A DNA stretch of 64,000 bases from Paenibacillus urinalis. GTDB lineage: Bacteria > Bacillota > Bacilli > Paenibacillales > Paenibacillaceae. The stretch is from positions 4,595,001 through 4,659,000 of the forward strand of contig NZ_CP118108.1 of the NCBI RefSeq assembly GCF_028747985.1, in the 5' to 3' direction. A program made the translations under genes and the position numbers. Each line of letters begins with the position of its first letter. The first letter of the stretch is position 1. This document shows, piece after piece, positions 1 through 64,000 of this stretch. Under the pieces are notes generated by a model. It was not told the origin of the DNA. It searched no databases and saw nothing but the letters and a program-made list of their open reading frames with translations.

Positions 1-1485
1 CTGAGCTGAGTCCATCCCAATGGCCTTGGAAGTAATCCCGCTGTCCTCTCCTGATTCCTGTATAGACCATACTCTTGTATAGGATGGAATACCCAGCAGC
101 AGCTTGTCCGCTGGCACTTCATCTTCTACCATGATCTTGTTCATCGCCGCGGTCACCCATGGCAACGATGCAACAGATCCCGCCGTCGGGCTCGATGCCC
201 AGTGTTCATCATAAGTCATGACCATCATGTAATCTGCAATTTCGCCTAATGCCCTGCGATCTAAAAATAAGGACCACATCTCACTGTTTGACTTCGGTGT
301 AACGGCAATCGACAACACGAGGTCATTCTGCTTGGCGTAAGGACGGAGCTCTCTCATGAACTGAGTCACCAACGGCCCATCCTCTGTATACACATTCTCG
401 AAATCTATATTAATCCCGTCGAGCTGATAGGCAGCAGCATATTCGATCATCTTCTGGATAATAGCCGTTCGTCGATCATAAGTAGAGAGTGCTTCTGCAG
501 TCATATCCGGATCAAAGCTATTGCTGAGCAGTCCCCATACTTCCATCCCCAGCTCCTTGGCCTTATGAACGTATTCCAGATCACCTTTGCTCTCCACCAA
601 GCCATTGCCATCAGTAATATCAAACCATGTCGGACTCACCACATTGACGCCCTTCATCGTCTGCAGGTTGGCCGGATCAGCTGCTCTATTGTATACGGCT
701 TCCCATGCCAGATTAATTGTCTTCCCCTTCCAACGCTGTTCGGCTGCGGTGGGTACTGATTCAAGTGCCGGAACTGTCACCTTTTCTGTCGGCTTTATTT
801 TGCCAGCAGTTGTATACCCCGCATAACCATCATCCATTTGAACATAATGCCAGTCTTCGTTCGAGGACCAAATCCTCACCCGATCCCCTGGATGCATCTG
901 CGCGGTGATAGCGGAGCTGTTATCTGGCTCTTTATAGAGCGGAATTTCCTGCTCAGGATCTTTCCCTGCTGCTGAACCGTATTGAATCACTTCGCCTGCG
1001 TTCATTAGAAGCACAGCACCGGTCTCCATATCTTCGTGTACGGTAACGCCATACACTTCTTTTACTGCCTGCAACGGTACATAAGGTATTCCCTGTTCTT
1101 CAAAAGGTGCCGTATGAAGCTCATATTCCTTCGTATTCAGCTCTGCTTCCTCTTTACCGACATGCAGTCTCAATACTTTATCCGGTGAAGTTAATATAAT
1201 CGCGCCATCCCCATCTTCATATCGCATTGCCGGATCGACAGCCTCCTGTAAAACAGGAAGCGGGAGCTGCAAGCTCTCGCCCGAGCCTACAGCTTCATAA
1301 TCCATCAGCTCTCCATGTACAAAGATCGGTTTCGTAAAACCTCTCCAGTCTGCGTCTTCATATATATTTTGTGGATTAAATGTCGTGATCAATAAATAGA
1401 TACCTACGCCAATAAATCCGATAGCTGCGATTCTTTTAGTAAAACTGGGCTTTCGCCTTCTCTTTTTGCGATAACCTTTTGCCAA
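1..1485 (-). CDS. YaaH-like GH18 glycosyl hydrolase with SH3 domain, C-terminus cut by window edge
   Basis: The reading frame is open from a TTG at 1485 to the window edge, so the end of the protein is missing. A good RBS (TGGGGGAG) lies 7 nt before the TTG and no ATG fits better. The protein starts with a basic stretch and one membrane segment (about residues 17-34). A stalk resembling a copper-amine-oxidase N-terminal domain, an SH3b-like domain (about 185-240) and a GH18 barrel follow. The GH18 signature reads DGINIDFENV with the catalytic Glu. The Asn in place of the second Asp is usual for the YaaH/SleL branch that acts on spore cortex or cell-wall muropeptides. It is probably membrane-anchored on the outer face. 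Family is clear; the substrate is inferred. Confidence 0.85.
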   Translation of the reverse strand, partial: MAKGYRKKRRRKPSFTKRIAAIGFIGVGIYLLITTFNPQNIYEDADWRGFTKPIFVHGELMDYEAVGSGESLQLPLPVLQEAVDPAMRYEDGDGAIILTSPDKVLRLHVGKEEAELNTKEYELHTAPFEEQGIPYVPLQAVKEVYGVTVHEDMETGAVLLMNAGEVIQYGSAAGKDPEQEIPLYKEPDNSSAITAQMHPGDRVRIWSSNEDWHYVQMDDGYAGYTTAGKIKPTEKVTVPALESVPTAAEQRWKGKTINLAWEAVYNRAADPANLQTMKGVNVVSPTWFDITDGNGLVESKGDLEYVHKAKELGMEVWGLLSNSFDPDMTAEALSTYDRRTAIIQKMIEYAAAYQLDGINIDFENVYTEDGPLVTQFMRELRPYAKQNDLVLSIAVTPKSNSEMWSLFLDRRALGEIADYMMVMTYDEHWASSPTAGSVASLPWVTAAMNKIMVEDEVPADKLLLGIPSYTRVWSIQESGEDSGITSKAIGMDSAQ

Positions 1486-1563
1486 CTTGATGCTCCCCCA
1501 TCCTATAGCAATTGCTTCTTAACTAATTCATAGCCGTTAGCCGCCGATCCCCAAAAATTTAAA

Positions 1564-1602
1564 AAGCGTGAGATACTCCCATTAAAGGAATTTCTCACGC
1601 TT
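1564..1602 (-). terminator. Rho-independent terminator after perR
   Basis: The arms AAGCGTGAGA and TCTCACGCTT form a 10-bp stem just downstream of the perR stop, followed on the minus strand by a T-rich stretch. Confidence 0.8.
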
Positions 1603-1616
1603 ATTGTATACACCTT

Positions 1617-2042
1617 TTACGATGGCCTGCAACTCTCGCATACACCGTACAATTCCAACCGTAAGCCGTTTACCTGAAAACCTGTATCCAGCCCGGCTCG
1701 TTCTTCCACATCAGCAAGCGAAGGATAATTGAAATCCCGAATGGTTCCGCAAGCTTCACAAATAATATGATAATGGTCTGTGACATTGGCATCAAACCTG
1801 CTCGCATTATCACCATACGCCAGCTCTCGTACCATACCGGCATTTGTAAACATCTTCAAATTATTATATACGGTCGCTACGCTCATGCTTGGAAACTGAG
1901 GCTCAAGAGCTCGATAAATCTCATCAGCTGTTGGATGTCCCATGGATTCCATCAGATAATTCAGTATCGCATGGCGCTGAGGCGTTATACGAACACCGGT
2001 CGTTTTTAATTGTTCTAATGCATGTTGGACACGTGTTGACAT
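1617..2042 (-). CDS. perR: PerR, peroxide-sensing Fur-family repressor
   Basis: This 141-residue Fur-family protein has the winged-helix segments VRITPQRHAIL and FPSMSVATVYNNL, almost as in Bacillus PerR. The regulatory-metal region includes HYHIICEACG, and two Cys pairs (CEAC, CESC) form the structural zinc site. PerR uses Fe(II) or Mn(II) and is inactivated by iron-catalysed oxidation of its His ligands, derepressing peroxide-defence genes. I start it at the ATG at 2042 because AAGGCGGTGG precedes it. An upstream in-frame ATG at 2069 has no RBS. Possible targets in this window are the ZIP transporter with a Per-box-like site (55.6 kb) and the PfeT-like ATPase. Confidence 0.93.
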   Translation of the reverse strand: MSTRVQHALEQLKTTGVRITPQRHAILNYLMESMGHPTADEIYRALEPQFPSMSVATVYNNLKMFTNAGMVRELAYGDNASRFDANVTDHYHIICEACGTIRDFNYPSLADVEERAGLDTGFQVNGLRLELYGVCESCRPS

Positions 2043-2140
2043 ATGGCCCACCGCCTTACCTTTAATCATGCGCCTATAAAAAGAAAATAGATAGTCTCAT
2101 AAAAACACAAAAATTACAGTAACCTTCATCACACAAATAT

Positions 2141-2170
2141 ATTGTAAAGTTTAATTCTAATTGTTGTCAA
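2141..2170 (-). promoter_or_regulatory. Probable SigA promoter of perR
   Basis: On the minus strand a perfect TTGACA is followed after 18 nt by TACAAT, about 100 nt before the perR start. The spacer contains TTAGAAT, which resembles one half of a PerR box. The other half is poor, so autoregulation is only a possibility. Confidence 0.65.
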
Positions 2171-2227
2171 CGCATGTAAGGCCAGCAATTCAGGGAATCT
2201 TTAATGAAATTCTAATAAAACAAGTGA

Positions 2228-4165
2228 TCATTGCAGCATTTGATTCGTCCGATTCGTCTCCGTGTTCTCCCGGCTGGTCTCATCCTCCAATGTGGAGCGC
2301 TGGATTGTTATATCACTATTACCCTCTACTTGAACCTTATGCTCTCCTGTACCTGAGACGCCTGTAATCATCCTATTCTCAATCGTATAGGGAAGTTCGA
2401 CGTTAAGATTACCGTAAGTGCTTGAGCCCGATACTTCGTAATCTCCTGTCTCAGGAATGGTTAACAAAATATCGCCGACAGCACTATAAATGTCCCAGTC
2501 TCCGCCGATCTGATTCGTATGGACTTGAACCGCTCCGTTCAGTGTCTCTAATCTTAACTTAGCTACCGGTTCATTTACGGTAATATTCCCGTTGCGTGTG
2601 CTGCCTGTAATATCCCCAACTATATCTGAGGCCTGTATTCGTCCGACAAGCGTTGTAAGATCTACACTGCCTGTCACTCCCTCTGCTCGAAGATCCCCGC
2701 GATTGGTATTCAGTACTGCACTTCCGATTACATCAGCTACCGATATATTCCCATTAAGGGTCTTAGCTTGAACATCTCCAATCGCATTATGAATATAGAT
2801 CTTTCCATTCCCGCTCTCGACATCAATGCTGCTAATTGCCTCTGGCCGGTCAAGATATACAGAGCCATTAGAGGTTCTCACTTGAAGATCAAAGCGCCGG
2901 TCATCCGGGATCGTTATGGTCAGATTCATTCTAGGCTGGCGTTTAGATTCACTCCCATACCCTTGAGGGTCGGCGGCAATTTGGATCGTTTTCCCTTCTT
3001 GGGTATTAATCTCGGATGCATCTGCAATGGCCTGGGCTTCAACAGGCTCTACTTGATCCACCCATGCAATCGTCTTGACGACGACCGACTCTACATCGCC
3101 CCGGTTAATTCGAATGTCACCATTCACATTTTCAACGACAACGGCACCTGTTTCCATTTCAACTGGAATAGAAATCATTTCTTTTTCAATTTGGTTGTCA
3201 GCTGCCTCACTGTAATCCAGCGAAGCGGCACTTAAATTGAGACTCACTCGGTTCCACAGATGTGCGTAATGATCCTGCTGAGTCACAATAAAAATACAGC
3301 AGATCATAACACTTGCCGATAATATGCCTTTAAAATCGGGTCTGAATCTGTAGCGTGATTTCCTTTTTGCCTTGGGCCGTAATACTTGATTGAGCAGGAA
3401 GGCGATAATAAACTCAATCCCCCAAATGACCAGAATAAACGGCCAATAGTTAACTAGGCTGAAAACATACTCGGTCTGATAGACCTTGTCTATTATGAGC
3501 AGAATGCCAACGACAATGAGAAGGATCGATGCTGTATATCTCCCAATTCTTATTTTTAAGTAAGAGCCTGCACTCTTATTCATACGACGTTTCTTAAAAG
3601 TTAAGGACAATATCAGTTCTCGATTTAACAATAATAACCCTGCGATAACAAGGGCAGCGCCTACAGCATATAACCCATACTGGGCCAAATACAATTCAAG
3701 CCAGCGTGGTTTCTGTACAAACAGTACCATTAATCCACCGCCAAAGATCAGCAGCATACCAAAGGATAAGCCTCGCTCCCATCCCATAAAACCGATGCCT
3801 GGACGCAATATCGACGAGTCCTCACTTGGCTCCCCCGCTGTTTGTATACGGCGTTTCTTCATAAGCACCCAATCTGCTAATTGCAGAACATCATAAATAT
3901 TGATGAAATAAATGACGGGTATGACGAGCGACAATAAAATAATTAACGGAACATTGATCTGAATCCCAATCGACGAGAAGTATAATAAGGCCGTTAAATC
4001 CAGCAGCAACAAGAAAATAAAAGTGAGGCCTTTAATGTACAAACCCAAATAAATATGACCCAAGCCAGGGAACAACGCAGACAATAAACCTGCAATAAAC
4101 TTGTGCCAGTTACGCTGGAGCCGCCTTTTTGGACGCTTCGGGTTCGGATCGATATTCATCTGCAT
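2228..4165 (-). CDS. Membrane protein with C-terminal DUF4097 beta-repeat domain
   Basis: 645 residues. The first 290 or so hold several hydrophobic helices, beginning with a TM2-like segment (ALFPGLGHIYLGLYIKG). Further helix pairs lie around 125-190 and 205-300. The C-terminal part (about 330-620) is a long beta-strand-repeat region with recurring GDI/GNI/NG turns, typical of the DUF4097 fold, probably outside the membrane. The family is common in Firmicutes, and members such as YvlB are tied to envelope stress, but no reaction is known. A GGAGGT lies 11 nt before the chosen ATG, so the nearby Met 3 is an alternative start. It seems to be transcribed alone. Confidence 0.75.
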   Translation of the reverse strand: MQMNIDPNPKRPKRRLQRNWHKFIAGLLSALFPGLGHIYLGLYIKGLTFIFLLLLDLTALLYFSSIGIQINVPLIILLSLVIPVIYFINIYDVLQLADWVLMKKRRIQTAGEPSEDSSILRPGIGFMGWERGLSFGMLLIFGGGLMVLFVQKPRWLELYLAQYGLYAVGAALVIAGLLLLNRELILSLTFKKRRMNKSAGSYLKIRIGRYTASILLIVVGILLIIDKVYQTEYVFSLVNYWPFILVIWGIEFIIAFLLNQVLRPKAKRKSRYRFRPDFKGILSASVMICCIFIVTQQDHYAHLWNRVSLNLSAASLDYSEAADNQIEKEMISIPVEMETGAVVVENVNGDIRINRGDVESVVVKTIAWVDQVEPVEAQAIADASEINTQEGKTIQIAADPQGYGSESKRQPRMNLTITIPDDRRFDLQVRTSNGSVYLDRPEAISSIDVESGNGKIYIHNAIGDVQAKTLNGNISVADVIGSAVLNTNRGDLRAEGVTGSVDLTTLVGRIQASDIVGDITGSTRNGNITVNEPVAKLRLETLNGAVQVHTNQIGGDWDIYSAVGDILLTIPETGDYEVSGSSTYGNLNVELPYTIENRMITGVSGTGEHKVQVEGNSDITIQRSTLEDETSRENTETNRTNQMLQ

Positions 4166-4307
4166 TTAAGGTGCTCACCTCCAATAGAACAATCGCATAA
4201 TCTGCTTTTCTTTTGATACTACCCTATTCTTCTTCTATAGTAACTGGAAAGCTTATGTTGTTTGCAGCACAAACTTCCAAATTCCAAATATATTTTGTCT
4301 ACAAAAA

Positions 4308-4344
4308 GACACCTTACTTCTCAAGTAACGAAAAGTAAAGTGTC
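4308..4344 (-). terminator. Terminator downstream of mgtC-like gene
   Basis: The inverted repeat GACACCTTACTT / AAGTAAAGTGTC has T-rich flanks on both strands. It lies 10 nt past the stop of the MgtC-family gene. Confidence 0.8.
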
Positions 4345-4354
4345 AAAAATTTGT

Positions 4355-5068
4355 TTATTCCACTGATATGGACCTGAACTGATGACAGCTCTGCAGCTTG
4401 GTAACCAGATCCACGGTACTAAAATTGTTAGGAACAAGTACGTGCAGGGATACTTCCACATGAAGATTCAATTCAGATCGATAGCCGGGAGGACCCACTT
4501 CCAGATCACTCACCGTCATTTTCCGTATAATAATCTTCTCAGCCTCCATAAAGGCGGAAATCTTCTCAATCAGATTGGGAGATGAGTCTCCGCTTAGTGT
4601 TATTAAGTGCTGCTTGTTAGTTTTAAGGTATCGGCGTTCAACTTTATTAAATACCCACAGGTTCAGAAGTACCAGCAGCGTTGATATTACAGCGGCAAAA
4701 TAGAAGCCTGCCCCTACAGCAAGACCTATGGCTGCGACTACCCATATCGAAGCTGCCGTCGTAAGCCCAGTGATGGATTTACCCGTAAACAGGATCGTTC
4801 CTGCTCCCAGAAAGCCCACGCCGGTAATAACGGCTGCCGCCAAACGTGCAGGGTCCATACGAACATTAACCTCATTTACAAAATCACCAAAGCCATAGAC
4901 CGATAAGATCATAATTAATGATGAACCCAAACATACCAAAATATGAGTTCTGAAGCCTGCCGCATGGTTGGAGCGCTCGCGTTCAAGTCCGATAAGCCCT
5001 CCCATAAGCATGGCAAGGAGCAATCTAAGAAGTATGCTCCATTCACTGATATACCAAGGATCGTTCAT
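4355..5068 (-). CDS. MgtC/SapB family membrane protein
   Basis: The 237-residue protein has the MgtC N-terminal membrane domain, with the conserved GGLIGLERERSNHAAGFRTH loop and four or five hydrophobic helices (about 8-145). A soluble ACT-like C-terminal domain (about 155-235) follows. MgtC proteins are linked to growth at low Mg2+ and to control of membrane ATPases; direct transport is doubtful. A TTG at 5089 is an in-frame alternative, but AAGGAG lies 8 nt before the ATG at 5068, which I prefer. It is 32 nt upstream of no other promoter-like gap and likely shares a transcript with the acetyltransferase gene that ends at 5101 reading into it. Confidence 0.88.
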   Translation of the reverse strand: MNDPWYISEWSILLRLLLAMLMGGLIGLERERSNHAAGFRTHILVCLGSSLIMILSVYGFGDFVNEVNVRMDPARLAAAVITGVGFLGAGTILFTGKSITGLTTAASIWVVAAIGLAVGAGFYFAAVISTLLVLLNLWVFNKVERRYLKTNKQHLITLSGDSSPNLIEKISAFMEAEKIIIRKMTVSDLEVGPPGYRSELNLHVEVSLHVLVPNNFSTVDLVTKLQSCHQFRSISVE

Positions 5069-5100
5069 TTGCATCTCTCCTTCCGTCAATCCTGTCTGAA

Positions 5101-5574
5101 TTAAGAACGATCGTACATCCTATTCAAATGGAACGTCGTTAATTCCACATTCGGCGCAATCTCACAGCTCTGTACCGGCTCGAAGCCATACTTTTGATAC
5201 AGCATTACAGCAGGTGTATTCTTCATGCCTGTCGACACAATAAATTTACGCACTTCTGAATACTGATCCAGCACATGCTGAATAAGCTGACCGGCAACAC
5301 CTCTTCGAAAATGATTCGGATGAACCATCATTCTTGAGATCGTCAGGCTGTCTTCCCATTCCTGCTCCACCGAAATCGCCCCGATAAGCTCCATATCTTC
5401 ATTTATATACCCATAAAACGTCTCTCCGCATTCCTGAAGACTGTCAATGGTATCAAGCAGTGGTGGAATGTCATGAAAGCCGATCAGCTCGGCCTCCAAG
5501 CGATACGCCATCTGCTGCAGTTTCCATACTTCCAGCATCAGGTCCCTGTCTTGCAAAGAAATATTTAGTATCAT
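5101..5574 (-). CDS. GNAT-family N-acetyltransferase
   Basis: 157 residues with the GNAT acetyl-CoA fold. The core motif is MVHPNHFRRGVAGQLIQHV (about 93-111), where RRGVAG is the pyrophosphate-binding loop, and MLYQKYGFEPV is a typical strand-helix end. The acceptor cannot be told from sequence. The upstream RBS (TTAGGG) is modest. The gene lies between the gatB terminator and mgtC on the same strand, so it probably begins a two-gene unit. Confidence 0.85.
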   Translation of the reverse strand: MILNISLQDRDLMLEVWKLQQMAYRLEAELIGFHDIPPLLDTIDSLQECGETFYGYINEDMELIGAISVEQEWEDSLTISRMMVHPNHFRRGVAGQLIQHVLDQYSEVRKFIVSTGMKNTPAVMLYQKYGFEPVQSCEIAPNVELTTFHLNRMYDRS

Positions 5575-5597
5575 TTCCCTAACCAGCCCCCTAATTC

Positions 5598-5628
5598 AAA
5601 AAGAAGCCCGCCGCAATGGACGAGCTTC
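5598..5628 (-). terminator. Terminator of the gatCAB operon
   Basis: On the minus strand GAAGCTCGTC pairs with GGCGGGCTTC (10 pairs including G-U), closes a 6-nt loop and is followed by TTTTT. It lies 37 nt after the gatB stop. Confidence 0.85.
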
Positions 5629-5664
5629 CGTGTTCAACGATCTTAAATCTATACTTAAAGGATA

Positions 5665-7104
5665 CTACCGGTTCAAGACATCAGCAAGCAGCTTGTTTAC
5701 CATACCCGGATTCGCCTTGCCTTTACTTTCCTTCATTACTTGACCCACAAGGAAGCCGATTGCTTTTTGCTTACCTGCTTTGTAGTCCTCAACCGATTGG
5801 GGGTTCGCAGCAACGACTTGCTCAACAATGCCAAGAATGGCTCCCTCATCACTGATCTGGACAAGACCTTTCTCCTCAACAATCTGCTGCGGCTTCTTGC
5901 CGCTCACAAGCATTTCCTTGAATACGGTCTTCGCGATCTTCGAGCTGATTGTGCCTTTCTCAATCAATCCAATCATTTCGCCAAGACCTTCACCCGTGAT
6001 CGGAACCGCTGACAGCTCCTGATTCTCACTGTTCAGATAGCCAAGGAGATCTCCCATAATCCAGTTGGATACGGCTTTGGCGTCCGAAGTGTGCTTAAGA
6101 CTCTCTTCGAACAGATCAGCTACCGCTTTGGAAGCTGTAATGACATCGGCATCATAGGAAGGCAGGCCGTACTCTGCCGTGTAACGCGCTTTACGCTCAT
6201 CAGGAAGCTCTGGAATCGTAGCCTTTACCCGATCCTTCCATTCCTGATCAATATGAAGTGTGACAAGGTCTGGGTCTGGGAAGTAGCGATAATCATGAGC
6301 CTCTTCCTTGCTGCGCATGGACAGTGTCTTGCCCTGCGACTCATCCCAGCGGCGAGTTTCCTGAACGACCTCGTCTCCGTCATTCAACAGCTCAGCCTGG
6401 CGGTACTCCTCATATTCAAGACCGCGCTGTACACCACGGAAGGAGTTCATATTCTTCAGCTCAGCTTTGGTACCGAACTCTTTCTGTCCGTATGGACGCA
6501 AGCTGATATTGGCATCACAGCGCAGGGACCCTTCCTCCATCTTCACATCGGATACATCACAGTATTGCATGATGGAACGGATCTTCTCCAAATAAGCACG
6601 CGCTTCTTCCGGCGAAGAAATTTCTGGTTCTGATACAATCTCAACCAGTGGCGTACCTACTCTATTATAGTCCGCAAGTGTACCATAACCGCCATCCATA
6701 TGAGTCAGCTTACCCGCATCCTCCTCCAGATGGAGACGTGTGATTCCGATACGCTTGGTTTCTCCGTTCACTTCAATATCTATCCAGCCATTCTCTCCAA
6801 CAGGCTGATCATATTGAGAGATCTGATAGGCCTTAGGCGAATCAGGATAAAAATAGTTCTTGCGGTCAAATTTGCTTATATCTGCGATCGTACAGTTCAG
6901 AGCCATGGCTGCTTTCATCGCGTATTCGACCGCCTGACGGTTCAGCACCGGAAGAACCCCGGGATGTCCCAGGCAGATCGGACATGTATGTGTATTCGGC
7001 GGTGCACCAAACTCCGTGGAGCAGCCGCAGAAAATTTTAGATTTGGTATGCAGCTCTACATGGACTTCAAGCCCGATGACTGTCTCGTACTTGGATGTTG
7101 ACAT
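5665..7104 (-). CDS. gatB: Aspartyl/glutamyl-tRNA amidotransferase subunit B
   Basis: 479 residues, usual length. GatB carries the kinase-like step that phosphorylates Glu-tRNA(Gln) or Asp-tRNA(Asn) so that ammonia from GatA can amidate it. Recognisable blocks are [18 protein letters not shown], the zinc-site region with CGCS and CPICLGHPG, and [19 protein letters not shown]. The C-terminal YqeY-like helical domain ends in [12 protein letters not shown]. It is the last gene of gatC-gatA-gatB, 30 nt after gatA, and followed by a terminator. Confidence 0.97.
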
Positions 7105-7134
7105 GATTCATTCTCCCTCTCTTTCCTTTAGGCC

Positions 7135-8592
7135 CTATAGCTGTGGCTGCTGTTTGTGATATTCCGTATGCTGCTCAAATGCATGGGCAACACGAAGAAC
7201 GGTCGCTTCATCAAAAGCCTTGCCGATAATTTGCATTCCGACAGGCATTCCATCAGCAAAACCGCAAGGAATGCTAATCGCAGGCACACCTGCAAGGCTG
7301 ACAGGAATCGTAAGGATATCGTTCAGATACATCGTCAGCGGATTGTCTACTTGAGAACCGAGCTTGAATGCTGTCGTAGGCGCTGTTGGTCCAATAATGA
7401 CATCATAGTTCTTAAACACTTCGTCAAAATCATTCTTAATCAGCGTGCGGACTTTTTGAGCCTTCAAGTAATAGGCATCATAATAGCCTGAGCTGAGTGC
7501 GTATGTCCCGAGCATAATCCGGCGTTTCACTTCACTGCCGAAGCCCTCACTGCGGGATTTATGATACAGATCAAGCAAATTGTCAGGGTTGTCGGCACGA
7601 ACGCCATAACGAACGCCATCAAATCTGGCAAGATTAGAAGATGCTTCAGAGGAAGCTAGCAAGTAATAGCTGGCTACAGCATACTCTGTATGCGGAAGAG
7701 ATACCTCTTCCCAAGTTGCTCCAAGTCCTTCGAGGACTTTAAGCGCAGACATTACCGTCTCTTTCACGGAAGGATCTACGCCTTCGCCGATATATTCCTT
7801 AGGAACCCCGATCCGCAGACCTTTCACATCTCCGGTTAAGCTGCTCAGAAAATCAGGAACTTCGACATTGGCTGATGTCGAATCCATGGAATCATATCCG
7901 GATATCGCTTGAAGCACATAAGCAGAATCCTCGACATTCTTCGTAACCGGACCGATCTGATCGAGGGAAGAAGCAAATGCAACTAAGCCGAAACGGGAAA
8001 CACGACCATAAGTCGGTTTCAAACCGACTACGCCGCAATAAGAGGCAGGCTGGCGAATCGAACCGCCCGTGTCGGAGCCGAGTGTGAAGTAGGCTTCTCC
8101 TGCTGCCACTGCCGCAGCTGAACCCCCGCTGGAGCCCCCGGGCACCCGATCCAGATCCCATGGATTACGCACCGGATAGAAGCTTGAGTTCTCGTTCGAG
8201 CCGCCCATCGCAAACTCGTCCATGTTCAGCTTGCCAAGTGTTACGATATCCGCTGCCTTCAGCTTCTTAACGACAGTCGCATCATAAACGGGAGTAAAGT
8301 TCGATAGGAACTGACTTGCACAGGTTGTACGAAGTCCCTCTGTCGAAATATTGTCCTTGATTCCTGCAGGCAGGCCAAATAGGAGTCCGCGGGCTTCGCC
8401 TGATACAAGCTTGTCATCCAGCCTTCTTGCAGCCTCCATTGCTCCTTCCTCATCAAGGGTGAGATACGCACGTACCTGCTCCTCAACTTGTCCTATTCTT
8501 GCATAAGATGCTGCAGTCAGCTCGGAAACCGAGATCTCTTTGGCATGCAGCTTATTATGTATCTCAGGTAGTGTAAGTTTAAGCAAACTCAA
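7135..8592 (-). CDS. gatA: Aspartyl/glutamyl-tRNA amidotransferase subunit A
   Basis: 485-residue amidase-signature protein. The catalytic triad of the family falls at Lys79 (in GLPAGIKDN), Ser154 (in [15 protein letters not shown]) and Ser178 (in [12 protein letters not shown]), the numbering known for bacterial GatA. It hydrolyses glutamine and channels ammonia to GatB. It lies between gatC (26 nt gap) and gatB. Many Gram-positives lack GlnRS, so the complex is likely essential here. Confidence 0.97.
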
Positions 8593-8618
8593 GATTATTA
8601 ACCTCCCTAAAAAATAGC

Positions 8619-8906
8619 TTATTCAAGTACAGCCGGCACTCTGATCTGGCCATCTTCCTCATCAGGCGCGTTCAGCATTACTTTTTCAATCGGCAGGCTC
8701 TCCCGAACCTCATCTTCACGCATTACATTCGATACATGAAGCACGTGCGTAGTTGGTTCCACACCTTCTGTATCAAGCTCGTTCAGCTTCTCTGCATATT
8801 GTAAAATGGCATTCAGCTGCTCCGTCATCTGCGCTTCTTCTGCCTCGCTGAGATTAAGACGGGCCAGCTTGGCCACATGCTGCACATCCTGCTTCGTAAT
8901 ACTCAT
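8619..8906 (-). CDS. gatC: Aspartyl/glutamyl-tRNA amidotransferase subunit C
   Basis: A 95-residue GatC with the typical start [19 protein letters not shown] and the [12 protein letters not shown] segment that wraps around GatA. It stabilises the GatA-GatB complex. A GAGGGAGG RBS precedes the ATG at 8906. It is the first gene of the operon; I see no T-box or other leader in the 130 nt upstream. Confidence 0.96.
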
Positions 8907-9040
8907 GCCTTCAAATCCTCCCTCTAAAAATACCTATACTAGTCATATTGTGTCCATTTTAACACGTCCATGCGGTGAATCAAATGAAAATACAAGTGTT
9001 ACCCGATTATACCCAATACGCCTATCAATTCCAAGAATAC

Positions 9041-9064
9041 AAAAAAGAGCCGGCAAATGCCGAC
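9041..9064 (-). terminator. Terminator after the IDEAL-domain gene
   Basis: On the minus strand GTCGGC-ATTT-GCCGGC is followed by TCTTTTTT, 10 nt past the stop of the gene ending at 9074. Confidence 0.85.
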
Positions 9065-9073
9065 CCTTATCAT

Positions 9074-9457
9074 TCAAATCCACGCACGAAGATTGACTTG
9101 TTTTATAAAATCTGCTGTTGACATCGGTTCGCTTGCGGCCTCTTCCTCTTCCACGAGTTCCACTTTGTCGCCATTCATAAGCTGACGAAACAGTCTTTCG
9201 TTATGTGTCGCCAGAGCGTAATCAATCAGAGCTTCCCGCTCGACTCGCTCCGCCTCCTGCCTCAAGATCAAAGCTTCCGGCTCGACATCGCCGGTAGGTA
9301 CGAAATAATTGCGGTTTACCTGAGGTACACGAATCACATAGTCAAAAGCGTTATCCGGGTTCCGGTCATATGCGATCACATAACCATACTCCCCTACAGG
9401 AAGATTCTGCTCAAAGGCGTCCGCGACGATGATAATTTTCTCCCCTAATTGTAGCAT
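9074..9457 (-). CDS. IDEAL-domain protein of unknown function
   Basis: 127 residues. The N-terminal half (about 1-65) is a small beta-rich domain. The C-terminal part contains LIDYALATHNERLFRQLMN (about 87-105), which resembles the IDEAL motif of short Firmicute proteins, followed by an acidic stretch EEEEAASEP. IDEAL segments are thought to mediate protein interactions; no activity is known. GGAGGTAGACG directly precedes the ATG. It stands alone between terminators. The motif call is from memory and would need a profile search. Confidence 0.55.
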   Translation of the reverse strand: MLQLGEKIIIVADAFEQNLPVGEYGYVIAYDRNPDNAFDYVIRVPQVNRNYFVPTGDVEPEALILRQEAERVEREALIDYALATHNERLFRQLMNGDKVELVEEEEAASEPMSTADFIKQVNLRAWI

Positions 9458-9548
9458 CGTCTACCTCCTGATTGTTATTGTCTGTCTAGTCTACTAAAAA
9501 TAAAGAATGCTGTCTATGGAAAGAATGGGCTGAAAATGCACACAAAAT

Positions 9549-9586
9549 AAAAAGAACGCAAACCGGGACTCGTCCGCAGTCTGCGT
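9549..9586 (-). terminator. Terminator after the MBL-fold hydrolase gene
   Basis: On the minus strand ACGCAGAC pairs with GTTTGCGT and encloses a second helix GGAC-GA-GTCC. TCTTTTTATTTT follows. It sits about 100 nt beyond the stop at 9687. Confidence 0.75.
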
Positions 9587-9686
9587 GCTTTGCAAAGTTA
9601 GTGGGTGTTTCAATAAAGATAATTGTAACCAATAATAAAAAATTTGTCTATATATTTTGAAGCATTTATCGACAGGATGTCCCAAA

Positions 9687-10322
9687 TTAACGTCCAGGAC
9701 GAACATAAGGATTATTTTGTTTCTCAAAACCAATCGTCGTCCTTGGGCCGTGGCCTGGATACACCTTAACATCATCTTCCAATGTATAAAGTGTATTCTG
9801 GATGGAGTGAATCAGGTCCCGCTCGCTTCCGCCTGGCAGATCGGTTCTTCCTACGCCGGCTCTGAACAGAACATCACCAGCAAACAGATCCTTACCGCAT
9901 AAGAGACTCACGCTTCCTGGTGAATGCCCAGGTGTATGATACACGTGAAAGGTCTGTCCTACAAGCTCCAGCTTCATACCCGCTGCAAGATCATATTCCG
10001 CCGGACTCGCCGTAATCTCTCCGCCAAGCTCCGGCCAGCGCAGTGAACCGTTCCACTTTGCCGACGTAAGCCATTCGGCCTCAGCGGTATGCACATATAC
10101 CGGACAGCCTTTCAGCTTGCGTATCTCCTCGACACCGCCAATATGATCAAAATGAGCATGGGTCAATATAATAGCCTCAATCTCCAAATCTTCGATTGCT
10201 CTGATCAGAGAAGCCGGATTCATCCCCGGGTCAATGATAAAAGCCTTGCCGCTGTCTTCTCCCTGCACCAAATAGGCATTGGTTTGCAGGGGACCTAGAC
10301 TGAAAGTTCGTATGTTCAGCAT
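9687..10322 (-). CDS. MBL-fold metallo-hydrolase, glyoxalase II-like
   Basis: 211 residues with the full metal-binding set of the metallo-beta-lactamase fold: HAHFDHIGG (about 55-63), the later His in HTPGHSPGS, Asp in LFAGDVLF and His in VYPGHGPRT. Size and the final NPYVRPGR match the YqgX/GloB-like group that hydrolyses thioesters such as S-lactoyl thiols; the substrate is not proven. The ATG starts 1 nt after the stop of the thioredoxin-like gene, so the two form a translationally coupled pair. Confidence 0.9.
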   Translation of the reverse strand: MLNIRTFSLGPLQTNAYLVQGEDSGKAFIIDPGMNPASLIRAIEDLEIEAIILTHAHFDHIGGVEEIRKLKGCPVYVHTAEAEWLTSAKWNGSLRWPELGGEITASPAEYDLAAGMKLELVGQTFHVYHTPGHSPGSVSLLCGKDLFAGDVLFRAGVGRTDLPGGSERDLIHSIQNTLYTLEDDVKVYPGHGPRTTIGFEKQNNPYVRPGR

Positions 10323-10323
10323 T

Positions 10324-10890
10324 CTAAAAACCGGATATCAACTCATGCAGCTCCTTGACGATGACTGCTTGATATTCCGTTCCCTCCCCATAACGTCGTT
10401 TAATCTCCTGACGCGTCTCTGCCAGATTATTTTGATAATCCGCAGCCTCGCGGTCTGGATTATTCTCCTTGAAGGTAACCATTGCCTCCTGGACATGCTC
10501 AGGACGTGGGCCCCAGGTTCCCAGAACAGCACCGCCCGAGTCTGTAAAAATAACGACTGGAATCGAACGTCCACCCATGGTCAGGAACTGATCCATGATC
10601 TCCAGATGGTGCTCCATAATGAGCATGTCTACCGGCATATCCGTCGTTTCCAATGCCCGGAGCACGACAGGAATATTTCGAACGACATCACCGCACCAAT
10701 CTGCAGCGATAATGACTGCTCGCAGGTCATCACGGTATTTCAAGCTGTCAAAGAAGGATTTATCTTCTTCGTTCGTCCACTCGAAACGGTTATACCAATC
10801 TAGAAAAGCTTCTTTATTCTGTGTCATACCCTCTATAAATTCTTGGGGGGACAATCCTTTACCGAACTTGTGTGATAAATTAGGAGCCAT
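10324..10890 (-). CDS. Thioredoxin-like protein (Thioredoxin_9 type)
   Basis: A 188-residue thioredoxin-fold protein. The active-site loop reads ADWCGDVVRN, with one Cys where classical thioredoxins have CxxC, followed by a cis-Pro region RSIPVVIF. Single-Cys WCGD loops are usual in the Thioredoxin_9 family, whose members are unlikely to act as simple dithiol reductants. The frame extends upstream to 11019, but GGAAAGGAAG lies 8 nt before the ATG at 10890, so I start there. It is cotranscribed with the hydrolase that begins 1 nt downstream. Confidence 0.8.
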   Translation of the reverse strand: MAPNLSHKFGKGLSPQEFIEGMTQNKEAFLDWYNRFEWTNEEDKSFFDSLKYRDDLRAVIIAADWCGDVVRNIPVVLRALETTDMPVDMLIMEHHLEIMDQFLTMGGRSIPVVIFTDSGGAVLGTWGPRPEHVQEAMVTFKENNPDREAADYQNNLAETRQEIKRRYGEGTEYQAVIVKELHELISGF

Positions 10891-11181
10891 GAAAAGCACT
10901 TCCTTTCCCGTATTAGCATGATTTGAATTATTGATTACATATAAACTAATTCGGCTCTTAACAAACAGCAGCTGCCAGGAATGATAGGAAAACAAGGTCA
11001 AGCTGTTATCCTGCATCACAACGTTGCCTCTTATTGCAGCTCCATCTTCAATAATAGCTGATTTTTCGGCTGGGAGAAAGTCTACCGGAATCCGCAGCTA
11101 TGCCCTGTGCTTGAGAATGGTCAAAAGTGTATCCGCCCTTCCCTCATCCGCATATGGTACCTAAAGAGGAGGTCGATCAGC

Positions 11182-11523
11182 ATGAAAGAGCATTCCCGCT
11201 ACGGCAAGCAGACAGCCCCATTCTCCAAGGGACCGGCACCCAAGCTTCCGTCCGCAAGAAAAATAAGACGTGCCTGCAGCAAGGAGCTGTACCGGACTGT
11301 AAAACGGATGAAGCTGTATATTGCCCCGGATTTAGTATCGCAAGGAGAGGACCTGTATTACCGCAAGGTCATCGCAAACCTGCTCTGGGTTACAGAGCAT
11401 CAGGATAATCGCAAAGCCCAGTGCGACTGGTGGGACACCGAGGTGCTTCCCGAGCTGTCCGAGCTGTGGAACGTGCCTGCTGCCAAGCTGTCCAGCGCCT
11501 TCCGAGACGCTTACGGCGGTTAG
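11182..11523 (+). CDS. Conserved hypothetical small protein
   Basis: 113 residues beginning MKEHSRYGKQ. It is basic at the N-terminus (LPSARKIRRACSKELYRTVKR), and the C-terminal half is Trp-rich (DWWDTEVLPELSELWNV) and ends FRDAYGG. I recall similar short proteins in Paenibacillus genomes, sometimes labelled dehydrogenase without support. I know no activity, and there is no signal peptide or membrane segment. The ATG at 11182 has AGGAGG 9 nt upstream; the longer frame from 11107 has no RBS. Confidence 0.65.
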   Translation: MKEHSRYGKQTAPFSKGPAPKLPSARKIRRACSKELYRTVKRMKLYIAPDLVSQGEDLYYRKVIANLLWVTEHQDNRKAQCDWWDTEVLPELSELWNVPAAKLSSAFRDAYGG

Positions 11524-11635
11524 AACTTATGTAGAGCGGCCCAGACTATGCCAATTTCTTCTCTCCATCCGCTAGGCTCAACAAACAAGATACCCGCCCG
11601 GTACAAAATAGCGATGCAAGATGTTCGGCTAGTGA

Positions 11636-13066
11636 CTACAAGCGCTCCACCGGCAGCTTCCAGGCTGCGATTAATACAAGCAGCATCCAAAATAAAGGAT
11701 AGCTGAAGTCGAAATCGACTGCGCCATGAAGCATGACAATCAAGCACACGGGAATGGTCTCCCGACTATGACGTAACAGCAGGCGCAGGATGTAAGCGAA
11801 TAGGAGCAGCATGAGCATAAGCCCCATGACACCGGTATCGAGGAATAGATCCAGATATCCGCTGTGCACTTCTGTGCCAATATACGGTGAGGATTGGACC
11901 GTATATACCGCATGCTTCCATGCGTCCCCGCCATGCCCAAGCCAAGGGGAGCGCACACCATATAGCACCGCATCACGCCACATCGCCTCCCTCGCAAACC
12001 AAGTTGCGCCGGAGGTGATTCTGCTGATGGCGGTATGGTACACCAGCCCCGCTGCACCCGTCAGTGCAGCAAGGGCCACGCACGCGGCAGCCACGCGGTG
12101 TCCGCGTGCCAGCAGGGCATGGAGCAGCAGCGCGAATACGAGCGCTGCGATCTCGCCCCCGGCCAGCAGCATGAGGCCGGGGAGTGGAGCCGGCGCGAGT
12201 GCAGCGCCGGCAAGGGCGTGATGTGCGAGCGCGGCGCATAAGAGCGGCGGCGCACTCGCACAGAGCAGCGGCAGGCGCCTGCCTTGCCGCTGAAGCAGGA
12301 GCAGTGCGAGTGCGCTCAGCAGCAGCGCGAGCCATGCTCCGCGCGACTCGCTGATGAGGAGCGCGGTCGCAGCTGGGAACAGGCCGAGGGCCGTTTCTGC
12401 CACCTTCCTCAGCTCGCCTGCCGGGGAGCTGGAGCATGCCGAAGCGGCTGAAGCCAGCCGCTCCAAGAAGAACATCCCGACCAGCACGCCGTACGCGTTA
12501 GGGTATTCGACCAAGCCCGCAAGTCTGGCACCATAGGCACTCAGCAGAGGATCATCCGTCCGCATTACTGCATTAGGAAGGACAAGCAGACCGCATACGG
12601 CCAGTAATCCGCTTAGCGTCATCAGCCAGCCCATCAGCTGAAAGCCTGCAGAGATCCACTTTTTTCCTCTTATAGAATGTCCAAGAATACAGCAGCCTGC
12701 GGCGAACACACTAATGACAAAAAATTGCATGAGGCTGTCTCTTGTTCCATTGAGGCTTACCGGATTTCCAAAGAGCAGGTGCCACGCATAGATCAATGCG
12801 ATGAGCAGCGGTATCAAAACAAGGGGTGTATGATTGTACATTATTTTTGCTGAATTTGAAGACGTATTAATGGTGAACAGCCACAATCCAAGCAGCACAG
12901 CCGGGAACCAGACGCTGATCCCTTCCCATGTGAAAGAGAAGAACAACCCCTGATGCAGACAAGCATACACGAGCACTGCCGTAACGAGCAGTCCGATTGA
13001 ATCTAAGGCATGAATGGCCAACCCTTTATCCGATTTGCTCGTTCGTATTGAATCTGTATGCTGCAT
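11636..13066 (-). CDS. O-antigen ligase/polymerase-like membrane protein
   Basis: 476 residues, about a dozen hydrophobic helices. The segment LLISESRGAWLALLLSALALL is the hallmark of the Wzy_C/O-antigen ligase family. The periplasmic-loop-like stretch with LGHGGDAWKHAVYT and HSGYLDLFLDTGVMGL also fits. In Gram-positives such proteins polymerise or transfer surface glycans; the substrate is unknown. The middle third (coding roughly 12060-12440) is very rich in G+C and in Ala and Leu, unlike its flanks. It lies alone, not in a visible polysaccharide cluster. The RBS is weak but the ATG is reasonable. Confidence 0.75.
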   Translation of the reverse strand: MQHTDSIRTSKSDKGLAIHALDSIGLLVTAVLVYACLHQGLFFSFTWEGISVWFPAVLLGLWLFTINTSSNSAKIMYNHTPLVLIPLLIALIYAWHLLFGNPVSLNGTRDSLMQFFVISVFAAGCCILGHSIRGKKWISAGFQLMGWLMTLSGLLAVCGLLVLPNAVMRTDDPLLSAYGARLAGLVEYPNAYGVLVGMFFLERLASAASACSSSPAGELRKVAETALGLFPAATALLISESRGAWLALLLSALALLLLQRQGRRLPLLCASAPPLLCAALAHHALAGAALAPAPLPGLMLLAGGEIAALVFALLLHALLARGHRVAAACVALAALTGAAGLVYHTAISRITSGATWFAREAMWRDAVLYGVRSPWLGHGGDAWKHAVYTVQSSPYIGTEVHSGYLDLFLDTGVMGLMLMLLLFAYILRLLLRHSRETIPVCLIVMLHGAVDFDFSYPLFWMLLVLIAAWKLPVERL

Positions 13067-13134
13067 TTAAGGAAGCTCCCTTTTCTACTAGAATTCATTC
13101 ACTGGAATGTTCTCCTATTACTATTGCCTAACCC

Positions 13135-13160
13135 AAAAAAGCCCAACCCTTCCGGGCTGG
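13135..13160 (-). terminator. Terminator after the methyltransferase gene
   Basis: On the minus strand CCAGCCC-GGAA-GGGTTGG forms a 7-bp stem with a GNRA loop, followed by GCTTTTTT, 60 nt after the stop at 13220. Confidence 0.85.
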
Positions 13161-13219
13161 ACTTTTGAAACATATGGCAGGTAGGTTGTGAGATTACAAT
13201 TGGAGAGGACAAGATCCCC

Positions 13220-14425
13220 TTACTTTGCTGCTCCCACCGGTAACCGATCTGCGCATGCTCTTTCCAAGTAAGGATTAACATGCAAGAAATCACGATATGC
13301 CGTATACTCATTCCACAACTGATCTGTATCTCCAGCATTTCCCTTTACAGCGCGAATCAGAATATTCTTGGGTGTATGCTCCATATCGATGAATTCCAGC
13401 AGCTGTGTACGGTAGCCCATAATATCAAGCAGCTTGGCACGAATGGCATCTGTAGCAAGGGCAGCAAACCGTTCCTTGAGAATCCCGTGTGATAATAAAG
13501 GATTCATGACATTTGCCTCCATCTGAGCAAACAGCTCATGCTGACAGCACGGAACTGATAATATTACGGATGCGCCCCAGCGCACCGCCTTCTCAAGAGC
13601 AGCATCTGTTGCTGTATCGCAGGCATGAAGTGTAACGACCATATCCACCTGTTCAAGCTCATTGTATTCTGCAATGTCCCCTACCAGAAATTTCAGCCCA
13701 GTATAGCCCAGATTCTTGCCGATTTGGCTGCAATGCTCGATCACATCTGCCTTCAAATCCAGACCTACGACCTGAAGCTTCCTGCGCTGCTGCACAGCCA
13801 AGTAATGGTATAGAGCAAAGGTAAGATACGATTTGCCACAGCCAAAATCGACAATCGTAATCGGTCGTCCCTGCGGCAAATTAGGCAGTACATCCTCCAC
13901 CATTTCAAGGAAGCGATTGATCTGCTTGAACTTATCATATTTACGGGCATGCACCTTGCCTTCATCGCTCATAATACCGAGCTCAATCAGGAAGGGAATC
14001 GGCTTGCCGTCCTCTAGCACATAACGTTTCTTCCGATTATGAGACAAATCCGCCTCCTGCTTGGAGGGAGTTTTGGTCAAGATCGACACTTTGTACTTCT
14101 TGCTGATCAAGATCTGATAGTCGGCTTCAGGAGTACAAATCATGCCTTGCCGAAAAGTCTCCTCAAATAATTGCTTCATCCGCTCAGCAGCTTCATCCGG
14201 GATCAAATTATCGTGAGTTACTTTATTGTTCTGATGGTATGCAAATTGGTAATGGAGTTTGTTTTTAAGCAGAACCGGCTTAACCTGCACTTTAGTGAAG
14301 GTCTGTCCTTCTTTCTTGCGAAGCTGACTTAGTGTAGCCGTAATCAGTCCCTGCTCTTCAAAAATACCTTCAATTAATTTTCGTAATGAATCCAAAGGGT
14401 ACATCTCACTTTCTATGGTTAACAT
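13220..14425 (-). CDS. Class I SAM-dependent methyltransferase (Methyltransf_32-like)
   Basis: 401 residues. SAM motif I is ITIVDFGCGKSYLTFALYHYL (about 191-211), and later TLHACDTATDAAL and VILSVPCCQHEL match the Methyltransf_32 group, which includes RNA-modifying enzymes. The N-terminal 150 residues form a separate domain that probably binds substrate. The conserved CC in VPCCQHE is typical of the family. Substrate unknown; RNA is the best guess. No strong RBS is seen before the ATG at 14425, and Met8 is possible. Confidence 0.8.
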   Translation of the reverse strand: MLTIESEMYPLDSLRKLIEGIFEEQGLITATLSQLRKKEGQTFTKVQVKPVLLKNKLHYQFAYHQNNKVTHDNLIPDEAAERMKQLFEETFRQGMICTPEADYQILISKKYKVSILTKTPSKQEADLSHNRKKRYVLEDGKPIPFLIELGIMSDEGKVHARKYDKFKQINRFLEMVEDVLPNLPQGRPITIVDFGCGKSYLTFALYHYLAVQQRRKLQVVGLDLKADVIEHCSQIGKNLGYTGLKFLVGDIAEYNELEQVDMVVTLHACDTATDAALEKAVRWGASVILSVPCCQHELFAQMEANVMNPLLSHGILKERFAALATDAIRAKLLDIMGYRTQLLEFIDMEHTPKNILIRAVKGNAGDTDQLWNEYTAYRDFLHVNPYLERACADRLPVGAAK

Positions 14426-14510
14426 TGTTCTTTGAGTAACAATAACATATCAGAACACATTGTCCAGCTCAGCTTGTCTTATAAAGCCAGCACCGGCAGG
14501 TCTATCCTAC

Positions 14511-15152
14511 TTATCTGCCCTGCAATTCCCGAAGTCCTTCCTCCACTTCTGTGCGAGGCAGACCTCCCGCTTCAAGCTGTACATCCTCTTGCAGCAGCAG
14601 ACGCTTGTAGAACTCAGCCGCCTCCTGTGCATATTGCTCCTGCCTGCTCAAGCGATACCAGCTGTTCTCCGCCTCGTCATATCGTCCCGCTTTCTCGTGA
14701 TATAACGCCTTTAGTCTTTCCGTCTTCTCAGGCAGCTCATACCCTTTAATTTCCTCCAGCAATGCCGCAACGCGTTCAGGTGCACTTAAGATCTCTCTGT
14801 TTGCCCCATGAAGCAGGCTATATAAATATAAATGCAGAGCTTTCATCCAGCGGACAAGTGCTTGATCAGTCGACCCTTGATCCATGTACACTCGGCCTTC
14901 CTCTTCCATAATTCGTGCCACTTGCTGGACCTTGTCTACTTCCACACCGTCACCAAGCCGGAACAAATCGATGATATCTTCAACCGGAAGAGAGTTCAGC
15001 AGCTGAGAATTAAGCCGGAACTGGCGTTTAAGCCACTCATCCAGCTCCCATAAGGCATCAATATGCATTTTCTTCTGCTTCAGCTCAAACACTTTACCGA
15101 TCATTTCCGTCATTTCCTCCACCATGCGGAGGAGATAATCTCTTCTAAACAT
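14511..15152 (-). CDS. DUF6483-like helical protein
   Basis: 213 residues, almost entirely helical, with TPR-like pairs: FYKRLLLQEDV, ALYHEKAGRYDEAENSWYRL and the Gln-rich middle. The opening MFRRDYLLRMVEEMTEMI matches my recollection of the DUF6483 family of Firmicutes, for which no function is known. It has no signal peptide. It lies between the methyltransferase and hydrolase genes, 85 nt from the former, and may be separately transcribed. Confidence 0.6.
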   Translation of the reverse strand: MFRRDYLLRMVEEMTEMIGKVFELKQKKMHIDALWELDEWLKRQFRLNSQLLNSLPVEDIIDLFRLGDGVEVDKVQQVARIMEEEGRVYMDQGSTDQALVRWMKALHLYLYSLLHGANREILSAPERVAALLEEIKGYELPEKTERLKALYHEKAGRYDEAENSWYRLSRQEQYAQEAAEFYKRLLLQEDVQLEAGGLPRTEVEEGLRELQGR

Positions 15153-15342
15153 CAGCGTCTCTTCTCCTTTGGCCGTCTGTCCGAAGCACGGAGCGGCTTA
15201 TCCGTGAGTTCTGAGCGTTCCAGCACTCCATTTAAATTGTACCCGGAATATAAGGAAAAAGCCAAACATGAAAGACTTTGTTGTAAGAAGCTGATTGTAA
15301 AATATGAGGCTCTTTGATTCCACGAAACTGTGCAAGCAATAT

Positions 15343-15377
15343 AAAAAGCAGGCCCGGATAATTACCCCAAGCCTGCT
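15343..15377 (-). terminator. Terminator after the alpha/beta hydrolase gene
   Basis: The arms AGCAGGC and GCCTGCT flank a 17-nt loop, with TTTTT on the minus-strand 3' side. It lies 28 nt after the stop at 15405. Confidence 0.8.
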
Positions 15378-15404
15378 GTCTAACCATTTATATAGATACA
15401 GCAC

Positions 15405-16196
15405 TTATTTTACATTATTATTCATAAAGCTGGTAAGCGCACGAAGGAATTCATCCGGCTGCTCAACCATACTCATATGACCAGCATCTGTGATAAGCGA
15501 CTGCGTTACTCTCGGGCTGTCTGAAGTAAAGGTCCGATCCGGCGGCACAACGGCATCCTGTTCTCCCGCTATTAACAGCACGGGAACACTCGCTTCATCC
15601 AGCACATGCCGCAGGTCAGGACGTTCCTTCATGGCGATGGCCGTATTGGATGCTCCCTGAGGAGAAGTCCGATAACCAATCTCCCGGACTCGATCTATCT
15701 TGGATACCATCGTCGTCTGGTGCTCTGCTGCAAACAGATTAGGAACCAAAGCATCCACAAAGGGTTGAATCCCTTCCGTTTGAATAGTGGACACTGCTCT
15801 GAGACGCTTTTCTTTGGCCTCGTCACTGTCTGGATAAGCCGTTGAATGGATTAAGCCAAAGGCATTAAGCCGATCAGGATATCTGTCTGCAATAGATAGT
15901 GTGAGGTATCCTCCTAAGGAATGGCCGAAAACACTAGCTTGCTGAATACCCAAATGATTGAGCAGCTCCACGATATCATCTGCCATATCGCTAATACTGC
16001 AGCTGTTGTTAGGCGTCCCCGATTCCCCATGACCTCTGAGATCCGGTACGATACAGCGATATTGCTTCACTAATTGAGGCAATACCTCTTCAAAGTAGTC
16101 AGAGCTTCCGCAATAACCATGCAGCAATACCACCGGTTGTCCTTCTCCATGATCTCTATAAGCGATAACATGATTTCCTAATTGTACTTTTTCCAT
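15405..16196 (-). CDS. Alpha/beta-fold hydrolase
   Basis: A 263-residue alpha/beta hydrolase. The oxyanion region is VVLLHGYCGSS, the nucleophile is Ser93 in FGHSLGGY, the acid lies near AGEQDAVVP and the His in DAGHMSMVEQPDEF. LRGHGES is also typical. It is probably an esterase or lactonase acting in the cytoplasm; the substrate cannot be told. The frame extends to 16319, but AGAGGG lies 7 nt before the ATG at 16196. It follows yyaC by 19 nt on the same strand. Confidence 0.88.
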   Translation of the reverse strand: MEKVQLGNHVIAYRDHGEGQPVVLLHGYCGSSDYFEEVLPQLVKQYRCIVPDLRGHGESGTPNNSCSISDMADDIVELLNHLGIQQASVFGHSLGGYLTLSIADRYPDRLNAFGLIHSTAYPDSDEAKEKRLRAVSTIQTEGIQPFVDALVPNLFAAEHQTTMVSKIDRVREIGYRTSPQGASNTAIAMKERPDLRHVLDEASVPVLLIAGEQDAVVPPDRTFTSDSPRVTQSLITDAGHMSMVEQPDEFLRALTSFMNNNVK

Positions 16197-16215
16197 TACA
16201 TTCGCCCTCTTTCTG

Positions 16216-16815
16216 TTAGCATGGATCATGAAATCCAGTATTACATACATTAAGCAATTCAGACTCTGCTGAACCAGTTTGCAATTGAAATCCCTCATGA
16301 GCAGCCAACGCAAGCTCACGCGCCATATTCATTACCCGATGTAGAGAAGTCATCTGAAGCAGCGTATACGGCTTGGGGCCATTCACGTTAACAATACCGG
16401 CAATGCTGTAATGACCGACAGCAGGCAGGTCTCCTTTTACCGATTCAGCAGGTACCAGTGAACGCTCCCGGCAGAGGTAATCACCAACGTCAACTGCAGA
16501 GCCCAGGCAAGCATCAATCGCAATGACTACATGGTCAGCGGGAATTGTGCGGATCATTTGCTTCAATGTTGCAGCATCACAGGGGTTCGGCAGCGTACCC
16601 ATCACGTGCTGAAATCCGTACTCTACTAAATAGCTTCCGGTAAGCGGACCCAATGCATCACCTGTGGAACGATCTGTTCCGATACATACAAAGGTTAATT
16701 TATCTATAGAATGGTGCGCTGCAATCTGTTTGAAGAATGAAGCAAGAGCTCCTTTTCCACTTCTTTTGTGACCAGAGGCTGTTGTCCTGGATGTTGTCGA
16801 TGTGAATTTGGACAA
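16216..16815 (-). CDS. yyaC: Sporulation protein YyaC (DUF1256, GPR-like fold)
   Basis: 199 residues. FVCIGTDRSTGDALGPLTGS (about 45-64), AIDACLGS and VGHYSIAGIVN are the conserved blocks of YyaC. The family is related to the spore protease GPR and is conserved in endospore formers; its target is not established. A TTG at 16815 with AGGAGG 11 nt upstream is the likely start. The first 30 residues are low-complexity and Ser/Thr-rich, longer than in Bacillus. Its presence supports a spore-forming host. Confidence 0.9.
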   Translation of the reverse strand: MSKFTSTTSRTTASGHKRSGKGALASFFKQIAAHHSIDKLTFVCIGTDRSTGDALGPLTGSYLVEYGFQHVMGTLPNPCDAATLKQMIRTIPADHVVIAIDACLGSAVDVGDYLCRERSLVPAESVKGDLPAVGHYSIAGIVNVNGPKPYTLLQMTSLHRVMNMARELALAAHEGFQLQTGSAESELLNVCNTGFHDPC

Positions 16816-16916
16816 GGGTTCACGAACCTCCTCTTTATCTCTTTATCTTTCTATCCTGATGCTTACATGATACAATACGAACAAACTTTAATGAAGTCGA
16901 AAGGAATGGACGGAAC

Positions 16917-17138
16917 ATGGATTTAACCCAAAAAAATCAGCAGAACATCGAGTTTATGATTGATGCCATCAAGTCTAAACTAAGAATGGCGAGTGCCTCT
17001 GCGCTCCAGTCATCCGCGTTCACAGTAGCTCAGTACGACGATATCCTGGATATTTACGAAATCGTTAATTCCAAAAGCAATCTCAGTATTTCCGAAGTAG
17101 AGGCGCTCGTATCCGAACTCGGCCGTCTCCGCGCATAA
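16917..17138 (+). CDS. DUF1128 family protein (YfkK-like)
   Basis: 73 residues, all helical, beginning MDLTQKNQQNIEFMIDAIKSKL. The C-terminal YDDILDIYEIVNSKSNLSISE closely matches the DUF1128 family found across bacilli. The function is unknown. It is followed within 10 nt by a strong terminator and so is monocistronic. The short spacer to yyaC (about 100 nt) must contain both divergent promoters. Confidence 0.88.
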   Translation: MDLTQKNQQNIEFMIDAIKSKLRMASASALQSSAFTVAQYDDILDIYEIVNSKSNLSISEVEALVSELGRLRA

Positions 17139-17144
17139 CGAACA

Positions 17145-17184
17145 GCCCCTTCCTGCCTAATGGCAGAATAGGGGCAGTTTTTTT
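17145..17184 (+). terminator. Terminator after the DUF1128 gene
   Basis: The stem GCCCCT...AGGGGC is extended by CTGCC/GGCAG and followed by TTTTTTT. The T tract touches the stop codon of the convergent asparaginase gene. Confidence 0.9.
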
Positions 17185-18226
17185 ATTGGTCTTTGAATGA
17201 TGGTTCTAATCCAGATGAATTCTCATGTTGAAGAACAAACACAGGCTGTGCGGTACCCACAACGGTTCCGGCATCATTACGAATGTCCTGTGAGAATTGT
17301 TTCCTTAATGCGTTCAAGGTTGCCTGATTACGATAACCGATTTGCTCAAGTATCGATGCGGTGATCAGTCCCCACTCCTCTTCGGAGCCATCGAGAACCT
17401 TGAAGCTGATCCCCAGCCGCTCCTCCCGGAGAGCAAAACAAAACACGCCTTGAAATCCGCCCTTGGCAACGATATTCGAATCCTGAAGCAGAACCGTATC
17501 TACTCTGCCTGTTCCTCCCACCATTTCTGGTGCTGTATTCATCGCTGCAGTAATAAGCTGCGCAGCCTGCCGGGTAGATTCATCTGCAATCAAATCCGGA
17601 CAAGCCAGTTTAAGAAAGGCTCTCGCCATTCCTGAAATAGGCAGCGCATAGACCGGAAATCCGCAGCCATCGGTTCCTGGAGACAGCTCCTCCTGTGATA
17701 CCTCTGTAAGTTGTGAAATCACTTCTTTGATTTCCTGCTGCACAGGATGAAGCGGATCGGCATAAGTACTAGCGTCAGCCCCCTTCAGCTTCGTATAGGC
17801 AAGTACCCCCATATGTTTACCTGAGCAGTTATGAAGAATTCTTCGTTTATGCCCTTCCTTCTTGATATACTCCGTTCTGCTCTCTTCATGGAGCGGATAA
17901 CTCGGAGCACAGACCAGCCCTGTCTCATCTACTCCGATCTTATTTTTCATCTGCATCAATACACGCTGGTGAAAATCCTCCGAGCGATGGGAGGAGACCA
18001 TCAGGGCAATTTCCTCGGAAGTGAAGCCATATTTCTCTTGTATACCAGCCCTAATGCCCGGTATGGCTTGAAGTGGTTTGGCCGCAGAGCGGGTAAAGGT
18101 CTTAAAATGGGGGTCACCTGCGAAATAGACAACTTTTCCTTTTTCATTCACTATTGATATATGACCGCGGTGTGCGCTTTCCATTACACCACCCCGGAAT
18201 TCGGTTAATAATAATGCATCTAACAT
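17183..18226 (-). CDS. L-asparaginase II family protein
   Basis: 347 residues of the Rhizobium-type (AnsA, PF06089) asparaginase family, distinct from the bacterial EcAI/EcAII enzymes. Conserved blocks include FTRSAAKPLQAIP, VSSHRSEDFHQRVL, NCSGKHMGVL and SPGTDGCGFPVYALPI. It hydrolyses asparagine to aspartate and ammonia in the cytoplasm. GGAGAG lies 6 nt before the ATG. It is convergent with the DUF1128 gene and stands alone. Confidence 0.9.
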   Translation of the reverse strand: MLDALLLTEFRGGVMESAHRGHISIVNEKGKVVYFAGDPHFKTFTRSAAKPLQAIPGIRAGIQEKYGFTSEEIALMVSSHRSEDFHQRVLMQMKNKIGVDETGLVCAPSYPLHEESRTEYIKKEGHKRRILHNCSGKHMGVLAYTKLKGADASTYADPLHPVQQEIKEVISQLTEVSQEELSPGTDGCGFPVYALPISGMARAFLKLACPDLIADESTRQAAQLITAAMNTAPEMVGGTGRVDTVLLQDSNIVAKGGFQGVFCFALREERLGISFKVLDGSEEEWGLITASILEQIGYRNQATLNALRKQFSQDIRNDAGTVVGTAQPVFVLQHENSSGLEPSFKDQ

Positions 18227-18433
18227 GTTTTTCTCTCCTTCTCAAGGAACTTGCTAGCCGCTTGGTTTGTACCAAAACGAACACCATAGTACAGTATAGT
18301 ACAAAGAAACCATTTTGACAGAGATAATGGATAGACTAGAAGAAAATTAGCTGAATACATACGATCTACCTCTATCCCACATAAATCTGCAAAATCCACA
18401 ACCAATTCAATCAAAGTCAGGAGTTACACATCA

Positions 18434-19090
18434 ATGACGAATAACAGCAAAAAAAAATTCTACTGGACAACTATTGGACTAGCTGGCAGCCTGACCTTTG
18501 TTCTCATCATCGTACTCTTATTTATGCTAGTTGGAGTCGATCAGGTTCAAGCGATTGATGAAAATATCCAGTTTTACCTTTTTCCTCATGCTGACAGCTG
18601 GTACTATTCCTTACTGCCGATTATTAAAGGAATTACCGAGTTTGGTTCTTTTAATATCACTGCCATTGTTGCACTTGTATTTGTGAGCTATTATGGGATC
18701 TTTCGTAAACTTTATGTAAACGCATATATCGTAGCGGTCAGCTTCATTAGCATGTGGAGCATTAATTATGTGCTCAAAATTCTTCTTAGACGAGAACGAC
18801 CTGAGCTTGAACAGCTGATGGCCGCCCACGGATACAGCTTTCCAAGCGGTCATTCTATGATTGCTGCCGGGTTCTATGGCGTTATCTTCGTCCTGCTCGT
18901 GCAGACAATCAAAAATAGAGGTGGGTCTGGATCTCTTCTTGCCCTCTTTGGCGCTTTATTTGTTCTATTGATCGGGTACAGCCGTATTTATCTCGGCGTT
19001 CATTATCCAACGGATGTTGTGACAGGTCTCTTGTGCGGAGCCATATGGACCTTCTGCATGCATCGCCTGCTTCAGGAAGCTTCTCCATAA
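18434..19090 (+). CDS. PAP2-family membrane phosphatase
   Basis: 218 residues with about six membrane helices and the three phosphatase motifs in order: KILLRRERPELEQ, YSFPSGHSM and YSRIYLGVHYPTDVV (catalytic His residues in motifs 2 and 3). Such enzymes dephosphorylate undecaprenyl pyrophosphate or phosphatidylglycerol phosphate at the outer membrane face. Which of the two applies is unclear. The start ATG at 18434 is preceded by AGGAG. It is transcribed toward the stress genes that follow. Confidence 0.88.
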   Translation: MTNNSKKKFYWTTIGLAGSLTFVLIIVLLFMLVGVDQVQAIDENIQFYLFPHADSWYYSLLPIIKGITEFGSFNITAIVALVFVSYYGIFRKLYVNAYIVAVSFISMWSINYVLKILLRRERPELEQLMAAHGYSFPSGHSMIAAGFYGVIFVLLVQTIKNRGGSGSLLALFGALFVLLIGYSRIYLGVHYPTDVVTGLLCGAIWTFCMHRLLQEASP

Positions 19091-19196
19091 AAGTCAGTGC
19101 ATATCGCCTCCTCCTGCATCCTTTGTTTCAACCTCACTGCCGATAGTTTATATACGAAGTAAGCAAGGCACTATAGCAGCATAGGAGGCGATTGTT

Positions 19197-19454
19197 ATGT
19201 GGGGGATCATCATTAGTATCGTGATGGCGATAATCATTGGACTCATTGGTGATGCTCTCGTTGGCCATAACATGCCGGGCGGAATTCTAGGTTCAATGAT
19301 TGCGGGATTTGTCGGCGCATGGATTGGTTCGCTGCTGTTTGGTGACTTCGGTCCGATCATCGCTGATTTTGCCGTTGTCCCCGCCATAATCGGTACAGCC
19401 ATATTTGTCTTTATCTTAGGACTTATTGGTAAACTGTTTAGAAGAGCAGCTTAA
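19197..19454 (+). CDS. GlsB/YeaQ/YmgE family membrane protein
   Basis: 85 residues, three hydrophobic helices rich in Gly (IIGLIGDALVGHNMPGGILGSMIAGFVGAWIG is the family core; only the pattern is quoted in part here as GLIGDALVG and MPGGILGSM). These transglycosylase-associated proteins are often general-stress induced. AGGAGG precedes the ATG. A weak SigB-like pair (GTTTCA, 15 nt, GTTTAT) lies upstream but is not convincing. Confidence 0.85.
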   Translation: MWGIIISIVMAIIIGLIGDALVGHNMPGGILGSMIAGFVGAWIGSLLFGDFGPIIADFAVVPAIIGTAIFVFILGLIGKLFRRAA

Positions 19455-19461
19455 CGGGTTA
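19436..19461 (+). promoter_or_regulatory. SigB-type promoter for the YtxH gene
   Basis: GTTTAG, 14-nt spacer, GGGTTA. It overlaps the last codons of the GlsB gene and lies 46 nt before the ytxH-like start. The SigB consensus is GTTTAA-N12-14-GGGTAT. Confidence 0.6.
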
Positions 19462-19506
19462 TTAGTAAAAAAGAGTTAATCATTACAATTGAAGGAGTGA
19501 TCAATC

Positions 19507-20022
19507 ATGACTCATAATGCGACAGATTATACTAAAAACATGACGGACTACAGAAACGAAGAGACAGGCAGTAGTAATAACTTCGCTAAAGGCTTGTTCA
19601 TCGGTGGACTTCTTGGCGCAGCAGCAGCCTTGTTGTTTGCACCTAAGCCAGGCCGTGACTTAAGAGGTGATCTATCCGATAAAATGGTTGTTGTCTCCGA
19701 CAAAACCAAAGAAGTAGCAGGTGTGGTAGGAAGCAAAGCATCGGAAATTGCTAAAACCGTATCTGGTAAAACTAGTGAGTTGGCTAAAACTGTGGGCGAT
19801 AATACGACTTCCGTCGTAGCAAGCATCAAGCAGGCGAAGGATGATGTGGCTAGCGAAGCTAAGAAAGCATCCGAGGAAGTTGCGGCAACGACAGCCAAAG
19901 CTGCCAATGAAGCAGAACATGAGCTGAACTCGACCACATCCTCCAATAACAATAGCAGTACATCCCAAGGTAGTTACTCAACCCCATCAGCTTCATCAAC
20001 TACGACAACCAAACTGCCTTAA
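19507..20022 (+). CDS. YtxH-domain general stress protein
   Basis: 171 residues. One hydrophobic segment, FIGGLLGAAAALLFAPKPGRDLR (quoted in part: GLLGAAAALLFAPKPG), is the YtxH signature. A long Ala/Lys/Glu/Thr helix with near-11-residue periodicity (about 60-140) resembles LEA-like or coiled-coil stress proteins. A Ser/Thr/Asn-rich tail follows. B. subtilis ytxH is under SigB and SigH control. A SigB-type promoter is seen 46 nt upstream. Function unknown; probably membrane-associated. Confidence 0.85.
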   Translation: MTHNATDYTKNMTDYRNEETGSSNNFAKGLFIGGLLGAAAALLFAPKPGRDLRGDLSDKMVVVSDKTKEVAGVVGSKASEIAKTVSGKTSELAKTVGDNTTSVVASIKQAKDDVASEAKKASEEVAATTAKAANEAEHELNSTTSSNNNSSTSQGSYSTPSASSTTTTKLP

Positions 20023-20042
20023 GCATTGAAGTTGCTTTCGTA

Positions 20043-20073
20043 ATAGCCAGCTGCTTGCAGCTGGCTATTTTTA
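20043..20073 (+). terminator. Terminator after the YtxH gene
   Basis: The near-perfect palindrome ATAGCCAGCTGC / GCAGCTGGCTAT is followed by TTTTTA, 20 nt after the stop. Confidence 0.88.
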
Positions 20074-20121
20074 TAGATCATTCGAGTAATATAATTTCTT
20101 ACAGAAGTGGAGGCGTTTCTG

Positions 20122-20490
20122 ATGAGTTCTGTCGAGCTGAAAACCAATCGGAATATCAACTCCGAGCGCAATACTAACAAAGAAGAGGTTAACGAACACC
20201 CATTTGAACTCCGGCATGAGGTGAAGAATTTGAACCAAAGGCTGGAGGGAATTATACAAGCAATGGAGAGCGCGGAATTCAAAGATATTCTTGAGAATTA
20301 TACCAGCCCCAAAAAGCGGATACTGGCCAATCTGACTGCAGGTATTGCCAGAGGTCTAGGAATGTCCGTTGGTACGGTTCTTGTCCTAGCGATCCTCGGT
20401 TGGGTTCTCAGTCTGATTGTGGATATGAATCTTCCTGTCATCGGTCAATATATTGCCGAGCTGCAAGGGTATATCGATGCTTCTAAATAA
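20122..20490 (+). CDS. DUF5665 domain protein
   Basis: 122 residues. The N-terminal half is charged (an acidic coiled-coil-like stretch, about 20-60). The C-terminal LANLTAGIARGLGMSVG and NLPVIGQYIAELQGYID match DUF5665, a one- or two-helix membrane family of unknown role in Firmicutes. The chosen ATG at 20122 has GGAGG 8 nt upstream; the GTG at 20107 is inside that RBS. A 9-bp inverted repeat directly follows the stop. Confidence 0.8.
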   Translation: MSSVELKTNRNINSERNTNKEEVNEHPFELRHEVKNLNQRLEGIIQAMESAEFKDILENYTSPKKRILANLTAGIARGLGMSVGTVLVLAILGWVLSLIVDMNLPVIGQYIAELQGYIDASK

Positions 20491-20511
20491 GTTCTCCATT
20501 AAATGGAGAAC
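20491..20511. repeat. Perfect inverted repeat right after the DUF5665 stop
   Basis: GTTCTCCAT and ATGGAGAAC are separated by 3 nt. There is no T tract, and a second terminator hairpin starts 3 nt later, so its role is unclear. Confidence 0.6.
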
Positions 20512-20513
20512 GT

Positions 20514-20558
20514 AAGAAAGCCTGACTTTAGCTCACGCAGCTAATCTCAGGCTTTCTT
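20514..20558. terminator. Bidirectional terminator between DUF5665 and corA
   Basis: AAGAAAGCCTGA and TCAGGCTTTCTT form a 12-bp stem with an AGCT-containing inner helix (TAGCT/AGCTA). It serves both convergent genes. Confidence 0.85.
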
Positions 20559-20582
20559 ATCATGTTATTTTGCATAAGCCCG

Positions 20583-21569
20583 TCAGCTCGGGTTCTTCGT
20601 GTTTGAAGGCTTCTCACCACGAGGCTTGATCTTTAGAATATCTCCTGTCCAGCCCTTCATAAACATCCAGATGTACATGCCTGCCATGCTTATCAATATC
20701 GCTGCAGTGACAACCGTAAATCCCCATGGTGTCTTAATCCAAGGCAGATTCTCGAAGTTCATTCCCCATATGGCCCCCACAGCTGTCGCCGGAGTAAAGA
20801 CCGCTGTAACAATCGTCAGCGTCTTCATTATATCGTTGCCGCGAATGGAAGAAGCGGCGTTATCGATTGAGATTAAAGTATCAATCTCATCCTCATAATG
20901 ACGGAACAAGCTGTCCATACGTTTCATCCGGTAAGTCAGCTGTTTATAGGTTGTTCGCTCCTCGATCGAGAGGAAATGAAAAGCCTCATTGGAGGCATGC
21001 AGCAGCTCTTGGAACGAGATAAATTGATTGCTCCAAAATAAAAGCTCAAAGCGGGCAGATAGTATTTTATCCATCAGCGTTCGAGCATTTCTCTTCTCCA
21101 TACTCTCCTCCAGGCTGCGTAAATTGATTTCGAATTTGTCCAGACCTATATGAAAGTAATGCAGGAGCGCCCTAGCGACAATAAACATACCCGATACCGC
21201 ATCTTCAGCCTCCTCAAACATCCGCTTTCGCTCGTCTGCAAGCAAGGCCTCTCGGGTATGCTTATCAATATTTACGGTAATGAGATGACTCGGATCTACA
21301 TAAAAATAAAATTGATGGCTTTGCTGCTCGTCGTCCAGGTTCTTTTTAATAGAATAGAGCAATGACCCAAACAATACATTCTTCCCGCCAATAGTACGGA
21401 CAGATATATAATTCGTCTGGATTTCAGGCAGCTTGGTGAGCCGTTCTGCAGTAGAAGGTATTTCTTCCTTCAGCCTATTCAGCTCTTCACAATCAAATTC
21501 GGATACCTCATAATCCTGCCAGACCCACTCCTCATACAGCCTTACTTCCTGTAAGTTCAGCTGATCCAT
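20583..21569 (-). CDS. corA: CorA-family magnesium (divalent metal) transporter
   Basis: 328 residues. Large N-terminal cytoplasmic domain, then two C-terminal helices. The selectivity loop is GMNFENLPW, with the GMN motif conserved (about 270). The final helix is IWMFMKGW. CorA forms pentamers that admit Mg2+, or Co2+ and Ni2+ in some members. It is monocistronic between two bidirectional terminators. Confidence 0.93.
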   Translation of the reverse strand: MDQLNLQEVRLYEEWVWQDYEVSEFDCEELNRLKEEIPSTAERLTKLPEIQTNYISVRTIGGKNVLFGSLLYSIKKNLDDEQQSHQFYFYVDPSHLITVNIDKHTREALLADERKRMFEEAEDAVSGMFIVARALLHYFHIGLDKFEINLRSLEESMEKRNARTLMDKILSARFELLFWSNQFISFQELLHASNEAFHFLSIEERTTYKQLTYRMKRMDSLFRHYEDEIDTLISIDNAASSIRGNDIMKTLTIVTAVFTPATAVGAIWGMNFENLPWIKTPWGFTVVTAAILISMAGMYIWMFMKGWTGDILKIKPRGEKPSNTKNPS

Positions 21570-21624
21570 CTCTATGCCTCCTTATTCCAATCTCTCTTAT
21601 CCATAAACACAGGGTTAGATCCAC

Positions 21625-21670
21625 AAAGAGGCATGCCCGCATTCCGTAAGAAATGCGGGCATGCCTCTTT
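21625..21670. terminator. Strong terminator after sigB
   Basis: The 19-bp stem AAAGAGGCATGCCCGCATT / AATGCGGGCATGCCTCTTT is followed by T-rich flanks on the minus strand. It ends the sigB operon. Confidence 0.9.
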
Positions 21671-21680
21671 AGAATTTATC

Positions 21681-22454
21681 CTATGATGATGAGGATTGCG
21701 TCATAATTTGTTTTAATTTTTCCGTTGCCCGTTTCTGAATCCGGGAGACACTCATTTGGGAGACGCCCAGCTTCTGAGCTATGGCCCGCTGGGATTGACC
21801 ATCTTGGAATGCAAGCAGCAGCACCTTCTGCTCCTGCTCCTTCAATTGTCCCAGCGCCTGCTGAAGATCCATTCGTTTCTCTACCGCATCATAATCATTA
21901 GCCTCTGAGCTGATAAGTTCACCAAGCGTTGCCGTACTCTCGTCTTGAGACAACGGTGAATCAAGTGATACATAATGATAGGACTCACGTCCTGCCAATA
22001 CCTCAACGGTCTCTTCCACCGTTAGATCCAGGTATTCCGCAATTTCTTGAACATCCGGTGATCGTTCAAGCTTAATCGTCAGATCATCAATCGCATGCTG
22101 CACCAGCGCACCTTTTTCTTTGATCCTGCGGGGAACTTGTATGTACCAAGACTTATCCCTCAGATAATTTTTCATATGACCAATCATGCTCTTCATCGCA
22201 TAAGGCTCGAAAGGGATGCCCAGATTAATATCATACTGACTGAGCAGCCTCACGAGAGCCATTTGACCTGTCTGGTACAGGTCTTCGTATAAATCTGGTC
22301 TATTTCGAGAAATCTTGCCTGCGGCCATCTTGACCATAGGCTCGTATTTCTTAATCAGAACGGTAGCAATTTCATTATCTTTGGTCTGTTGATATTCCCA
22401 AATCAAACCCACTGCTTCGTCCATCGACTCTTGGGGAGTCAAACGATCGGTCAT
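21681..22454 (-). CDS. sigB: General stress sigma factor SigB
   Basis: 257 residues of the SigB/SigF/SigG branch. Region 2 contains DLYQTGQMALVRLLSQYD and the RNAP-binding stretch, region 3 QVPRRIKEKGALVQHAIDDL, region 4 the helix-turn-helix KLGVSQMSVSRIQKRATEKL. The start ATG overlaps the rsbW stop by 4 nt, which indicates translational coupling. RsbW holds it inactive until RsbV is dephosphorylated. Promoters of its consensus type are found within 15 kb. Confidence 0.95.
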   Translation of the reverse strand: MTDRLTPQESMDEAVGLIWEYQQTKDNEIATVLIKKYEPMVKMAAGKISRNRPDLYEDLYQTGQMALVRLLSQYDINLGIPFEPYAMKSMIGHMKNYLRDKSWYIQVPRRIKEKGALVQHAIDDLTIKLERSPDVQEIAEYLDLTVEETVEVLAGRESYHYVSLDSPLSQDESTATLGELISSEANDYDAVEKRMDLQQALGQLKEQEQKVLLLAFQDGQSQRAIAQKLGVSQMSVSRIQKRATEKLKQIMTQSSSS

Positions 22455-22903
22455 ACCCTTTCCTCACTCTTAGTGAGGCGTTTGATCAAGACGACTTCTG
22501 TTCCTTTGCCCTCTTCTGTGACGACATTGACATCATCCATCAGAGCCTGCATCAGATAGAATCCCAGTCCACCGATTTGAACCTCATCTAGATCTTTGTC
22601 ATGCAGTGCAGCGATGCCGTCTCTTTGTTCTACACGCTCAAAGCTCTCCCCTTCATCTTTGACCGTAATAGACAATTCCTCGTCATCAAATTCAAAAAAC
22701 ACATCCACAACGCCATTCTCTTCTCCATAGGCATAGAGCACTGAATTATTGCATGCTTCCGAAACCGCAACCTTCATGTCCTCAATGTCCTCATATGAGA
22801 AACCCATCTTTGACGCAATTCCATACAGATTCAATCTGACAATATCAACAAAGTCTGCCGTAGCTGGCAGCTTAAGTGTTACTCTCTGTGCTTCTGCTTT
22901 CAT
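22451..22903 (-). CDS. rsbW: Anti-sigma-B factor / serine kinase RsbW
   Basis: 150 residues, GHKL ATPase fold. The N box is AVSEACNNSVLYAYG (about 48-62), with later glycine boxes VKDEGESFE and GGLGFYLMQALMDDV. RsbW binds and inhibits SigB and phosphorylates RsbV on Ser. It sits between rsbV (18 nt gap) and sigB (4 nt overlap), as in all known sigB operons. Confidence 0.95.
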   Translation of the reverse strand: MKAEAQRVTLKLPATADFVDIVRLNLYGIASKMGFSYEDIEDMKVAVSEACNNSVLYAYGEENGVVDVFFEFDDEELSITVKDEGESFERVEQRDGIAALHDKDLDEVQIGGLGFYLMQALMDDVNVVTEEGKGTEVVLIKRLTKSEERV

Positions 22904-22921
22904 TCTTTCTTCGATCCTTTC

Positions 22922-23260
22922 CTATTGGGAATTCTCCTGAGGGACAAAGAATTTGGTGATGCCTGTCATGTCAAATAGCTTTTGTATATTTCCAGGAACC
23001 TCTTCCACCATGAATGAGGCATCTTTCGCATGTCTTGCTTTTAGAATAGACAACAAAATTCCAATCCCCGTACTATCAATGTATTTCAGATCTTTCAGAT
23101 TCACAATCAGGTCTTGATCCGTATTTGCCACTAGGGGCTCCATCGTATTTCTAAAGTCCGGAGCAACGGAGAGGTCCAGCTCTCCGCTCAAATAAACTGT
23201 ACAAGTGTTATTATTGACTTCTGTCTCTGCTTTAAACTTGTCATTTTTATTTGTATTCAT
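22922..23260 (-). CDS. rsbV: Anti-anti-sigma factor RsbV
   Basis: 112 residues, STAS domain. The phosphorylation site is Ser63 in KYIDSTGIGILLS, equal to the RsbV/SpoIIAA serine. The dephosphorylated form binds RsbW and frees SigB; dephosphorylation should be by the RsbY-like phosphatase at 29.7-30.9 kb. A TTG at 23278 is in frame, but GAGAGAG lies 7 nt before the ATG at 23260. A SigB-type promoter precedes it, so the rsbV-rsbW-sigB unit can autoregulate. Confidence 0.93.
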   Translation of the reverse strand: MNTNKNDKFKAETEVNNNTCTVYLSGELDLSVAPDFRNTMEPLVANTDQDLIVNLKDLKYIDSTGIGILLSILKARHAKDASFMVEEVPGNIQKLFDMTGITKFFVPQENSQ

Positions 23261-23296
23261 TAGACATCTCTCTCCCAAAAATTATTTCTATATTGA

Positions 23297-23322
23297 TTAA
23301 CCACCTATTTATATAGTGAAAC
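23297..23322 (-). promoter_or_regulatory. SigB-type autoregulatory promoter of rsbV-rsbW-sigB
   Basis: On the minus strand GTTTCA, 14-nt spacer, GGTTAA, 37 nt before the rsbV start. Position and match are as expected for SigB autoregulation. Confidence 0.65.
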
Positions 23323-23379
23323 AAATCTGCACTTGGAAAATATTTCTGAAGTGAAATTTTGATTCAAGTAAAAAGGAGC

Positions 23380-25023
23380 TTATACTCCATTTCCGACCCT
23401 TTGGATTTGAGCCAGTTTCTGTTTAACACTACCCATTTTGACAGGCTTACTAATATAATCATCCATCCCTGCTGCCAGACAGCGTTGCTGAACTCCATCC
23501 ATCACATTAGCCGTCATGGCAACAATCGTCGGATAATGGATTCCATTTAGCTCTTTACGAATGCGGCGAGTACTTTCCAGTCCATCCATTACAGGCATCT
23601 GCAGATCCATAAATATCAGATCATACTTATACTTCAGCATCATATCTAATGCCTGCTGACCGTCTTCAGCAATATCTGAGGACAAGCCTAGCTTGCCCAG
23701 CATACTTACCATCAACTTTTGATTAATCGGATGATCATCAACGACCAGCACGTTTGCAGAAGATTCCTTCTCTGTATGACTACGTGCTTGCAGCTCCTTA
23801 CATTCTTCCTCTTTGCCGTGATGATCATAAGGAGCCATTTCCACGGTGAATACGAAGGATGCTCCCCGTTCTTCGGTTGTATCAATGTAAATATGACCAT
23901 TCATCATCTCAACCAGGTTTTTGCATATAGCTAGACCTAATCCGGTTCCTCCGTATTTTCGAGTCATAGAGGAATCCAATTGAGAAAATGGCTGGAACAA
24001 ATGGTGCACCTTCTCCTCCGGAATTCCAATACCTGTGTCCTTCACCGTGAACTCCAGGGTATAGACCCCATTCTCGACCTGTTTAAGCGAAGAGATGATA
24101 TAAACTCCACCCTGTTCTGTGAACTTCACTGCATTACTGATCAAATTAATCAGCACTTGGCGAAGTCTGGTCATATCTCCGTAGAGGACAGAAGGTATCT
24201 TCTCATCGACAAAGTAAACGAGCTCCAGATTTTTCTTAGCAGCATCAACCTGGAACAAGTTCAATACTTCCTGAATACAGCTGGACAAGTCAAATGGCTG
24301 CCGTTCCAGCTCCATTTTGCCAGACTCCATTTTGGTAAAGTCCAAAATATCGTTGATGATGCTTACCAAGGCATCCGCACTGCTTCTAATAATTTGGGTA
24401 TACTCCTGCTGTTCTTCTGCAAGATCGGTCTCCATCAGGAGATCAATCATACCGATAACCCCATTCATCGGCGTTCGAATCTCATGACTCATGATAGCCA
24501 AAAACTCTGTCTTCGCATGTGCAGCGATCTCAGCAGCCTCTTTCGCTTCAACCAATTCCTTATTGATCCGCTCCAGCTCCATCGTCTTTTGCTGCAGCAG
24601 CATGGATTGGGTCTTGAGCTGCTTGTTCGACAGATACATCTCTACAAATCCTTCAATCTTGGACTTTAGAATCTGTGGAATGAACGGTTTGACCATATAA
24701 TCGATCGCACCCGCTGAATATCCGGCGAATAGATGCTCTGCCTCTTTGCTGTTAGCAGATATAAAAATAATTGGAATATCTTTGGTTTTGTCTCTGGCTT
24801 TAATCAATTTTGCGGTCTCTATTCCGTCAAGCCCAGGCATCTGGACGTCGAGAACAATAACGGCAAATTCATGCTTAAGTAGACTCCTCAATGCTTCTTC
24901 CCCCGAAGTCGCCTTTACGAGAACATAATGCTCACTCTCAAGCACCGCTTCAAGCGCAAGCAAATTCTCAGGGCGGTCATCTACAAGCAGAATATGAATC
25001 GGTTCTTGAGCCCCCATGACCAT
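23380..25023 (-). CDS. Hybrid histidine kinase with N- and C-terminal receivers
   Basis: 547 residues, soluble. Receiver 1 (about 9-125, Asp59), a short coiled coil (130-168), HisKA with [10 protein letters not shown] (His180), HATPase_c with [18 protein letters not shown] and [11 protein letters not shown], then receiver 2 (about 424-540, Asp473). It has no sensor or membrane domain, so it probably takes phosphate or signals from a partner. It lies 20 nt downstream of the RsbM-like gene and 119 nt before rsbV, within the putative SigB regulatory operon. Bacillus cereus sigB loci, as I recall them, do not have this gene here. Confidence 0.93.
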
Positions 25024-25043
25024 AACAACCTAACCCCCCGCGT

Positions 25044-25916
25044 TTATTTCACCTTGCGATATATTTTTTCAGCCCGGTCCATCGACTCGTAATCATCACT
25101 ATAGCCTGAGAAATGAATGGATTCCTTCGCCCCTAATACCAAAATTCCAAAGTGGCTCAGGCTCTCATGAAACAGGCCATGAACATGATTACGCAGCTCA
25201 TCATTAAAGTAGATCATGACATTTCTACAGAATATAACGTTGAATTCATTAAAAGAACGATCCGTAGCCAAGTTATGCTCTGCAAAAATGATATTTCGTC
25301 TCAGAAAAGGATGGAACATGACCGAGTTGTAGCGTGCCGTGTAATATTCTGAAAAGACACCCGTACCGCCGGCCTCCAAATAATTTTTGGTGTACAGCTT
25401 CATTTTCTCAATGCCGTACACCCCTTCCTTCGCCTGCTGGAGAGAACGTTCATTCATATCTGTTGCATATATACGGGATTTCTCATATAACCCCTCTTCA
25501 TGCAGCAAAATAGCCATCGAATAGACTTCCTCTCCCGTCGAACAGCCGGCGTGCCATATCCGGATATAAGGATATGTCCTTAATACGGGAATTATTTTCT
25601 CGCGGAACGTCTTGAACAAACTGGGATCACGAAACATTTCAGTTACGGGGATAGACAAGCTTTGCACTAGACGTTTGAATGCTTCCCGGTTATGAAGTAC
25701 CTGATGCTGCAGCTCCGATATCGATTTCAAACGCTCCGCATTCACATGATGAAGAATTCTCCGTGTCAGTGAAGGGAGTGCATAATTACGGAAGTCATAC
25801 CCATAAAAACGGTGTATTCCTTCCATTAACAATTCAATTTCAATTTGCTCGCGTTCCTTAATCATCGGCTTGTCGTCCGCCGAATCCTCTGTGTGTGTTT
25901 GATCCCAGGATGTCAT
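25044..25916 (-). CDS. rsbM: CheR-type methyltransferase, RsbM-like
   Basis: 290 residues. The N-terminal CheR helical domain (about 25-95, with TRRILHHVNAERL and VTEMFRDPSLF) precedes the SAM-binding domain with IWHAGCSTGEEVYSMAILL (120-138) and NVIFCRNVMIYF (226-237). In B. cereus, RsbM methylates the RsbK kinase and restrains SigB activation. The immediate RsbK-like neighbour supports the same role here; chemotaxis CheR is the alternative, but no chemotaxis genes are nearby. A 71-nt gap separates it from the RsbK-like gene. Confidence 0.8.
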   Translation of the reverse strand: MTSWDQTHTEDSADDKPMIKEREQIEIELLMEGIHRFYGYDFRNYALPSLTRRILHHVNAERLKSISELQHQVLHNREAFKRLVQSLSIPVTEMFRDPSLFKTFREKIIPVLRTYPYIRIWHAGCSTGEEVYSMAILLHEEGLYEKSRIYATDMNERSLQQAKEGVYGIEKMKLYTKNYLEAGGTGVFSEYYTARYNSVMFHPFLRRNIIFAEHNLATDRSFNEFNVIFCRNVMIYFNDELRNHVHGLFHESLSHFGILVLGAKESIHFSGYSDDYESMDRAEKIYRKVK

Positions 25917-25987
25917 TACCTTCCCACTTCCTTACTAAAATTCGATCAAATTGGGTGTATTCTAACATACTTACCCACGAATACAGA

Positions 25988-28900
25988 TTATGAATACAGC
26001 CAAACTCTCATTAGAGATAATAATTGATCGGTTTGAATCGGTTTTTTCACATAATCAGAAGCTCCTGCTTCTATACATTTGCTGCGATCATCCTTCATCG
26101 CTTTGGCGGTAAGGGCAATAATCGGCAGCTTATCAAATTCAGGCATTTCTCTAATTCTTCTCATTGCCTCGTAACCATCCATCTCCGGCATCATCATGTC
26201 CATCAACACCAGATCATATCCATGATCACGTTCAAGAATTTCAATTGCTTCTCTGCCATTCTCGGCAAATGTGACTTCCATACGATACCCTTCAAGAACG
26301 CTAGATAGAGCAAATACATTCCGGATATCATCATCTACGAGCAATATTCGTTTACCTTCAAATAAAGTTTCCTTGTTGTACAGATTTTGCAGAATCTGTC
26401 TCTTATCTTCAGGAAGATTAGCTTCTACCCGGTGCAGGAACAAGGTTGTCTCATCCAGCAAACGTTCCGGTGATTTGACGTCCTTGATAATGATGGACTC
26501 CGCATACTTGCGCAGCTCCATTTCCTCCTTACTGTCGAGCTCCTTACCTGTATATATGATAATTGGAAGATCATTCAGACTAGCATTATCCCTTACTTGA
26601 TCAAGCAGTTCAAATCCCGTCATATCGGTGAGCATCAAGTCAAGAACCATACAGTCATACTTCACATTTCTCAGTTCGTCCAGCGCTTCCCTGCCTGTAG
26701 ACACCGCAGTAATTGCTACATCATCATGATCTATAAGCTCTATAATGGCATTTCTCTGAACAGCATCATCTTCTACAATGAGAAGTCGCTTCAATGATTT
26801 ATCAATATAAGATTCAATATGTGAAAAAGCGTTATCCAGCGATTCTCGAGTAGACGGCTTCTTCAGATAAGCGATAGCCCCCATCATCAAGCCCTGCTTA
26901 ATGTCATCAATAACCGAAATCACATGTACCGGGATATGACGAGTCGACAAGTTCGCCTTGAGTTCGTTAAGCACAGCCCATCCATCCATCACCGGAAGCT
27001 GAATATCAAGAATAATCGCATCAGGGACATATTGCTTCGCTGTATCCAGTCCTACATCTCCCTGCAGAGCAACTAACGCTTTAAATCCGCGGGCACGCGT
27101 CATGTCCATCAGTATATTCGCAAATTTGGGATCATCCTCAATGATCAGCATCACCCGATCGCCTTCTTTAATCGTATCCCGATCATCCTTGATGTTATTG
27201 ATCACTGTCGCGGAGGATGCGATCTGCGCTTTGGCCTCACTCTGTACCGCATTCAGTACCGATCTTCCTCGCGGCAGGTAACGGCCTCTGGACTCTTGTG
27301 CAGCTGCGGCTTCGCCCTGTTCAACCGAAAGCTCCCGCTGCTCTCCCAGCTTAGCATCTGTAAGCAGAGGGAGATACAGAGTAAATGTGCTGCCCTTGCC
27401 CTCCGTAGACTCCAGCATAATCTCGCCGCCAAGCAGACGAGCCAGCTCACGGCTGATGGAGAGTCCAAGCCCGGTTCCTCCGTATTTGCGGCTGGTCGTT
27501 CCATCCACCTGCTGGAAGGCTTCAAAGATCAGATCTTTTTTGTCTGGAGCAATACCAATGCCTGTATCATTTACTGAAATAGCCAGGAAAGGGACATCCA
27601 TATCAATATAATGAGGCAGCTCTGAATCGTCCGCTTGTCTCATGCTGACCGTAATTGAGCCCTCTGAAGTAAATTTGAATGCATTGGATAAGAGGTTCCG
27701 CAGCACCTGCTTCACCCGATGCCCATCCGAAATGAAGCTCTCTGGCAGCTCATCCTTGACTTCAAATGCCAGCTTCAAATCCTTGCTAAGTGCAACCGGC
27801 GCAAAATTCTGCTGAACGAAGTTGCGCAGATCCTGCAGGCTGACTTTTTCATGATTAATATCCATCTTTCCAGATTCGACTTTCGACAGGTCCAGAATTT
27901 CATCGATCATTTTCAAGAGGTCAGCACCGGACATATAGATGGTTTGTGCATACTCCTTCTGTTTATCCGATAGATTACCTTCTTTATTCTCCGTAAGCAG
28001 CTGTGACAAGATAAGCAAGCTGTTCAGCGGAGTGCGAAGCTCGTGGGACATATTCGCCAAGAACTCGGATTTATATTTGGAAGTGATTGAGAGCTGCATG
28101 GCTTGCTGCTCCAGCTGCCGCTTCGTCTCTTCAATCTGTTCATTCTTCTCTTCCACCTGCTGTACCTGCTCTTCGAGAGCTCTCGTCTTCGCAAGCAATT
28201 CGGTGTTGAAATGCTCCAGCTCTTCCTGCTGGCGTTGAAGCAGTTCTTCAGAGCGCTTAAGCTCCTCTGCCTGCTCACCGAGGTTCTCATTCGAACGACG
28301 AAGTTCCTCCTGCTGAGTCTGCAGCTCTTCAGATTGTACTTGAAGCTCCTCTGTAAGTGTCTGAGACTCACGAAGCAGCTCTTCCACACGCATACGTCTA
28401 TTAATATTGTTAATAATGATACCGATATTGTTAACGAGCTGCTCAAACAAAGCCTTTTGCAGACTCGAGAACGATTCGAAGGATGCAATCTCGACTACAC
28501 CCAGTACTTCATCTTCAAAGAGTACAGGCTGGATCAGGATGTGGGCCGGTTTCGCAGAGCCAAGACTCGACCCAATGGACAAATACCCATCTGGTGCTTC
28601 AGTCAGCTCGATCACTTTTTTATCCAGCGCGCTCTGACCAATTAAGCCTTCCCCAATCTTAAAGGAGCGGCTGCATTCTGTATTACTGTCGTCAAAAGCA
28701 TACGCTCCGTAGCGTCTGAGTTCTTCAGGATGCTTGTTCTCGTCATAGAGATAAACAGCCCCATATTGGGCCGTCAAAATAGGTGCGAATTCACTAATGA
28801 ACAGCTGTGCTACCTCATGAGTTGAATTAATACCCCGCAGCATCTCCGTAATTCGGGCCATATTGGCATTCAACCAGCTCTGATCCTCTTGTGCTCTTAG

Positions 28901-29698
28901 GTAATCCTGTTCAATCTGCTGTTTCTCTTCTAAATCTTTGGCTATGTCTTTAAACACATGCGCAATCTGTCCAATTTCGTCCTTGGATTTGACCTGAATC
29001 CGTTTGATCGTCCGGAATCTTCCCTTGCCGAAGCTTTGGATCATCATCGAAACTGTATTCAGACCCTTCGTTATGCTTGGAATCACCCATAAGATAACCC
29101 CCAAGGCGACCAGCAATCCGGTTACCAGCAGCACAGTGAGCCACTGGACAGAGCGGTTCATCTCGTTATTCGCTTCCTGGATCTGATCATCAATTAGTAG
29201 ATCCTGATAATTATTGAGTTCTGTCAGTACATCTAATACCCCTTGCTGGGCAGCCGTTCCCGTGTTTGTCCGAAGGTTGGTAGCCGCTGCATATTCGCCT
29301 GATTCCAGCAGGGCCAGAAGACGATCCGTGTAGCTCGTATATTCTCTTAAATTGACGACAACCTGGTCAACCAAGCGGCGTTCTTCAGCCTCAGTCGCTC
29401 GCTCGGTAACCTCTTCAAGCTGTGTCGCAGCATTTGACTTAAGATCCTCGATCCGTTGACTGAGCGTTTCTGCTGAATTTGTATTCGGATTCGTTATGGC
29501 TGTCGCAATCTGGGTGGCTATATTATTTACATCTGCACGCACTCCAGAAGTATATCGGGTCTTCATATAACGGTCATTGTACAGTTCATCAATTTCCGTT
29601 CGCATCGAGCTGGTGGTGTTATAACTGACAATGGTTAGTACAAGCAATATTGCCATTAATGCACTGAAGCCTATAAGCAGTCGAGTGCGTATCTTCAT
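25988..29698 (-). CDS. rsbK: RsbK-like hybrid sensor kinase with three receivers
   Basis: 1236 residues. TM1 (about 6-27), an extracytoplasmic helical sensor (30-185), TM2 (186-207), HAMP (208-262), GAF (270-432), a long Gln/Glu-rich coiled coil (440-540), HisKA with SHELRTPLNS (His552), HATPase_c (655-778; N672, DTGIGIAP, GGTGLGLS). Then three receivers: 848-960 (Asp898), 971-1090 (Asp1020) and 1117-1236 (Asp1167). B. cereus RsbK activates SigB through the RsbY phosphatase and is methylated by RsbM; the two neighbours match. The paired sensor and GAF suggest external and internal signals. The coiled coil offers Gln/Glu sites for methylation. Starts 4 nt after the RsbY-like stop. Confidence 0.85.
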   Translation of the reverse strand: MKIRTRLLIGFSALMAILLVLTIVSYNTTSSMRTEIDELYNDRYMKTRYTSGVRADVNNIATQIATAITNPNTNSAETLSQRIEDLKSNAATQLEEVTERATEAEERRLVDQVVVNLREYTSYTDRLLALLESGEYAAATNLRTNTGTAAQQGVLDVLTELNNYQDLLIDDQIQEANNEMNRSVQWLTVLLVTGLLVALGVILWVIPSITKGLNTVSMMIQSFGKGRFRTIKRIQVKSKDEIGQIAHVFKDIAKDLEEKQQIEQDYLRAQEDQSWLNANMARITEMLRGINSTHEVAQLFISEFAPILTAQYGAVYLYDENKHPEELRRYGAYAFDDSNTECSRSFKIGEGLIGQSALDKKVIELTEAPDGYLSIGSSLGSAKPAHILIQPVLFEDEVLGVVEIASFESFSSLQKALFEQLVNNIGIIINNINRRMRVEELLRESQTLTEELQVQSEELQTQQEELRRSNENLGEQAEELKRSEELLQRQQEELEHFNTELLAKTRALEEQVQQVEEKNEQIEETKRQLEQQAMQLSITSKYKSEFLANMSHELRTPLNSLLILSQLLTENKEGNLSDKQKEYAQTIYMSGADLLKMIDEILDLSKVESGKMDINHEKVSLQDLRNFVQQNFAPVALSKDLKLAFEVKDELPESFISDGHRVKQVLRNLLSNAFKFTSEGSITVSMRQADDSELPHYIDMDVPFLAISVNDTGIGIAPDKKDLIFEAFQQVDGTTSRKYGGTGLGLSISRELARLLGGEIMLESTEGKGSTFTLYLPLLTDAKLGEQRELSVEQGEAAAAQESRGRYLPRGRSVLNAVQSEAKAQIASSATVINNIKDDRDTIKEGDRVMLIIEDDPKFANILMDMTRARGFKALVALQGDVGLDTAKQYVPDAIILDIQLPVMDGWAVLNELKANLSTRHIPVHVISVIDDIKQGLMMGAIAYLKKPSTRESLDNAFSHIESYIDKSLKRLLIVEDDAVQRNAIIELIDHDDVAITAVSTGREALDELRNVKYDCMVLDLMLTDMTGFELLDQVRDNASLNDLPIIIYTGKELDSKEEMELRKYAESIIIKDVKSPERLLDETTLFLHRVEANLPEDKRQILQNLYNKETLFEGKRILLVDDDIRNVFALSSVLEGYRMEVTFAENGREAIEILERDHGYDLVLMDMMMPEMDGYEAMRRIREMPEFDKLPIIALTAKAMKDDRSKCIEAGASDYVKKPIQTDQLLSLMRVWLYS

Positions 29699-29702
29699 AC
29701 TG

Positions 29703-30872
29703 TCATTCTCCTTTTAGTGTAATCCATACTAAGCAAATATCATCTTCATGTTCCTTCGGAATGCTGTCATCCAGAAAGATCCGGCGCATTTCCGTCTCAT
29801 CCCAAGTATGATTTCTAGATAAATTCTGCGTTAGATAAGCGAATTGCTCCTCTGTCTCACCTTCGAATACTTCCAGCAGCCCGTCTGTAAACATCGCAAT
29901 ATGACTGTCACCCTTGTAATATATCGTTTCTGTCTTCGCATCCATTTGCTCGAATAGTCCTACCGGATGTGTAACCACATCAAGTGTGTGTACGGTTCCG
30001 TCATCCTCGAACAGCAGGGCAGGCGGATGGCCTGCATTTACGTAATCAATACGCTTTTCATTCGTGTCCACCACAAGATAAATGGCTGTAAAATAATATT
30101 GCACCAGTTGTTCCTCGAGGTACAGCTGATTAAATCTACGATTCAGCTCTTGGACAACCCGGTCAGGCTGAACGTAGGTAGTAACCGCATCCTTTAATAC
30201 CGATGCGATAAACATGCAAAATAAAGAAGAAGAAATACCATGCCCCATCATATCAAGCAGGATCACACCGTATCTTCCTTTGCCAAGCGGATACCAGGCG
30301 TATAAATCCCCAGCCAGTTCTGCAGAAGGCTGATACAAGGCATGAACATGAAAATGATCATCCTCTATAGCCGGACTTAACACCGCATTTTGTACCAAAC
30401 CCGCGAGTTTGAGCTCGTCTTGAATGCGCTTATCTCTTTCTTTTCTCCAATCCTTCTCCTGCTTCAATCGAAGGGCGAGACGAATACGAGCCATCAGCTC
30501 AACCTTATTAATAGGTTTGGTCACATAGTCCATTGCACCAACATCAAGCGCTTCTGCCAGCTTCTTGGAATCTCCTACAGCGGTGACCATAATAATAGGA
30601 ATATCATTGAGGTGCGGGTACTTCTGCACAACACCGCAAGCCTCAATCCCGTCCATCTCCGGCATCATCATATCCAGCAGAATAAGGTCTATATCAGACG
30701 CCTCAGGCTCATTCACATTCCCATCTACATCTGCACCCAGCTTAATGCCAAGCACATCAAACATATCAAAAGCGGAGCTTGCCGTAATAATATCTCGATA
30801 ATTTTCTTTCTTTAAGATTTCACGAATAATAATGACATTGGTAGGATTATCATCAACAATTAATATTCTCAT
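29703..30872 (-). CDS. rsbY: RsbY-like response regulator with PP2C phosphatase
   Basis: 389 residues. N-terminal receiver (about 1-128, Asp67 in LILLDMMMPEMDG), with a small insert around 45-60, a coiled linker (135-165), and a SpoIIE/RsbU-type PP2C domain (165-389) with metal Asp residues in ELAGDLYAWY and LDMMGHGISSS and EDDICLVWI near the end. Phosphorylated RsbY dephosphorylates RsbV in B. cereus, releasing SigB. It is the first gene of the putative rsbY-rsbK-rsbM-kinase-rsbV-rsbW-sigB series. No RsbU-type N-terminal domain is present. Confidence 0.88.
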   Translation of the reverse strand: MRILIVDDNPTNVIIIREILKKENYRDIITASSAFDMFDVLGIKLGADVDGNVNEPEASDIDLILLDMMMPEMDGIEACGVVQKYPHLNDIPIIMVTAVGDSKKLAEALDVGAMDYVTKPINKVELMARIRLALRLKQEKDWRKERDKRIQDELKLAGLVQNAVLSPAIEDDHFHVHALYQPSAELAGDLYAWYPLGKGRYGVILLDMMGHGISSSLFCMFIASVLKDAVTTYVQPDRVVQELNRRFNQLYLEEQLVQYYFTAIYLVVDTNEKRIDYVNAGHPPALLFEDDGTVHTLDVVTHPVGLFEQMDAKTETIYYKGDSHIAMFTDGLLEVFEGETEEQFAYLTQNLSRNHTWDETEMRRIFLDDSIPKEHEDDICLVWITLKGE

Positions 30873-31092
30873 AGCTCTCTCCTTCTGTCAGAAGCCAAAT
30901 GCGCTATTCGTACTGCAAATTCCACTAACAATGATTATACACTGATTTGTAACCTAGAGCAGTCCCAATAAAAGTCAAATGCCTTACACCCTTGGTTTGC
31001 ATCCCTTTTATTATAAAATAACGCACACATCTAAGGTTGTCATTTAAAGCTTCTTCACCAATTTTTCATAGATTTCTCTATTGAACGCACAG

Positions 31093-31121
31093 AAGGAATG
31101 GGACTTTTAGTCCCATTCCTT
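31093..31121 (-). terminator. Hairpin after yflT, probable terminator
   Basis: AAGGAATGGGAC and GTCCCATTCCTT form a perfect 12-bp stem with a 5-nt loop. The T tract on the minus strand is weak. The rest of the 293-nt gap to rsbY shows only a TATAAT without a clear -35. Confidence 0.65.
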
Positions 31122-31165
31122 GGCTCTATAAATATATTATTTCCATATGTTTAAACTTAAAAATA

Positions 31166-31519
31166 TCATTCACCCCGTCTAGCAATAACGAGTACTTTTC
31201 CTTTATCCAGTTCTTTCTCATAATAATCAGCTTCTGCTTCGGTATAGCCCATCGTTACGATCTTCGCACGAAGCTCGTCCCCTCGTGAGCGGAACAAGTT
31301 GGCTAGAGAATCAAACATCCCTTCCTCCTTAATTCCGATCTCTTTGGCATTAGCTTTATCTGCAATACGATCCGTTCGATCTTGGTCATGCGCCAAGACG
31401 AATATTTGATCTGTAGTATATCCAGCTTCACGAAGCTCTTTTACCGCCTCAACCGCTTGAATTCCATTCTCAACCACTTTAGCATAGCTCTTTGCATTGG
31501 TAGTACTCATGGTATCCAC
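31166..31519 (-). CDS. yflT: General stress protein YflT/17M family
   Basis: 117 residues. The conserved YflT core (SYAKVVENGIQAVEAVKELREAGY is the start region; motif quoted in part as VENGIQAVEAVKEL) and IFVLAHDQDRTDRIAD are typical. YflT (Gsp17M) is a well-known SigB-controlled stress protein of unknown biochemical role. A near-consensus SigB promoter precedes it. It is cytoplasmic and stands alone. Confidence 0.9.
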   Translation of the reverse strand: MDTMSTTNAKSYAKVVENGIQAVEAVKELREAGYTTDQIFVLAHDQDRTDRIADKANAKEIGIKEEGMFDSLANLFRSRGDELRAKIVTMGYTEAEADYYEKELDKGKVLVIARRGE

Positions 31520-31549
31520 GCTCCTTTGAGATTTTCACATATTGAACAT

Positions 31550-31574
31550 TAACCCTTATACTCTGAAATGAAAC
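31550..31574 (-). promoter_or_regulatory. SigB-type promoter of yflT
   Basis: On the minus strand GTTTCA, 13-nt spacer, GGGTTA, 31 nt before the yflT ATG, which has an AAGGAG RBS. Confidence 0.75.
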
Positions 31575-31641
31575 AAGTATTTAAATAAACTTGAATAAAT
31601 TCCTAAAATGATTTATGAAATTGATTCCCTTATTAATTCAT

Positions 31642-32157
31642 TCAAAATGAATATTCGTCAAAAAATTCCACATGCTGCAATTTGCCGTTATCCGGATTCA
31701 TATACACTTTCACAGCATGATGATCTCTAACATATACCTCTCCATCTTGCGCTACAAAATCAGGCTCTCCTTGAGTGGCTCTGATACTGCTTGGAGTCAT
31801 CTCCATATATTCATTATTCACCTTTAAATAACTGGCTTTGTTATCTACTTGAACATAGTTTACAACGCCATTATTTATACCAACCAGCATATCCTCGTAA
31901 ATATATTCCTTACTGCCAAGCAGTCGATTATGCTCAATATTTACGGGCTGCCCGTATTGATCAACGAGATCTTCAGCTGTGTCATATAAAGAGATGTCAT
32001 TCACTGTATCAAAAGTAACCTTCTGGTCTGATTTCAAGGTAGTCCGATCTGCTGCAGGCTGTACTGCAGCAGTTGCTACGGACTCCTCTTGCATTGCCAC
32101 GGGTTGAACGGAAAGAGGAGCTGTTAAAGCAAGCATCAATACGAGCATACGTAACAT
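31642..32157 (-). CDS. Secreted hypothetical protein
   Basis: 171 residues with a signal peptide (MLRMLVLMLALTAPLSVQPVA, quoted in part LVLMLALTAPLS). The mature part has repeated short beta-hairpin-like units (YGQPVNIEH, QGEPDFVAQDGEVYVRDHH) that recall DUF4309-like domains, but I cannot name the family. AAAGGGTGAG lies 5-7 nt before the ATG at 32157; the GTG at 32166 is within that RBS. It follows the DUF948 gene on the same strand with a 42-nt gap, so it may share its SigB promoter. Confidence 0.7.
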   Translation of the reverse strand: MLRMLVLMLALTAPLSVQPVAMQEESVATAAVQPAADRTTLKSDQKVTFDTVNDISLYDTAEDLVDQYGQPVNIEHNRLLGSKEYIYEDMLVGINNGVVNYVQVDNKASYLKVNNEYMEMTPSSIRATQGEPDFVAQDGEVYVRDHHAVKVYMNPDNGKLQHVEFFDEYSF

Positions 32158-32199
32158 TAGCCTCACCCTTTCTTCTTCTCCATGTTTCTAGTTGGCTTC

Positions 32200-32700
32200 T
32201 TATTTGCGGAATCTGCTCCATGTGTCTGCTGCAATATCTACATAATTCATCCACTTGCGTGAAGAATGGTTGTCATGATGTGCTAAAGTCGGTGTTGTCA
32301 TACCAGGCGCAGGCAATGATTTCGTGTAGCTGGAATCAGCTGCTCTGCTTACTGATGTATCTACCGATCCTTCTTTTTTCTTCTGGAATTTGTTCATGAG
32401 CGTCGAGGATACTTGCTTCGCAGCAGCAGTAACCTCCGTTAAAATCTCTCCCAGGTTTTTGACCGATGTCACAACGGGATCAATCTGCTTCATCTTATGC
32501 TCAACGTCAGCTGTAATATCGTTGGCATGTCTAACGGTCTGCTTCACTTCATATCCCAGTTCGTCGATTGTACCTCGAACCTCCTGAAGCGTCTTGGATA
32601 CATTATCAAGGGAGACCTGAACTGTCTTTAATGTTTTGATGAGGAAAACGACAAGCACGGCAAATGCTATCGCTATAATGAGAACACTTACTTCTATCAT
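32200..32700 (-). CDS. DUF948 domain protein (YtxG-like)
   Basis: 166 residues with an N-terminal membrane helix (MIEVSVLIIAIAFAVLVVF) and a long coiled coil (about 25-115) with KTLKTVQVSLDNVSKTL and IDPVVTSVKNLGEIL. This is the DUF948/YtxG family, in B. subtilis next to ytxH and stress-induced. A SigB-type promoter lies 52 nt upstream. The C-terminal 50 residues are polar and low-complexity. It likely heads a two-gene unit with the secreted protein. Confidence 0.88.
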   Translation of the reverse strand: MIEVSVLIIAIAFAVLVVFLIKTLKTVQVSLDNVSKTLQEVRGTIDELGYEVKQTVRHANDITADVEHKMKQIDPVVTSVKNLGEILTEVTAAAKQVSSTLMNKFQKKKEGSVDTSVSRAADSSYTKSLPAPGMTTPTLAHHDNHSSRKWMNYVDIAADTWSRFRK

Positions 32701-32751
32701 ATTGGATGACCTCGCTTTCGCAATTTGTTTTGTTGTTTTGTTATTTCATAG

Positions 32752-32777
32752 TTACCCTGCCTCCCCTTTGTCGAAAC
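32752..32777 (-). promoter_or_regulatory. SigB-type promoter of the DUF948 gene
   Basis: On the minus strand GTTTCG, 14-nt spacer, GGGTAA. Divergent from a second SigB-type promoter 83 nt away. Confidence 0.75.
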
Positions 32778-32859
32778 AAACAGCAGAGAGGTAAAATTCT
32801 ATTTATCCGCGTATTATTTGTAGGGAATTTTGAGACAATATCTTCTAGTCCCCCTTTTT

Positions 32860-32884
32860 GTTTCGTCTTAATTCTTCGGGGTTA
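32860..32884 (+). promoter_or_regulatory. SigB-type promoter of the DUF1328 gene
   Basis: GTTTCG, 13-nt spacer, GGGTTA, 76 nt before the DUF1328 start. Confidence 0.75.
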
Positions 32885-32959
32885 ATGACAACTACGAACG
32901 AGGTGACGACAAGCACTAAGCGAAACGCACCTCTGACAAAAACGGAAAGGATGATTACC

Positions 32960-33124
32960 ATGTTGAAATGGTCACTAATTTTTCTAATTGTAGCGGTTGT
33001 AGCCGGAATCTTCGGATTCTTCGGTATTGTTGAAGCAGCTGCATCCATTGCCAAAGTATTGTTCTTCGTATTTCTGGTATTGTTCGTTATCTCTCTCTTC
33101 ACAGGAAGAAGCCGATCGCGATAA
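32960..33124 (+). CDS. DUF1328 small membrane protein
   Basis: 54 residues and nearly all hydrophobic: two helices around [19 protein letters not shown] (quoted in part as [14 protein letters not shown]), then [10 protein letters not shown]. This is the DUF1328 (YtjA) family of short stress-associated membrane proteins. GGAAAGGATG precedes the ATG at 32960. The longer in-frame extension to 32858 contains the SigB promoter and is not coding. Followed by a large terminator. Confidence 0.8.
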
Positions 33125-33190
33125 CGCAGCCATGGAGCTAAGATGTAAAATGACACAATGCTGCTAGTATAGCATCAGACGATCGACATA

Positions 33191-33271
33191 AAAAAACCTT
33201 ACGGTGACAGAAGTGTAGGATGGTTGGTTAGCTCCAACCTTATTACAACACTTTGTCAGGTAAGGTTTTTT
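33191..33271 (+). terminator. Large branched terminator after DUF1328
   Basis: The outer arms AAAAAACCTTAC / GTAAGGTTTTTT are extended by TGACAGAAGTGT / ACACTTTGTCA with one mismatch, and enclose GGTTGG/CCAACC. A run of T follows. Unusually large for a simple terminator. Confidence 0.75.
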
Positions 33272-33368
33272 TTGTGCTATTTTCCCGAGAAAATTAGTCC
33301 AAAACCATCAATTTAGAAACCGGGCACATGTACCTTGGATAAATAAAGAAATAATTGTTATAATTTGT

Positions 33369-33394
33369 GTTTCATATCCTTATTTGCTTGGTTA
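33369..33394 (+). promoter_or_regulatory. Possible SigB-type promoter of the secreted protein gene
   Basis: GTTTCA, 14-nt spacer, TGGTTA, 48 nt before the ATG at 33443. The -10 has one mismatch to GGGTTA. Confidence 0.5.
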
Positions 33395-33442
33395 TTGATA
33401 AAGCATGTAAGAACTACATAACAACACTAGGAGGATATCCAA

Positions 33443-33841
33443 ATGAAAAAAATGATCAGTATTACCGCAGCACTTTTTGTAACAGCTTCCATGGCGGCAG
33501 CAGCCAGCGCACAGGAAGTTACCCCAACTACAGAAACAGAGTCCCCGACTCCTATTTCTGTAAGCGTTGATGGAACTTCCACAACAGACGGATCCGTGTC
33601 CGACGTTGTTTATGGAGAACCGATTGTAGAGCCTGGAGATGGAATCGATATCCCGCTTAAGCCACTGGAGATTACAAAAATCACTTACTTCTATGATGCT
33701 CCTAACGGCAAAGCAACAGGTGCTCTCAGCCCTCAATTCGTATCTGTTACCGGAAACGAAGTTATGAACCATACTACAGGCGAAACTTGGGTAGAGATTT
33801 ATACTTGGAAAGGTATTGCATGGGTCAATACAGGAATGTAA
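33443..33841 (+). CDS. Secreted hypothetical protein with SH3-like C-terminus
   Basis: 132 residues. A clear signal peptide (MKKMISITAALFVTASMAAA, cleavage after ASA) is followed by a Thr/Ser/Pro-rich linker (about 25-75) and a small beta domain with YFYDAPNGKATGALSPQ and WVEIYTWKGIAWVN that resembles a bacterial SH3 fold. AGGAGG precedes the ATG. No function can be given; location is outside the membrane, perhaps cell-wall associated. Confidence 0.75.
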   Translation: MKKMISITAALFVTASMAAAASAQEVTPTTETESPTPISVSVDGTSTTDGSVSDVVYGEPIVEPGDGIDIPLKPLEITKITYFYDAPNGKATGALSPQFVSVTGNEVMNHTTGETWVEIYTWKGIAWVNTGM

Positions 33842-33866
33842 CACAGTAAAATATAGATGATATGAT

Positions 33867-33914
33867 AAAAGGTGTTCTGCTCGTAAAATAATACACGAGA
33901 GGAACACCTTTTTT
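33867..33914. terminator. Bidirectional terminator between 33841 and the CDF gene
   Basis: AAAAGGTGTTC / GAACACCTTTTTT with an extended upper stem (CTCGT/ACGAG). Serves both convergent genes. Confidence 0.88.
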
Positions 33915-33930
33915 ATTCGTCGCTATTCAG

Positions 33931-34806
33931 CTAGATCCGCGTTTCTTCCGGCTCCACATGCACATGCACATGCATTATATTGTGATGTCTCCGCATGTTC
34001 TCTTCAATCGTATCACTGATGTGATGCCCTTCGACAATACTTAGATCCCTTGCCACCTCAACAACGACATCGACCATGACATGACTGCCGTACAGCCTTG
34101 CTTTGACATCCTTGATGCCCTGCACACCAGGCGTTTTGGCGACCGTAGTTCGCAAATCATGCAGCTGATCCTCATCAAAGCCGTCGGTTAGACTATGCGT
34201 CGATTCTCTAAAGATATCCCAGGCTGTCTTACAAATGAGAAGACCTACAATAAATGCAGCAACGGTATCCATCCAAGGCAAACCGAACTGGGCTCCAATT
34301 ATACCAATAGCAGCCCCCACACTGACGAATGCATCAGAGAGATTATCTTTGGCTGCAGCCATTAACGCCTGACTTCTGATCTGGCGGGCTAATTTGCGAT
34401 TATACAAATATACTCCAATCATAACTACGGCAGCCACTCCTGCAACGAGAGCTGACCAAATATCAGGGATCTCCTTCGTTCCTTCAAAAAGTGAAGTTCC
34501 CGCATCAATGAGCACCTGAATCCCGACCATCGCCATAATAAATGAAGCCACCAGTGCTGCCACCGTTTCCGCCCGGAAATGCCCGTACGCATGATCTGAA
34601 TCAGGCGGCTTCCGTGAAATCCTCAGCCCGATAAGGACGGCTATCGAAGCAACAATGTCTGTCAGATTATTAAAGCCGTCTGCTTTTAGAGCACTTGAAT
34701 TAAAAGCAAAACCGCAAATAAGCTTAAAGGCTGACAGAACGAGATAGGCAGCGATGCTGATCCATGCCCCGCGCTCCCCTTTTTTTATATCATCATAAGC
34801 ATTCAA
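33931..34806 (-). CDS. CDF-family cation efflux transporter
   Basis: 291 residues with about six helices. Metal-site residues are in HADGFNNLTD-type form as SALKADGFNNLTDIVAS and in MAAAKDNLSDAFVS; DSDHAYGHFRAETV marks the loop. The cytoplasmic C-terminal domain ends with HHNIMHVHVHVEPEE, a His-rich tail that may bind metal. Resembles MntE/MneP-type manganese exporters, though zinc or iron are possible. The start is a TTG at 34806 with AAGGAG 11 nt upstream; the longer frame to 34836 lacks an RBS. Confidence 0.88.
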   Translation of the reverse strand: MNAYDDIKKGERGAWISIAAYLVLSAFKLICGFAFNSSALKADGFNNLTDIVASIAVLIGLRISRKPPDSDHAYGHFRAETVAALVASFIMAMVGIQVLIDAGTSLFEGTKEIPDIWSALVAGVAAVVMIGVYLYNRKLARQIRSQALMAAAKDNLSDAFVSVGAAIGIIGAQFGLPWMDTVAAFIVGLLICKTAWDIFRESTHSLTDGFDEDQLHDLRTTVAKTPGVQGIKDVKARLYGSHVMVDVVVEVARDLSIVEGHHISDTIEENMRRHHNIMHVHVHVEPEETRI

Positions 34807-34913
34807 CCGAAACGACACTCCTTTTTTGAAGCACACAAATATATTTCATAGGCACGTGCAAGCTTGAACAATCGTTTTACCATGTTACCAAATGGGTACC
34901 GTGTGGGTCTATA

Positions 34914-34985
34914 GAAACAATGTTGCCGGGTCACATTGCTGTAGACAAGATGAAACAGTGTTGCTTGGCGGCATCGCTATGAGTC
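34914..34985. repeat. Degenerate 33/34-bp direct repeat
   Basis: Two copies, 34914-34946 and 34952-34985, both beginning GAAACARTGTTGC and ending in a GAC/GTC-type box, about three quarters identical. They lie in the long gap between the CDF gene and the 41-bp repeats. No coding frame covers them. Confidence 0.6.
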
Positions 34986-35090
34986 TAAACAAACTTTTTT
35001 GTATGGGGGAAAAACCGGTTGATATTCTAGATTATACTCTAATCTATTCTTGCCCTTGTTTGGAGATTTAAAAACGGATAAAATTAGGTT

Positions 35091-35336
35091 GAAATGTTAA
35101 GTATGTTTACTCTACATTTCAACCGGGTAGTGAAATGTTACGTATGTTTACTCTACATTTCAACCGGGTAGTGAAATGTTAAGTATGTATACCCTACATT
35201 TCAACCGGGTAGTGAAATGTTAAGTATGTATACCCTACATTTCAACCGGGTAGTGAAATGTTAAGTATGTATACCCTACATTTCAACCGGGTAGTGAAAT
35301 GTTACGTATGTATACTCAACATTTCAACCGGGTAGT
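35091..35336. repeat. Six tandem 41-bp repeats, each an imperfect palindrome
   Basis: Units start at 35091, 35132, 35173, 35214, 35255 and 35296, without spacers. Each has arms GAAATGTT / AACATTTC-like and an inner GTATGTATAC palindrome (GTATGTTTAC in the first two), then ACCGGGTAGT. Unit 6 shows CAAC where others have CTAC, improving the arm pairing. The array ends 27 nt before a small gene start, and lies just upstream of its RBS. It is not a CRISPR. Confidence 0.9.
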
Positions 35337-35363
35337 GATTACGAAAGAGGAGGTATGTATCTC

Positions 35364-35549
35364 ATGAGCGAAAATAACGAGCCTCGTAAAATTAGTCTGG
35401 CTGATGCAGTCAAGCAAAAGCTCGCCCAGAAAAAAGAGCAGAACAACGGGAATCGCGGCGGCGGCTTCCAAAATAATGGAACGAAGAAATTAGTCAGCCA
35501 AAACAACAAAAAGCCGAATAATCAGCGTCGTCGTACTGGCGGGTCTTAA
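35364..35549 (+). CDS. Small basic low-complexity protein
   Basis: 61 residues starting MSENNEPRKISLADAVKQK. After a short helix the chain is rich in Asn, Gln, Lys, Arg and Gly (NNGNRGGGFQNNG, NNKKPNNQRRRTGGS), suggesting an unfolded nucleic-acid-binding tail, an inference only. AGGAGG lies 10 nt before the ATG at 35364; the ATG at 35355 is too close to it. The array of six 41-bp repeats is directly upstream and may control it. A strong terminator follows. Confidence 0.6.
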   Translation: MSENNEPRKISLADAVKQKLAQKKEQNNGNRGGGFQNNGTKKLVSQNNKKPNNQRRRTGGS

Positions 35550-35592
35550 TATTGGTTATCCTCCAATTCCTAAACTGCCGGCGGCAAAACAT

Positions 35593-35653
35593 AAAAAGTC
35601 CGTATTCCGGATGAATTGGTAACAATTCAATCCATGGAATACGGACTTTTTTT
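35593..35653. terminator. Strong bidirectional terminator
   Basis: The stem AAAAAGTCCGTATTCC / GGAATACGGACTTTTT encloses GAATTG-GTAA-CAATTC. It separates the small protein gene from the convergent ABC-F gene. Confidence 0.92.
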
Positions 35654-35659
35654 ATGATG

Positions 35660-37285
35660 TTAGGCTTCTACTGGATACATTTTAGCACGCAGCTGCTTCA
35701 CTTCATCATTCTCAAGGTATTCATCATAGCTCATTTGACGATCAATCACACCTGTTGGCGTAATTTCAATAATACGGTTAGCGATGGTTTGAATGAACTG
35801 ATGGTCATGGGATGTGAACAGAATCGTTGCATCCGTATCAATCAGACCATTGTTCAGTGCCGTGATGGATTCGAGATCCAAGTGGTTCGTAGGCTCATCC
35901 AGAATAAGCACATTCGCACCGTTCAGCATCATCTTGGCAAGCATACAGCGGACTTTTTCTCCACCTGACAGCACGCTTGCTTTCTTGAGTGCTTCTTCTC
36001 CAGAGAACAGCATACGTCCAAGGAATCCACGCAGGAAAGTTTCTTCCTGATCCTTGGAATACTGGCGCAGCCATTCAACCAGGTTCATATCGACACCTTC
36101 AAAATATTTGGAGTTGTCTTTCGGGAAGTACGCCTGCGAGGTCGTAACACCCCAAGTATATTCCCCGGAATCAGCTTCTGTTTCACCCATCAGCACTTCA
36201 AACAGGGTTGATTTCGGCAATCCGTTAGGTCCAACAAAGGCAATCTTGTCGCCCTTATTCACCACGATACTGAGATCGTTAAGAACTTGCTCGCCTTCAA
36301 CAGATTTGCTCAGACGATCAATCGTCAGAAGCTGTTTACCTGCTTCACGCTCAGGCTTGAAGTTGATGAACGGATATTTCCGATTCGATGGACGAATATC
36401 GTCCAACTGAATTTTTTCAAGCTGCTTCTTACGGGAAGTCGCCTGTTTGGACTTGGATGCATTGGCAGAGAAGCGCTGAATGAACGCTTGAAGTTCTTTC
36501 ATCTTCTCTTCTTTTTTCTTATTCGCATCACGCTGCAGGGCAAGCGCCAGCTGACTGGATTCATACCAGAAATCATAGTTACCTACATACAGCTGAATTT
36601 TGCCAAAATCAATATCTGCAATATGCGTACATACTTTGTTCAGGAAGTGACGGTCATGGGATACCACGATAACTGTACCTTCATAATCCATCAAGAAGTT
36701 CTCCAGCCATTGGATGGATTCCAGATCCAGATAGTTGGTAGGCTCATCGAGCAGCAAATTGTTCGGGTTTCCGAACAAAGCTTGCGCCAAGAGAACACGT
36801 ACCTTCTCATTGCCGCTCAGTTCGGCCATTTTTTGCTCGTGCATGTCACGAGGAATGCCAAGACCAATCAGAAGCGCTGCTGCATCCGGTTCCGCGTCCC
36901 AGCCGTTCAGCTCCGCGAATTCGCCTTCGAGTTCACCTGCACGCAGACCATCCTCTTCGGTAAAGTCAGATTTGGCATAAAGGGTGTCTTTTTCCTTCAT
37001 AATTTCATACAAACGAGTGTGGCCCATAATCACTGTCTCAAGTACCGGATACTCATCGTATTCATAATGGTTCTGTTTCAGAACGGCCATCCGCTCACCT
37101 GGTGTCATGTGCACTTCACCTTGGTTTGCTTCAATTTCACCGGACAAAATTTTCAAAAACGTTGATTTCCCTGCTCCGTTAGCCCCGATAAGGCCGTAGC
37201 AGTTCCCTGGGGTAAACTTGATGTTCACATCTTCAAATAATGGGCGTTTACCGTAGCGGAGCGTTATGCCGCTTGTACTGATCAT
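35660..37285 (-). CDS. ABC-F family ATPase (YkpA/YbiT-like)
   Basis: 541 residues, two ABC domains, no membrane segment. Domain 1 has a normal Walker A (GANGAGKS, 34-41), LSGNE signature and Walker B LLLDEPTN. Domain 2 has GPNGLPKST (352-360), in which Pro replaces the Gly of the P-loop, then LSGGEKVR and LILDEPTN. A Lys/Arg-rich linker (255-300) joins them. YkpA-group proteins act on the ribosome; degenerate second P-loops occur in this group as I recall it. Terminates at the bidirectional hairpin. Confidence 0.9.
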   Translation of the reverse strand: MISTSGITLRYGKRPLFEDVNIKFTPGNCYGLIGANGAGKSTFLKILSGEIEANQGEVHMTPGERMAVLKQNHYEYDEYPVLETVIMGHTRLYEIMKEKDTLYAKSDFTEEDGLRAGELEGEFAELNGWDAEPDAAALLIGLGIPRDMHEQKMAELSGNEKVRVLLAQALFGNPNNLLLDEPTNYLDLESIQWLENFLMDYEGTVIVVSHDRHFLNKVCTHIADIDFGKIQLYVGNYDFWYESSQLALALQRDANKKKEEKMKELQAFIQRFSANASKSKQATSRKKQLEKIQLDDIRPSNRKYPFINFKPEREAGKQLLTIDRLSKSVEGEQVLNDLSIVVNKGDKIAFVGPNGLPKSTLFEVLMGETEADSGEYTWGVTTSQAYFPKDNSKYFEGVDMNLVEWLRQYSKDQEETFLRGFLGRMLFSGEEALKKASVLSGGEKVRCMLAKMMLNGANVLILDEPTNHLDLESITALNNGLIDTDATILFTSHDHQFIQTIANRIIEITPTGVIDRQMSYDEYLENDEVKQLRAKMYPVEA

Positions 37286-37618
37286 TCAACATACCATCCT
37301 TTATATATAAATTAAATTGTTCATAATTGGTCTGCTTCAGCATCTTGCATCCGTTCATTCCAAGCCTTGAATACAAAATCCTCGCACAACTGTCTATGAC
37401 GGACTGGGCAGTGAAAGCCTTTTTCTACCCGTATGGCAACATATTATAGCATAAATAACGCGCAAATTCCCAATAAACAAAGAAAGAGCCGTCAAAATGA
37501 TGAACCCATCGGTTTAATCCGTTACAATATTATTGTACACTTAGAATTTCATACAAAATAGGAATGAAATATTTGGCTACAATAAACAAAGAACATGAAC
37601 GGAGGTCTACGAGATATT
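37286..37618. other. Intergenic region between ABC-F and cvfC
   Basis: 333 nt with divergent genes at both ends. I see an ACAATATTATTGT palindrome near 37523 and an inverted repeat ATTTCAT/ATGAAAT near 37548-37570. No RNA gene or clear promoter is recognised. Confidence 0.5.
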
Positions 37619-38755
37619 ATGAAAATCACATCCATTGAACCTACACCGAGTCCAAATACGATGATGCTGCATCTCGACGAACAGCTTGAAGCAGGCATTC
37701 GCCGAACCTATACATTAGATAACGAGCGTTCTGCTCCTGCCTTTATCCGCCAAATGCTTCACATTCCAGGGGTCAAAAGCGTGTTCCATACTGCCGGCTT
37801 CGTCGCACTGGATCGCAAAGGCAATGCAGACTGGTCTGCCATCCTTGGGGAAGTTCAGGAGAAGCTGGGTCAGGAAGGTGCGCAGCTGCAATGGGCTGAG
37901 GGTGAGGCAGCCGACGGGGAACACTTCGGCGAAGCTCAGGTATTCGTGCAATTTTTCCGCGGAGTCCCCATGCAAATCCGAGTCAAAGCAGGTGCACAGG
38001 AGGAACGTATCTCTCTATCTGACCGGTTTGTAAAGGCAGTAACGGAGGTTGCCTCCGCGACACTAATCAAGGAACGCAAGCTGACCGACTATGGTGTTCG
38101 TTACGGCGAATTGGCTGATATTGCCCGCGAGGTTGAGCAGGAGCTCGAAGCAGCCTTTCCTCCGGAACGACTTCAAAAAGTAATTAAGCAAGCCATCGCT
38201 CACGGCACCAAGCAAGAAGAGTTTGTTGAACAGCGCAGAGATTTAACAGACGAGGAGATTCGGACAGCACTGCAAAATGACGACTGGCGCGTTCGTTATG
38301 CGGCGCTTGATCAGATGGAGCCTACACCAGAGCGGATAGACCTGATTCATACGGCCCTGAAGGATGAGAAGATGCAAACACGCCGCCTGGCAGTTGTCTA
38401 CTTGGGTGATCTGAAGACACCGGAGGCTCAGGAGCTATTATATGAAGCAATGCAGGATAAATCACCTGCTGTACGACGGACTGCGGGGGATACATTGTCC
38501 GACATCGGGGATCCAGCAGCCACGCCGGTCATGATGGCTGCGCTCAAGGACACCAGCAAGCTTGTTCGCTGGCGTGCAGCCCGTTTCTTATATGAAGTAG
38601 GTACAGAGGATGCCAGAGAAGTGCTTGAAGTTGCAGCAGATGATCCCGAATTTGAAGTCAGCCTCCAGGCAAAAATGGCACTGGAACGGATTGAATCCGG
38701 AGAGCAGGCAGCTGGTACGGTATGGCAGCAGATGGCGGGACGCAAGCGGGATTAA
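37619..38755 (+). CDS. cvfC: CvfC-like protein: Nfu N-terminal domain plus HEAT repeats
   Basis: 378 residues. The start MKITSIEPTPSPNTMMLHLD is an Nfu_N scaffold-like domain (about 1-85). A middle region (90-215) follows, then HEAT-like repeats (DWRVRYAALDQMEPTPERIDL, MQTRRLAVVYLGDLKTPEAQ and KDTSKLVRWRAARFLYEVGT start the units) to about 365. This matches the conserved virulence factor C family of Firmicutes, without known biochemistry. The ATG at 37619 is 12 nt after GGAGGT; an in-frame ATG at 37595 overlaps the RBS. Confidence 0.82.
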   Translation: MKITSIEPTPSPNTMMLHLDEQLEAGIRRTYTLDNERSAPAFIRQMLHIPGVKSVFHTAGFVALDRKGNADWSAILGEVQEKLGQEGAQLQWAEGEAADGEHFGEAQVFVQFFRGVPMQIRVKAGAQEERISLSDRFVKAVTEVASATLIKERKLTDYGVRYGELADIAREVEQELEAAFPPERLQKVIKQAIAHGTKQEEFVEQRRDLTDEEIRTALQNDDWRVRYAALDQMEPTPERIDLIHTALKDEKMQTRRLAVVYLGDLKTPEAQELLYEAMQDKSPAVRRTAGDTLSDIGDPAATPVMMAALKDTSKLVRWRAARFLYEVGTEDAREVLEVAADDPEFEVSLQAKMALERIESGEQAAGTVWQQMAGRKRD

Positions 38756-38794
38756 TCTTCATCAAATCCTCACACAATAAGGAAGATTGTACCA

Positions 38795-38824
38795 TTGCCT
38801 TCTGGGCAGCTCTTGCTTTATACT
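38795..38824 (+). promoter_or_regulatory. Possible promoter of the lysine riboswitch transcript
   Basis: TTGCCT, 18-nt spacer, TATACT. A start near 38831 would lie about 20 nt before the aptamer. Confidence 0.5.
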
Positions 38825-38852
38825 GAAGTCTGTTTTACAGCAAATTGAATAT

Positions 38853-39064
38853 AAGATACACCTCATCATACACAGGTGAGGTAGAGGTCGCGGTTACGAT
38901 TAGTAAACCGGAAGAGGCATAAGAGCTGCCGTTTGGATTCCGTGTTGAAAGGCGTACCCGCCGAAATCTGTCTGAGTACTGCTCTATGAAACGTACTCCA
39001 GGTTGGGGCTGCTAGATCCGAAAGGAGCAGAACTGTCATAGCGTAAGCTATGTTGAGCTATCTT
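38853..39064 (+). promoter_or_regulatory. Lysine riboswitch (L-box) upstream of lysP
   Basis: Conserved L-box blocks are visible: GAGGTAGAGGTCGCGG near 38878, GCCGAAAT near 38960, and GGTTGGGGCTGCTAGATC near 39001 followed by GAAAGGAGCAGAACTG. The P1 arms AAGATA / TATCTT close it. A terminator hairpin follows at 39100, so lysine should cause early termination. The downstream gene is a lysine permease, as expected. Confidence 0.85.
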
Positions 39065-39099
39065 AACGTTTAAAGTATGGTGCGGAAGTTAAAAATAGG

Positions 39100-39132
39100 G
39101 ACCGCGGGTATACAAACCAGCGGTCTTTTTTT
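39100..39132 (+). terminator. Riboswitch-controlled terminator
   Basis: GACCGC / GCGGTC with inner GGGT..ACC and TTTTTTT, 99 nt before the lysP start. Confidence 0.85.
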
Positions 39133-39230
39133 ATTCTTTCCCGGCATACGAATCCATTTCATAATACCCTGAGATTTATGGAATAGATGCATGCATACGT
39201 AAGACCAAATAGAAGGAGTGTATTAAAAGA

Positions 39231-40685
39231 ATGCAGCATCAAGAAACGACAGGCCCTGGCTTGAACAAAGGGCTTAAAACAAGACATATGACAATGATCG
39301 CTCTCGGCGGCTCAATCGGTACTGGATTGTTCCTCGCCAGCGGCGGCGCGATTGCGAACTCTGGCCCAGGCGGTGCACTCATCGCTTATGCTGCGGTTGG
39401 CATCATGGTTTACTTCCTAATGACCAGCCTTGGAGAGCTTGCTACCTTCATGCCAGACTCCGGTTCATTCAGCACTTATGCTACAAGATTCGTAGATCCG
39501 TCCCTTGGGTTTGCCCTCGGATGGAATTTCTGGTACAACTGGGCGATTACGATTGCAGCTGAACTGTCAGCAGCCACGATTATTTTGAAATATTGGTTCC
39601 CGGACAGCAACTCAGCACTGTGGAGTTTAGTATTCCTCCTCTTGCTCATCGGACTTAATGTCTTGTCCGTTAAAGGTTATGGGGAATCCGAGTACTGGTT
39701 TGCACTTATCAAAATTGTACTTGTCATCGTATTCCTCATTGTCGGTGTCATGATGATCTTCGGGATCCTGGGCGGAGAAGCGACCGGCTTTGAGAACTTT
39801 ACCGTAGGGGATGCCCCACTGCACGGCGGATTCTTTGCACTTCTCGGTGTATTCATGGCAGCCGGATTCTCTTTCCAGGGAACAGAGCTTGTCGGGGTCG
39901 CTGCCGGTGAGAGTGAAAATCCGCGTAAGAGCGTACCGCGGGCCATTCGGCAAATTTTCTGGCGGATTCTGATCTTCTATATCCTGACGATTCTGGTTAT
40001 TGGTCTCATCATCCCTTATTCCGATCCAAACCTGCTGAACTCGGATCTGGAAACGATCAGCGTCAGCCCGTTTACGCTCGTATTTGAGAAAGCAGGATTC
40101 GCCTTCGCCGCTTCCGTGATGAACGCGGTCATCCTGACTTCTGTACTATCTGCCGGTAACTCAGGGATGTTCGCTTCAAGCCGTGTGCTGTACGCACTTG
40201 CGAAGGACGGCAAAGCACCGCGTATTTTTGGAAAGCTGAACAAACGAGGAATTCCTGTGTACTCCCTGCTGCTCACTGCAGTCATCGGCATGCTCGCCTT
40301 CCTGGCTTCCATGTTTGGCGATGGTGTGGTATATACCTGGCTGCTTAACGCATCTGGCATGTGCGGATTTATTACTTGGCTCGGTATTTCCATCAGCCAT
40401 TACCGTTTCAGAAAAGCCTATGTTGCTCAAGGGAGAGATCTAAAGGACCTGCCTTTCAGAGCAAAATGGTTCCCATTTGGCCCAATCTTTGCCTTTGTAC
40501 TCTGTATGATCGTTATTCTTGGTCAGGTGCTTACCCTTGATCTTAGCGATGTAACCTGGCTCGACTTCGTGGCCACATACTTTACGATTCCATTGTTCCT
40601 TGCGATCTGGCTCGGGTACAAGTGGAAGCATAAAACAAAGGTGATCCCGCTGAAGGATTGCGATTTTAGTACAGATCCATCCTAG
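39231..40685 (+). CDS. lysP: Lysine-specific permease LysP
   Basis: 484 residues, twelve hydrophobic helices, amino acid permease (APC) family. The start GLKTRHMTMIALGGSIGTGL and the motif FMPDSGSFSTYATRFVDPSLGFALGWNFW are typical of LysP. Imports lysine with protons. The lysine riboswitch upstream supports the specificity. AGAAGGAG precedes the ATG. Ends with a terminator shared with the convergent transglutaminase gene. Confidence 0.95.
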   Translation: MQHQETTGPGLNKGLKTRHMTMIALGGSIGTGLFLASGGAIANSGPGGALIAYAAVGIMVYFLMTSLGELATFMPDSGSFSTYATRFVDPSLGFALGWNFWYNWAITIAAELSAATIILKYWFPDSNSALWSLVFLLLLIGLNVLSVKGYGESEYWFALIKIVLVIVFLIVGVMMIFGILGGEATGFENFTVGDAPLHGGFFALLGVFMAAGFSFQGTELVGVAAGESENPRKSVPRAIRQIFWRILIFYILTILVIGLIIPYSDPNLLNSDLETISVSPFTLVFEKAGFAFAASVMNAVILTSVLSAGNSGMFASSRVLYALAKDGKAPRIFGKLNKRGIPVYSLLLTAVIGMLAFLASMFGDGVVYTWLLNASGMCGFITWLGISISHYRFRKAYVAQGRDLKDLPFRAKWFPFGPIFAFVLCMIVILGQVLTLDLSDVTWLDFVATYFTIPLFLAIWLGYKWKHKTKVIPLKDCDFSTDPS

Positions 40686-40707
40686 TTACCTCTTGAATCT
40701 ATCGAAG

Positions 40708-40748
40708 AAAGCCTAATCTTGCTGCAACAGCAGGATTAGGCTTTTTTT
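40708..40748. terminator. Bidirectional terminator after lysP
   Basis: AAAGCCTAATCTTGCTG pairs with CAGGATTAGGCTTT, followed by TTTTT. It serves lysP and the convergent gene. Confidence 0.88.
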
Positions 40749-40820
40749 ATTTGCTGTTCTAATGTCAGATCAGACTTTCCCGTTTGAAAAAGGGGGGATC
40801 GTCTTGCTCATCATCGCTTC

Positions 40821-41939
40821 CTACTGCTTCCAGTTTACCTTCACCTTTAGATCACCGGTCTCCTCAAAATCAGATACATAATAGGAGATGGACTTAATTC
40901 CGAGGCTGTACAGCTCCTTAAGTTCTCGAAACAATTCATTCTCTTCCCCATCATAACGGAATATAACAGAATGGGCGCCCTCGTCTATTTTGGATTGAAG
41001 CCGTTCTCTCAGCTGTGCTGATGTTTGAATGATCTCGTCCTCATTGTACAGACCGTAATTCAGCGTTTCGTAGAGACGCTTATAAGCAGCATATTTATCG
41101 TCATTCTGAAGCATCAGTACATGAATGGCTTCGCGATAAGGCGTTACAGCGGTAGGATACTGCGCCTCCCACGTATGATCCTGCCCCATTTCTTCATCCG
41201 TCAGCAAATAGTAGTTATAACTGACTTTGCCCGGTTGATCCGGCGTTGGATCGTCCCAGGTCGTGTCCATGTGATACCAGACTCCGTCCAAGAGCAGCAG
41301 GTTCCAAGCGTGCAGCTGACCACCAGCCTGCCCTTCAATGATTCGATTCGTAATGCCTGCTTCGGTAAGCATCCGATAAGTAAGAAGCGAGTAGCCTTGA
41401 CACACCGTGCTTCCTGTCGCAAGTCCATCGTAAGCTGTATATTTTTGCATGGTTTCATCATAGGCCAGATTCAAAACGACATAGTTGTGAATTGCCTCCA
41501 CCTTCTCATGATCGTTCATGCCTGGCTTAATGATGTCGGCCAGTATGTGGTCCACTCGAGAATTGACATAAGCCGTCTGCTCTAGAGATTCTCTATATTT
41601 AAACTCGATGTTTACTTCTGCTGAAGCGTTCGTGCCCTTGTAATGATAGGCGTAGCTCTTGAGTGTGTACTGAATGTAAGAATCACTTCGCATCGCCTTT
41701 TCTATGGCTTCCTGCAATGTAGCTTTTAACACTTTTACTTTACCTTTATAGGTAAATTGAAATTGATCTGTCCTGCTTACCATGGCACTCGTGAGTACCT
41801 CATGTAATTCTTCGGATGTGATTGCGTTTTCATTAGATGCGGCGTACAACGTATGCAAATGAACTGACCGGGGAATGGCTCCTATAAGCACGATACCTAG
41901 CAACATGACAATAAATAATCCAAATCTGCGTTTTCTCAT
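40821..41939 (-). CDS. Exported transglutaminase-like protein
   Basis: 372 residues. An N-terminal hydrophobic signal or anchor (GLFIVMLLGIVLIGAIP) is followed by a transglutaminase-like core: Cys in TGSTVCQGYSLL, His in GQLHAWNLLLLDGVWYHMD, and Asp in DTTWDDPTP. Such proteins are papain-fold enzymes, often cell-surface peptidases or crosslinkers; the reaction is unknown. The final 70 residues form an alpha/beta domain. It lies alone, in a terminator-bounded gene. Confidence 0.85.
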   Translation of the reverse strand: MRKRRFGLFIVMLLGIVLIGAIPRSVHLHTLYAASNENAITSEELHEVLTSAMVSRTDQFQFTYKGKVKVLKATLQEAIEKAMRSDSYIQYTLKSYAYHYKGTNASAEVNIEFKYRESLEQTAYVNSRVDHILADIIKPGMNDHEKVEAIHNYVVLNLAYDETMQKYTAYDGLATGSTVCQGYSLLTYRMLTEAGITNRIIEGQAGGQLHAWNLLLLDGVWYHMDTTWDDPTPDQPGKVSYNYYLLTDEEMGQDHTWEAQYPTAVTPYREAIHVLMLQNDDKYAAYKRLYETLNYGLYNEDEIIQTSAQLRERLQSKIDEGAHSVIFRYDGEENELFRELKELYSLGIKSISYYVSDFEETGDLKVKVNWKQ

Positions 41940-42041
41940 TGATCATCCTGCCTCCCTTCCGGTAATCAACTCATGTCCGGCAGAAATATTGTAGCATAAA
42001 CAAGCTTCTGCTCCATGTTCTAGTTTTGTCGATGAGACTCG

Positions 42042-42067
42042 AAAAAAGCTTCCCTTATCAGGGAAGC
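42042..42067 (-). terminator. Terminator after the YcdB/SLH gene
   Basis: On the minus strand GCTTCCCT-GATA-AGGGAAGC is followed by TTTTTT, 57 nt past the stop. Confidence 0.88.
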
Positions 42068-42123
42068 CTATTCTTATACATATTCACTTTGTCTCCATTT
42101 AGTTCCTTGCCGTATTAAAAAAT

Positions 42124-44442
42124 TTAATAATAACGATACGCCCATTTATCACTCGTAAAATAATCCAGTTTATCCTGGAGCTCAGCAAGCCGGTTGATCA
42201 CCTCAGCCGCCTCGGACACGGTCACGGGACGATCCGGAAGGAATCTGCCTTCAATAAGAGGAAGGATACCCAGTCTGATTGCCAAGGAAGCAGCGCCTTT
42301 ATTATCAATCTGTGCAGCATCTGCCACACTCGGCAAATCATTACCCTGCTGATAGAACTTAGCCAGCTTGTCGTATTGAAGCATGCTGATAATCAATTCA
42401 GACAACTGACCTCTTGTGATCGAATGGTTAGGGGCAAAGGTGATCTCTGGGTCTGCTTCAACCCATCCCTGCTCGATCAGTCGGTTGAGAATGAAATAGT
42501 AGGGACTGTCCATATCAATATCAGCAAACAGCTTCGATGAATTGCTTGAATAATAACTGTTCATCTGCACATGCGGATCTAGAGCCCGTGCCAAATACGT
42601 ATACCAGTCGCCCTTCGTGATGTTTCGCTCCGGCTCAATCTTACCCTCAATATCAGGAACGAGCACCCCGTGGGTAATCATCCGCTGCATAACGTCTTCC
42701 GACTCATGTCCGGCAATATCAACCACCAGGGCGTTGGTATGATTCGCACCAGACGAATACATTTCTCGAAGCTTGCCTGTTATACCGTCAATCACCTTGG
42801 AGGAGTACAGCTGAGCTGCTCCCTGGGATGGCATGTATACCAGCTTTACCGGAGGGATCTCTTCGCCTGTAATATAGTATGGATTAGATTCTTGGTAGCT
42901 AAGCACCATTTCAGTCGAGTCAAAATAGGCTGCTTGCGCCTCTTCTTGACTAATGCTTGCCTCCTTCACCTCTGGCAGCTGCGCACTTTCCGCGCTTAAG
43001 CTTGTATAAAATGTATTCACCTGACCGGACTTGGTCATCGATATATTCACGTTATCCCCTATGACCCGAAGACCATTCAAATATCGGCTATAAACAAAGT
43101 TATACCCATCTTCCATCGAGATCATCTGGCTTAATCGAAGCTCGGTCACTGCATTAGGAACGAGGGATAATACCAGTTCGGCAGCTTGGTCTTTGGCCGC
43201 TTGCTTTGAAATTTCTTTGATCGCCGTGTCCCCGTTCTCAGTGCTGCTATGATACCATTCAGAATAGTCCATCACTTGACCTGTTTCTGCGTCAACTTGA
43301 GTACTAATGTCGCTTACTTCATTACCCTTTTGATGCGAAAATCTCACATTCCACACTTTCTTCACAGCACCGCGCTGCGAGCTTCGGTTAAGACTTACAT
43401 CTATCGCCGTATACTCTTTCAATGAAGGAAATTTATTCTTAAGAAGGGCAACCACCTCATCGCGGGCTGGCGGCTTCGCTGCAGGCTCAAAGCTCACATC
43501 TTTCTTAGGCAGCGATTCATCTAATATAGATATATCGGATTCTTCAGAGGCATACACATCGACAGCCTTACCCGTTATCGCATCGACAACAACTTCCCCC
43601 GTGCTAGAAGGCACATATGCCAAATCGTACTCTTTGCTGCCATTGTTATAAGCATAATTTACGGGAACATAAGCCAGCTGAAGATCGAGACTTTCTTCAA
43701 AGCGTTTCTTAGCCTCATCCTTCGTCACCTTAGGAACCGGAGAAGGATAATTGCTATGTCCAGTCATTCGAGTGTAACTGGTAACCTCTCCGCTGTCGTT
43801 TACACTGATATAAACGATGTTGCCGACAGCAGGCAGGCCATTTACTTTCAATTGATAGGAGAATGGATATTCTGTTCGTCCAAATAGAGGATTCATTCCC
43901 TGATCCATATTTTCAAGAGATGAGTACTCTCCTTCCTTGAGATCAGGTATAGCTTCATGCAGGAATGCAGCACTGATCTCGGTTGCCTCCTCTTCTGATA
44001 TGTGCTCTTCGGAATCTCCTCTCTGAATGAGATACTCAGGTAGATGTGCTGACAATACCTCACCCGTCTGGCTGGATACGGAAGCGCTGAAGCTCGAAGT
44101 AGAATTCCCTCTAGTTATGCTATAAGAGAGATCCCACACCTTCTCTTCTGCAGGAGGGTACGATCCATTCGATCCCAATTGAACCGAAGTAAGCGTTGCC
44201 TTGGATAGCTCGGGAAATAGTTTAAGGATGTTTTTATGCGCTGTTTCAGAAGAGATTTTTGCTCCCTTGGGAATGGTGCTGTCTGTTATACTCAATGCCG
44301 TCTCTTCGCCAGCGGATACTTGGGCAGCCGATACTTCCTGAATGACTCCTTGTGTATGTACACCCAGCATCACAGCAGCAAGCGCTGCGGCCACTCTCTT
44401 CATTGAGGGTGATTTTTTATTTTTATTCTCATTTTGCTTCAA
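42124..44442 (-). CDS. YcdB/YcdC-type PepSY-like surface protein with SLH domains
   Basis: 772 residues with a signal peptide (about 12-40, ending VSAAQVSA). Two YcdB/YcdC (PepSY-like) units occupy about 55-320 and 330-590; VWDLSYSITRGNSTSSFSA and VWNVRFSHQKGNEVS mark the paired cores. Three S-layer homology modules follow (600-770), with RNITKGDWYTYLARALD, HSITRGQLSELIISML and RPVTVSEAAEVINRL. SLH modules bind pyruvylated wall polymer, so it is a cell-surface protein. Function unknown; PepSY domains often inhibit proteases. Confidence 0.85.
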   Translation of the reverse strand: MKQNENKNKKSPSMKRVAAALAAVMLGVHTQGVIQEVSAAQVSAGEETALSITDSTIPKGAKISSETAHKNILKLFPELSKATLTSVQLGSNGSYPPAEEKVWDLSYSITRGNSTSSFSASVSSQTGEVLSAHLPEYLIQRGDSEEHISEEEATEISAAFLHEAIPDLKEGEYSSLENMDQGMNPLFGRTEYPFSYQLKVNGLPAVGNIVYISVNDSGEVTSYTRMTGHSNYPSPVPKVTKDEAKKRFEESLDLQLAYVPVNYAYNNGSKEYDLAYVPSSTGEVVVDAITGKAVDVYASEESDISILDESLPKKDVSFEPAAKPPARDEVVALLKNKFPSLKEYTAIDVSLNRSSQRGAVKKVWNVRFSHQKGNEVSDISTQVDAETGQVMDYSEWYHSSTENGDTAIKEISKQAAKDQAAELVLSLVPNAVTELRLSQMISMEDGYNFVYSRYLNGLRVIGDNVNISMTKSGQVNTFYTSLSAESAQLPEVKEASISQEEAQAAYFDSTEMVLSYQESNPYYITGEEIPPVKLVYMPSQGAAQLYSSKVIDGITGKLREMYSSGANHTNALVVDIAGHESEDVMQRMITHGVLVPDIEGKIEPERNITKGDWYTYLARALDPHVQMNSYYSSNSSKLFADIDMDSPYYFILNRLIEQGWVEADPEITFAPNHSITRGQLSELIISMLQYDKLAKFYQQGNDLPSVADAAQIDNKGAASLAIRLGILPLIEGRFLPDRPVTVSEAAEVINRLAELQDKLDYFTSDKWAYRYY

Positions 44443-44585
44443 TCCTCTAACGCTCCTTTCTTTTTTCCAATCTGTGCCATTATATCATAATACAAACTAT
44501 GAAATTCCTGATTTACCCAAAATTAAAATTCAAACTTTTCGAGCTATAGAACGTTCCTTGCAAAAAATAAAAGCCAGCTAAAAAG

Positions 44586-44606
44586 AAAAAAGGCTGAACA
44601 GCAGCC
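44586..44606 (-). terminator. Probable terminator after the 705-residue glycosyltransferase gene
   Basis: On the minus strand GGCTG-CTGTT-CAGCC is followed by TTTTTT, 86 nt after the stop at 44692. Short stem. Confidence 0.6.
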
Positions 44607-44691
44607 CTTCTTCCTTATACATGGCTTTATAGGTACGATCTCATCATCTTCACTGTAACATACAACTTATCTCACTCTATCACATCTTTTT

Positions 44692-46809
44692 CTAACGCAA
44701 AACCCCATTCTGCAATTTTTCTTTCAAATACTGCTGATTATAGAGCATGCTTGGATGCGTGGGATGATACCTGAGAGCCAGCTCATTATGGTAATTAGCC
44801 TGCCCATGGTTACCAAGACGGTCATAGCAGACACAGAGCTGCAGATGCGGAATCCATGTCCATGATGGCTCATCAATGTTCGCTAACGGATCTTGCGGCC
44901 GCTTCAGCGCTACAGCTGTCTCAAACCAATGAATGGCTGTATCCCACTCCGTACGCTCCGCAAACCAGGTGCCTATCCTGCAGCATACTTCTGCGCGCGG
45001 GATCGCATAGGTAAATGATCTGAACAAGGCTGCAAGCTCCTGCTCCTTCATCCCAAGCCTTCCCATACATTCGGCCAGCTTCAAGCACGCGGACAAATTA
45101 TCTTCAATCCAGCCGTGACCCGAATCGAGGAACCTCGTATACCATTGAACGGCTTCCTCATTTAAACCATGATCTCGAAGCTCATTCGCATAATAATACT
45201 GATCCCTTGCAGTAAATATCTCTCCCCGTTCTTCTAGTCTTTTGTATATCCGTAAATTACGGTCTGTATATTCTTTGTCTTTCTTGTGTGTTACTGCAAT
45301 GTTCGTATGGATAATGTTGCCCGAGACAGCCAAATATTCGTGCACAGCACCATGCCACTCAAAGCCCTTATCCCTTCGAACCAGCCGATTTCTTCTCAGC
45401 TTATGGCTTACATTGCCCGATCCATCAAAGGCCAGATGATATTCCATCGACAGTCCGTCAATGGACGAATCAAGCCGTTCCCTCCAATCTAGCAGCTGCT
45501 GCCGATCCTTCTCCTCAAACACATCATCCGCATCAAGCCATAAAATATATTCTCCTTCAGCCTGGCTGAAGGCAAAATTTCGGGCATCGGCAAAATGATC
45601 CTTCCACTCATAATCTACAATTCGGCAATCATATTCCTTCGCAATTTCACGAGTACGATCTGTTGAACCCGTATCCACAATGACGATTTCATCCGCAATC
45701 TCCCGCACTGAATCGAGACACCGTGCCAGCGATTTTTCCTCGTTCTTCACAATCATGCACAAACTAATGAGGATGTGCTTGCTTGCCTCTGTTCCCTCTA
45801 TCGTATGCCTAGAAGCTGATTGAAGAAAGGCTGCGACTCCGTCCAAATCCGAATCCCGATAAATATGATAAGCAGGGTAATGTGTATCCACGTGCAGCCG
45901 GATCCCCAGCGCCTGGGCTCTCACACAGAAGTGACGATCCTCGCCCCAAAGAGTAAGGTTATCGATCCGGGCAAAACGAACCCCCTTCTCAAGCGCAGAT
46001 CTGCGAATCAAAGTACAAGCTCCAAGCCCTCCTACCTCGTATCTTCCTTTCTTGCGCAGCTTCCTCATAAATTCCGCACTTCGTCTCTGCTTCTCTTCTT
46101 CCGTAATCTGCTCATTCCGTCTCTCTTCATATAATGTATATTCGTCTCTCAGCCATACCTGCGGCATCTCAATCGTTCCCGGCTGCCAGCGGGTCCAGAA
46201 GAGGTTTGCCACTATTTCCTCCTCCCCGTTCAAGAGCTGTGTCAACGTGGACGGATGAAGCACCAGATCGGAATCCAGCAAAAACAGAGCATCATAGCCT
46301 TCTTCTATTGCATACGATAGAATCCAATCCTTCAAGGCTGCTACCCGCCATATATATTCTTCAGGCCAATAATGGCCGTATTCATTTCGGGTGTAAACTG
46401 GACTAGAGTTCGGTTCTTCTGTCGGTGATGGATCTGCCATAGATGTCTTCAGAGCTTCTTCTGTATCTACTGCATTTGCTGCATTTACTGCATTTGCTGC
46501 ATTTACTGCATTTGCTGCGCTTTCTGCGTTTGCTGCTCCAGATCTGGTTCCCGCTCGGCTCCGTTTGATCCATGGTTTTTTTGGCTTTTCGATCACCGCA
46601 GCCTTTACTACTCTTCCTCCATGCTTTCGTACAAAGGCTTTCAGCTGCTTAGACGAGGCCTGAGCCTCATTATCATCAACAAATACATAGCTTACCTCGA
46701 TCTCTTCCTCCCGGATGGAGAGTGATGACAACGATTGTAGAAAGGCCTTTAACACATCTGGTGATTGACGCACTGGACTTGCGATCAGGATACGCTGCAG
46801 AGCTGTCAT
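44692..46809 (-). CDS. Large glycosyltransferase with two GT-A-like regions and TPR tail
   Basis: 705 residues. The N-terminal region (1-340) looks like a GT-A domain with the acid motif LFLLDSDLV (about 175-183), interrupted by an Asn/Ala-rich low-complexity segment (91-115). A second, classical GT2 domain starts with ISLCMIVKNEEKSLARCLDSV and has DTGSTDRT and LWLDADDVFEE. A TPR-like helical tail (560-705) follows. Acceptors are unknown; a surface glycan or protein is likely. It overlaps nothing but follows the 236-residue GT2 gene by 18 nt, so the two are probably an operon. Confidence 0.85.
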   Translation of the reverse strand: MTALQRILIASPVRQSPDVLKAFLQSLSSLSIREEEIEVSYVFVDDNEAQASSKQLKAFVRKHGGRVVKAAVIEKPKKPWIKRSRAGTRSGAANAESAANAVNAANAVNAANAVDTEEALKTSMADPSPTEEPNSSPVYTRNEYGHYWPEEYIWRVAALKDWILSYAIEEGYDALFLLDSDLVLHPSTLTQLLNGEEEIVANLFWTRWQPGTIEMPQVWLRDEYTLYEERRNEQITEEEKQRRSAEFMRKLRKKGRYEVGGLGACTLIRRSALEKGVRFARIDNLTLWGEDRHFCVRAQALGIRLHVDTHYPAYHIYRDSDLDGVAAFLQSASRHTIEGTEASKHILISLCMIVKNEEKSLARCLDSVREIADEIVIVDTGSTDRTREIAKEYDCRIVDYEWKDHFADARNFAFSQAEGEYILWLDADDVFEEKDRQQLLDWRERLDSSIDGLSMEYHLAFDGSGNVSHKLRRNRLVRRDKGFEWHGAVHEYLAVSGNIIHTNIAVTHKKDKEYTDRNLRIYKRLEERGEIFTARDQYYYANELRDHGLNEEAVQWYTRFLDSGHGWIEDNLSACLKLAECMGRLGMKEQELAALFRSFTYAIPRAEVCCRIGTWFAERTEWDTAIHWFETAVALKRPQDPLANIDEPSWTWIPHLQLCVCYDRLGNHGQANYHNELALRYHPTHPSMLYNQQYLKEKLQNGVLR
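46469..46518. repeat. 18-bp tandem repeat in the glycosyltransferase gene
   Basis: ACTGCATTTGCTGCATTT recurs nearly three times. It encodes the NAANAV repeats in residues 95-114. The unit keeps the frame, so copy-number change would alter length only. Confidence 0.75.
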
Positions 46810-46827
46810 AGTGCCCTCGTCCTCCTT

Positions 46828-47538
46828 TTAATGGGATTTCCATGGTACTAAGGAAGGGGCCGTATCCAGAATAGATTCATACTGCTCCTTCCATCCATAT
46901 TTCGCCTCTGGGTCCAGCTGTCTGTACCGGACATATTTATGCAATCGGTCTTCCCGTCTGGCCCAGCCAAAATGCTGAATACGAGCTTGGTGGCATATGT
47001 AGGGGAACTCGAAGATGTTCAGCGGGAATCTTCCGCAGTGCTGGGGAGTTTCTTTCCATTTATACGTCTGATGGGAGTTGAATTTGACCAGGAAAGGCCG
47101 ATAGATCTGGTGGGCACGCCAATACAGGTCTTCTCGGTAATGCGTTTCGCTCCACATATCAAATAATCGAAAATAAACTGCTTCATGAGGTCCTGTCGTC
47201 AATGCGTGCAAATCCTCGTCCCATTCATCCTCAAATATTTCATCAGCGTCCAGATTAAGAATCCAATCGGCTCCTGCCTGGGCTGCTGCTTCCCACTGCT
47301 GCTTGCGAAGGGACACTTCATCGGAGAAATGAGACTGCTTATTGCGGATGAGGACATGCTCTACTCCCTGAAGCAGCTCTTCACATAATTCGGGTGTTCC
47401 ATCCGTGCTTCCATCATCAATGATGATCGCTTGATCGATCCAGGGACGGTGCTTGATCAAAGCGCGTTCCAGGTACCTGCCTACCTCATTTTTCACGATC
47501 ATGGACAACGTAATTTTGCCACTCACTGATTCTGCCAT
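46828..47538 (-). CDS. Glycosyltransferase family 2
   Basis: 236 residues, GT2 fold: ITLSMIVKNEVGRYLERAL, then DDGSTDGTPELCEEL and NLDADEIFEDEWD (metal-binding DxD). It lacks membrane helices and so is a cytoplasmic transferase. Start ATG at 47538 has AGGAGG upstream. It leads the pair with the large glycosyltransferase, 18 nt away; a role in the same surface modification is inferred. Confidence 0.9.
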   Translation of the reverse strand: MAESVSGKITLSMIVKNEVGRYLERALIKHRPWIDQAIIIDDGSTDGTPELCEELLQGVEHVLIRNKQSHFSDEVSLRKQQWEAAAQAGADWILNLDADEIFEDEWDEDLHALTTGPHEAVYFRLFDMWSETHYREDLYWRAHQIYRPFLVKFNSHQTYKWKETPQHCGRFPLNIFEFPYICHQARIQHFGWARREDRLHKYVRYRQLDPEAKYGWKEQYESILDTAPSLVPWKSH

Positions 47539-47721
47539 GTTTTCCTCCTACCCAGCCGAACTGCCTATATTTGTCCTAAGACAGTCAGCAGCCTCCATCT
47601 CCAATTTATTCGTGAATTTCTGCCGATATAACTAGGATCCGAAGGATACGCGAAGGAGGTCCTTCGAGCTTCAAGATGAGCCTGAGCTTTCGTCGAACAA
47701 TACAATTCCGTTTTACCATAC

Positions 47722-47755
47722 AAAAAAACCACCCGTCTTATAAAAAGACAGATGG
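47722..47755 (-). terminator. Terminator after xylB
   Basis: On the minus strand CCATCTGTCTT pairs with AAGACGGGTGG (G-U allowed) and is followed by TTTTTTT, 25 nt past the stop. Confidence 0.85.
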
Positions 47756-47779
47756 CTTGTTCTCAGCATATTCAAAAAT

Positions 47780-49276
47780 TTACGATCTATACTCCGCAAG
47801 CTTCTCATTCAACTCACGAGTTTGGCCATATACTTCCTGGTACAGTGCAAACAGTTTGTCATAGGATGCCGCTGTTTCCGGATTCGGATCATAGGTTTTG
47901 GCCGGACGAATAAATGCGGCGGCAACCTCCTGCAGCGAATCAAACCAACCGCAGCCATATGCTGCGAGAATTGCAGCACCCATGGCAGGCCCCTGTTCAC
48001 TTTCGAGCTTGATAATCTTCGCATTGAAGATGTCCGCCTGCATTTGCAGCCAGGTCTCATTCTTGGCGCCGCCTCCAATGGAGATGACCTCACTGATCGT
48101 CTTGCCGGCACCGCGGATAATATCAATCGACTCACGAAGAGAGAAGGTAATTCCCTCAAGGACCGAACGTCCAAAATGCTGAAGCGTATGGCTTGCATCC
48201 ATACCGATAAAGCTGCCGCGGATATTTGCATCAGGATGCGGAGTACGCTCACCCACAATGTATGGCGTAAACAACAATCCGCCGCTTCCCGCTGGAACTT
48301 GGTCAATGCCTTGCAGCAGCAGATCAAATGACAGGTCTTTGGCAAAGGTATCCTTAAACCAAGTCAGGCTATAACCCGCTGCCAAGGTAACGCCCATAAT
48401 ATAGTAGGCATCCTTCTCGGAGTGATTAAAGAAGTGGACCTTCCCTTCAAAATCGAGGTTCTTGCGTTCTTCATAGGATAGAACGACTCCGGATGTTCCA
48501 ATACTGCTCATCGTTTTCCCTTCACTCAGGATCCCTGCACCAATAGCACCGCAAGCATTGTCAGCTCCGCCCGCAAATACTTTGGTTTGAGGGGTAAGTC
48601 CAGCGTCCTCTGCAACTTCTGGCAGCAAGGTGCCCACCAGATCAAAGGACTCCACTAATTTTGGGCATAGGGAGAGCGGTAAGGAGAATGCATTCGCGAT
48701 CTGTTCGCTCCAGGACTTCGCAGCAGGATCCAAGAGCAGCGTTCCGGCTGCATCCGAATAATCCATCGCATAATCGCCGGTCAACCGGTAGCGTACATAA
48801 TCCTTAGGCAGCAGGAACAGCGCTGCTTGGTCCAGTATTTCAGGCTCATTCTCCTGCACCCACAAAATTTTCGGCAGTGTAAAGCCTTCGAGCGCACGAT
48901 TGCGTGCGATGGACAGCAAATCCTGACCCAGTGTATTTTCAATCTTACGGCACTGAGCAGTCGTACGTGTATCATTCCACAGAATAGCCGGGCGAAGAAC
49001 ACTTCCTTCTGCATCCACAAGCACGAGCCCGTGCATTTGCCCCGAGAAGCTGAGACCTTCCACTTCAGCTGGATTAATACCGGATATCTCCATCAATTTA
49101 CGTAAGGATACAATCGTTTGCTGTACCCAATCCTCGGGATTCTGCTCACTGTAACCAGCCTTGGGCTGATACAGCGGATAAGCCTCCGATGCTTCATATA
49201 ATACATGCCCGCTGCGATCGACCAGAACCGTCTTTACCGCGCTGGTTCCCAAATCGACACCAATGACATAACTCAT
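47780..49276 (-). CDS. xylB: Xylulokinase
   Basis: 498 residues, FGGY family. IGVDLGTSAVKTVLVD (about 4-19) is the ATP phosphate loop; SFSGQMHGLVLVD and ILWNDTRT mark the sugar site; GGADNACGAIGAG and SIGGGAKNETWLQMQADIF the C-terminal nucleotide site. Phosphorylates D-xylulose to D-xylulose 5-phosphate, the step after XylA. It is downstream of xylA, with a terminator-like hairpin in between. Confidence 0.96.
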   Translation of the reverse strand: MSYVIGVDLGTSAVKTVLVDRSGHVLYEASEAYPLYQPKAGYSEQNPEDWVQQTIVSLRKLMEISGINPAEVEGLSFSGQMHGLVLVDAEGSVLRPAILWNDTRTTAQCRKIENTLGQDLLSIARNRALEGFTLPKILWVQENEPEILDQAALFLLPKDYVRYRLTGDYAMDYSDAAGTLLLDPAAKSWSEQIANAFSLPLSLCPKLVESFDLVGTLLPEVAEDAGLTPQTKVFAGGADNACGAIGAGILSEGKTMSSIGTSGVVLSYEERKNLDFEGKVHFFNHSEKDAYYIMGVTLAAGYSLTWFKDTFAKDLSFDLLLQGIDQVPAGSGGLLFTPYIVGERTPHPDANIRGSFIGMDASHTLQHFGRSVLEGITFSLRESIDIIRGAGKTISEVISIGGGAKNETWLQMQADIFNAKIIKLESEQGPAMGAAILAAYGCGWFDSLQEVAAAFIRPAKTYDPNPETAASYDKLFALYQEVYGQTRELNEKLAEYRS

Positions 49277-49298
49277 CTTATTCTCCTCCTCTTCTTGT

Positions 49299-49351
49299 AA
49301 AAAAAAGAATCGTCCCCATGCCTTTCGCTTACGCCAAAGGCCGGGGACGAT
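49299..49351 (-). terminator. Terminator-like hairpin between xylA and xylB
   Basis: ATCGTCCCC / GGGGACGAT extended by GCCTTT/AAAGGC, with TTTTTTTT on the minus strand. It lies 72 nt past xylA and 23 nt before xylB, so it may lower xylB expression. Confidence 0.85.
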
Positions 49352-49422
49352 CCGAAAGGCTTCTCATAAAACGTCCTATTGGCTCTTAAATCATGCTTGT
49401 ATTGCTTAAACCGGCGGGACGA

Positions 49423-50739
49423 TTAGTCAGCCAAGATGTATTGGTTAAGAGTTGCTTTGAGCAGCTCTTGACGGCCGGATTCATTCTTGCGAGGTGTTTC
49501 ATTGTTCAGTGCATACTCAGCCAGGGAAGCAAGTGTTGCTTTGCCTTCAACAACCTCAGCACCGACGCCTTCTTTGAAGCTGGAGTAGCGTTTCTCGATG
49601 AAATCATCGAATACGCGATCTTCGATCAGTTTAGCTGCAACCTTAAGACCTTTCGCATAAGTATCCATACCTGCGATGTGAGCGAGGAACAGATCTTCTG
49701 CTTCGAAGGAAGCACGACGAACTTTGGCATCAAAGTTTACGCCGCCTTTGCCAAGGCCGCCATTCTTCAGAACTTCGTACATTGTCAGTGTTGCATCGTA
49801 GATGTCTACAGGGAATTCATCTGTATCCCATCCGATCAGCAGATCGCCTTGGTTCGCATCGAGGGATCCGAGCATGCCGTTGATGCGGGCAACGCGGATT
49901 TCGTGGTCAAATGTATGACCAGCAAGTGTTGCATGGTTCGCTTCAAGATTCAGCTTGAAGTGCTTGTCCAAGCCGTACTTCTGCAAGAACGCGATGGATG
50001 TAGCTGCATCAAAGTCATATTGATGTTTTGTTGGCTCTTTTGGTTTAGGCTCGATCAGGAATTGAGCGTCAAAGCCGATTTCTTTGGCATAATCAACAGC
50101 CATATGGAACATGCGGGCGATGTTGTCCTGCTCCAGCTGCATGTCCGTGTTCAAGAGAGTGTCATAACCTTCACGACCGCCCCAGAATACATAGTTATCA
50201 GCGCCAAGGCGTTTACCTACTTCAAGACCCTTCTTGATTTGAGCTGCTGCATGAGCGTATACGTCTGCGTTGCAAGTCGAAGCAGCACCGTGCATGAAGC
50301 GAGGGTTGGTAAACATGTTTGCTGTGTTCCAGAGCAGCTTCTTGCCTGTCGCTTTCATCTGCTCTTCAATCAGGTCAACAATCGTATCAATGTTGCTGTA
50401 GAACTCACGAAGGGAGCTTCCTTCTGGAGCAATATCCACGTCATGGAAGCAGAAGTATGGAAGGTTCATTTTCTCCATGAATTCAAAAGCAGCCTCTACG
50501 CGGACTTTAGCCAGATCCATACCGGAATATTTATCATAAGAGCGAACTGCCGTATCTGTACCGAACGGGTCAGAACCGCCAGCTGTAAGTGTGTGCCAGT
50601 AAGCCATACCGAAACGGAAATGCTCTTCCATTGATTTGCCGGCTACGACTTCTTCAGGATTATAGAATTTAAATGCAAAAGGATTCTTGGAATCTTTACC
50701 TTCATAAGCAATTTTATTAACGGATTCAAAATAGGCCAT
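49423..50739 (-). CDS. xylA: Xylose isomerase
   Basis: 438 residues, usual length for class II enzymes. The catalytic base His99 lies in [14 protein letters not shown]; metal ligands are in [15 protein letters not shown] and [14 protein letters not shown], and SLDANQGD and GWDTDEFP carry others. It isomerises D-xylose to D-xylulose. AGGAGG lies upstream of the ATG. Controlled by the region between it and xylR, with an operator and a cre site. Confidence 0.97.
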
Positions 50740-50779
50740 GTTACAAAGCCCTCCTCAAAATTAGTTTAAAACTGTTTCG

Positions 50780-50793
50780 CGAAATCGTTTACA
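50780..50793 (-). promoter_or_regulatory. Candidate CcpA cre site of xylA
   Basis: On the minus strand TGTAAACGATTTCG matches the cre consensus TGWAARCGYTWWCW at 12 of 14 positions. It lies just after the xylA -10, where CcpA would block transcription. Confidence 0.65.
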
Positions 50794-50798
50794 CCGTT

Positions 50799-50827
50799 AT
50801 ACTATCACACTCGAAATACTTTGTCTA
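50799..50827 (-). promoter_or_regulatory. Promoter of xylA
   Basis: On the minus strand TAGACA, 17-nt spacer, TAGTAT. About 60 nt before the xylA start. Confidence 0.65.
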
Positions 50828-50833
50828 TTGGTT

Positions 50834-50848
50834 AAACAAAGTTTGTTT
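50834..50848. promoter_or_regulatory. Probable XylR operator
   Basis: Perfect inverted repeat AAACAAA-G-TTTGTTT, similar to the GTTTGTTT-type xylO of bacilli. It overlaps the xylR -35 and lies 7 nt from the xylA -35, so XylR could act on both. Confidence 0.7.
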
Positions 50849-50871
50849 TTTGAAATGATTTTCGTTACAAT
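50843..50871 (+). promoter_or_regulatory. Promoter of xylR
   Basis: TTGTTT, 17-nt spacer, TACAAT, 36 nt before the xylR start and overlapping the operator. Confidence 0.6.
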
Positions 50872-50906
50872 AGTCTTTATATCATCACAAGGGATGTGCT
50901 TTATCC

Positions 50907-52067
50907 ATGGCGATTACCGGAGATCAGGCTCTGGTCAAGAAAATAAATAAGTCCATTATTCTGAGCACGATCCGGGAGCACGCCCCGCTCTCAAGAGCAA
51001 GAGTATCGGAGCTCACCGGACTGAATAAGGCAACTGTTTCCAATCTGGTTACGGAGTTAATTGAGAATCATCTCGTCACCGAGCTCGGTCCAGGCCAATC
51101 CAGCGGCGGACGCAAACCGCTCATGCTGCTGTTTAATAATACGGCAGGTTATGCGGTCGGCATTGAGCTGACTGTTGCGAAGCTTCGCGGTGTACTAACC
51201 GATCTTGCGGGAAATATCGTGCATGAAACCTCTCTTCCTCTTACCGATCACGATATTCCATCCGTCACTGCCAGGATCATCACAATGACCAAACAACTGC
51301 AGACCGAGGCTCCCTTATCGCCGCATGGGGTCATAGGCATAGGGGTTGGCGTGCCAGGAATGGTAGACGAGGAGGGTACGATCCTCTTCGCACCGAACCT
51401 TGGCTGGAACACGGTGCCGCTGGCGAGCATGCTGGAGGAAGAGCTCGGGCTTCCTGTAACGATAGACAATGAAGCGAATGCCGGTGCTTCCGGCGAGCTT
51501 CACTTTGGAGCAGGTAAGGGAATGCGTCATCTCATCTATATTAGTGCAGGCTCAGGGATTGGCTCGGGGATCATGATTGACGGCGGGCTGTATAAAGGAG
51601 CTTGGGGATATGCAGGTGAGACAGGACATATGTCCATTGATGCAGAAGGAAAACAATGCACCTGCGGTAATCGAGGCTGCTGGGAGCTCTATGCCTCAGA
51701 GAAGGCGTATAGCGACCCAAATCTTCAGATTCCAGCAGGGACAACAGCCGAGCTGGTAGCTTATGCCGAACAGGGGGATTCTGCTGTGCTTGAGCTGTAT
51801 CGAAGCATCGGGCATCGACTGGGCATCGGCATTACGAATATCGTCAACAGCTTTAACCCGGAACGAATTATTGTGGGAGGACCGCTGTCCGAGGCTAGAG
51901 AATATATGGAAGACTCGCTTCAGCAAGTCGTCGCAGAGAGGACACTGCCGTATCACATGCGCAGTCTGCAGATCAGCTTCGCACAGCTCGGCAGCAAATC
52001 AACCCTGATCGGTTCCGCATATGGAGCAATCTCCCAATTTCTAGGTCACATTCGAGTGAGTGCATAA
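50907..52067 (+). CDS. xylR: Xylose operon repressor XylR (ROK family)
   Basis: 386 residues. The N-terminal winged helix has ARVSELTGLNKATVSNLV (about 32-49). The ROK sugar-binding domain has IGIGVGVPGMVD, IDNEANAGASGE and the zinc motif CTCGNRGCWELYAS. It represses xylA-xylB until xylose binds. Divergent from xylA, with a shared control region. A GTG and other ATGs are possible, but the ATG at 50907 has GGGATG upstream and gives the usual length. Confidence 0.95.
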   Translation: MAITGDQALVKKINKSIILSTIREHAPLSRARVSELTGLNKATVSNLVTELIENHLVTELGPGQSSGGRKPLMLLFNNTAGYAVGIELTVAKLRGVLTDLAGNIVHETSLPLTDHDIPSVTARIITMTKQLQTEAPLSPHGVIGIGVGVPGMVDEEGTILFAPNLGWNTVPLASMLEEELGLPVTIDNEANAGASGELHFGAGKGMRHLIYISAGSGIGSGIMIDGGLYKGAWGYAGETGHMSIDAEGKQCTCGNRGCWELYASEKAYSDPNLQIPAGTTAELVAYAEQGDSAVLELYRSIGHRLGIGITNIVNSFNPERIIVGGPLSEAREYMEDSLQQVVAERTLPYHMRSLQISFAQLGSKSTLIGSAYGAISQFLGHIRVSA

Positions 52068-52261
52068 GTGTACACCAGATGATTTATAGCAGTGTAATTC
52101 ATTGAACTGTTAAATATTTACTAATTCAGACAAAAAATTGTCCCATTTTATCGTCGCATGCCCTCTATTTCAAGGTATAATGAATCTAATTGTGTGTCAT
52201 TTATCACAGCAGAGTCTTACCTTTGTGTGTATACCTTACGTACGAAATGGAGAGAATTCGT

Positions 52262-52459
52262 GTGACTTATGTGGATACATCAGATATTTCAGCCGCGATG
52301 TTTATTGCTGTTTTACTGTTCCTAATTATAATCGCACCTTTGGCTAGTCTAGGTATCCTCAGATTGTTTCAAGGCAGGAAGAAACAAGCCTTGTGGTATA
52401 TCGTATCCGGAGTAGCCGTCTACGGCATATTCCAGTGGTTTATGTGGTATTTCTTTTAA
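52262..52459 (+). CDS. Small two-helix membrane protein
   Basis: 65 residues. Two hydrophobic helices (FIAVLLFLIIIAPLASLGIL and ALWYIVSGVAVYGIFQWF) flank a basic loop, FQGRKKQ. I do not recognise the family. The GTG at 52262 has GGAGAG 7 nt before it, better than the ATG at 52247 or the longer frame. It ends before a strong terminator. Confidence 0.6.
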   Translation: MTYVDTSDISAAMFIAVLLFLIIIAPLASLGILRLFQGRKKQALWYIVSGVAVYGIFQWFMWYFF

Positions 52460-52492
52460 AACAGCAGTAATAGGCATCAGCACGTTTAATTG

Positions 52493-52542
52493 TACCCTGT
52501 GGGCTATGACTCTAACATAGAGTCTAGTCCGCAGGGTATTTT
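52493..52542. terminator. Bidirectional terminator
   Basis: TACCCTG / CAGGGTA extended by GACTCTA/TAGAGTC to a long stem, followed by TTTT. Separates the small membrane gene and the convergent nagZ-like gene. Confidence 0.88.
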
Positions 52543-52571
52543 CACGTATGATGCCTTAGTTTATACTGGTT

Positions 52572-53993
52572 TTATTTTTTCAGCTGATCCGCAATCTGCT
52601 GATGTTCACTTGATCCCACGACCTGCAATGCCGATTCCTCCACCGGCTCATTCGTTAGTTCGTATTTGTATTTAAGAGTTAGAATCCGGAGCACCTTCCG
52701 ATCAATATCTTCAGCCGAGAGCTCTCCCTTCCGCACAGCCTGTAAAAGCGTGTTATACGCCTTCTCCGCTTTGGCTGGTGTATGACCGAACAGTACGACG
52801 TCGGCTCCTGCCTGAATTGCCATCAGTGCTGCCTCACCGGATCCGTAATTTTGCTGAATTGCACCCATTTCAAGATCATCGGTAATGACAACCCCATCAT
52901 ATCCCATCTCCTCACGGAGCAGAGCACTGAGCATGACCTCTGACAAGGAAGCAGGCCGGAGTGAAGCATCAATCTGAGGGTATTGGATGTGCGCAGCCAT
53001 CATCATGTCTGCCCCATCTTCTATCGCTGCCTGAAAAGGTACCAGCTCCAGCTCAGCAAGCTCTTCCTTCGTCTTCTGAACAACGGGCAGGCCAATATGC
53101 GAATCGACCTTCGTATCTCCATGTCCTGGAAAATGCTTCACAGCCGCAATGACGCCGGCTTCCTGCATCCCTTTCATAGTAGCAATACCGAGCTCGGAGA
53201 CCGTTTCTGCCGAATCTCCAAACGAACGGTTTCCTATCACGGTATTCTCCGGATTGCTGAAAATATCGAGCACCGGAGCAAAATTGAGATTAAAACCGAA
53301 CGCTCCGAGCTCTGTCCCAATGACACTTCCGATCTGGGCAGATAAATCCGCATTGTTATACTTCCCTATCTGTCGGTTCGATGGAAATTCTGTTTTCCCT
53401 TCAGGAAGCCTTGAGACGCGTCCCCCTTCCTCATCCACAGAAATGAACAAGGGCAGCTGTCCCTCTCCATTGCTCTTCTTGACTTCATTGATCAAGGATT
53501 GAAGCTGCTTCTGATCATGGATATTCGGGCCAAACAAGATGACACCGCCCAGCTGTCCCTTACGAATTAAATCTTCTGCTTCTGTATCCAGCTCTGTCCC
53601 AGGAAAACCGGATATAATCATTTGTCCGATCTTGTCCTCGATTGACAGGTTAGCGAGCTGCTCCATGGCCGCCTCCTGCTCAGGCAATAGATCTTGATCG
53701 TCATGCTTCGGTGGTATGGATGTTTGGCCCTCCTCTGCATCCGATTCCGATTCGCTGCCAGCATCTGAATCGGATGGTGCATCGGAGCCGGAGTTCGCTC
53801 CTTCTTCGTCAGGTCCGCGATTCGAGCCGGGCAGCTCTGGTAAGGAAGTACCTGAATCCCCTGCATTGCAAGAGGTGAGCAGCACAACTGCCAGCAGTAT
53901 TAAAATGTAGTTAACCCATCTTCTATATCCATAGGATTCTCTTTTCAATCCGACATCGCCCCATTTTCGTTGCATCTTTCTAATGTTATTCAC
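52572..53993 (-). CDS. NagZ-like beta-N-acetylhexosaminidase lipoprotein (GH3)
   Basis: 473 residues. A lipobox VVLLTSCN marks a lipoprotein; a Ser/Asp/Glu-rich linker follows (about 45-95). The GH3 barrel contains the NagZ histidine loop KHFPGHGDTKVDSH and nucleophile Asp in VITDDLEMGAI. It removes N-acetylglucosamine from wall fragments at the cell surface. The GTG start at 53993 lacks a good RBS; a TTG before KRESYG, with GGGG upstream, would give a shorter signal peptide. A structured element ends about 27 nt before the GTG. Confidence 0.9.
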   Translation of the reverse strand: MNNIRKMQRKWGDVGLKRESYGYRRWVNYILILLAVVLLTSCNAGDSGTSLPELPGSNRGPDEEGANSGSDAPSDSDAGSESESDAEEGQTSIPPKHDDQDLLPEQEAAMEQLANLSIEDKIGQMIISGFPGTELDTEAEDLIRKGQLGGVILFGPNIHDQKQLQSLINEVKKSNGEGQLPLFISVDEEGGRVSRLPEGKTEFPSNRQIGKYNNADLSAQIGSVIGTELGAFGFNLNFAPVLDIFSNPENTVIGNRSFGDSAETVSELGIATMKGMQEAGVIAAVKHFPGHGDTKVDSHIGLPVVQKTKEELAELELVPFQAAIEDGADMMMAAHIQYPQIDASLRPASLSEVMLSALLREEMGYDGVVITDDLEMGAIQQNYGSGEAALMAIQAGADVVLFGHTPAKAEKAYNTLLQAVRKGELSAEDIDRKVLRILTLKYKYELTNEPVEESALQVVGSSEHQQIADQLKK

Positions 53994-54019
53994 AACACTA
54001 TACTACCCATCTTACAGCA

Positions 54020-54143
54020 AAAAGAAAAACCGCACCCCTCAGCGGCTGTGTCCCTTACTCTCTTGTAACCGAGAACAAATCCATCTTATCGATGCCTCTG
54101 TTCTCTATTAGGTGAGGGAACAACTACTACACAGGGTGCGGTT
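54020..54143 (-). ncRNA. Long nested RNA structure, ending in a T tract
   Basis: Nested arms: AACCGCACCC/GGGTGCGGTT (10 bp), TGTGT/ACACA, TCCCTTAC/GTGAGGGA (8 bp) and GAGAACA/TGTTCTC, with asymmetric internal loops. The outer helix ends in TTTTTCTTTTT on the minus strand. It lies between the glutaredoxin stop and the nagZ-like start. It could be a terminator, a leader or a small RNA. I match it to no known family. Confidence 0.5.
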
Positions 54144-54161
54144 ATGCTACGACTTCATATC

Positions 54162-54398
54162 TTATCCTTGCGGATTAAGTGCCTTGTGGAACTGCAATTT
54201 GTTCATGCCAACGATACGGTGCTCGCCAAGCACGGTTACAGGTACTGCACGAAGCCCCATATCCCATACTTGCTGTGCAAATTCGTCGCTCTGTTCGATA
54301 TTGCGCTCTTCATACTCAATGCCGTTCTCTGTGAGATAGCTCTTCACCTGACGGCAATGCGGACAGTTGGTAGAAGTATATACTATTGCTTTATCCAT
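54162..54398 (-). CDS. Glutaredoxin-family protein
   Basis: 78 residues with the glutaredoxin fold: active site TNCPHCRQVK (CPHC), cis-Pro AVPVTVLG, and GMNKLQFHKAL at the end. Probably reduced by the thioredoxin reductase gene just upstream (54-nt gap, same strand), so a trxB-grx operon is likely. GAGGT lies 7 nt before the ATG at 54398; an ATG 3 nt further upstream and a GTG are alternatives. Confidence 0.88.
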   Translation of the reverse strand: MDKAIVYTSTNCPHCRQVKSYLTENGIEYEERNIEQSDEFAQQVWDMGLRAVPVTVLGEHRIVGMNKLQFHKALNPQG

Positions 54399-54452
54399 CA
54401 TATTCACCTCGTAAGAAGAAATTTTAAATTAATAAGTTAAGCTAAAGCTCTA

Positions 54453-55394
54453 TTAGTTAGCAACTGCGCTATGCTCCAGGCTTTCGATGAATTTCTCAGC
54501 ATCAATCGCTGCTTTGCATCCGCTGCCTGCTGCTGTAATGGCTTGTCTATAACGTGTATCTTGTACGTCACCGCAAGCGAATACGCCAGGAACGTTCGTT
54601 TCGCTCGTTCCAGGATTCACAACAATATAACCATTGGAGTCAATCGTTACTTGGCCGTTCAAGAAGCCCGTGTTCGGATTGTGACCAATCGCTACGAATA
54701 CGCCGCTTACTTCAATCATCTCTTCTTCTCCAGTAGCATTGTTAAGCACCTTAACGCCCTTAACTCCGCCTTCACCAGCAACAATCTCAACCGGTGTACG
54801 GTTAAGCGCCCACTCGATCTTCTCGTTGCTGCGGGCACGGTCCTGCATGATCTTCGAAGCACGAAGCTCTTCACGACGGTGTACCAGTGTTACTTTGGAA
54901 GCGAAGCGAGTCAGGAAGTTCGCTTCTTCCAGAGCGGAATCACCGCCGCCGATCACTACGATTTCTTTACCACGGAAGAAGAAGCCGTCGCATGTCGCGC
55001 AAGTGCTGACACCATAACCCACGTTCTCCTGCTCCCCAGGAATTCCAAGATACTTGGCAGATGCTCCTGTAGACAAGATAACGGTTTCGGACACGATCTC
55101 ACCCTGCCCCTCAACTTGAATCTTGAAAGGACGCTGAGCCATATCAATGCTGTTCACCCAACCTGTGCGGAATTCAGCACCGAAACGCTCGGCTTGTTTA
55201 CGCATATTATCCATAAGCTCTGGTCCCATAATTCCTTCTGGGAAGCCAGGGAAATTCTCTACTTCAGTCGTCGTGGTCAATTGACCACCCGGTTCCGGGC
55301 CTTCAATGACAAGTGGACTTAGATTGGCACGAGCGAGATAAATCGCTGCTGTCAGACCCGCAGGGCCTGTACCGATAATGACTGATTTATACAT
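54453..55394 (-). CDS. trxB: Thioredoxin reductase
   Basis: 313 residues. FAD motif IIGTGPAGLTAAIYLARA, NADPH motif VIGGGDSALEEA, redox site CATC (Cys132, Cys135) in STCATCDGFFF, and FACGDVQDTRYRQ. Transfers electrons from NADPH to thioredoxin, here perhaps also to the neighbouring glutaredoxin. Start ATG at 55394 with GGGAGG upstream. Confidence 0.97.
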   Translation of the reverse strand: MYKSVIIGTGPAGLTAAIYLARANLSPLVIEGPEPGGQLTTTTEVENFPGFPEGIMGPELMDNMRKQAERFGAEFRTGWVNSIDMAQRPFKIQVEGQGEIVSETVILSTGASAKYLGIPGEQENVGYGVSTCATCDGFFFRGKEIVVIGGGDSALEEANFLTRFASKVTLVHRREELRASKIMQDRARSNEKIEWALNRTPVEIVAGEGGVKGVKVLNNATGEEEMIEVSGVFVAIGHNPNTGFLNGQVTIDSNGYIVVNPGTSETNVPGVFACGDVQDTRYRQAITAAGSGCKAAIDAEKFIESLEHSAVAN

Positions 55395-55604
55395 TTAAAT
55401 AACCTCCCGCTGCTATCCGCAAATTGCTGCAATATACATACTTTGAATGAACTGGTGTCAAGCAAACATACAATATGTATTAGAACCTGTAACACAACAT
55501 AAACTCAAAAAAGAGTTGTCACCAGAAAAAGGATCATGAATAATGTATTGAATGACTCCACCTGTTCAAGAAATCGTCAACTTTACGGAAATGGAATACA
55601 TAAT

Positions 55605-55619
55605 TTATAATAATTCTAA
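55605..55619. promoter_or_regulatory. Per-box-like site before the ZIP gene
   Basis: TTATAATAATTCTAA differs from TTATAATNATTATAA at one position. The plus-strand -10 TATAAT lies inside it, with TTTACG 18 nt upstream. PerR is encoded in this window. The rest of the 333-nt gap to trxB shows no other site I recognise. Confidence 0.55.
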
Positions 55620-55727
55620 TCTAGTCATCATTATGAGCAATTTCAAAGTCGATGTCAATGCTCATTTGTCGGTTGATGTCACCTGAATTATAGATGTGCT
55701 GCATTAGAGGAGGGAGTAAAAAAAGAT

Positions 55728-56459
55728 ATGGTTGAAGCATTAATAGGAAGTGTTATATCCGCTCTGTCTACAGGGCTTGGAGCCATCCCGATCTTGTTTA
55801 TGCGCAAGGTCACACACCGGCTCCGGGACATTTTGCTGGCCTATGCGGCCGGAATTATGACCTCAGCTTCACTCTACAGTCTTATTCCAGAAGCACTGGG
55901 TCAATCTAATCTATTGGTTCTGTTCATAGGGATCCTTGCGGGCAGTATCGTTCTCTTGGTGCTGGAAATGTATATACCGCATATTGATCTGGAAAATCCA
56001 GAATCGCGTCCCTTTAATATTGAAGGCAAAGCGTTTCTTATCATTGCTGCCATAACGATGCACAACTTGCCTGAAGGCTTGTCTGTCGGCGTCAGCTATG
56101 CCAGTGGAGATGACAGCTTAGGTAATTTGATTGCGCTGTCCATCGGACTGCAAAATGCGCCGGAGGGGTTTCTCGTTGCTCTCTTCCTCGTTAATCAGAA
56201 TATCGGCCGGTTCAAGGCACTGGGTATTGCCACTTTAACGGGTGCAGTAGAAATTGTGACCAGCATTATCGGTTATTCGCTTAGTAGTGTCGTTGATGGA
56301 CTCGTGCCTTATGGCCTTGCCTTCGCAGCCGGAGCCATGATGTTCATCGTATATAAGGAGCTTATTCCGGAGAGCCATGGAGACGGCAACCAGCGAGTGG
56401 CGACGATCTCTTTCATCCTGGGACTGATTACGATGATTACACTCACCGAGTTATTCTGA
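55728..56459 (+). CDS. ZIP-family metal transporter
   Basis: 243 residues, eight or so helices. The ZIP metal motif TMHNLPEGLSVGVSYASGD (helix 4) and LQNAPEGFLVALFL (helix 5) are conserved. Imports Zn2+, Fe2+ or Mn2+; the substrate is unknown. A Per-box-like site lies 110 nt upstream, which suggests peroxide or metal control. GAGGAGGGAG precedes the ATG by about 12 nt. Confidence 0.9.
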   Translation: MVEALIGSVISALSTGLGAIPILFMRKVTHRLRDILLAYAAGIMTSASLYSLIPEALGQSNLLVLFIGILAGSIVLLVLEMYIPHIDLENPESRPFNIEGKAFLIIAAITMHNLPEGLSVGVSYASGDDSLGNLIALSIGLQNAPEGFLVALFLVNQNIGRFKALGIATLTGAVEIVTSIIGYSLSSVVDGLVPYGLAFAAGAMMFIVYKELIPESHGDGNQRVATISFILGLITMITLTELF

Positions 56460-56532
56460 TCCGATCCTACAGCAAATTTTTCTCACAGGCTTCATGAATC
56501 CTATGAGAACGAAGCTTACGTTATATAGCAGC

Positions 56533-56586
56533 AAAAAGCGTCGTTTGCCCCAGGCTTGAAGCCTGCAGGAGCAAACGGCGCTTTTA
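56533..56586. terminator. Bidirectional terminator after the ZIP gene
   Basis: AAAAAGCGTCGTTTGC pairs with GCAAACGGCGCTTTT; inner CAGGCTT/AAGCCTG. T tract on the plus side. Confidence 0.9.
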
Positions 56587-56614
56587 TTATGGTGCTCGTG
56601 TCTATGTGATCCAT

Positions 56615-58576
56615 TCACCTTAATAATCGAAGTCCATTGAGAATCACGAGAATTGTACTGCCCTCATGTCCAATCACACCGAGAGGAAGTGCCAGCTCAG
56701 AAATGAAATTTCCTGCAATCAAAATGGTGATCACGCTAATGGCAAAGACGATGTTCTGCTTCACTACTCTTGCGGCACGTCTTGACTGTGTCACACTCCA
56801 CGCGATCTCTTCAATGTTATCGTTCATCAGCACCACATCTGCGACCTCTATGGCCGTTCCGCTGCCCGACATTCCCATGCCCATACCTACCGTTGCCGCA
56901 GCTAGTGCAGGAGCATCATTAACGCCGTCGCCAACCATGACGACATGGCCATATTGCTCACGCAGGGAGCGAACTCTCTCTACTTTTTGCTCTGGAAGCA
57001 GACCGGCATAAACGAGATCAACTCCCGTTTCCTTCGCAATGACATCAGCTGTAGCCTGACGATCGCCCGTCAGCATGGCTACCTTGATACCAAGCTCTTG
57101 CAGCCGTTTCACCGCCTTCATTGCTTGTGGACGAACCGTATCCCGCATCGCGATCAGGCCCGCAATGTGATCTTCCTGCATAATAACGGAGACCGTCTTG
57201 CCCTCACGCTCAAGCTCTGACCTGAGCTGTATCCAAGCCGGATCCGCATCGGTCTCATCCAGCACATCTGTTTTACCTACCTTCCATAACTGCCCGGCAA
57301 TTCTGCCCTTGATTCCCCAGCCGGTGATATTCTGGACATCGTCAGCCTGGATCCGCTGTGCTCCAGCTGCAATCGCCCTTGCTGCAATCGCCTCTGCCAG
57401 TGGATGTGTAGACTGACTTTCCACTGCTGCCGCGTGAGATAGAAGGGTCATCTCGTCATACCCGGAGGCCGCGATCAAATCGGTAACTTCAGGAACGCCT
57501 CTCGTCAAGGTCCCTGTCTTGTCAAAGGCCACCACCGCCGTCTTCGCCATATTCTCTACGTGTGCTCCACCCTTAAACAATAGCCCTCTTCTCGCACTGC
57601 TTGAGATCGAAGACAGCATTACTGGCATGATCGAAGCAACCAAAGCACACGGAGAAGCAACAACCAGGAATACCATCGCCTTATAAAAAGCATCTCCCCA
57701 GGGGATGCCAAACAGCAGCGGCATCGCTAGAACAAGAACGAGAGTAATCAAGACAACTAATTTGGCATAAATCCCTTCAAATTTCTCAATAAACCGCTGA
57801 GAAGCCGGGACCTCGGATTGCGCCTCCTCTACCAATTTGATGATCTTCGAGAATAATGTATTATCGGCTGGCTGAGTCACTTCAATATATAGAGCCCCTT
57901 CGCCGTTCATTGTGCCGGCATATACCTCATCTCCTGCACTCTTCTCCACTGGAATCGATTCTCCTGTAATAGAAGCTTGGTTCACAGCGGAATAGCCCTT
58001 GTATACTTTGCCATCAGAAGGCAATATTTCACCCGGTTTAACCAGCAGTAAATCTCCAGGCTGAAGCAGCTCGATTGCAACCTGCTCTACTGCCCCATCC
58101 TTCAGCCGCAGCGCAGTCTCTGGCTTCAACCCAATCAAGGAGGAGATATCTTTATGACTGCGTTCCGTCGTATAGCTCTCAAGCGCACCGCTGAGCGCAA
58201 AGATAAAGATGAGCATCGCCCCTTCATTCCAATATCCGATTGCTGCTGCGCCCATGGCTGCAGCAATCATGAGAAGGTTCACGTCCAAATCCCGGTCTTT
58301 GACGAGTGTCTCCACACCTTCCTTGGCTTTGGCCCATCCTCCTATCGTATAAGCTGCTATATACAGCACGATAGAAATAAGCTCATAGCTGCCTGAGATC
58401 CCCCATGCGGCCAGCATCATGACTCCGCTGCCGAGGGCCGCCTGCATCTCCCTGTTCTTAAGCATCATTTTGAAATTCGGACCTCTTTTGCGTCCGGGAC
58501 GCTGAGGAGATAGCCCTTGTTCATCCACTTGTGCTGCAGTACTTATTCTTTGCTGAATAGCCTCCATATTCTTCAC
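56615..58576 (-). CDS. P1B-4-type metal ATPase, PfeT/ZosA-like
   Basis: 653 residues. Actuator motif TGES (204-207), membrane metal site ASPCALVAS (Ser308-Pro-Cys310), phosphorylation Asp352 in FDKTGTLT, then the HP region HPLAEAI and GDGVNDAP. No N-terminal HMA domain. The SPC motif and length match B. subtilis ZosA, renamed PfeT, which exports ferrous iron and is peroxide-induced. Zinc or cobalt are alternatives. A GTG start at 58576 has AAAGGA close upstream; the ATG 3 codons later is possible. A Fur-type box lies in the promoter region. Confidence 0.88.
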   Translation of the reverse strand: MKNMEAIQQRISTAAQVDEQGLSPQRPGRKRGPNFKMMLKNREMQAALGSGVMMLAAWGISGSYELISIVLYIAAYTIGGWAKAKEGVETLVKDRDLDVNLLMIAAAMGAAAIGYWNEGAMLIFIFALSGALESYTTERSHKDISSLIGLKPETALRLKDGAVEQVAIELLQPGDLLLVKPGEILPSDGKVYKGYSAVNQASITGESIPVEKSAGDEVYAGTMNGEGALYIEVTQPADNTLFSKIIKLVEEAQSEVPASQRFIEKFEGIYAKLVVLITLVLVLAMPLLFGIPWGDAFYKAMVFLVVASPCALVASIMPVMLSSISSSARRGLLFKGGAHVENMAKTAVVAFDKTGTLTRGVPEVTDLIAASGYDEMTLLSHAAAVESQSTHPLAEAIAARAIAAGAQRIQADDVQNITGWGIKGRIAGQLWKVGKTDVLDETDADPAWIQLRSELEREGKTVSVIMQEDHIAGLIAMRDTVRPQAMKAVKRLQELGIKVAMLTGDRQATADVIAKETGVDLVYAGLLPEQKVERVRSLREQYGHVVMVGDGVNDAPALAAATVGMGMGMSGSGTAIEVADVVLMNDNIEEIAWSVTQSRRAARVVKQNIVFAISVITILIAGNFISELALPLGVIGHEGSTILVILNGLRLLR

Positions 58577-58643
58577 TATCCTTTCTTCATCGCTTCACTT
58601 CTAATTGAGAATGAGAGCCATTGTTAATGGCCTTAAAATGACA

Positions 58644-58680
58644 CATGCTGCTTCGGGAAGCCCGAAGCAGCATGGTTTTT
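58644..58680 (+). terminator. Perfect 14-bp hairpin with T tract in the ATPase leader
   Basis: CATGCTGCTTCGGG-AAG-CCCGAAGCAGCATG then GTTTTT, so it has terminator form on the plus strand. No plus-strand gene precedes it. In the ATPase mRNA it would be a 5' leader hairpin about 70 nt before the start. Confidence 0.6.
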
Positions 58681-58706
58681 CGTAAAAATGGCATGTTGAC
58701 ATCACT

Positions 58707-58725
58707 GAGAATGATAATCATTTTT
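58707..58725. promoter_or_regulatory. Fur-type box upstream of the ATPase gene
   Basis: GAGAATGATAATCATTTTT agrees with the classic 19-bp Fur box at 16 positions. It covers the expected start point of the minus-strand promoter at 58729-58756. Confidence 0.65.
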
Positions 58726-58728
58726 GCA

Positions 58729-58756
58729 TTTATACAATTATTTTTGTGTTGTGCAA
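58729..58756 (-). promoter_or_regulatory. Probable promoter of the ATPase gene
   Basis: On the minus strand TTGCAC, 16-nt spacer, TATAAA. About 150 nt before the GTG start. Confidence 0.55.
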
Positions 58757-58841
58757 CTTTTACTGTATTATATACCTGGCCCACAGAAATTGTAAATAAA
58801 AATGTTGAAACTTCATTTGAGGGAAACTGAATAAGTAATGC

Positions 58842-58882
58842 AAGGAACCCCAAACCCTGTCAATAAGGGCTTGGGGTTCCTT
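58842..58882. terminator. Hairpin after the sulfhydrylase gene
   Basis: AAGGAACCCCAA / TTGGGGTTCCTT, 12 bp, with a 17-nt loop; the arm ACCCT/AGGGC extends it. No long T tract. Confidence 0.7.
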
Positions 58883-58894
58883 GACGAACCTAAT

Positions 58895-60283
<1,389 letters not shown>

Positions 60284-60355
60284 TTAACTTTGAAAAGGTC
60301 AATCCCTACTTTTCCTATAATAATTATTTATTTTGATTTTGCTAACAACGAACCC

Positions 60356-60411
60356 CAAAAAAAAAGAGACCACAAATCCTCGCTTTAATCTTTACGAGGG
60401 GATTGTAGTCT
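60356..60411 (-). terminator. Terminator of the ECF sigma/ABC operon
   Basis: On the minus strand AGACTACAATCCCCTCG pairs with CGAGGATTTGTGGTCT (few mismatches), followed by a run of T. It overlaps the last codons of the ATPase gene. Confidence 0.8.
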
Positions 60412-61251
60412 TTTTCTGATAAAATAAGCATCCTCCATACCTGGAGTTACTTTATGAAAAGATGAGTTTAACTGACCTGCCTCGAACAGCCGAACCACAT
60501 GACCATCTGGTATTGCTCTTCGCGCAATGATACAGCTCTCAGGGATTTGAGCCAGCTCCTTATCGCTGACTTCTCCTTCATACACTTCACTTGTCACCCG
60601 CTGAGTCCATTCATAGGTGGAGCCGTAGAAAGCAACCCTGCCCCGATCCAGCCACAGTACATAATCCGCACTTCGATCCCATTCCTGCAGCTCATGAGAA
60701 GCCGCTACTACGGTGCGATGCTGAGCCGATTGGGACAAATATGAAATGATACTTCTACGAAAAGCAGCATCAAGTCCATTCATAGGCTCATCGAGCAGCA
60801 GGAATAGTGGATTCGTAAGCATCGCTTGCGCAATATGAATTCTGCGGACAATGCCACTTGATAGTTTTCGAATCTTGACAGCTGCAGCTTTCTCGAGGTC
60901 AAAATCCAGCAGCAGCTTTCTAAACACTGCATCATCATAAATGCCCTTTAGTTCACCAAAATAACGCAGCTGATTATAAACCGTCAGACTCCCGTACAGC
61001 TCCATAGAAGAGGGGACATATCCCATCCTGCTCCGCACAAGTAATAAATCATAGCCTGCTGCCCTCTTGCCTTCATAGTGGATCTCGCCATTATTCTGCA
61101 CTTCGCTCACGGTAGCGAGAAGCTCTAGCAGCGTCGTCTTTCCCGCTCCGTTCTCTCCAACAAGAATAGTTAATCCATTATGCAGAGTTAAAGATTCAAT
61201 GTCCAATACAAAGCTGCCCATTTGCTGCCGAATTTGACTTAGCGTAATCAT
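60385..61251 (-). CDS. ABC transporter ATP-binding protein
   Basis: 288 residues. Walker A VGENGAGKTTLLELL, signature KLSSGIVRRIHIAQ (LSSG rather than LSGG), Walker B LLLDEPMNGLD and H-loop VVAASHE. The final 60 residues form an extra domain. The ATG at 61251 overlaps the upstream permease stop by 4 nt; the longer open frame to 61506 is antisense-type noise. Partners are the two permease-like proteins of this operon. Substrate unknown. Confidence 0.88.
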   Translation of the reverse strand: MITLSQIRQQMGSFVLDIESLTLHNGLTILVGENGAGKTTLLELLATVSEVQNNGEIHYEGKRAAGYDLLLVRSRMGYVPSSMELYGSLTVYNQLRYFGELKGIYDDAVFRKLLLDFDLEKAAAVKIRKLSSGIVRRIHIAQAMLTNPLFLLLDEPMNGLDAAFRRSIISYLSQSAQHRTVVAASHELQEWDRSADYVLWLDRGRVAFYGSTYEWTQRVTSEVYEGEVSDKELAQIPESCIIARRAIPDGHVVRLFEAGQLNSSFHKVTPGMEDAYFIRKRLQSPRKD

Positions 61252-62147
61252 GTCTTCCTCACTCCAGCAATAAGTGCCCGGCTTCTGTAGTGTGCAAATA
61301 GGATCAAGGCAGCTCCGGCAACGAATACGAGGCTGTCGATCCATAACAAGATGGGGGAACCGGGGCTCTCCGTAATGGACAGCTGCTGCTGAACCACCAG
61401 CCATATTAGATAGACGACAGAAGAACCGAGCATGGCCGCCTTCACTCCTCTGTAGAACAGAAGTGACATTGCCGACCCGCCAGTTAGCAGTGTTACCCCC
61501 AACCACACCAGGACAAAATGTCCGAAGTGGGATACATCGCCACCCACTGTCGCCGTTCTCAGATACACGATTCCATTACTGAGAAGTGCAAGCACAAGCA
61601 CCGTTAGAAATGTCAACAGAGCCCGGCTGTATGCAATCAATGCCAGTGGGTAGGGCGTAATTCTCTCCACCGATCTTAGCCCCCGGTCCCCTGAACGCAG
61701 TGTAAACAGCAGCGCGACCAGTAACAGCAGCGGTGTCGTTATGGAGTATATCGTCAAGCTTGAATTACCATAAAGTTGATTGGGTCGATAGGGATCAATA
61801 AGGACGGCGAGCAGCATAAACAGAACTGACCCCGTACCGAAGATCGCTGCTTGATTTCTGCGCATCTGGCTTTTTAACAGATTTTGCAGAGAAGGCTTAG
61901 GAATAGAACCCTCTGCCCAAGCGCCAGTGGACTGTTCACTTTGGTTATTCATTCGTTGGACTTCCGGGTCACTGCTAATTGCTGTTGTGTCAGCCTTGTT
62001 ATTTTTAAGAAGCTCAAACTCTCCTTGCAGCGAAGACAGAAGCAGCACTGTCTCTTCTTGGGTAGGAGGCGCAACCTCCTTGCGCGGGAAAACAGAGCGA
62101 AGCTCCTTCTCCAGCGGTTCGAGACCTGTATCAGCTCTTGGATTCAT
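61248..62147 (-). CDS. Membrane protein, ECF operon permease or anti-sigma
   Basis: 299 residues. A cytoplasmic N-terminal part of about 105 residues, rich in Glu, Gln and Ser, is followed by six or so helices (105-300). It overlaps the ECF sigma gene by 17 nt and the ATPase gene by 4 nt. Position right after the sigma gene suggests an anti-sigma role, but no zinc-binding HxxxCxxC motif is present. The helices could be an ABC permease. GAGGTG precedes the ATG at 62147 by 9 nt; an ATG at 62153 is very close to the RBS. Confidence 0.7.
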   Translation of the reverse strand: MNPRADTGLEPLEKELRSVFPRKEVAPPTQEETVLLLSSLQGEFELLKNNKADTTAISSDPEVQRMNNQSEQSTGAWAEGSIPKPSLQNLLKSQMRRNQAAIFGTGSVLFMLLAVLIDPYRPNQLYGNSSLTIYSITTPLLLLVALLFTLRSGDRGLRSVERITPYPLALIAYSRALLTFLTVLVLALLSNGIVYLRTATVGGDVSHFGHFVLVWLGVTLLTGGSAMSLLFYRGVKAAMLGSSVVYLIWLVVQQQLSITESPGSPILLWIDSLVFVAGAALILFAHYRSRALIAGVRKT

Positions 62148-62751
62148 GGGCATACACCTCGCTTTCAGTAAACTTATCCGTCATGAGATTCGGCATCGAC
62201 GCATAGAGCTCTGGCTTGTCCAGTATTTTGACTTTCAGACGACGGAGAGCAGCGTATAGACTGCTTTTTGCTGTACTTAGCGGAATATCCAGCAGTTCGG
62301 CAATCTCCTGCAGCTTCATATCCTCATAGAAACGGAGGGTTATCACCTGCTGCTGCATCGTTGTCAGTTCACCGAGCATTGTTCGTATCTCGTCTGCAGT
62401 CTCTCCCTGGAGATATTGTTCCTCCGCATTATAGTGAGGATCCTCCTTGTCAGGCATTTGCTCCCCTGCTGCTCGTTCACGTACCGTGGCGGCACTCTTC
62501 CAATAATCCCGGCACAAATTCATCACCACACGATATAGCCAGGCTTTTACATGATCAAGACCGCCTTGCTCTCGCAGATGGCGGATCAGTTTAATGAACG
62601 TTTCCTGAACCATATCCTTAGCCTTCTCCCGGTCTCCAAGCAGCCTTGCAGCGTATAGAAGGAGAGGACCATGAAACCTGCCTACCAACAGTTCAAACGC
62701 CTCCTGATCTCCTTCGCTCATTTTTTGTGCCAATTGCTCATCGGTAAGCAC
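62131..62751 (-). CDS. ECF-type RNA polymerase sigma factor
   Basis: 206 residues. Region 2 with EAFELLVGRFHGPLLLYAARL and VQETFIKLIRHL, region 4 with TMQQQVITLRFYEDMKLQEIAELLDIPLSTAKSSL (helix-turn-helix; quoted in part: EIAELLDIPLSTAKS). GTG start with AAGGAGG 6 nt upstream. The target promoter probably lies outside the window, before the operon. Controlled by the next gene product, by inference. Confidence 0.9.
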   Translation of the reverse strand: MLTDEQLAQKMSEGDQEAFELLVGRFHGPLLLYAARLLGDREKAKDMVQETFIKLIRHLREQGGLDHVKAWLYRVVMNLCRDYWKSAATVRERAAGEQMPDKEDPHYNAEEQYLQGETADEIRTMLGELTTMQQQVITLRFYEDMKLQEIAELLDIPLSTAKSSLYAALRRLKVKILDKPELYASMPNLMTDKFTESEVYAHESKS

Positions 62752-62780
62752 AGCATCCCTCCTTCCATGTCTTTAAACCA

Positions 62781-63506
62781 TTACTCCAGCTCCTGATCTT
62801 TGGTGTATCGTTGTCGGCGATTAACGACATAGCAGCTTACGATTAACAGGATGAGCGACACACCCACGAGCAGTAAGCGGTTCAGCACAAAAGGTACCTC
62901 TCGCATGTCCAAATAGGTTGTATATAACGTAAAATAGCGTAATATTGCACCCGTCGTAATCGTATCAAGCAGCCACCAGGCAAAGCCTAGCGCCAGACCA
63001 CCGTATAGCTTTTGGCTCAGCACCATCCCGAAGATCGTTATGGAGATCATGAACATCATCGCAGGCAGAGGCTGAATTAACAGCTCGATCTTTTGAACTG
63101 TATCTGTTATAGCTTCTCCTCCATCCCAAGGGTACGTTAGAGCTGTCATCTGTCCGAATCTTAGTACATACAAGGTCATCCAGCCTGCTTGGGCAATCAG
63201 CATAAGAATGATGGCCAGGCCCCATTTTCTCATCGTCATTGCAGTCAGACTCATCGGATAGGAAGCGATGGTTTCCATACTTCCGCCTCCCCATTCACGC
63301 TGAAAGAAGAGCATCGCAACCATCGTGCATAATAAGAAAGACAACGTCTCGTTATACTGCATTGGATTAGGTGCAGCCTCATGCTCAAAGGTTCGGAACA
63401 GGATCGTCCCGAGCAGCAGCAGATATATTGCGACAACCAGCCAGAATGATCCGCTGCGCATCCCCTTCAGCTCCATTCGCAGCCAAGATGTACAGCGATT
63501 ACTCAT
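62781..63506 (-). CDS. ABC-2-like membrane permease
   Basis: 241 residues, six hydrophobic helices; no enzyme motif. The pattern with an N-terminal helix and later paired helices recalls ABC-2 permeases. The ATG overlaps the upstream stop by 8 nt, and the sigma gene starts 29 nt downstream. It likely pairs with the ATPase of the operon. Function unknown. Confidence 0.7.
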   Translation of the reverse strand: MSNRCTSWLRMELKGMRSGSFWLVVAIYLLLLGTILFRTFEHEAAPNPMQYNETLSFLLCTMVAMLFFQREWGGGSMETIASYPMSLTAMTMRKWGLAIILMLIAQAGWMTLYVLRFGQMTALTYPWDGGEAITDTVQKIELLIQPLPAMMFMISITIFGMVLSQKLYGGLALGFAWWLLDTITTGAILRYFTLYTTYLDMREVPFVLNRLLLVGVSLILLIVSCYVVNRRQRYTKDQELE

Positions 63507-64000
63507 CAGACATCACCTGGTCCCAGACCTTATTCCACTGCTGCGGTGTAATAAAATCAACTTCATTCGGCTTCACCGGCGGCACACTGAGATCCTGTTT
63601 ATAAAAATGATGAAGCACCTGCTTCACTTGGTCAGTCTGTCCTGCTTGCATGGCTTGATCGACTTGGCTAATGATCTGAGCTGCCATATGATGAAGGTCA
63701 CTGCTCAGCGCGTCATATCTCATCAAGTAGTAAGCCAGCATCGAGTTACTCATGGCCTCATGCTGCGGCTCATGCTCGTAATCGAGGTAATAGACATACC
63801 AGCAGATCATTCCAATCAGATGTCTGATATCAGCAGTCGTCTCAGTTAATTGATTGCGCTCGCTCAGGGTAGCCAAGAGCATATCTGCACCGGCTTGATC
63901 ACCAAACATCAGAGCATTCATCCAATTTCTGGCCGTAAAAGCGTCATATGAAGAATTAAGATCATTATGAATATAGCTCGCATTGTGAATATCAGATAAG
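63499..64000 (-). CDS. Hypothetical protein, N-terminus beyond window edge
   Basis: The frame runs open to the right edge, so at least 166 residues, with the start outside. It is soluble, helical and rich in His, Met and Gln (LDYEHEPQHEAMSNSMLAYY, quoted in part). I do not recognise it. Its stop overlaps the permease start by 8 nt, so it belongs to the ECF operon. Confidence 0.6.
   Translation of the reverse strand, partial: LSDIHNASYIHNDLNSSYDAFTARNWMNALMFGDQAGADMLLATLSERNQLTETTADIRHLIGMICWYVYYLDYEHEPQHEAMSNSMLAYYLMRYDALSSDLHHMAAQIISQVDQAMQAGQTDQVKQVLHHFYKQDLSVPPVKPNEVDFITPQQWNKVWDQVMSDE

What the first reader, a model, noticed from the sequence alone, without database searches (positions are those of the whole stretch)
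35091..35336. Six tandem 41-bp palindromic repeats before a small basic-protein gene
Six copies abut without spacers, each a hairpin-capable palindrome, and the period of 41 bp is close to four DNA turns. The array ends just before the RBS of a 61-residue Asn/Gln/Arg-rich protein gene. Unit 6 changes a base so that its arms pair better, which suggests selection on the symmetry. It could be an array of operators or a leader of stacked RNA hairpins.
Basis: partly seen in the sequence, partly recalled or inferred. Interest (0 to 1): 0.72.

Follow-up and report, generated by a model that had tools for sequence, protein, structure and literature searches.

The report
Tandem hairpin repeats in gene leader
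In a small group of related Paenibacillus bacteria, one short palindromic DNA segment has multiplied head to tail between a gene's probable start signal and its coding part, most likely giving a row of hairpins in the messenger RNA of a small conserved protein of unknown function; it is a modest curiosity.

Summary
The array is real: six head-to-tail 41-bp units, 35090-35338. It lies between a comparatively conserved promoter block (TTGTTT-17-TAAAAT, 35056-35084) and the ribosome-binding site of a 61-aa basic-protein gene with relatives in 130 of 149 genomes. The predicted transcript start (about 35091, not measured) falls at the array's first bases, so the array would be nearly the whole 5' leader. 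The repeat is confined to this locus and one clade: 4 of 75 genus genomes, a fifth hit being a lone three-mismatch match elsewhere. Copy number fits the tree: six (window, nearest genome), four, at least three (run of unknown bases), one in the basal relative, none in the compared species outside. Both arms changed together between lineages, but template-switch mutation could do that without selection. No other exact sites were found in six genomes, against a regulon operator. Best reading: a leader hairpin amplified in place, acting, if at all, on mRNA stability. This is inferred; neutral expansion is the close rival.

The parts
35056..35084 (+). Probable promoter: TTGTTT, 17-bp spacer, TAAAAT
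   Evidence: Corresponding pattern upstream of the small gene in 78 of 80 named loci (pattern shaped on these sequences); coordinates. Not listed by the generic sigma-70 scan.
35091..35091 (+). Predicted transcript start (seventh base after the -10 box; not measured)
   Evidence: Inference from promoter geometry
35090..35338 (+). Tandem array, 41-bp period, 6.1 copies; six full units 35090-35335
35090..35121 (+). Palindrome of unit 1; arms extend to 11 bp with GGT upstream and ACC downstream
35131..35162 (+). Palindrome of unit 2
35172..35203 (+). Palindrome of unit 3
35213..35244 (+). Palindrome of unit 4
35254..35285 (+). Palindrome of unit 5
35295..35326 (+). Palindrome of unit 6, nine-pair stem
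35344..35354 (+). Ribosome-binding site AAAGAGGAGGT
   Evidence: Sequence
35364..35549 (+). Gene of the 61-aa basic protein, function unknown
   Evidence: Relatives in 130 of 149 genomes; 109 database proteins
35592..35652 (+). Terminator-like hairpin after the gene
   Evidence: MFE -34.7 kcal/mol, z -9.15 for 35585-35660; not listed by the simple terminator scan

Best explanation
The array is the transcribed 5' leader of a single-gene unit: promoter, array, ribosome-binding site, 61-aa gene, terminator. A single leader hairpin, still present once in the basal relative, was multiplied by replication slippage or unequal recombination, and its units exchange variants. In the mRNA the units fold as six hairpins or pair with one another as one or two long rods; in neither fold is the ribosome-binding site paired to the array. 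The most likely effect is at the RNA level: a structured 5' end that slows 5'-end-dependent decay, with copy number giving at most a graded change in expression. Shown: the array, its position, its clade and copy numbers. Inferred: the transcript start, folding in the cell, and any effect on the gene.
For: Promoter pattern upstream of the gene in 78 of 80 named loci, so that the array lies in predicted transcribed leader. Array at this locus only. Copy numbers 6, 6, 4, at least 3, then 1 in the basal relative, nested on a tree of 1.7 kb from the small gene on. With pair span limited to 45 nt, all six intra-unit hairpins have probability 0.998 or more. Pair 5 is A-T in the window and T-A in 453mf; pair 9 is T-A in some units and C-G in one. 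The array persists between genomes only 93.3% identical in the downstream 1.7 kb. 5' roadblocks stabilise downstream mRNA against RNase J1 in Bacillus subtilis, and a 5' stem-loop matters for aprE leader stability (PMC3997798: passages read; the aprE statement is a title in its reference list).
Against: No expression data. The transcript start is inferred, and the generic promoter scan does not list this promoter (its -35 is weak). 35 of 78 orthologs with the promoter pattern have leaders of 32 nt or less with folds no stronger than -6.0 kcal/mol, so the gene does not need a leader hairpin; the nearest zero-copy species have 44-49 nt leaders at -4.6 to -5.3. Three of four units in one species carry a mismatch among the eight arm pairs, and pair 9 is a T-T mismatch in 14 of 18 units where it can be read. 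The fold z-score of -7.20 is expected of any tandem palindrome. Five bases of the ribosome-binding site are predicted to pair with bases just before the start codon, so the site is not simply open.
Confidence: 0.48

Rival explanations
1. Neutral expansion: a leader palindrome was multiplied by slippage, and template switching and exchange between units keep the arms and units alike. Copy number has little or no effect on the gene.
For: Copy number varies (6, 6, 4, at least 3, 1). The 8 differences between the window and nearest-genome arrays fall at columns that vary between units. One species keeps stem mismatches in three of four units. Orthologs do without any such leader. Template switching can create and maintain hairpins (PMC8794818, abstract).
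Against: At least three copies are kept in all four array-bearing sequences (window and three relatives) over species-level divergence; in all of these the array stops short of promoter and ribosome-binding site. Long-term absence of contraction is not tested with population data.
Confidence: 0.36
2. Operator array: a dimeric DNA-binding protein binds each palindrome, about four helical turns apart, and represses or activates the small gene or the divergent cation efflux gene.
For: Palindromic DNA units of 41 bp, 3.9 turns. Unit 1 has 11-bp arms reaching upstream of the predicted start, which an RNA reading does not need.
Against: No other exact site in six genomes; four other sites carry one mismatch and have unrelated centres. 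The arm sequence differs between species. One relative has one unit and the compared outside species none.
Confidence: 0.09
3. Autoregulation: the small basic protein binds its own leader hairpins and limits its own translation or mRNA life; more copies give more binding sites.
For: The protein is basic and Asn/Gln/Arg-rich, the array immediately precedes its gene.
Against: The protein is conserved where the hairpin is absent; no RNA-binding family is recognised.
Confidence: 0.05

Closest known systems
5' stem-loop mRNA stabilisers of Bacillus (aprE leader; title in the reference list of PMC3997798)
   Same: Hairpin at or near the 5' end of a leader, followed by a strong ribosome-binding site
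   Different: Here six tandem copies of one unit; no stability has been measured
Variable-number tandem repeats in bacterial leaders and promoters (class recalled, from no call)
   Same: Head-to-tail copies whose number differs between relatives, local to one gene
   Different: The unit is a 41-bp palindrome rather than a short simple repeat; no phase variation shown
Quasi-palindromes kept by template switching (PMC8794818, abstract; PMC7202029, listing)
   Same: Inverted repeats whose arms change together
   Different: Here combined with tandem amplification
Dispersed REP/BIME-type palindromes (recalled, from no call)
   Same: Palindromic unit outside coding sequence
   Different: Not dispersed: this locus only in the genomes searched

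Membership tests
5' mRNA stabiliser hairpin | Hairpin within a few bases of the transcript 5' end | tested here: inconclusive
   Unit 1 begins at 35090 and the predicted start is 35091; the start is not measured
5' mRNA stabiliser hairpin | Longer mRNA half-life because of the hairpin | not testable with these tools
   Needs RNA decay measurement
Variable-number tandem repeat locus | Head-to-tail copies whose number differs between relatives | tested here: met
   6, 6, 4, at least 3, 1; variation within one species not tested beyond two genomes, both with six
Operator array of a regulon regulator | Same site near other genes of the genome | tested here: not met
   In six genomes no exact site off this locus; four one-mismatch sites with unrelated centres. 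A single-target operator is not excluded
Dispersed REP-like element | Many copies scattered over the genome | tested here: not met
Known structured RNA family of Rfam | Match at the family's gathering score | tested here: not met
   16 matches up to E 5 on 34000-36000, none at a gathering score

The most novel reading that the evidence does not exclude
The array is a copy-number rheostat: tandem duplication of a leader hairpin sets the lifetime or translation of the mRNA of a widely conserved small basic protein, so that expression is tuned in heritable steps by slippage, and the alternative folds (six hairpins or long rods) add a second layer of control.
Probability: 0.12. Interest if true: 0.6.

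Novelty: new variant of a known kind. Interest (0 to 1): 0.33.

Why it matters
If the leader hairpins act on the mRNA, close relatives offer a natural dose series (one, four, six copies) for how repeated 5' structure sets mRNA lifetime and translation in Gram-positive bacteria. It is also a clean case for asking how far paired changes in a stem show selection rather than template-switch mutation. The small protein itself, found in most genomes sampled from the order and without a known function, is probably the more important open question at this locus.

Tried and rejected
Rfam scan of 34000-36000: 16 matches up to E 5, none at a gathering score, taken as chance. Pfam for the small protein: two sub-threshold matches (CD99L2, E 0.00087, 20 bits against a cut-off of 34.4; DUF2767, E 0.18), rejected as compositional; NCBIfam: none up to E 1. 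Solved structures: one match at E 0.15, rejected.

The generic promoter scan of 34800-35700 found seven sites against 2.5 expected: one on the plus strand inside unit 1 and one on the minus strand in each of six units, i.e. one consensus match repeated by the array; not pursued. It did not list the promoter that I use, whose -35 box matches only three of six bases; I rely on comparison between species.

I first took the leaders of the nearest zero-copy species for a homologous hairpin (arms at the same place). Their left arm would lie mostly upstream of the predicted start and their leaders fold differently, so I do not claim it. Masking of the ribosome-binding site by the array is not predicted. 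Faster change of the array between the two nearest genomes (binomial P 0.0018) is not exceptional empirically: 6.4% of 249-base stretches have as many differences. In one search the units of two genomes were read one base out of register; one search replaces those tables.

Papers: searches found none; others gave listings. I read passages of PMC3997798 and the abstract and opening of PMC8794818; the other papers I saw only in listings. None of the listed papers was recognisably about this array, in one open-access library only.

Full report
What is there. By its relatives the window is Paenibacillus: of the 80 named loci kept, 77 are titled Paenibacillus, two Saccharibacillus and one Neobacillus mesonae. 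The nearest held genome, G001, shares 91% of sampled 31-letter words. Tandem Repeats Finder reports a 41-bp array of 6.1 copies at 35090-35338, 96% matches. Read from TGAAATGT, each unit has a left arm (8 nt), a 16-nt centre with a short inner stem, a right arm ACATTTCA, and a 9-nt linker ACCGGGTAG; six complete units cover 35090-35335. A unit pattern with up to three mismatches finds these six in the window and none in 100 shuffles.

Surroundings. Upstream and divergent is a cation efflux (CDF) gene (33931-34836, minus; Pfam Cation_efflux and ZT_dimer; the true start may lie further in). Downstream and convergent is an ATPase (35660-37285, minus; Pfam ABC_tran, two stretches, and ABC_tran_Xtn; 'ABC-F' is recalled). 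Between array and ATPase lies the small gene 35364-35549 (61 aa), followed by a terminator-like hairpin, which the simple terminator scan does not list. The protein has relatives in 130 of 149 genomes and 109 database proteins at E 0.001 or better. Where a source names these at all they are hypothetical or uncharacterised; a few carry DUF4023 or DUF5302 labels, which the Pfam scan of our protein does not support up to E 1. Function unknown.

Why the array is probably a leader. Of 80 named loci (the best 80 of 213), a promoter-like arrangement TTGYNN-17-TAN[AG]AT precedes the small gene in 78 (the two without are Saccharibacillus). The pattern was shaped on these sequences, so this is consistency rather than an independent test, but the block is visibly conserved. 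In the window it is TTGTTT-17-TAAAAT at 35056-35084. The generic sigma-70 scan does not list it. The seventh base after the -10 box is 35091, so unit 1 begins at the predicted start and the predicted leader is 273 nt. Among the 78, leaders so defined are 77 nt or less in 76; the two long ones, 191 and 376 nt (the latter with a run of unknown bases), are the two array-bearing relatives. 35 of 78 have leaders of 32 nt or less with energies no lower than -6.0 kcal/mol, so a leader hairpin is not a general need of this gene.

Distribution. In 75 held genomes of the genus the unit pattern with up to three mismatches matches in five; four are at this locus (six, four, one and one matches) and the fifth (G013) is a single three-mismatch match on a different contig from that genome's small gene. 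The 25-base inter-unit pattern hits 3 of 99 genomes, at this locus in each. The whole array as DNA query finds 2 of 59 genomes. The arms with free centre and one mismatch, in six genomes, hit this locus in four and otherwise four sites, each with one mismatch and an unrelated centre. Of 30 upstream regions run through Tandem Repeats Finder, two have the 41-bp array, a third has units around 240 unknown bases and a fourth one unit; one other (L028) has an unrelated 35-bp repeat. A tree of 1.7 kb from the small gene on, 13 sequences, nests window and G001 (6 copies each), then FSL H7-0326 (4), then 453mf (at least 3), then MER 107 (1; support 0.90), with zero-copy species outside. A very long-branch sequence (P. 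massiliensis, 45% identity) joins next to this group with support 0.45 and is probably misplaced. Identities to the window are 98.8, 95.3, 93.3 and 85.6%.

How it changes. Over 19 whole or partial units from the window and three genomes, variable columns are 1 of 8 in the left arm, 2 of 8 in the right, 6 of 16 in the centre and 5 of 9 in the linker; three of those five vary only in the last unit of 453mf, where the repeat runs out. Pair 5 is A-T in window and G001 but T-A in the two 453mf units that show it; pair 9 is T-T in 14 of 18 units, T-A in three and C-G in one. In FSL H7-0326 three of four units carry one mismatch among the eight arm pairs. Between window and G001, 8 of 249 array bases differ against 2.2 expected from the rest, all at columns that also vary between units, as exchange between units would give; no other base of 34837-35363 differs. 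This excess is not unique: 6.4% of 249-base stretches outside have as many. Units of FSL H7-0326 lie 1-3 changes from the closest window unit (8 of 164), less than the 12.8% of the upstream flank, though taking the closest of six lowers the figure; 453mf (14 of 101 against 10.6%) shows no such deficit.

Folding. The leader 35086-35370 folds at -102.5 kcal/mol, z -7.20 against shuffles, which any tandem palindrome would show. Unrestricted, units pair with each other, as one long rod or, starting at 35091, two. With span limited to 45 nt all six intra-unit hairpins form. Intra-unit hairpins (-7.1 to -10.9) are mostly more stable than inter-unit ones (-5.2, or -6.6 to -9.3 with flanks); unit 1 with three flanking bases each side reaches -17.8, but two or three of the upstream bases involved would precede the predicted start. 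In the fold and the pair probabilities the ribosome-binding site is not paired to the array; its last five bases (GAGGT) are about 80-90% paired, with bases just before the start codon.

Mechanism. The anatomy argues for a hairpin leader amplified in place. 5' roadblocks protect Bacillus mRNA from RNase J1 (PMC3997798, passages). Whether six copies do more than one is unknown. The neutral alternative is nearly as likely: slippage multiplies the unit and template switching can keep arms matched (PMC8794818, abstract). An operator array is disfavoured by the lack of other sites, although the long arms of unit 1 across the predicted start are a point for DNA binding; autoregulation by the small protein is possible but unsupported.

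Verdict. Of the interpretation, leader hairpins are supported by position, operators are not, and selection on symmetry is unproven. Ordinary in kind, unusual in its tidy expansion.

Noticed in passing
window 34900-34990: A conserved element (GTGTGGGTCTAyAGAAACAnTGTTGC ... CATTGCTGTAG, with a second similar module 38 bp on) lies between the divergent CDF gene and the small gene; GGGTCYANAGAAACA is present within 900 bases upstream of the small gene in 49 of 80 named loci. It is far more widespread than the array and matches no Rfam family at its gathering score; perhaps a regulatory site or leader of the CDF gene.
   Followed up: partly
window 1-16866 against 16867-64000: The first 16.9 kb are 99.988% identical to the nearest genome, the rest about 98.7%, which suggests recombination between close strains.
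   Followed up: no
window 46468-46536: A 9-bp repeat CTGCATTTG, 7.4 copies, possibly inside a minus-strand coding region (sequence; frame not checked).
   Followed up: no
window 35364-35549: The 61-aa protein has relatives in 130 of 149 genomes and, in the seven relatives read, a conserved C-terminus (KPNNQRRRTGGS, or KPNNQRKRTGV in Peribacillus); no family or function is assigned.
   Followed up: partly
L045 (Paenibacillus sp. 453mf): The record has a run of 240 unknown bases inside the array, so copy number there is only bounded; short-read assemblies may hide such arrays.
   Followed up: no
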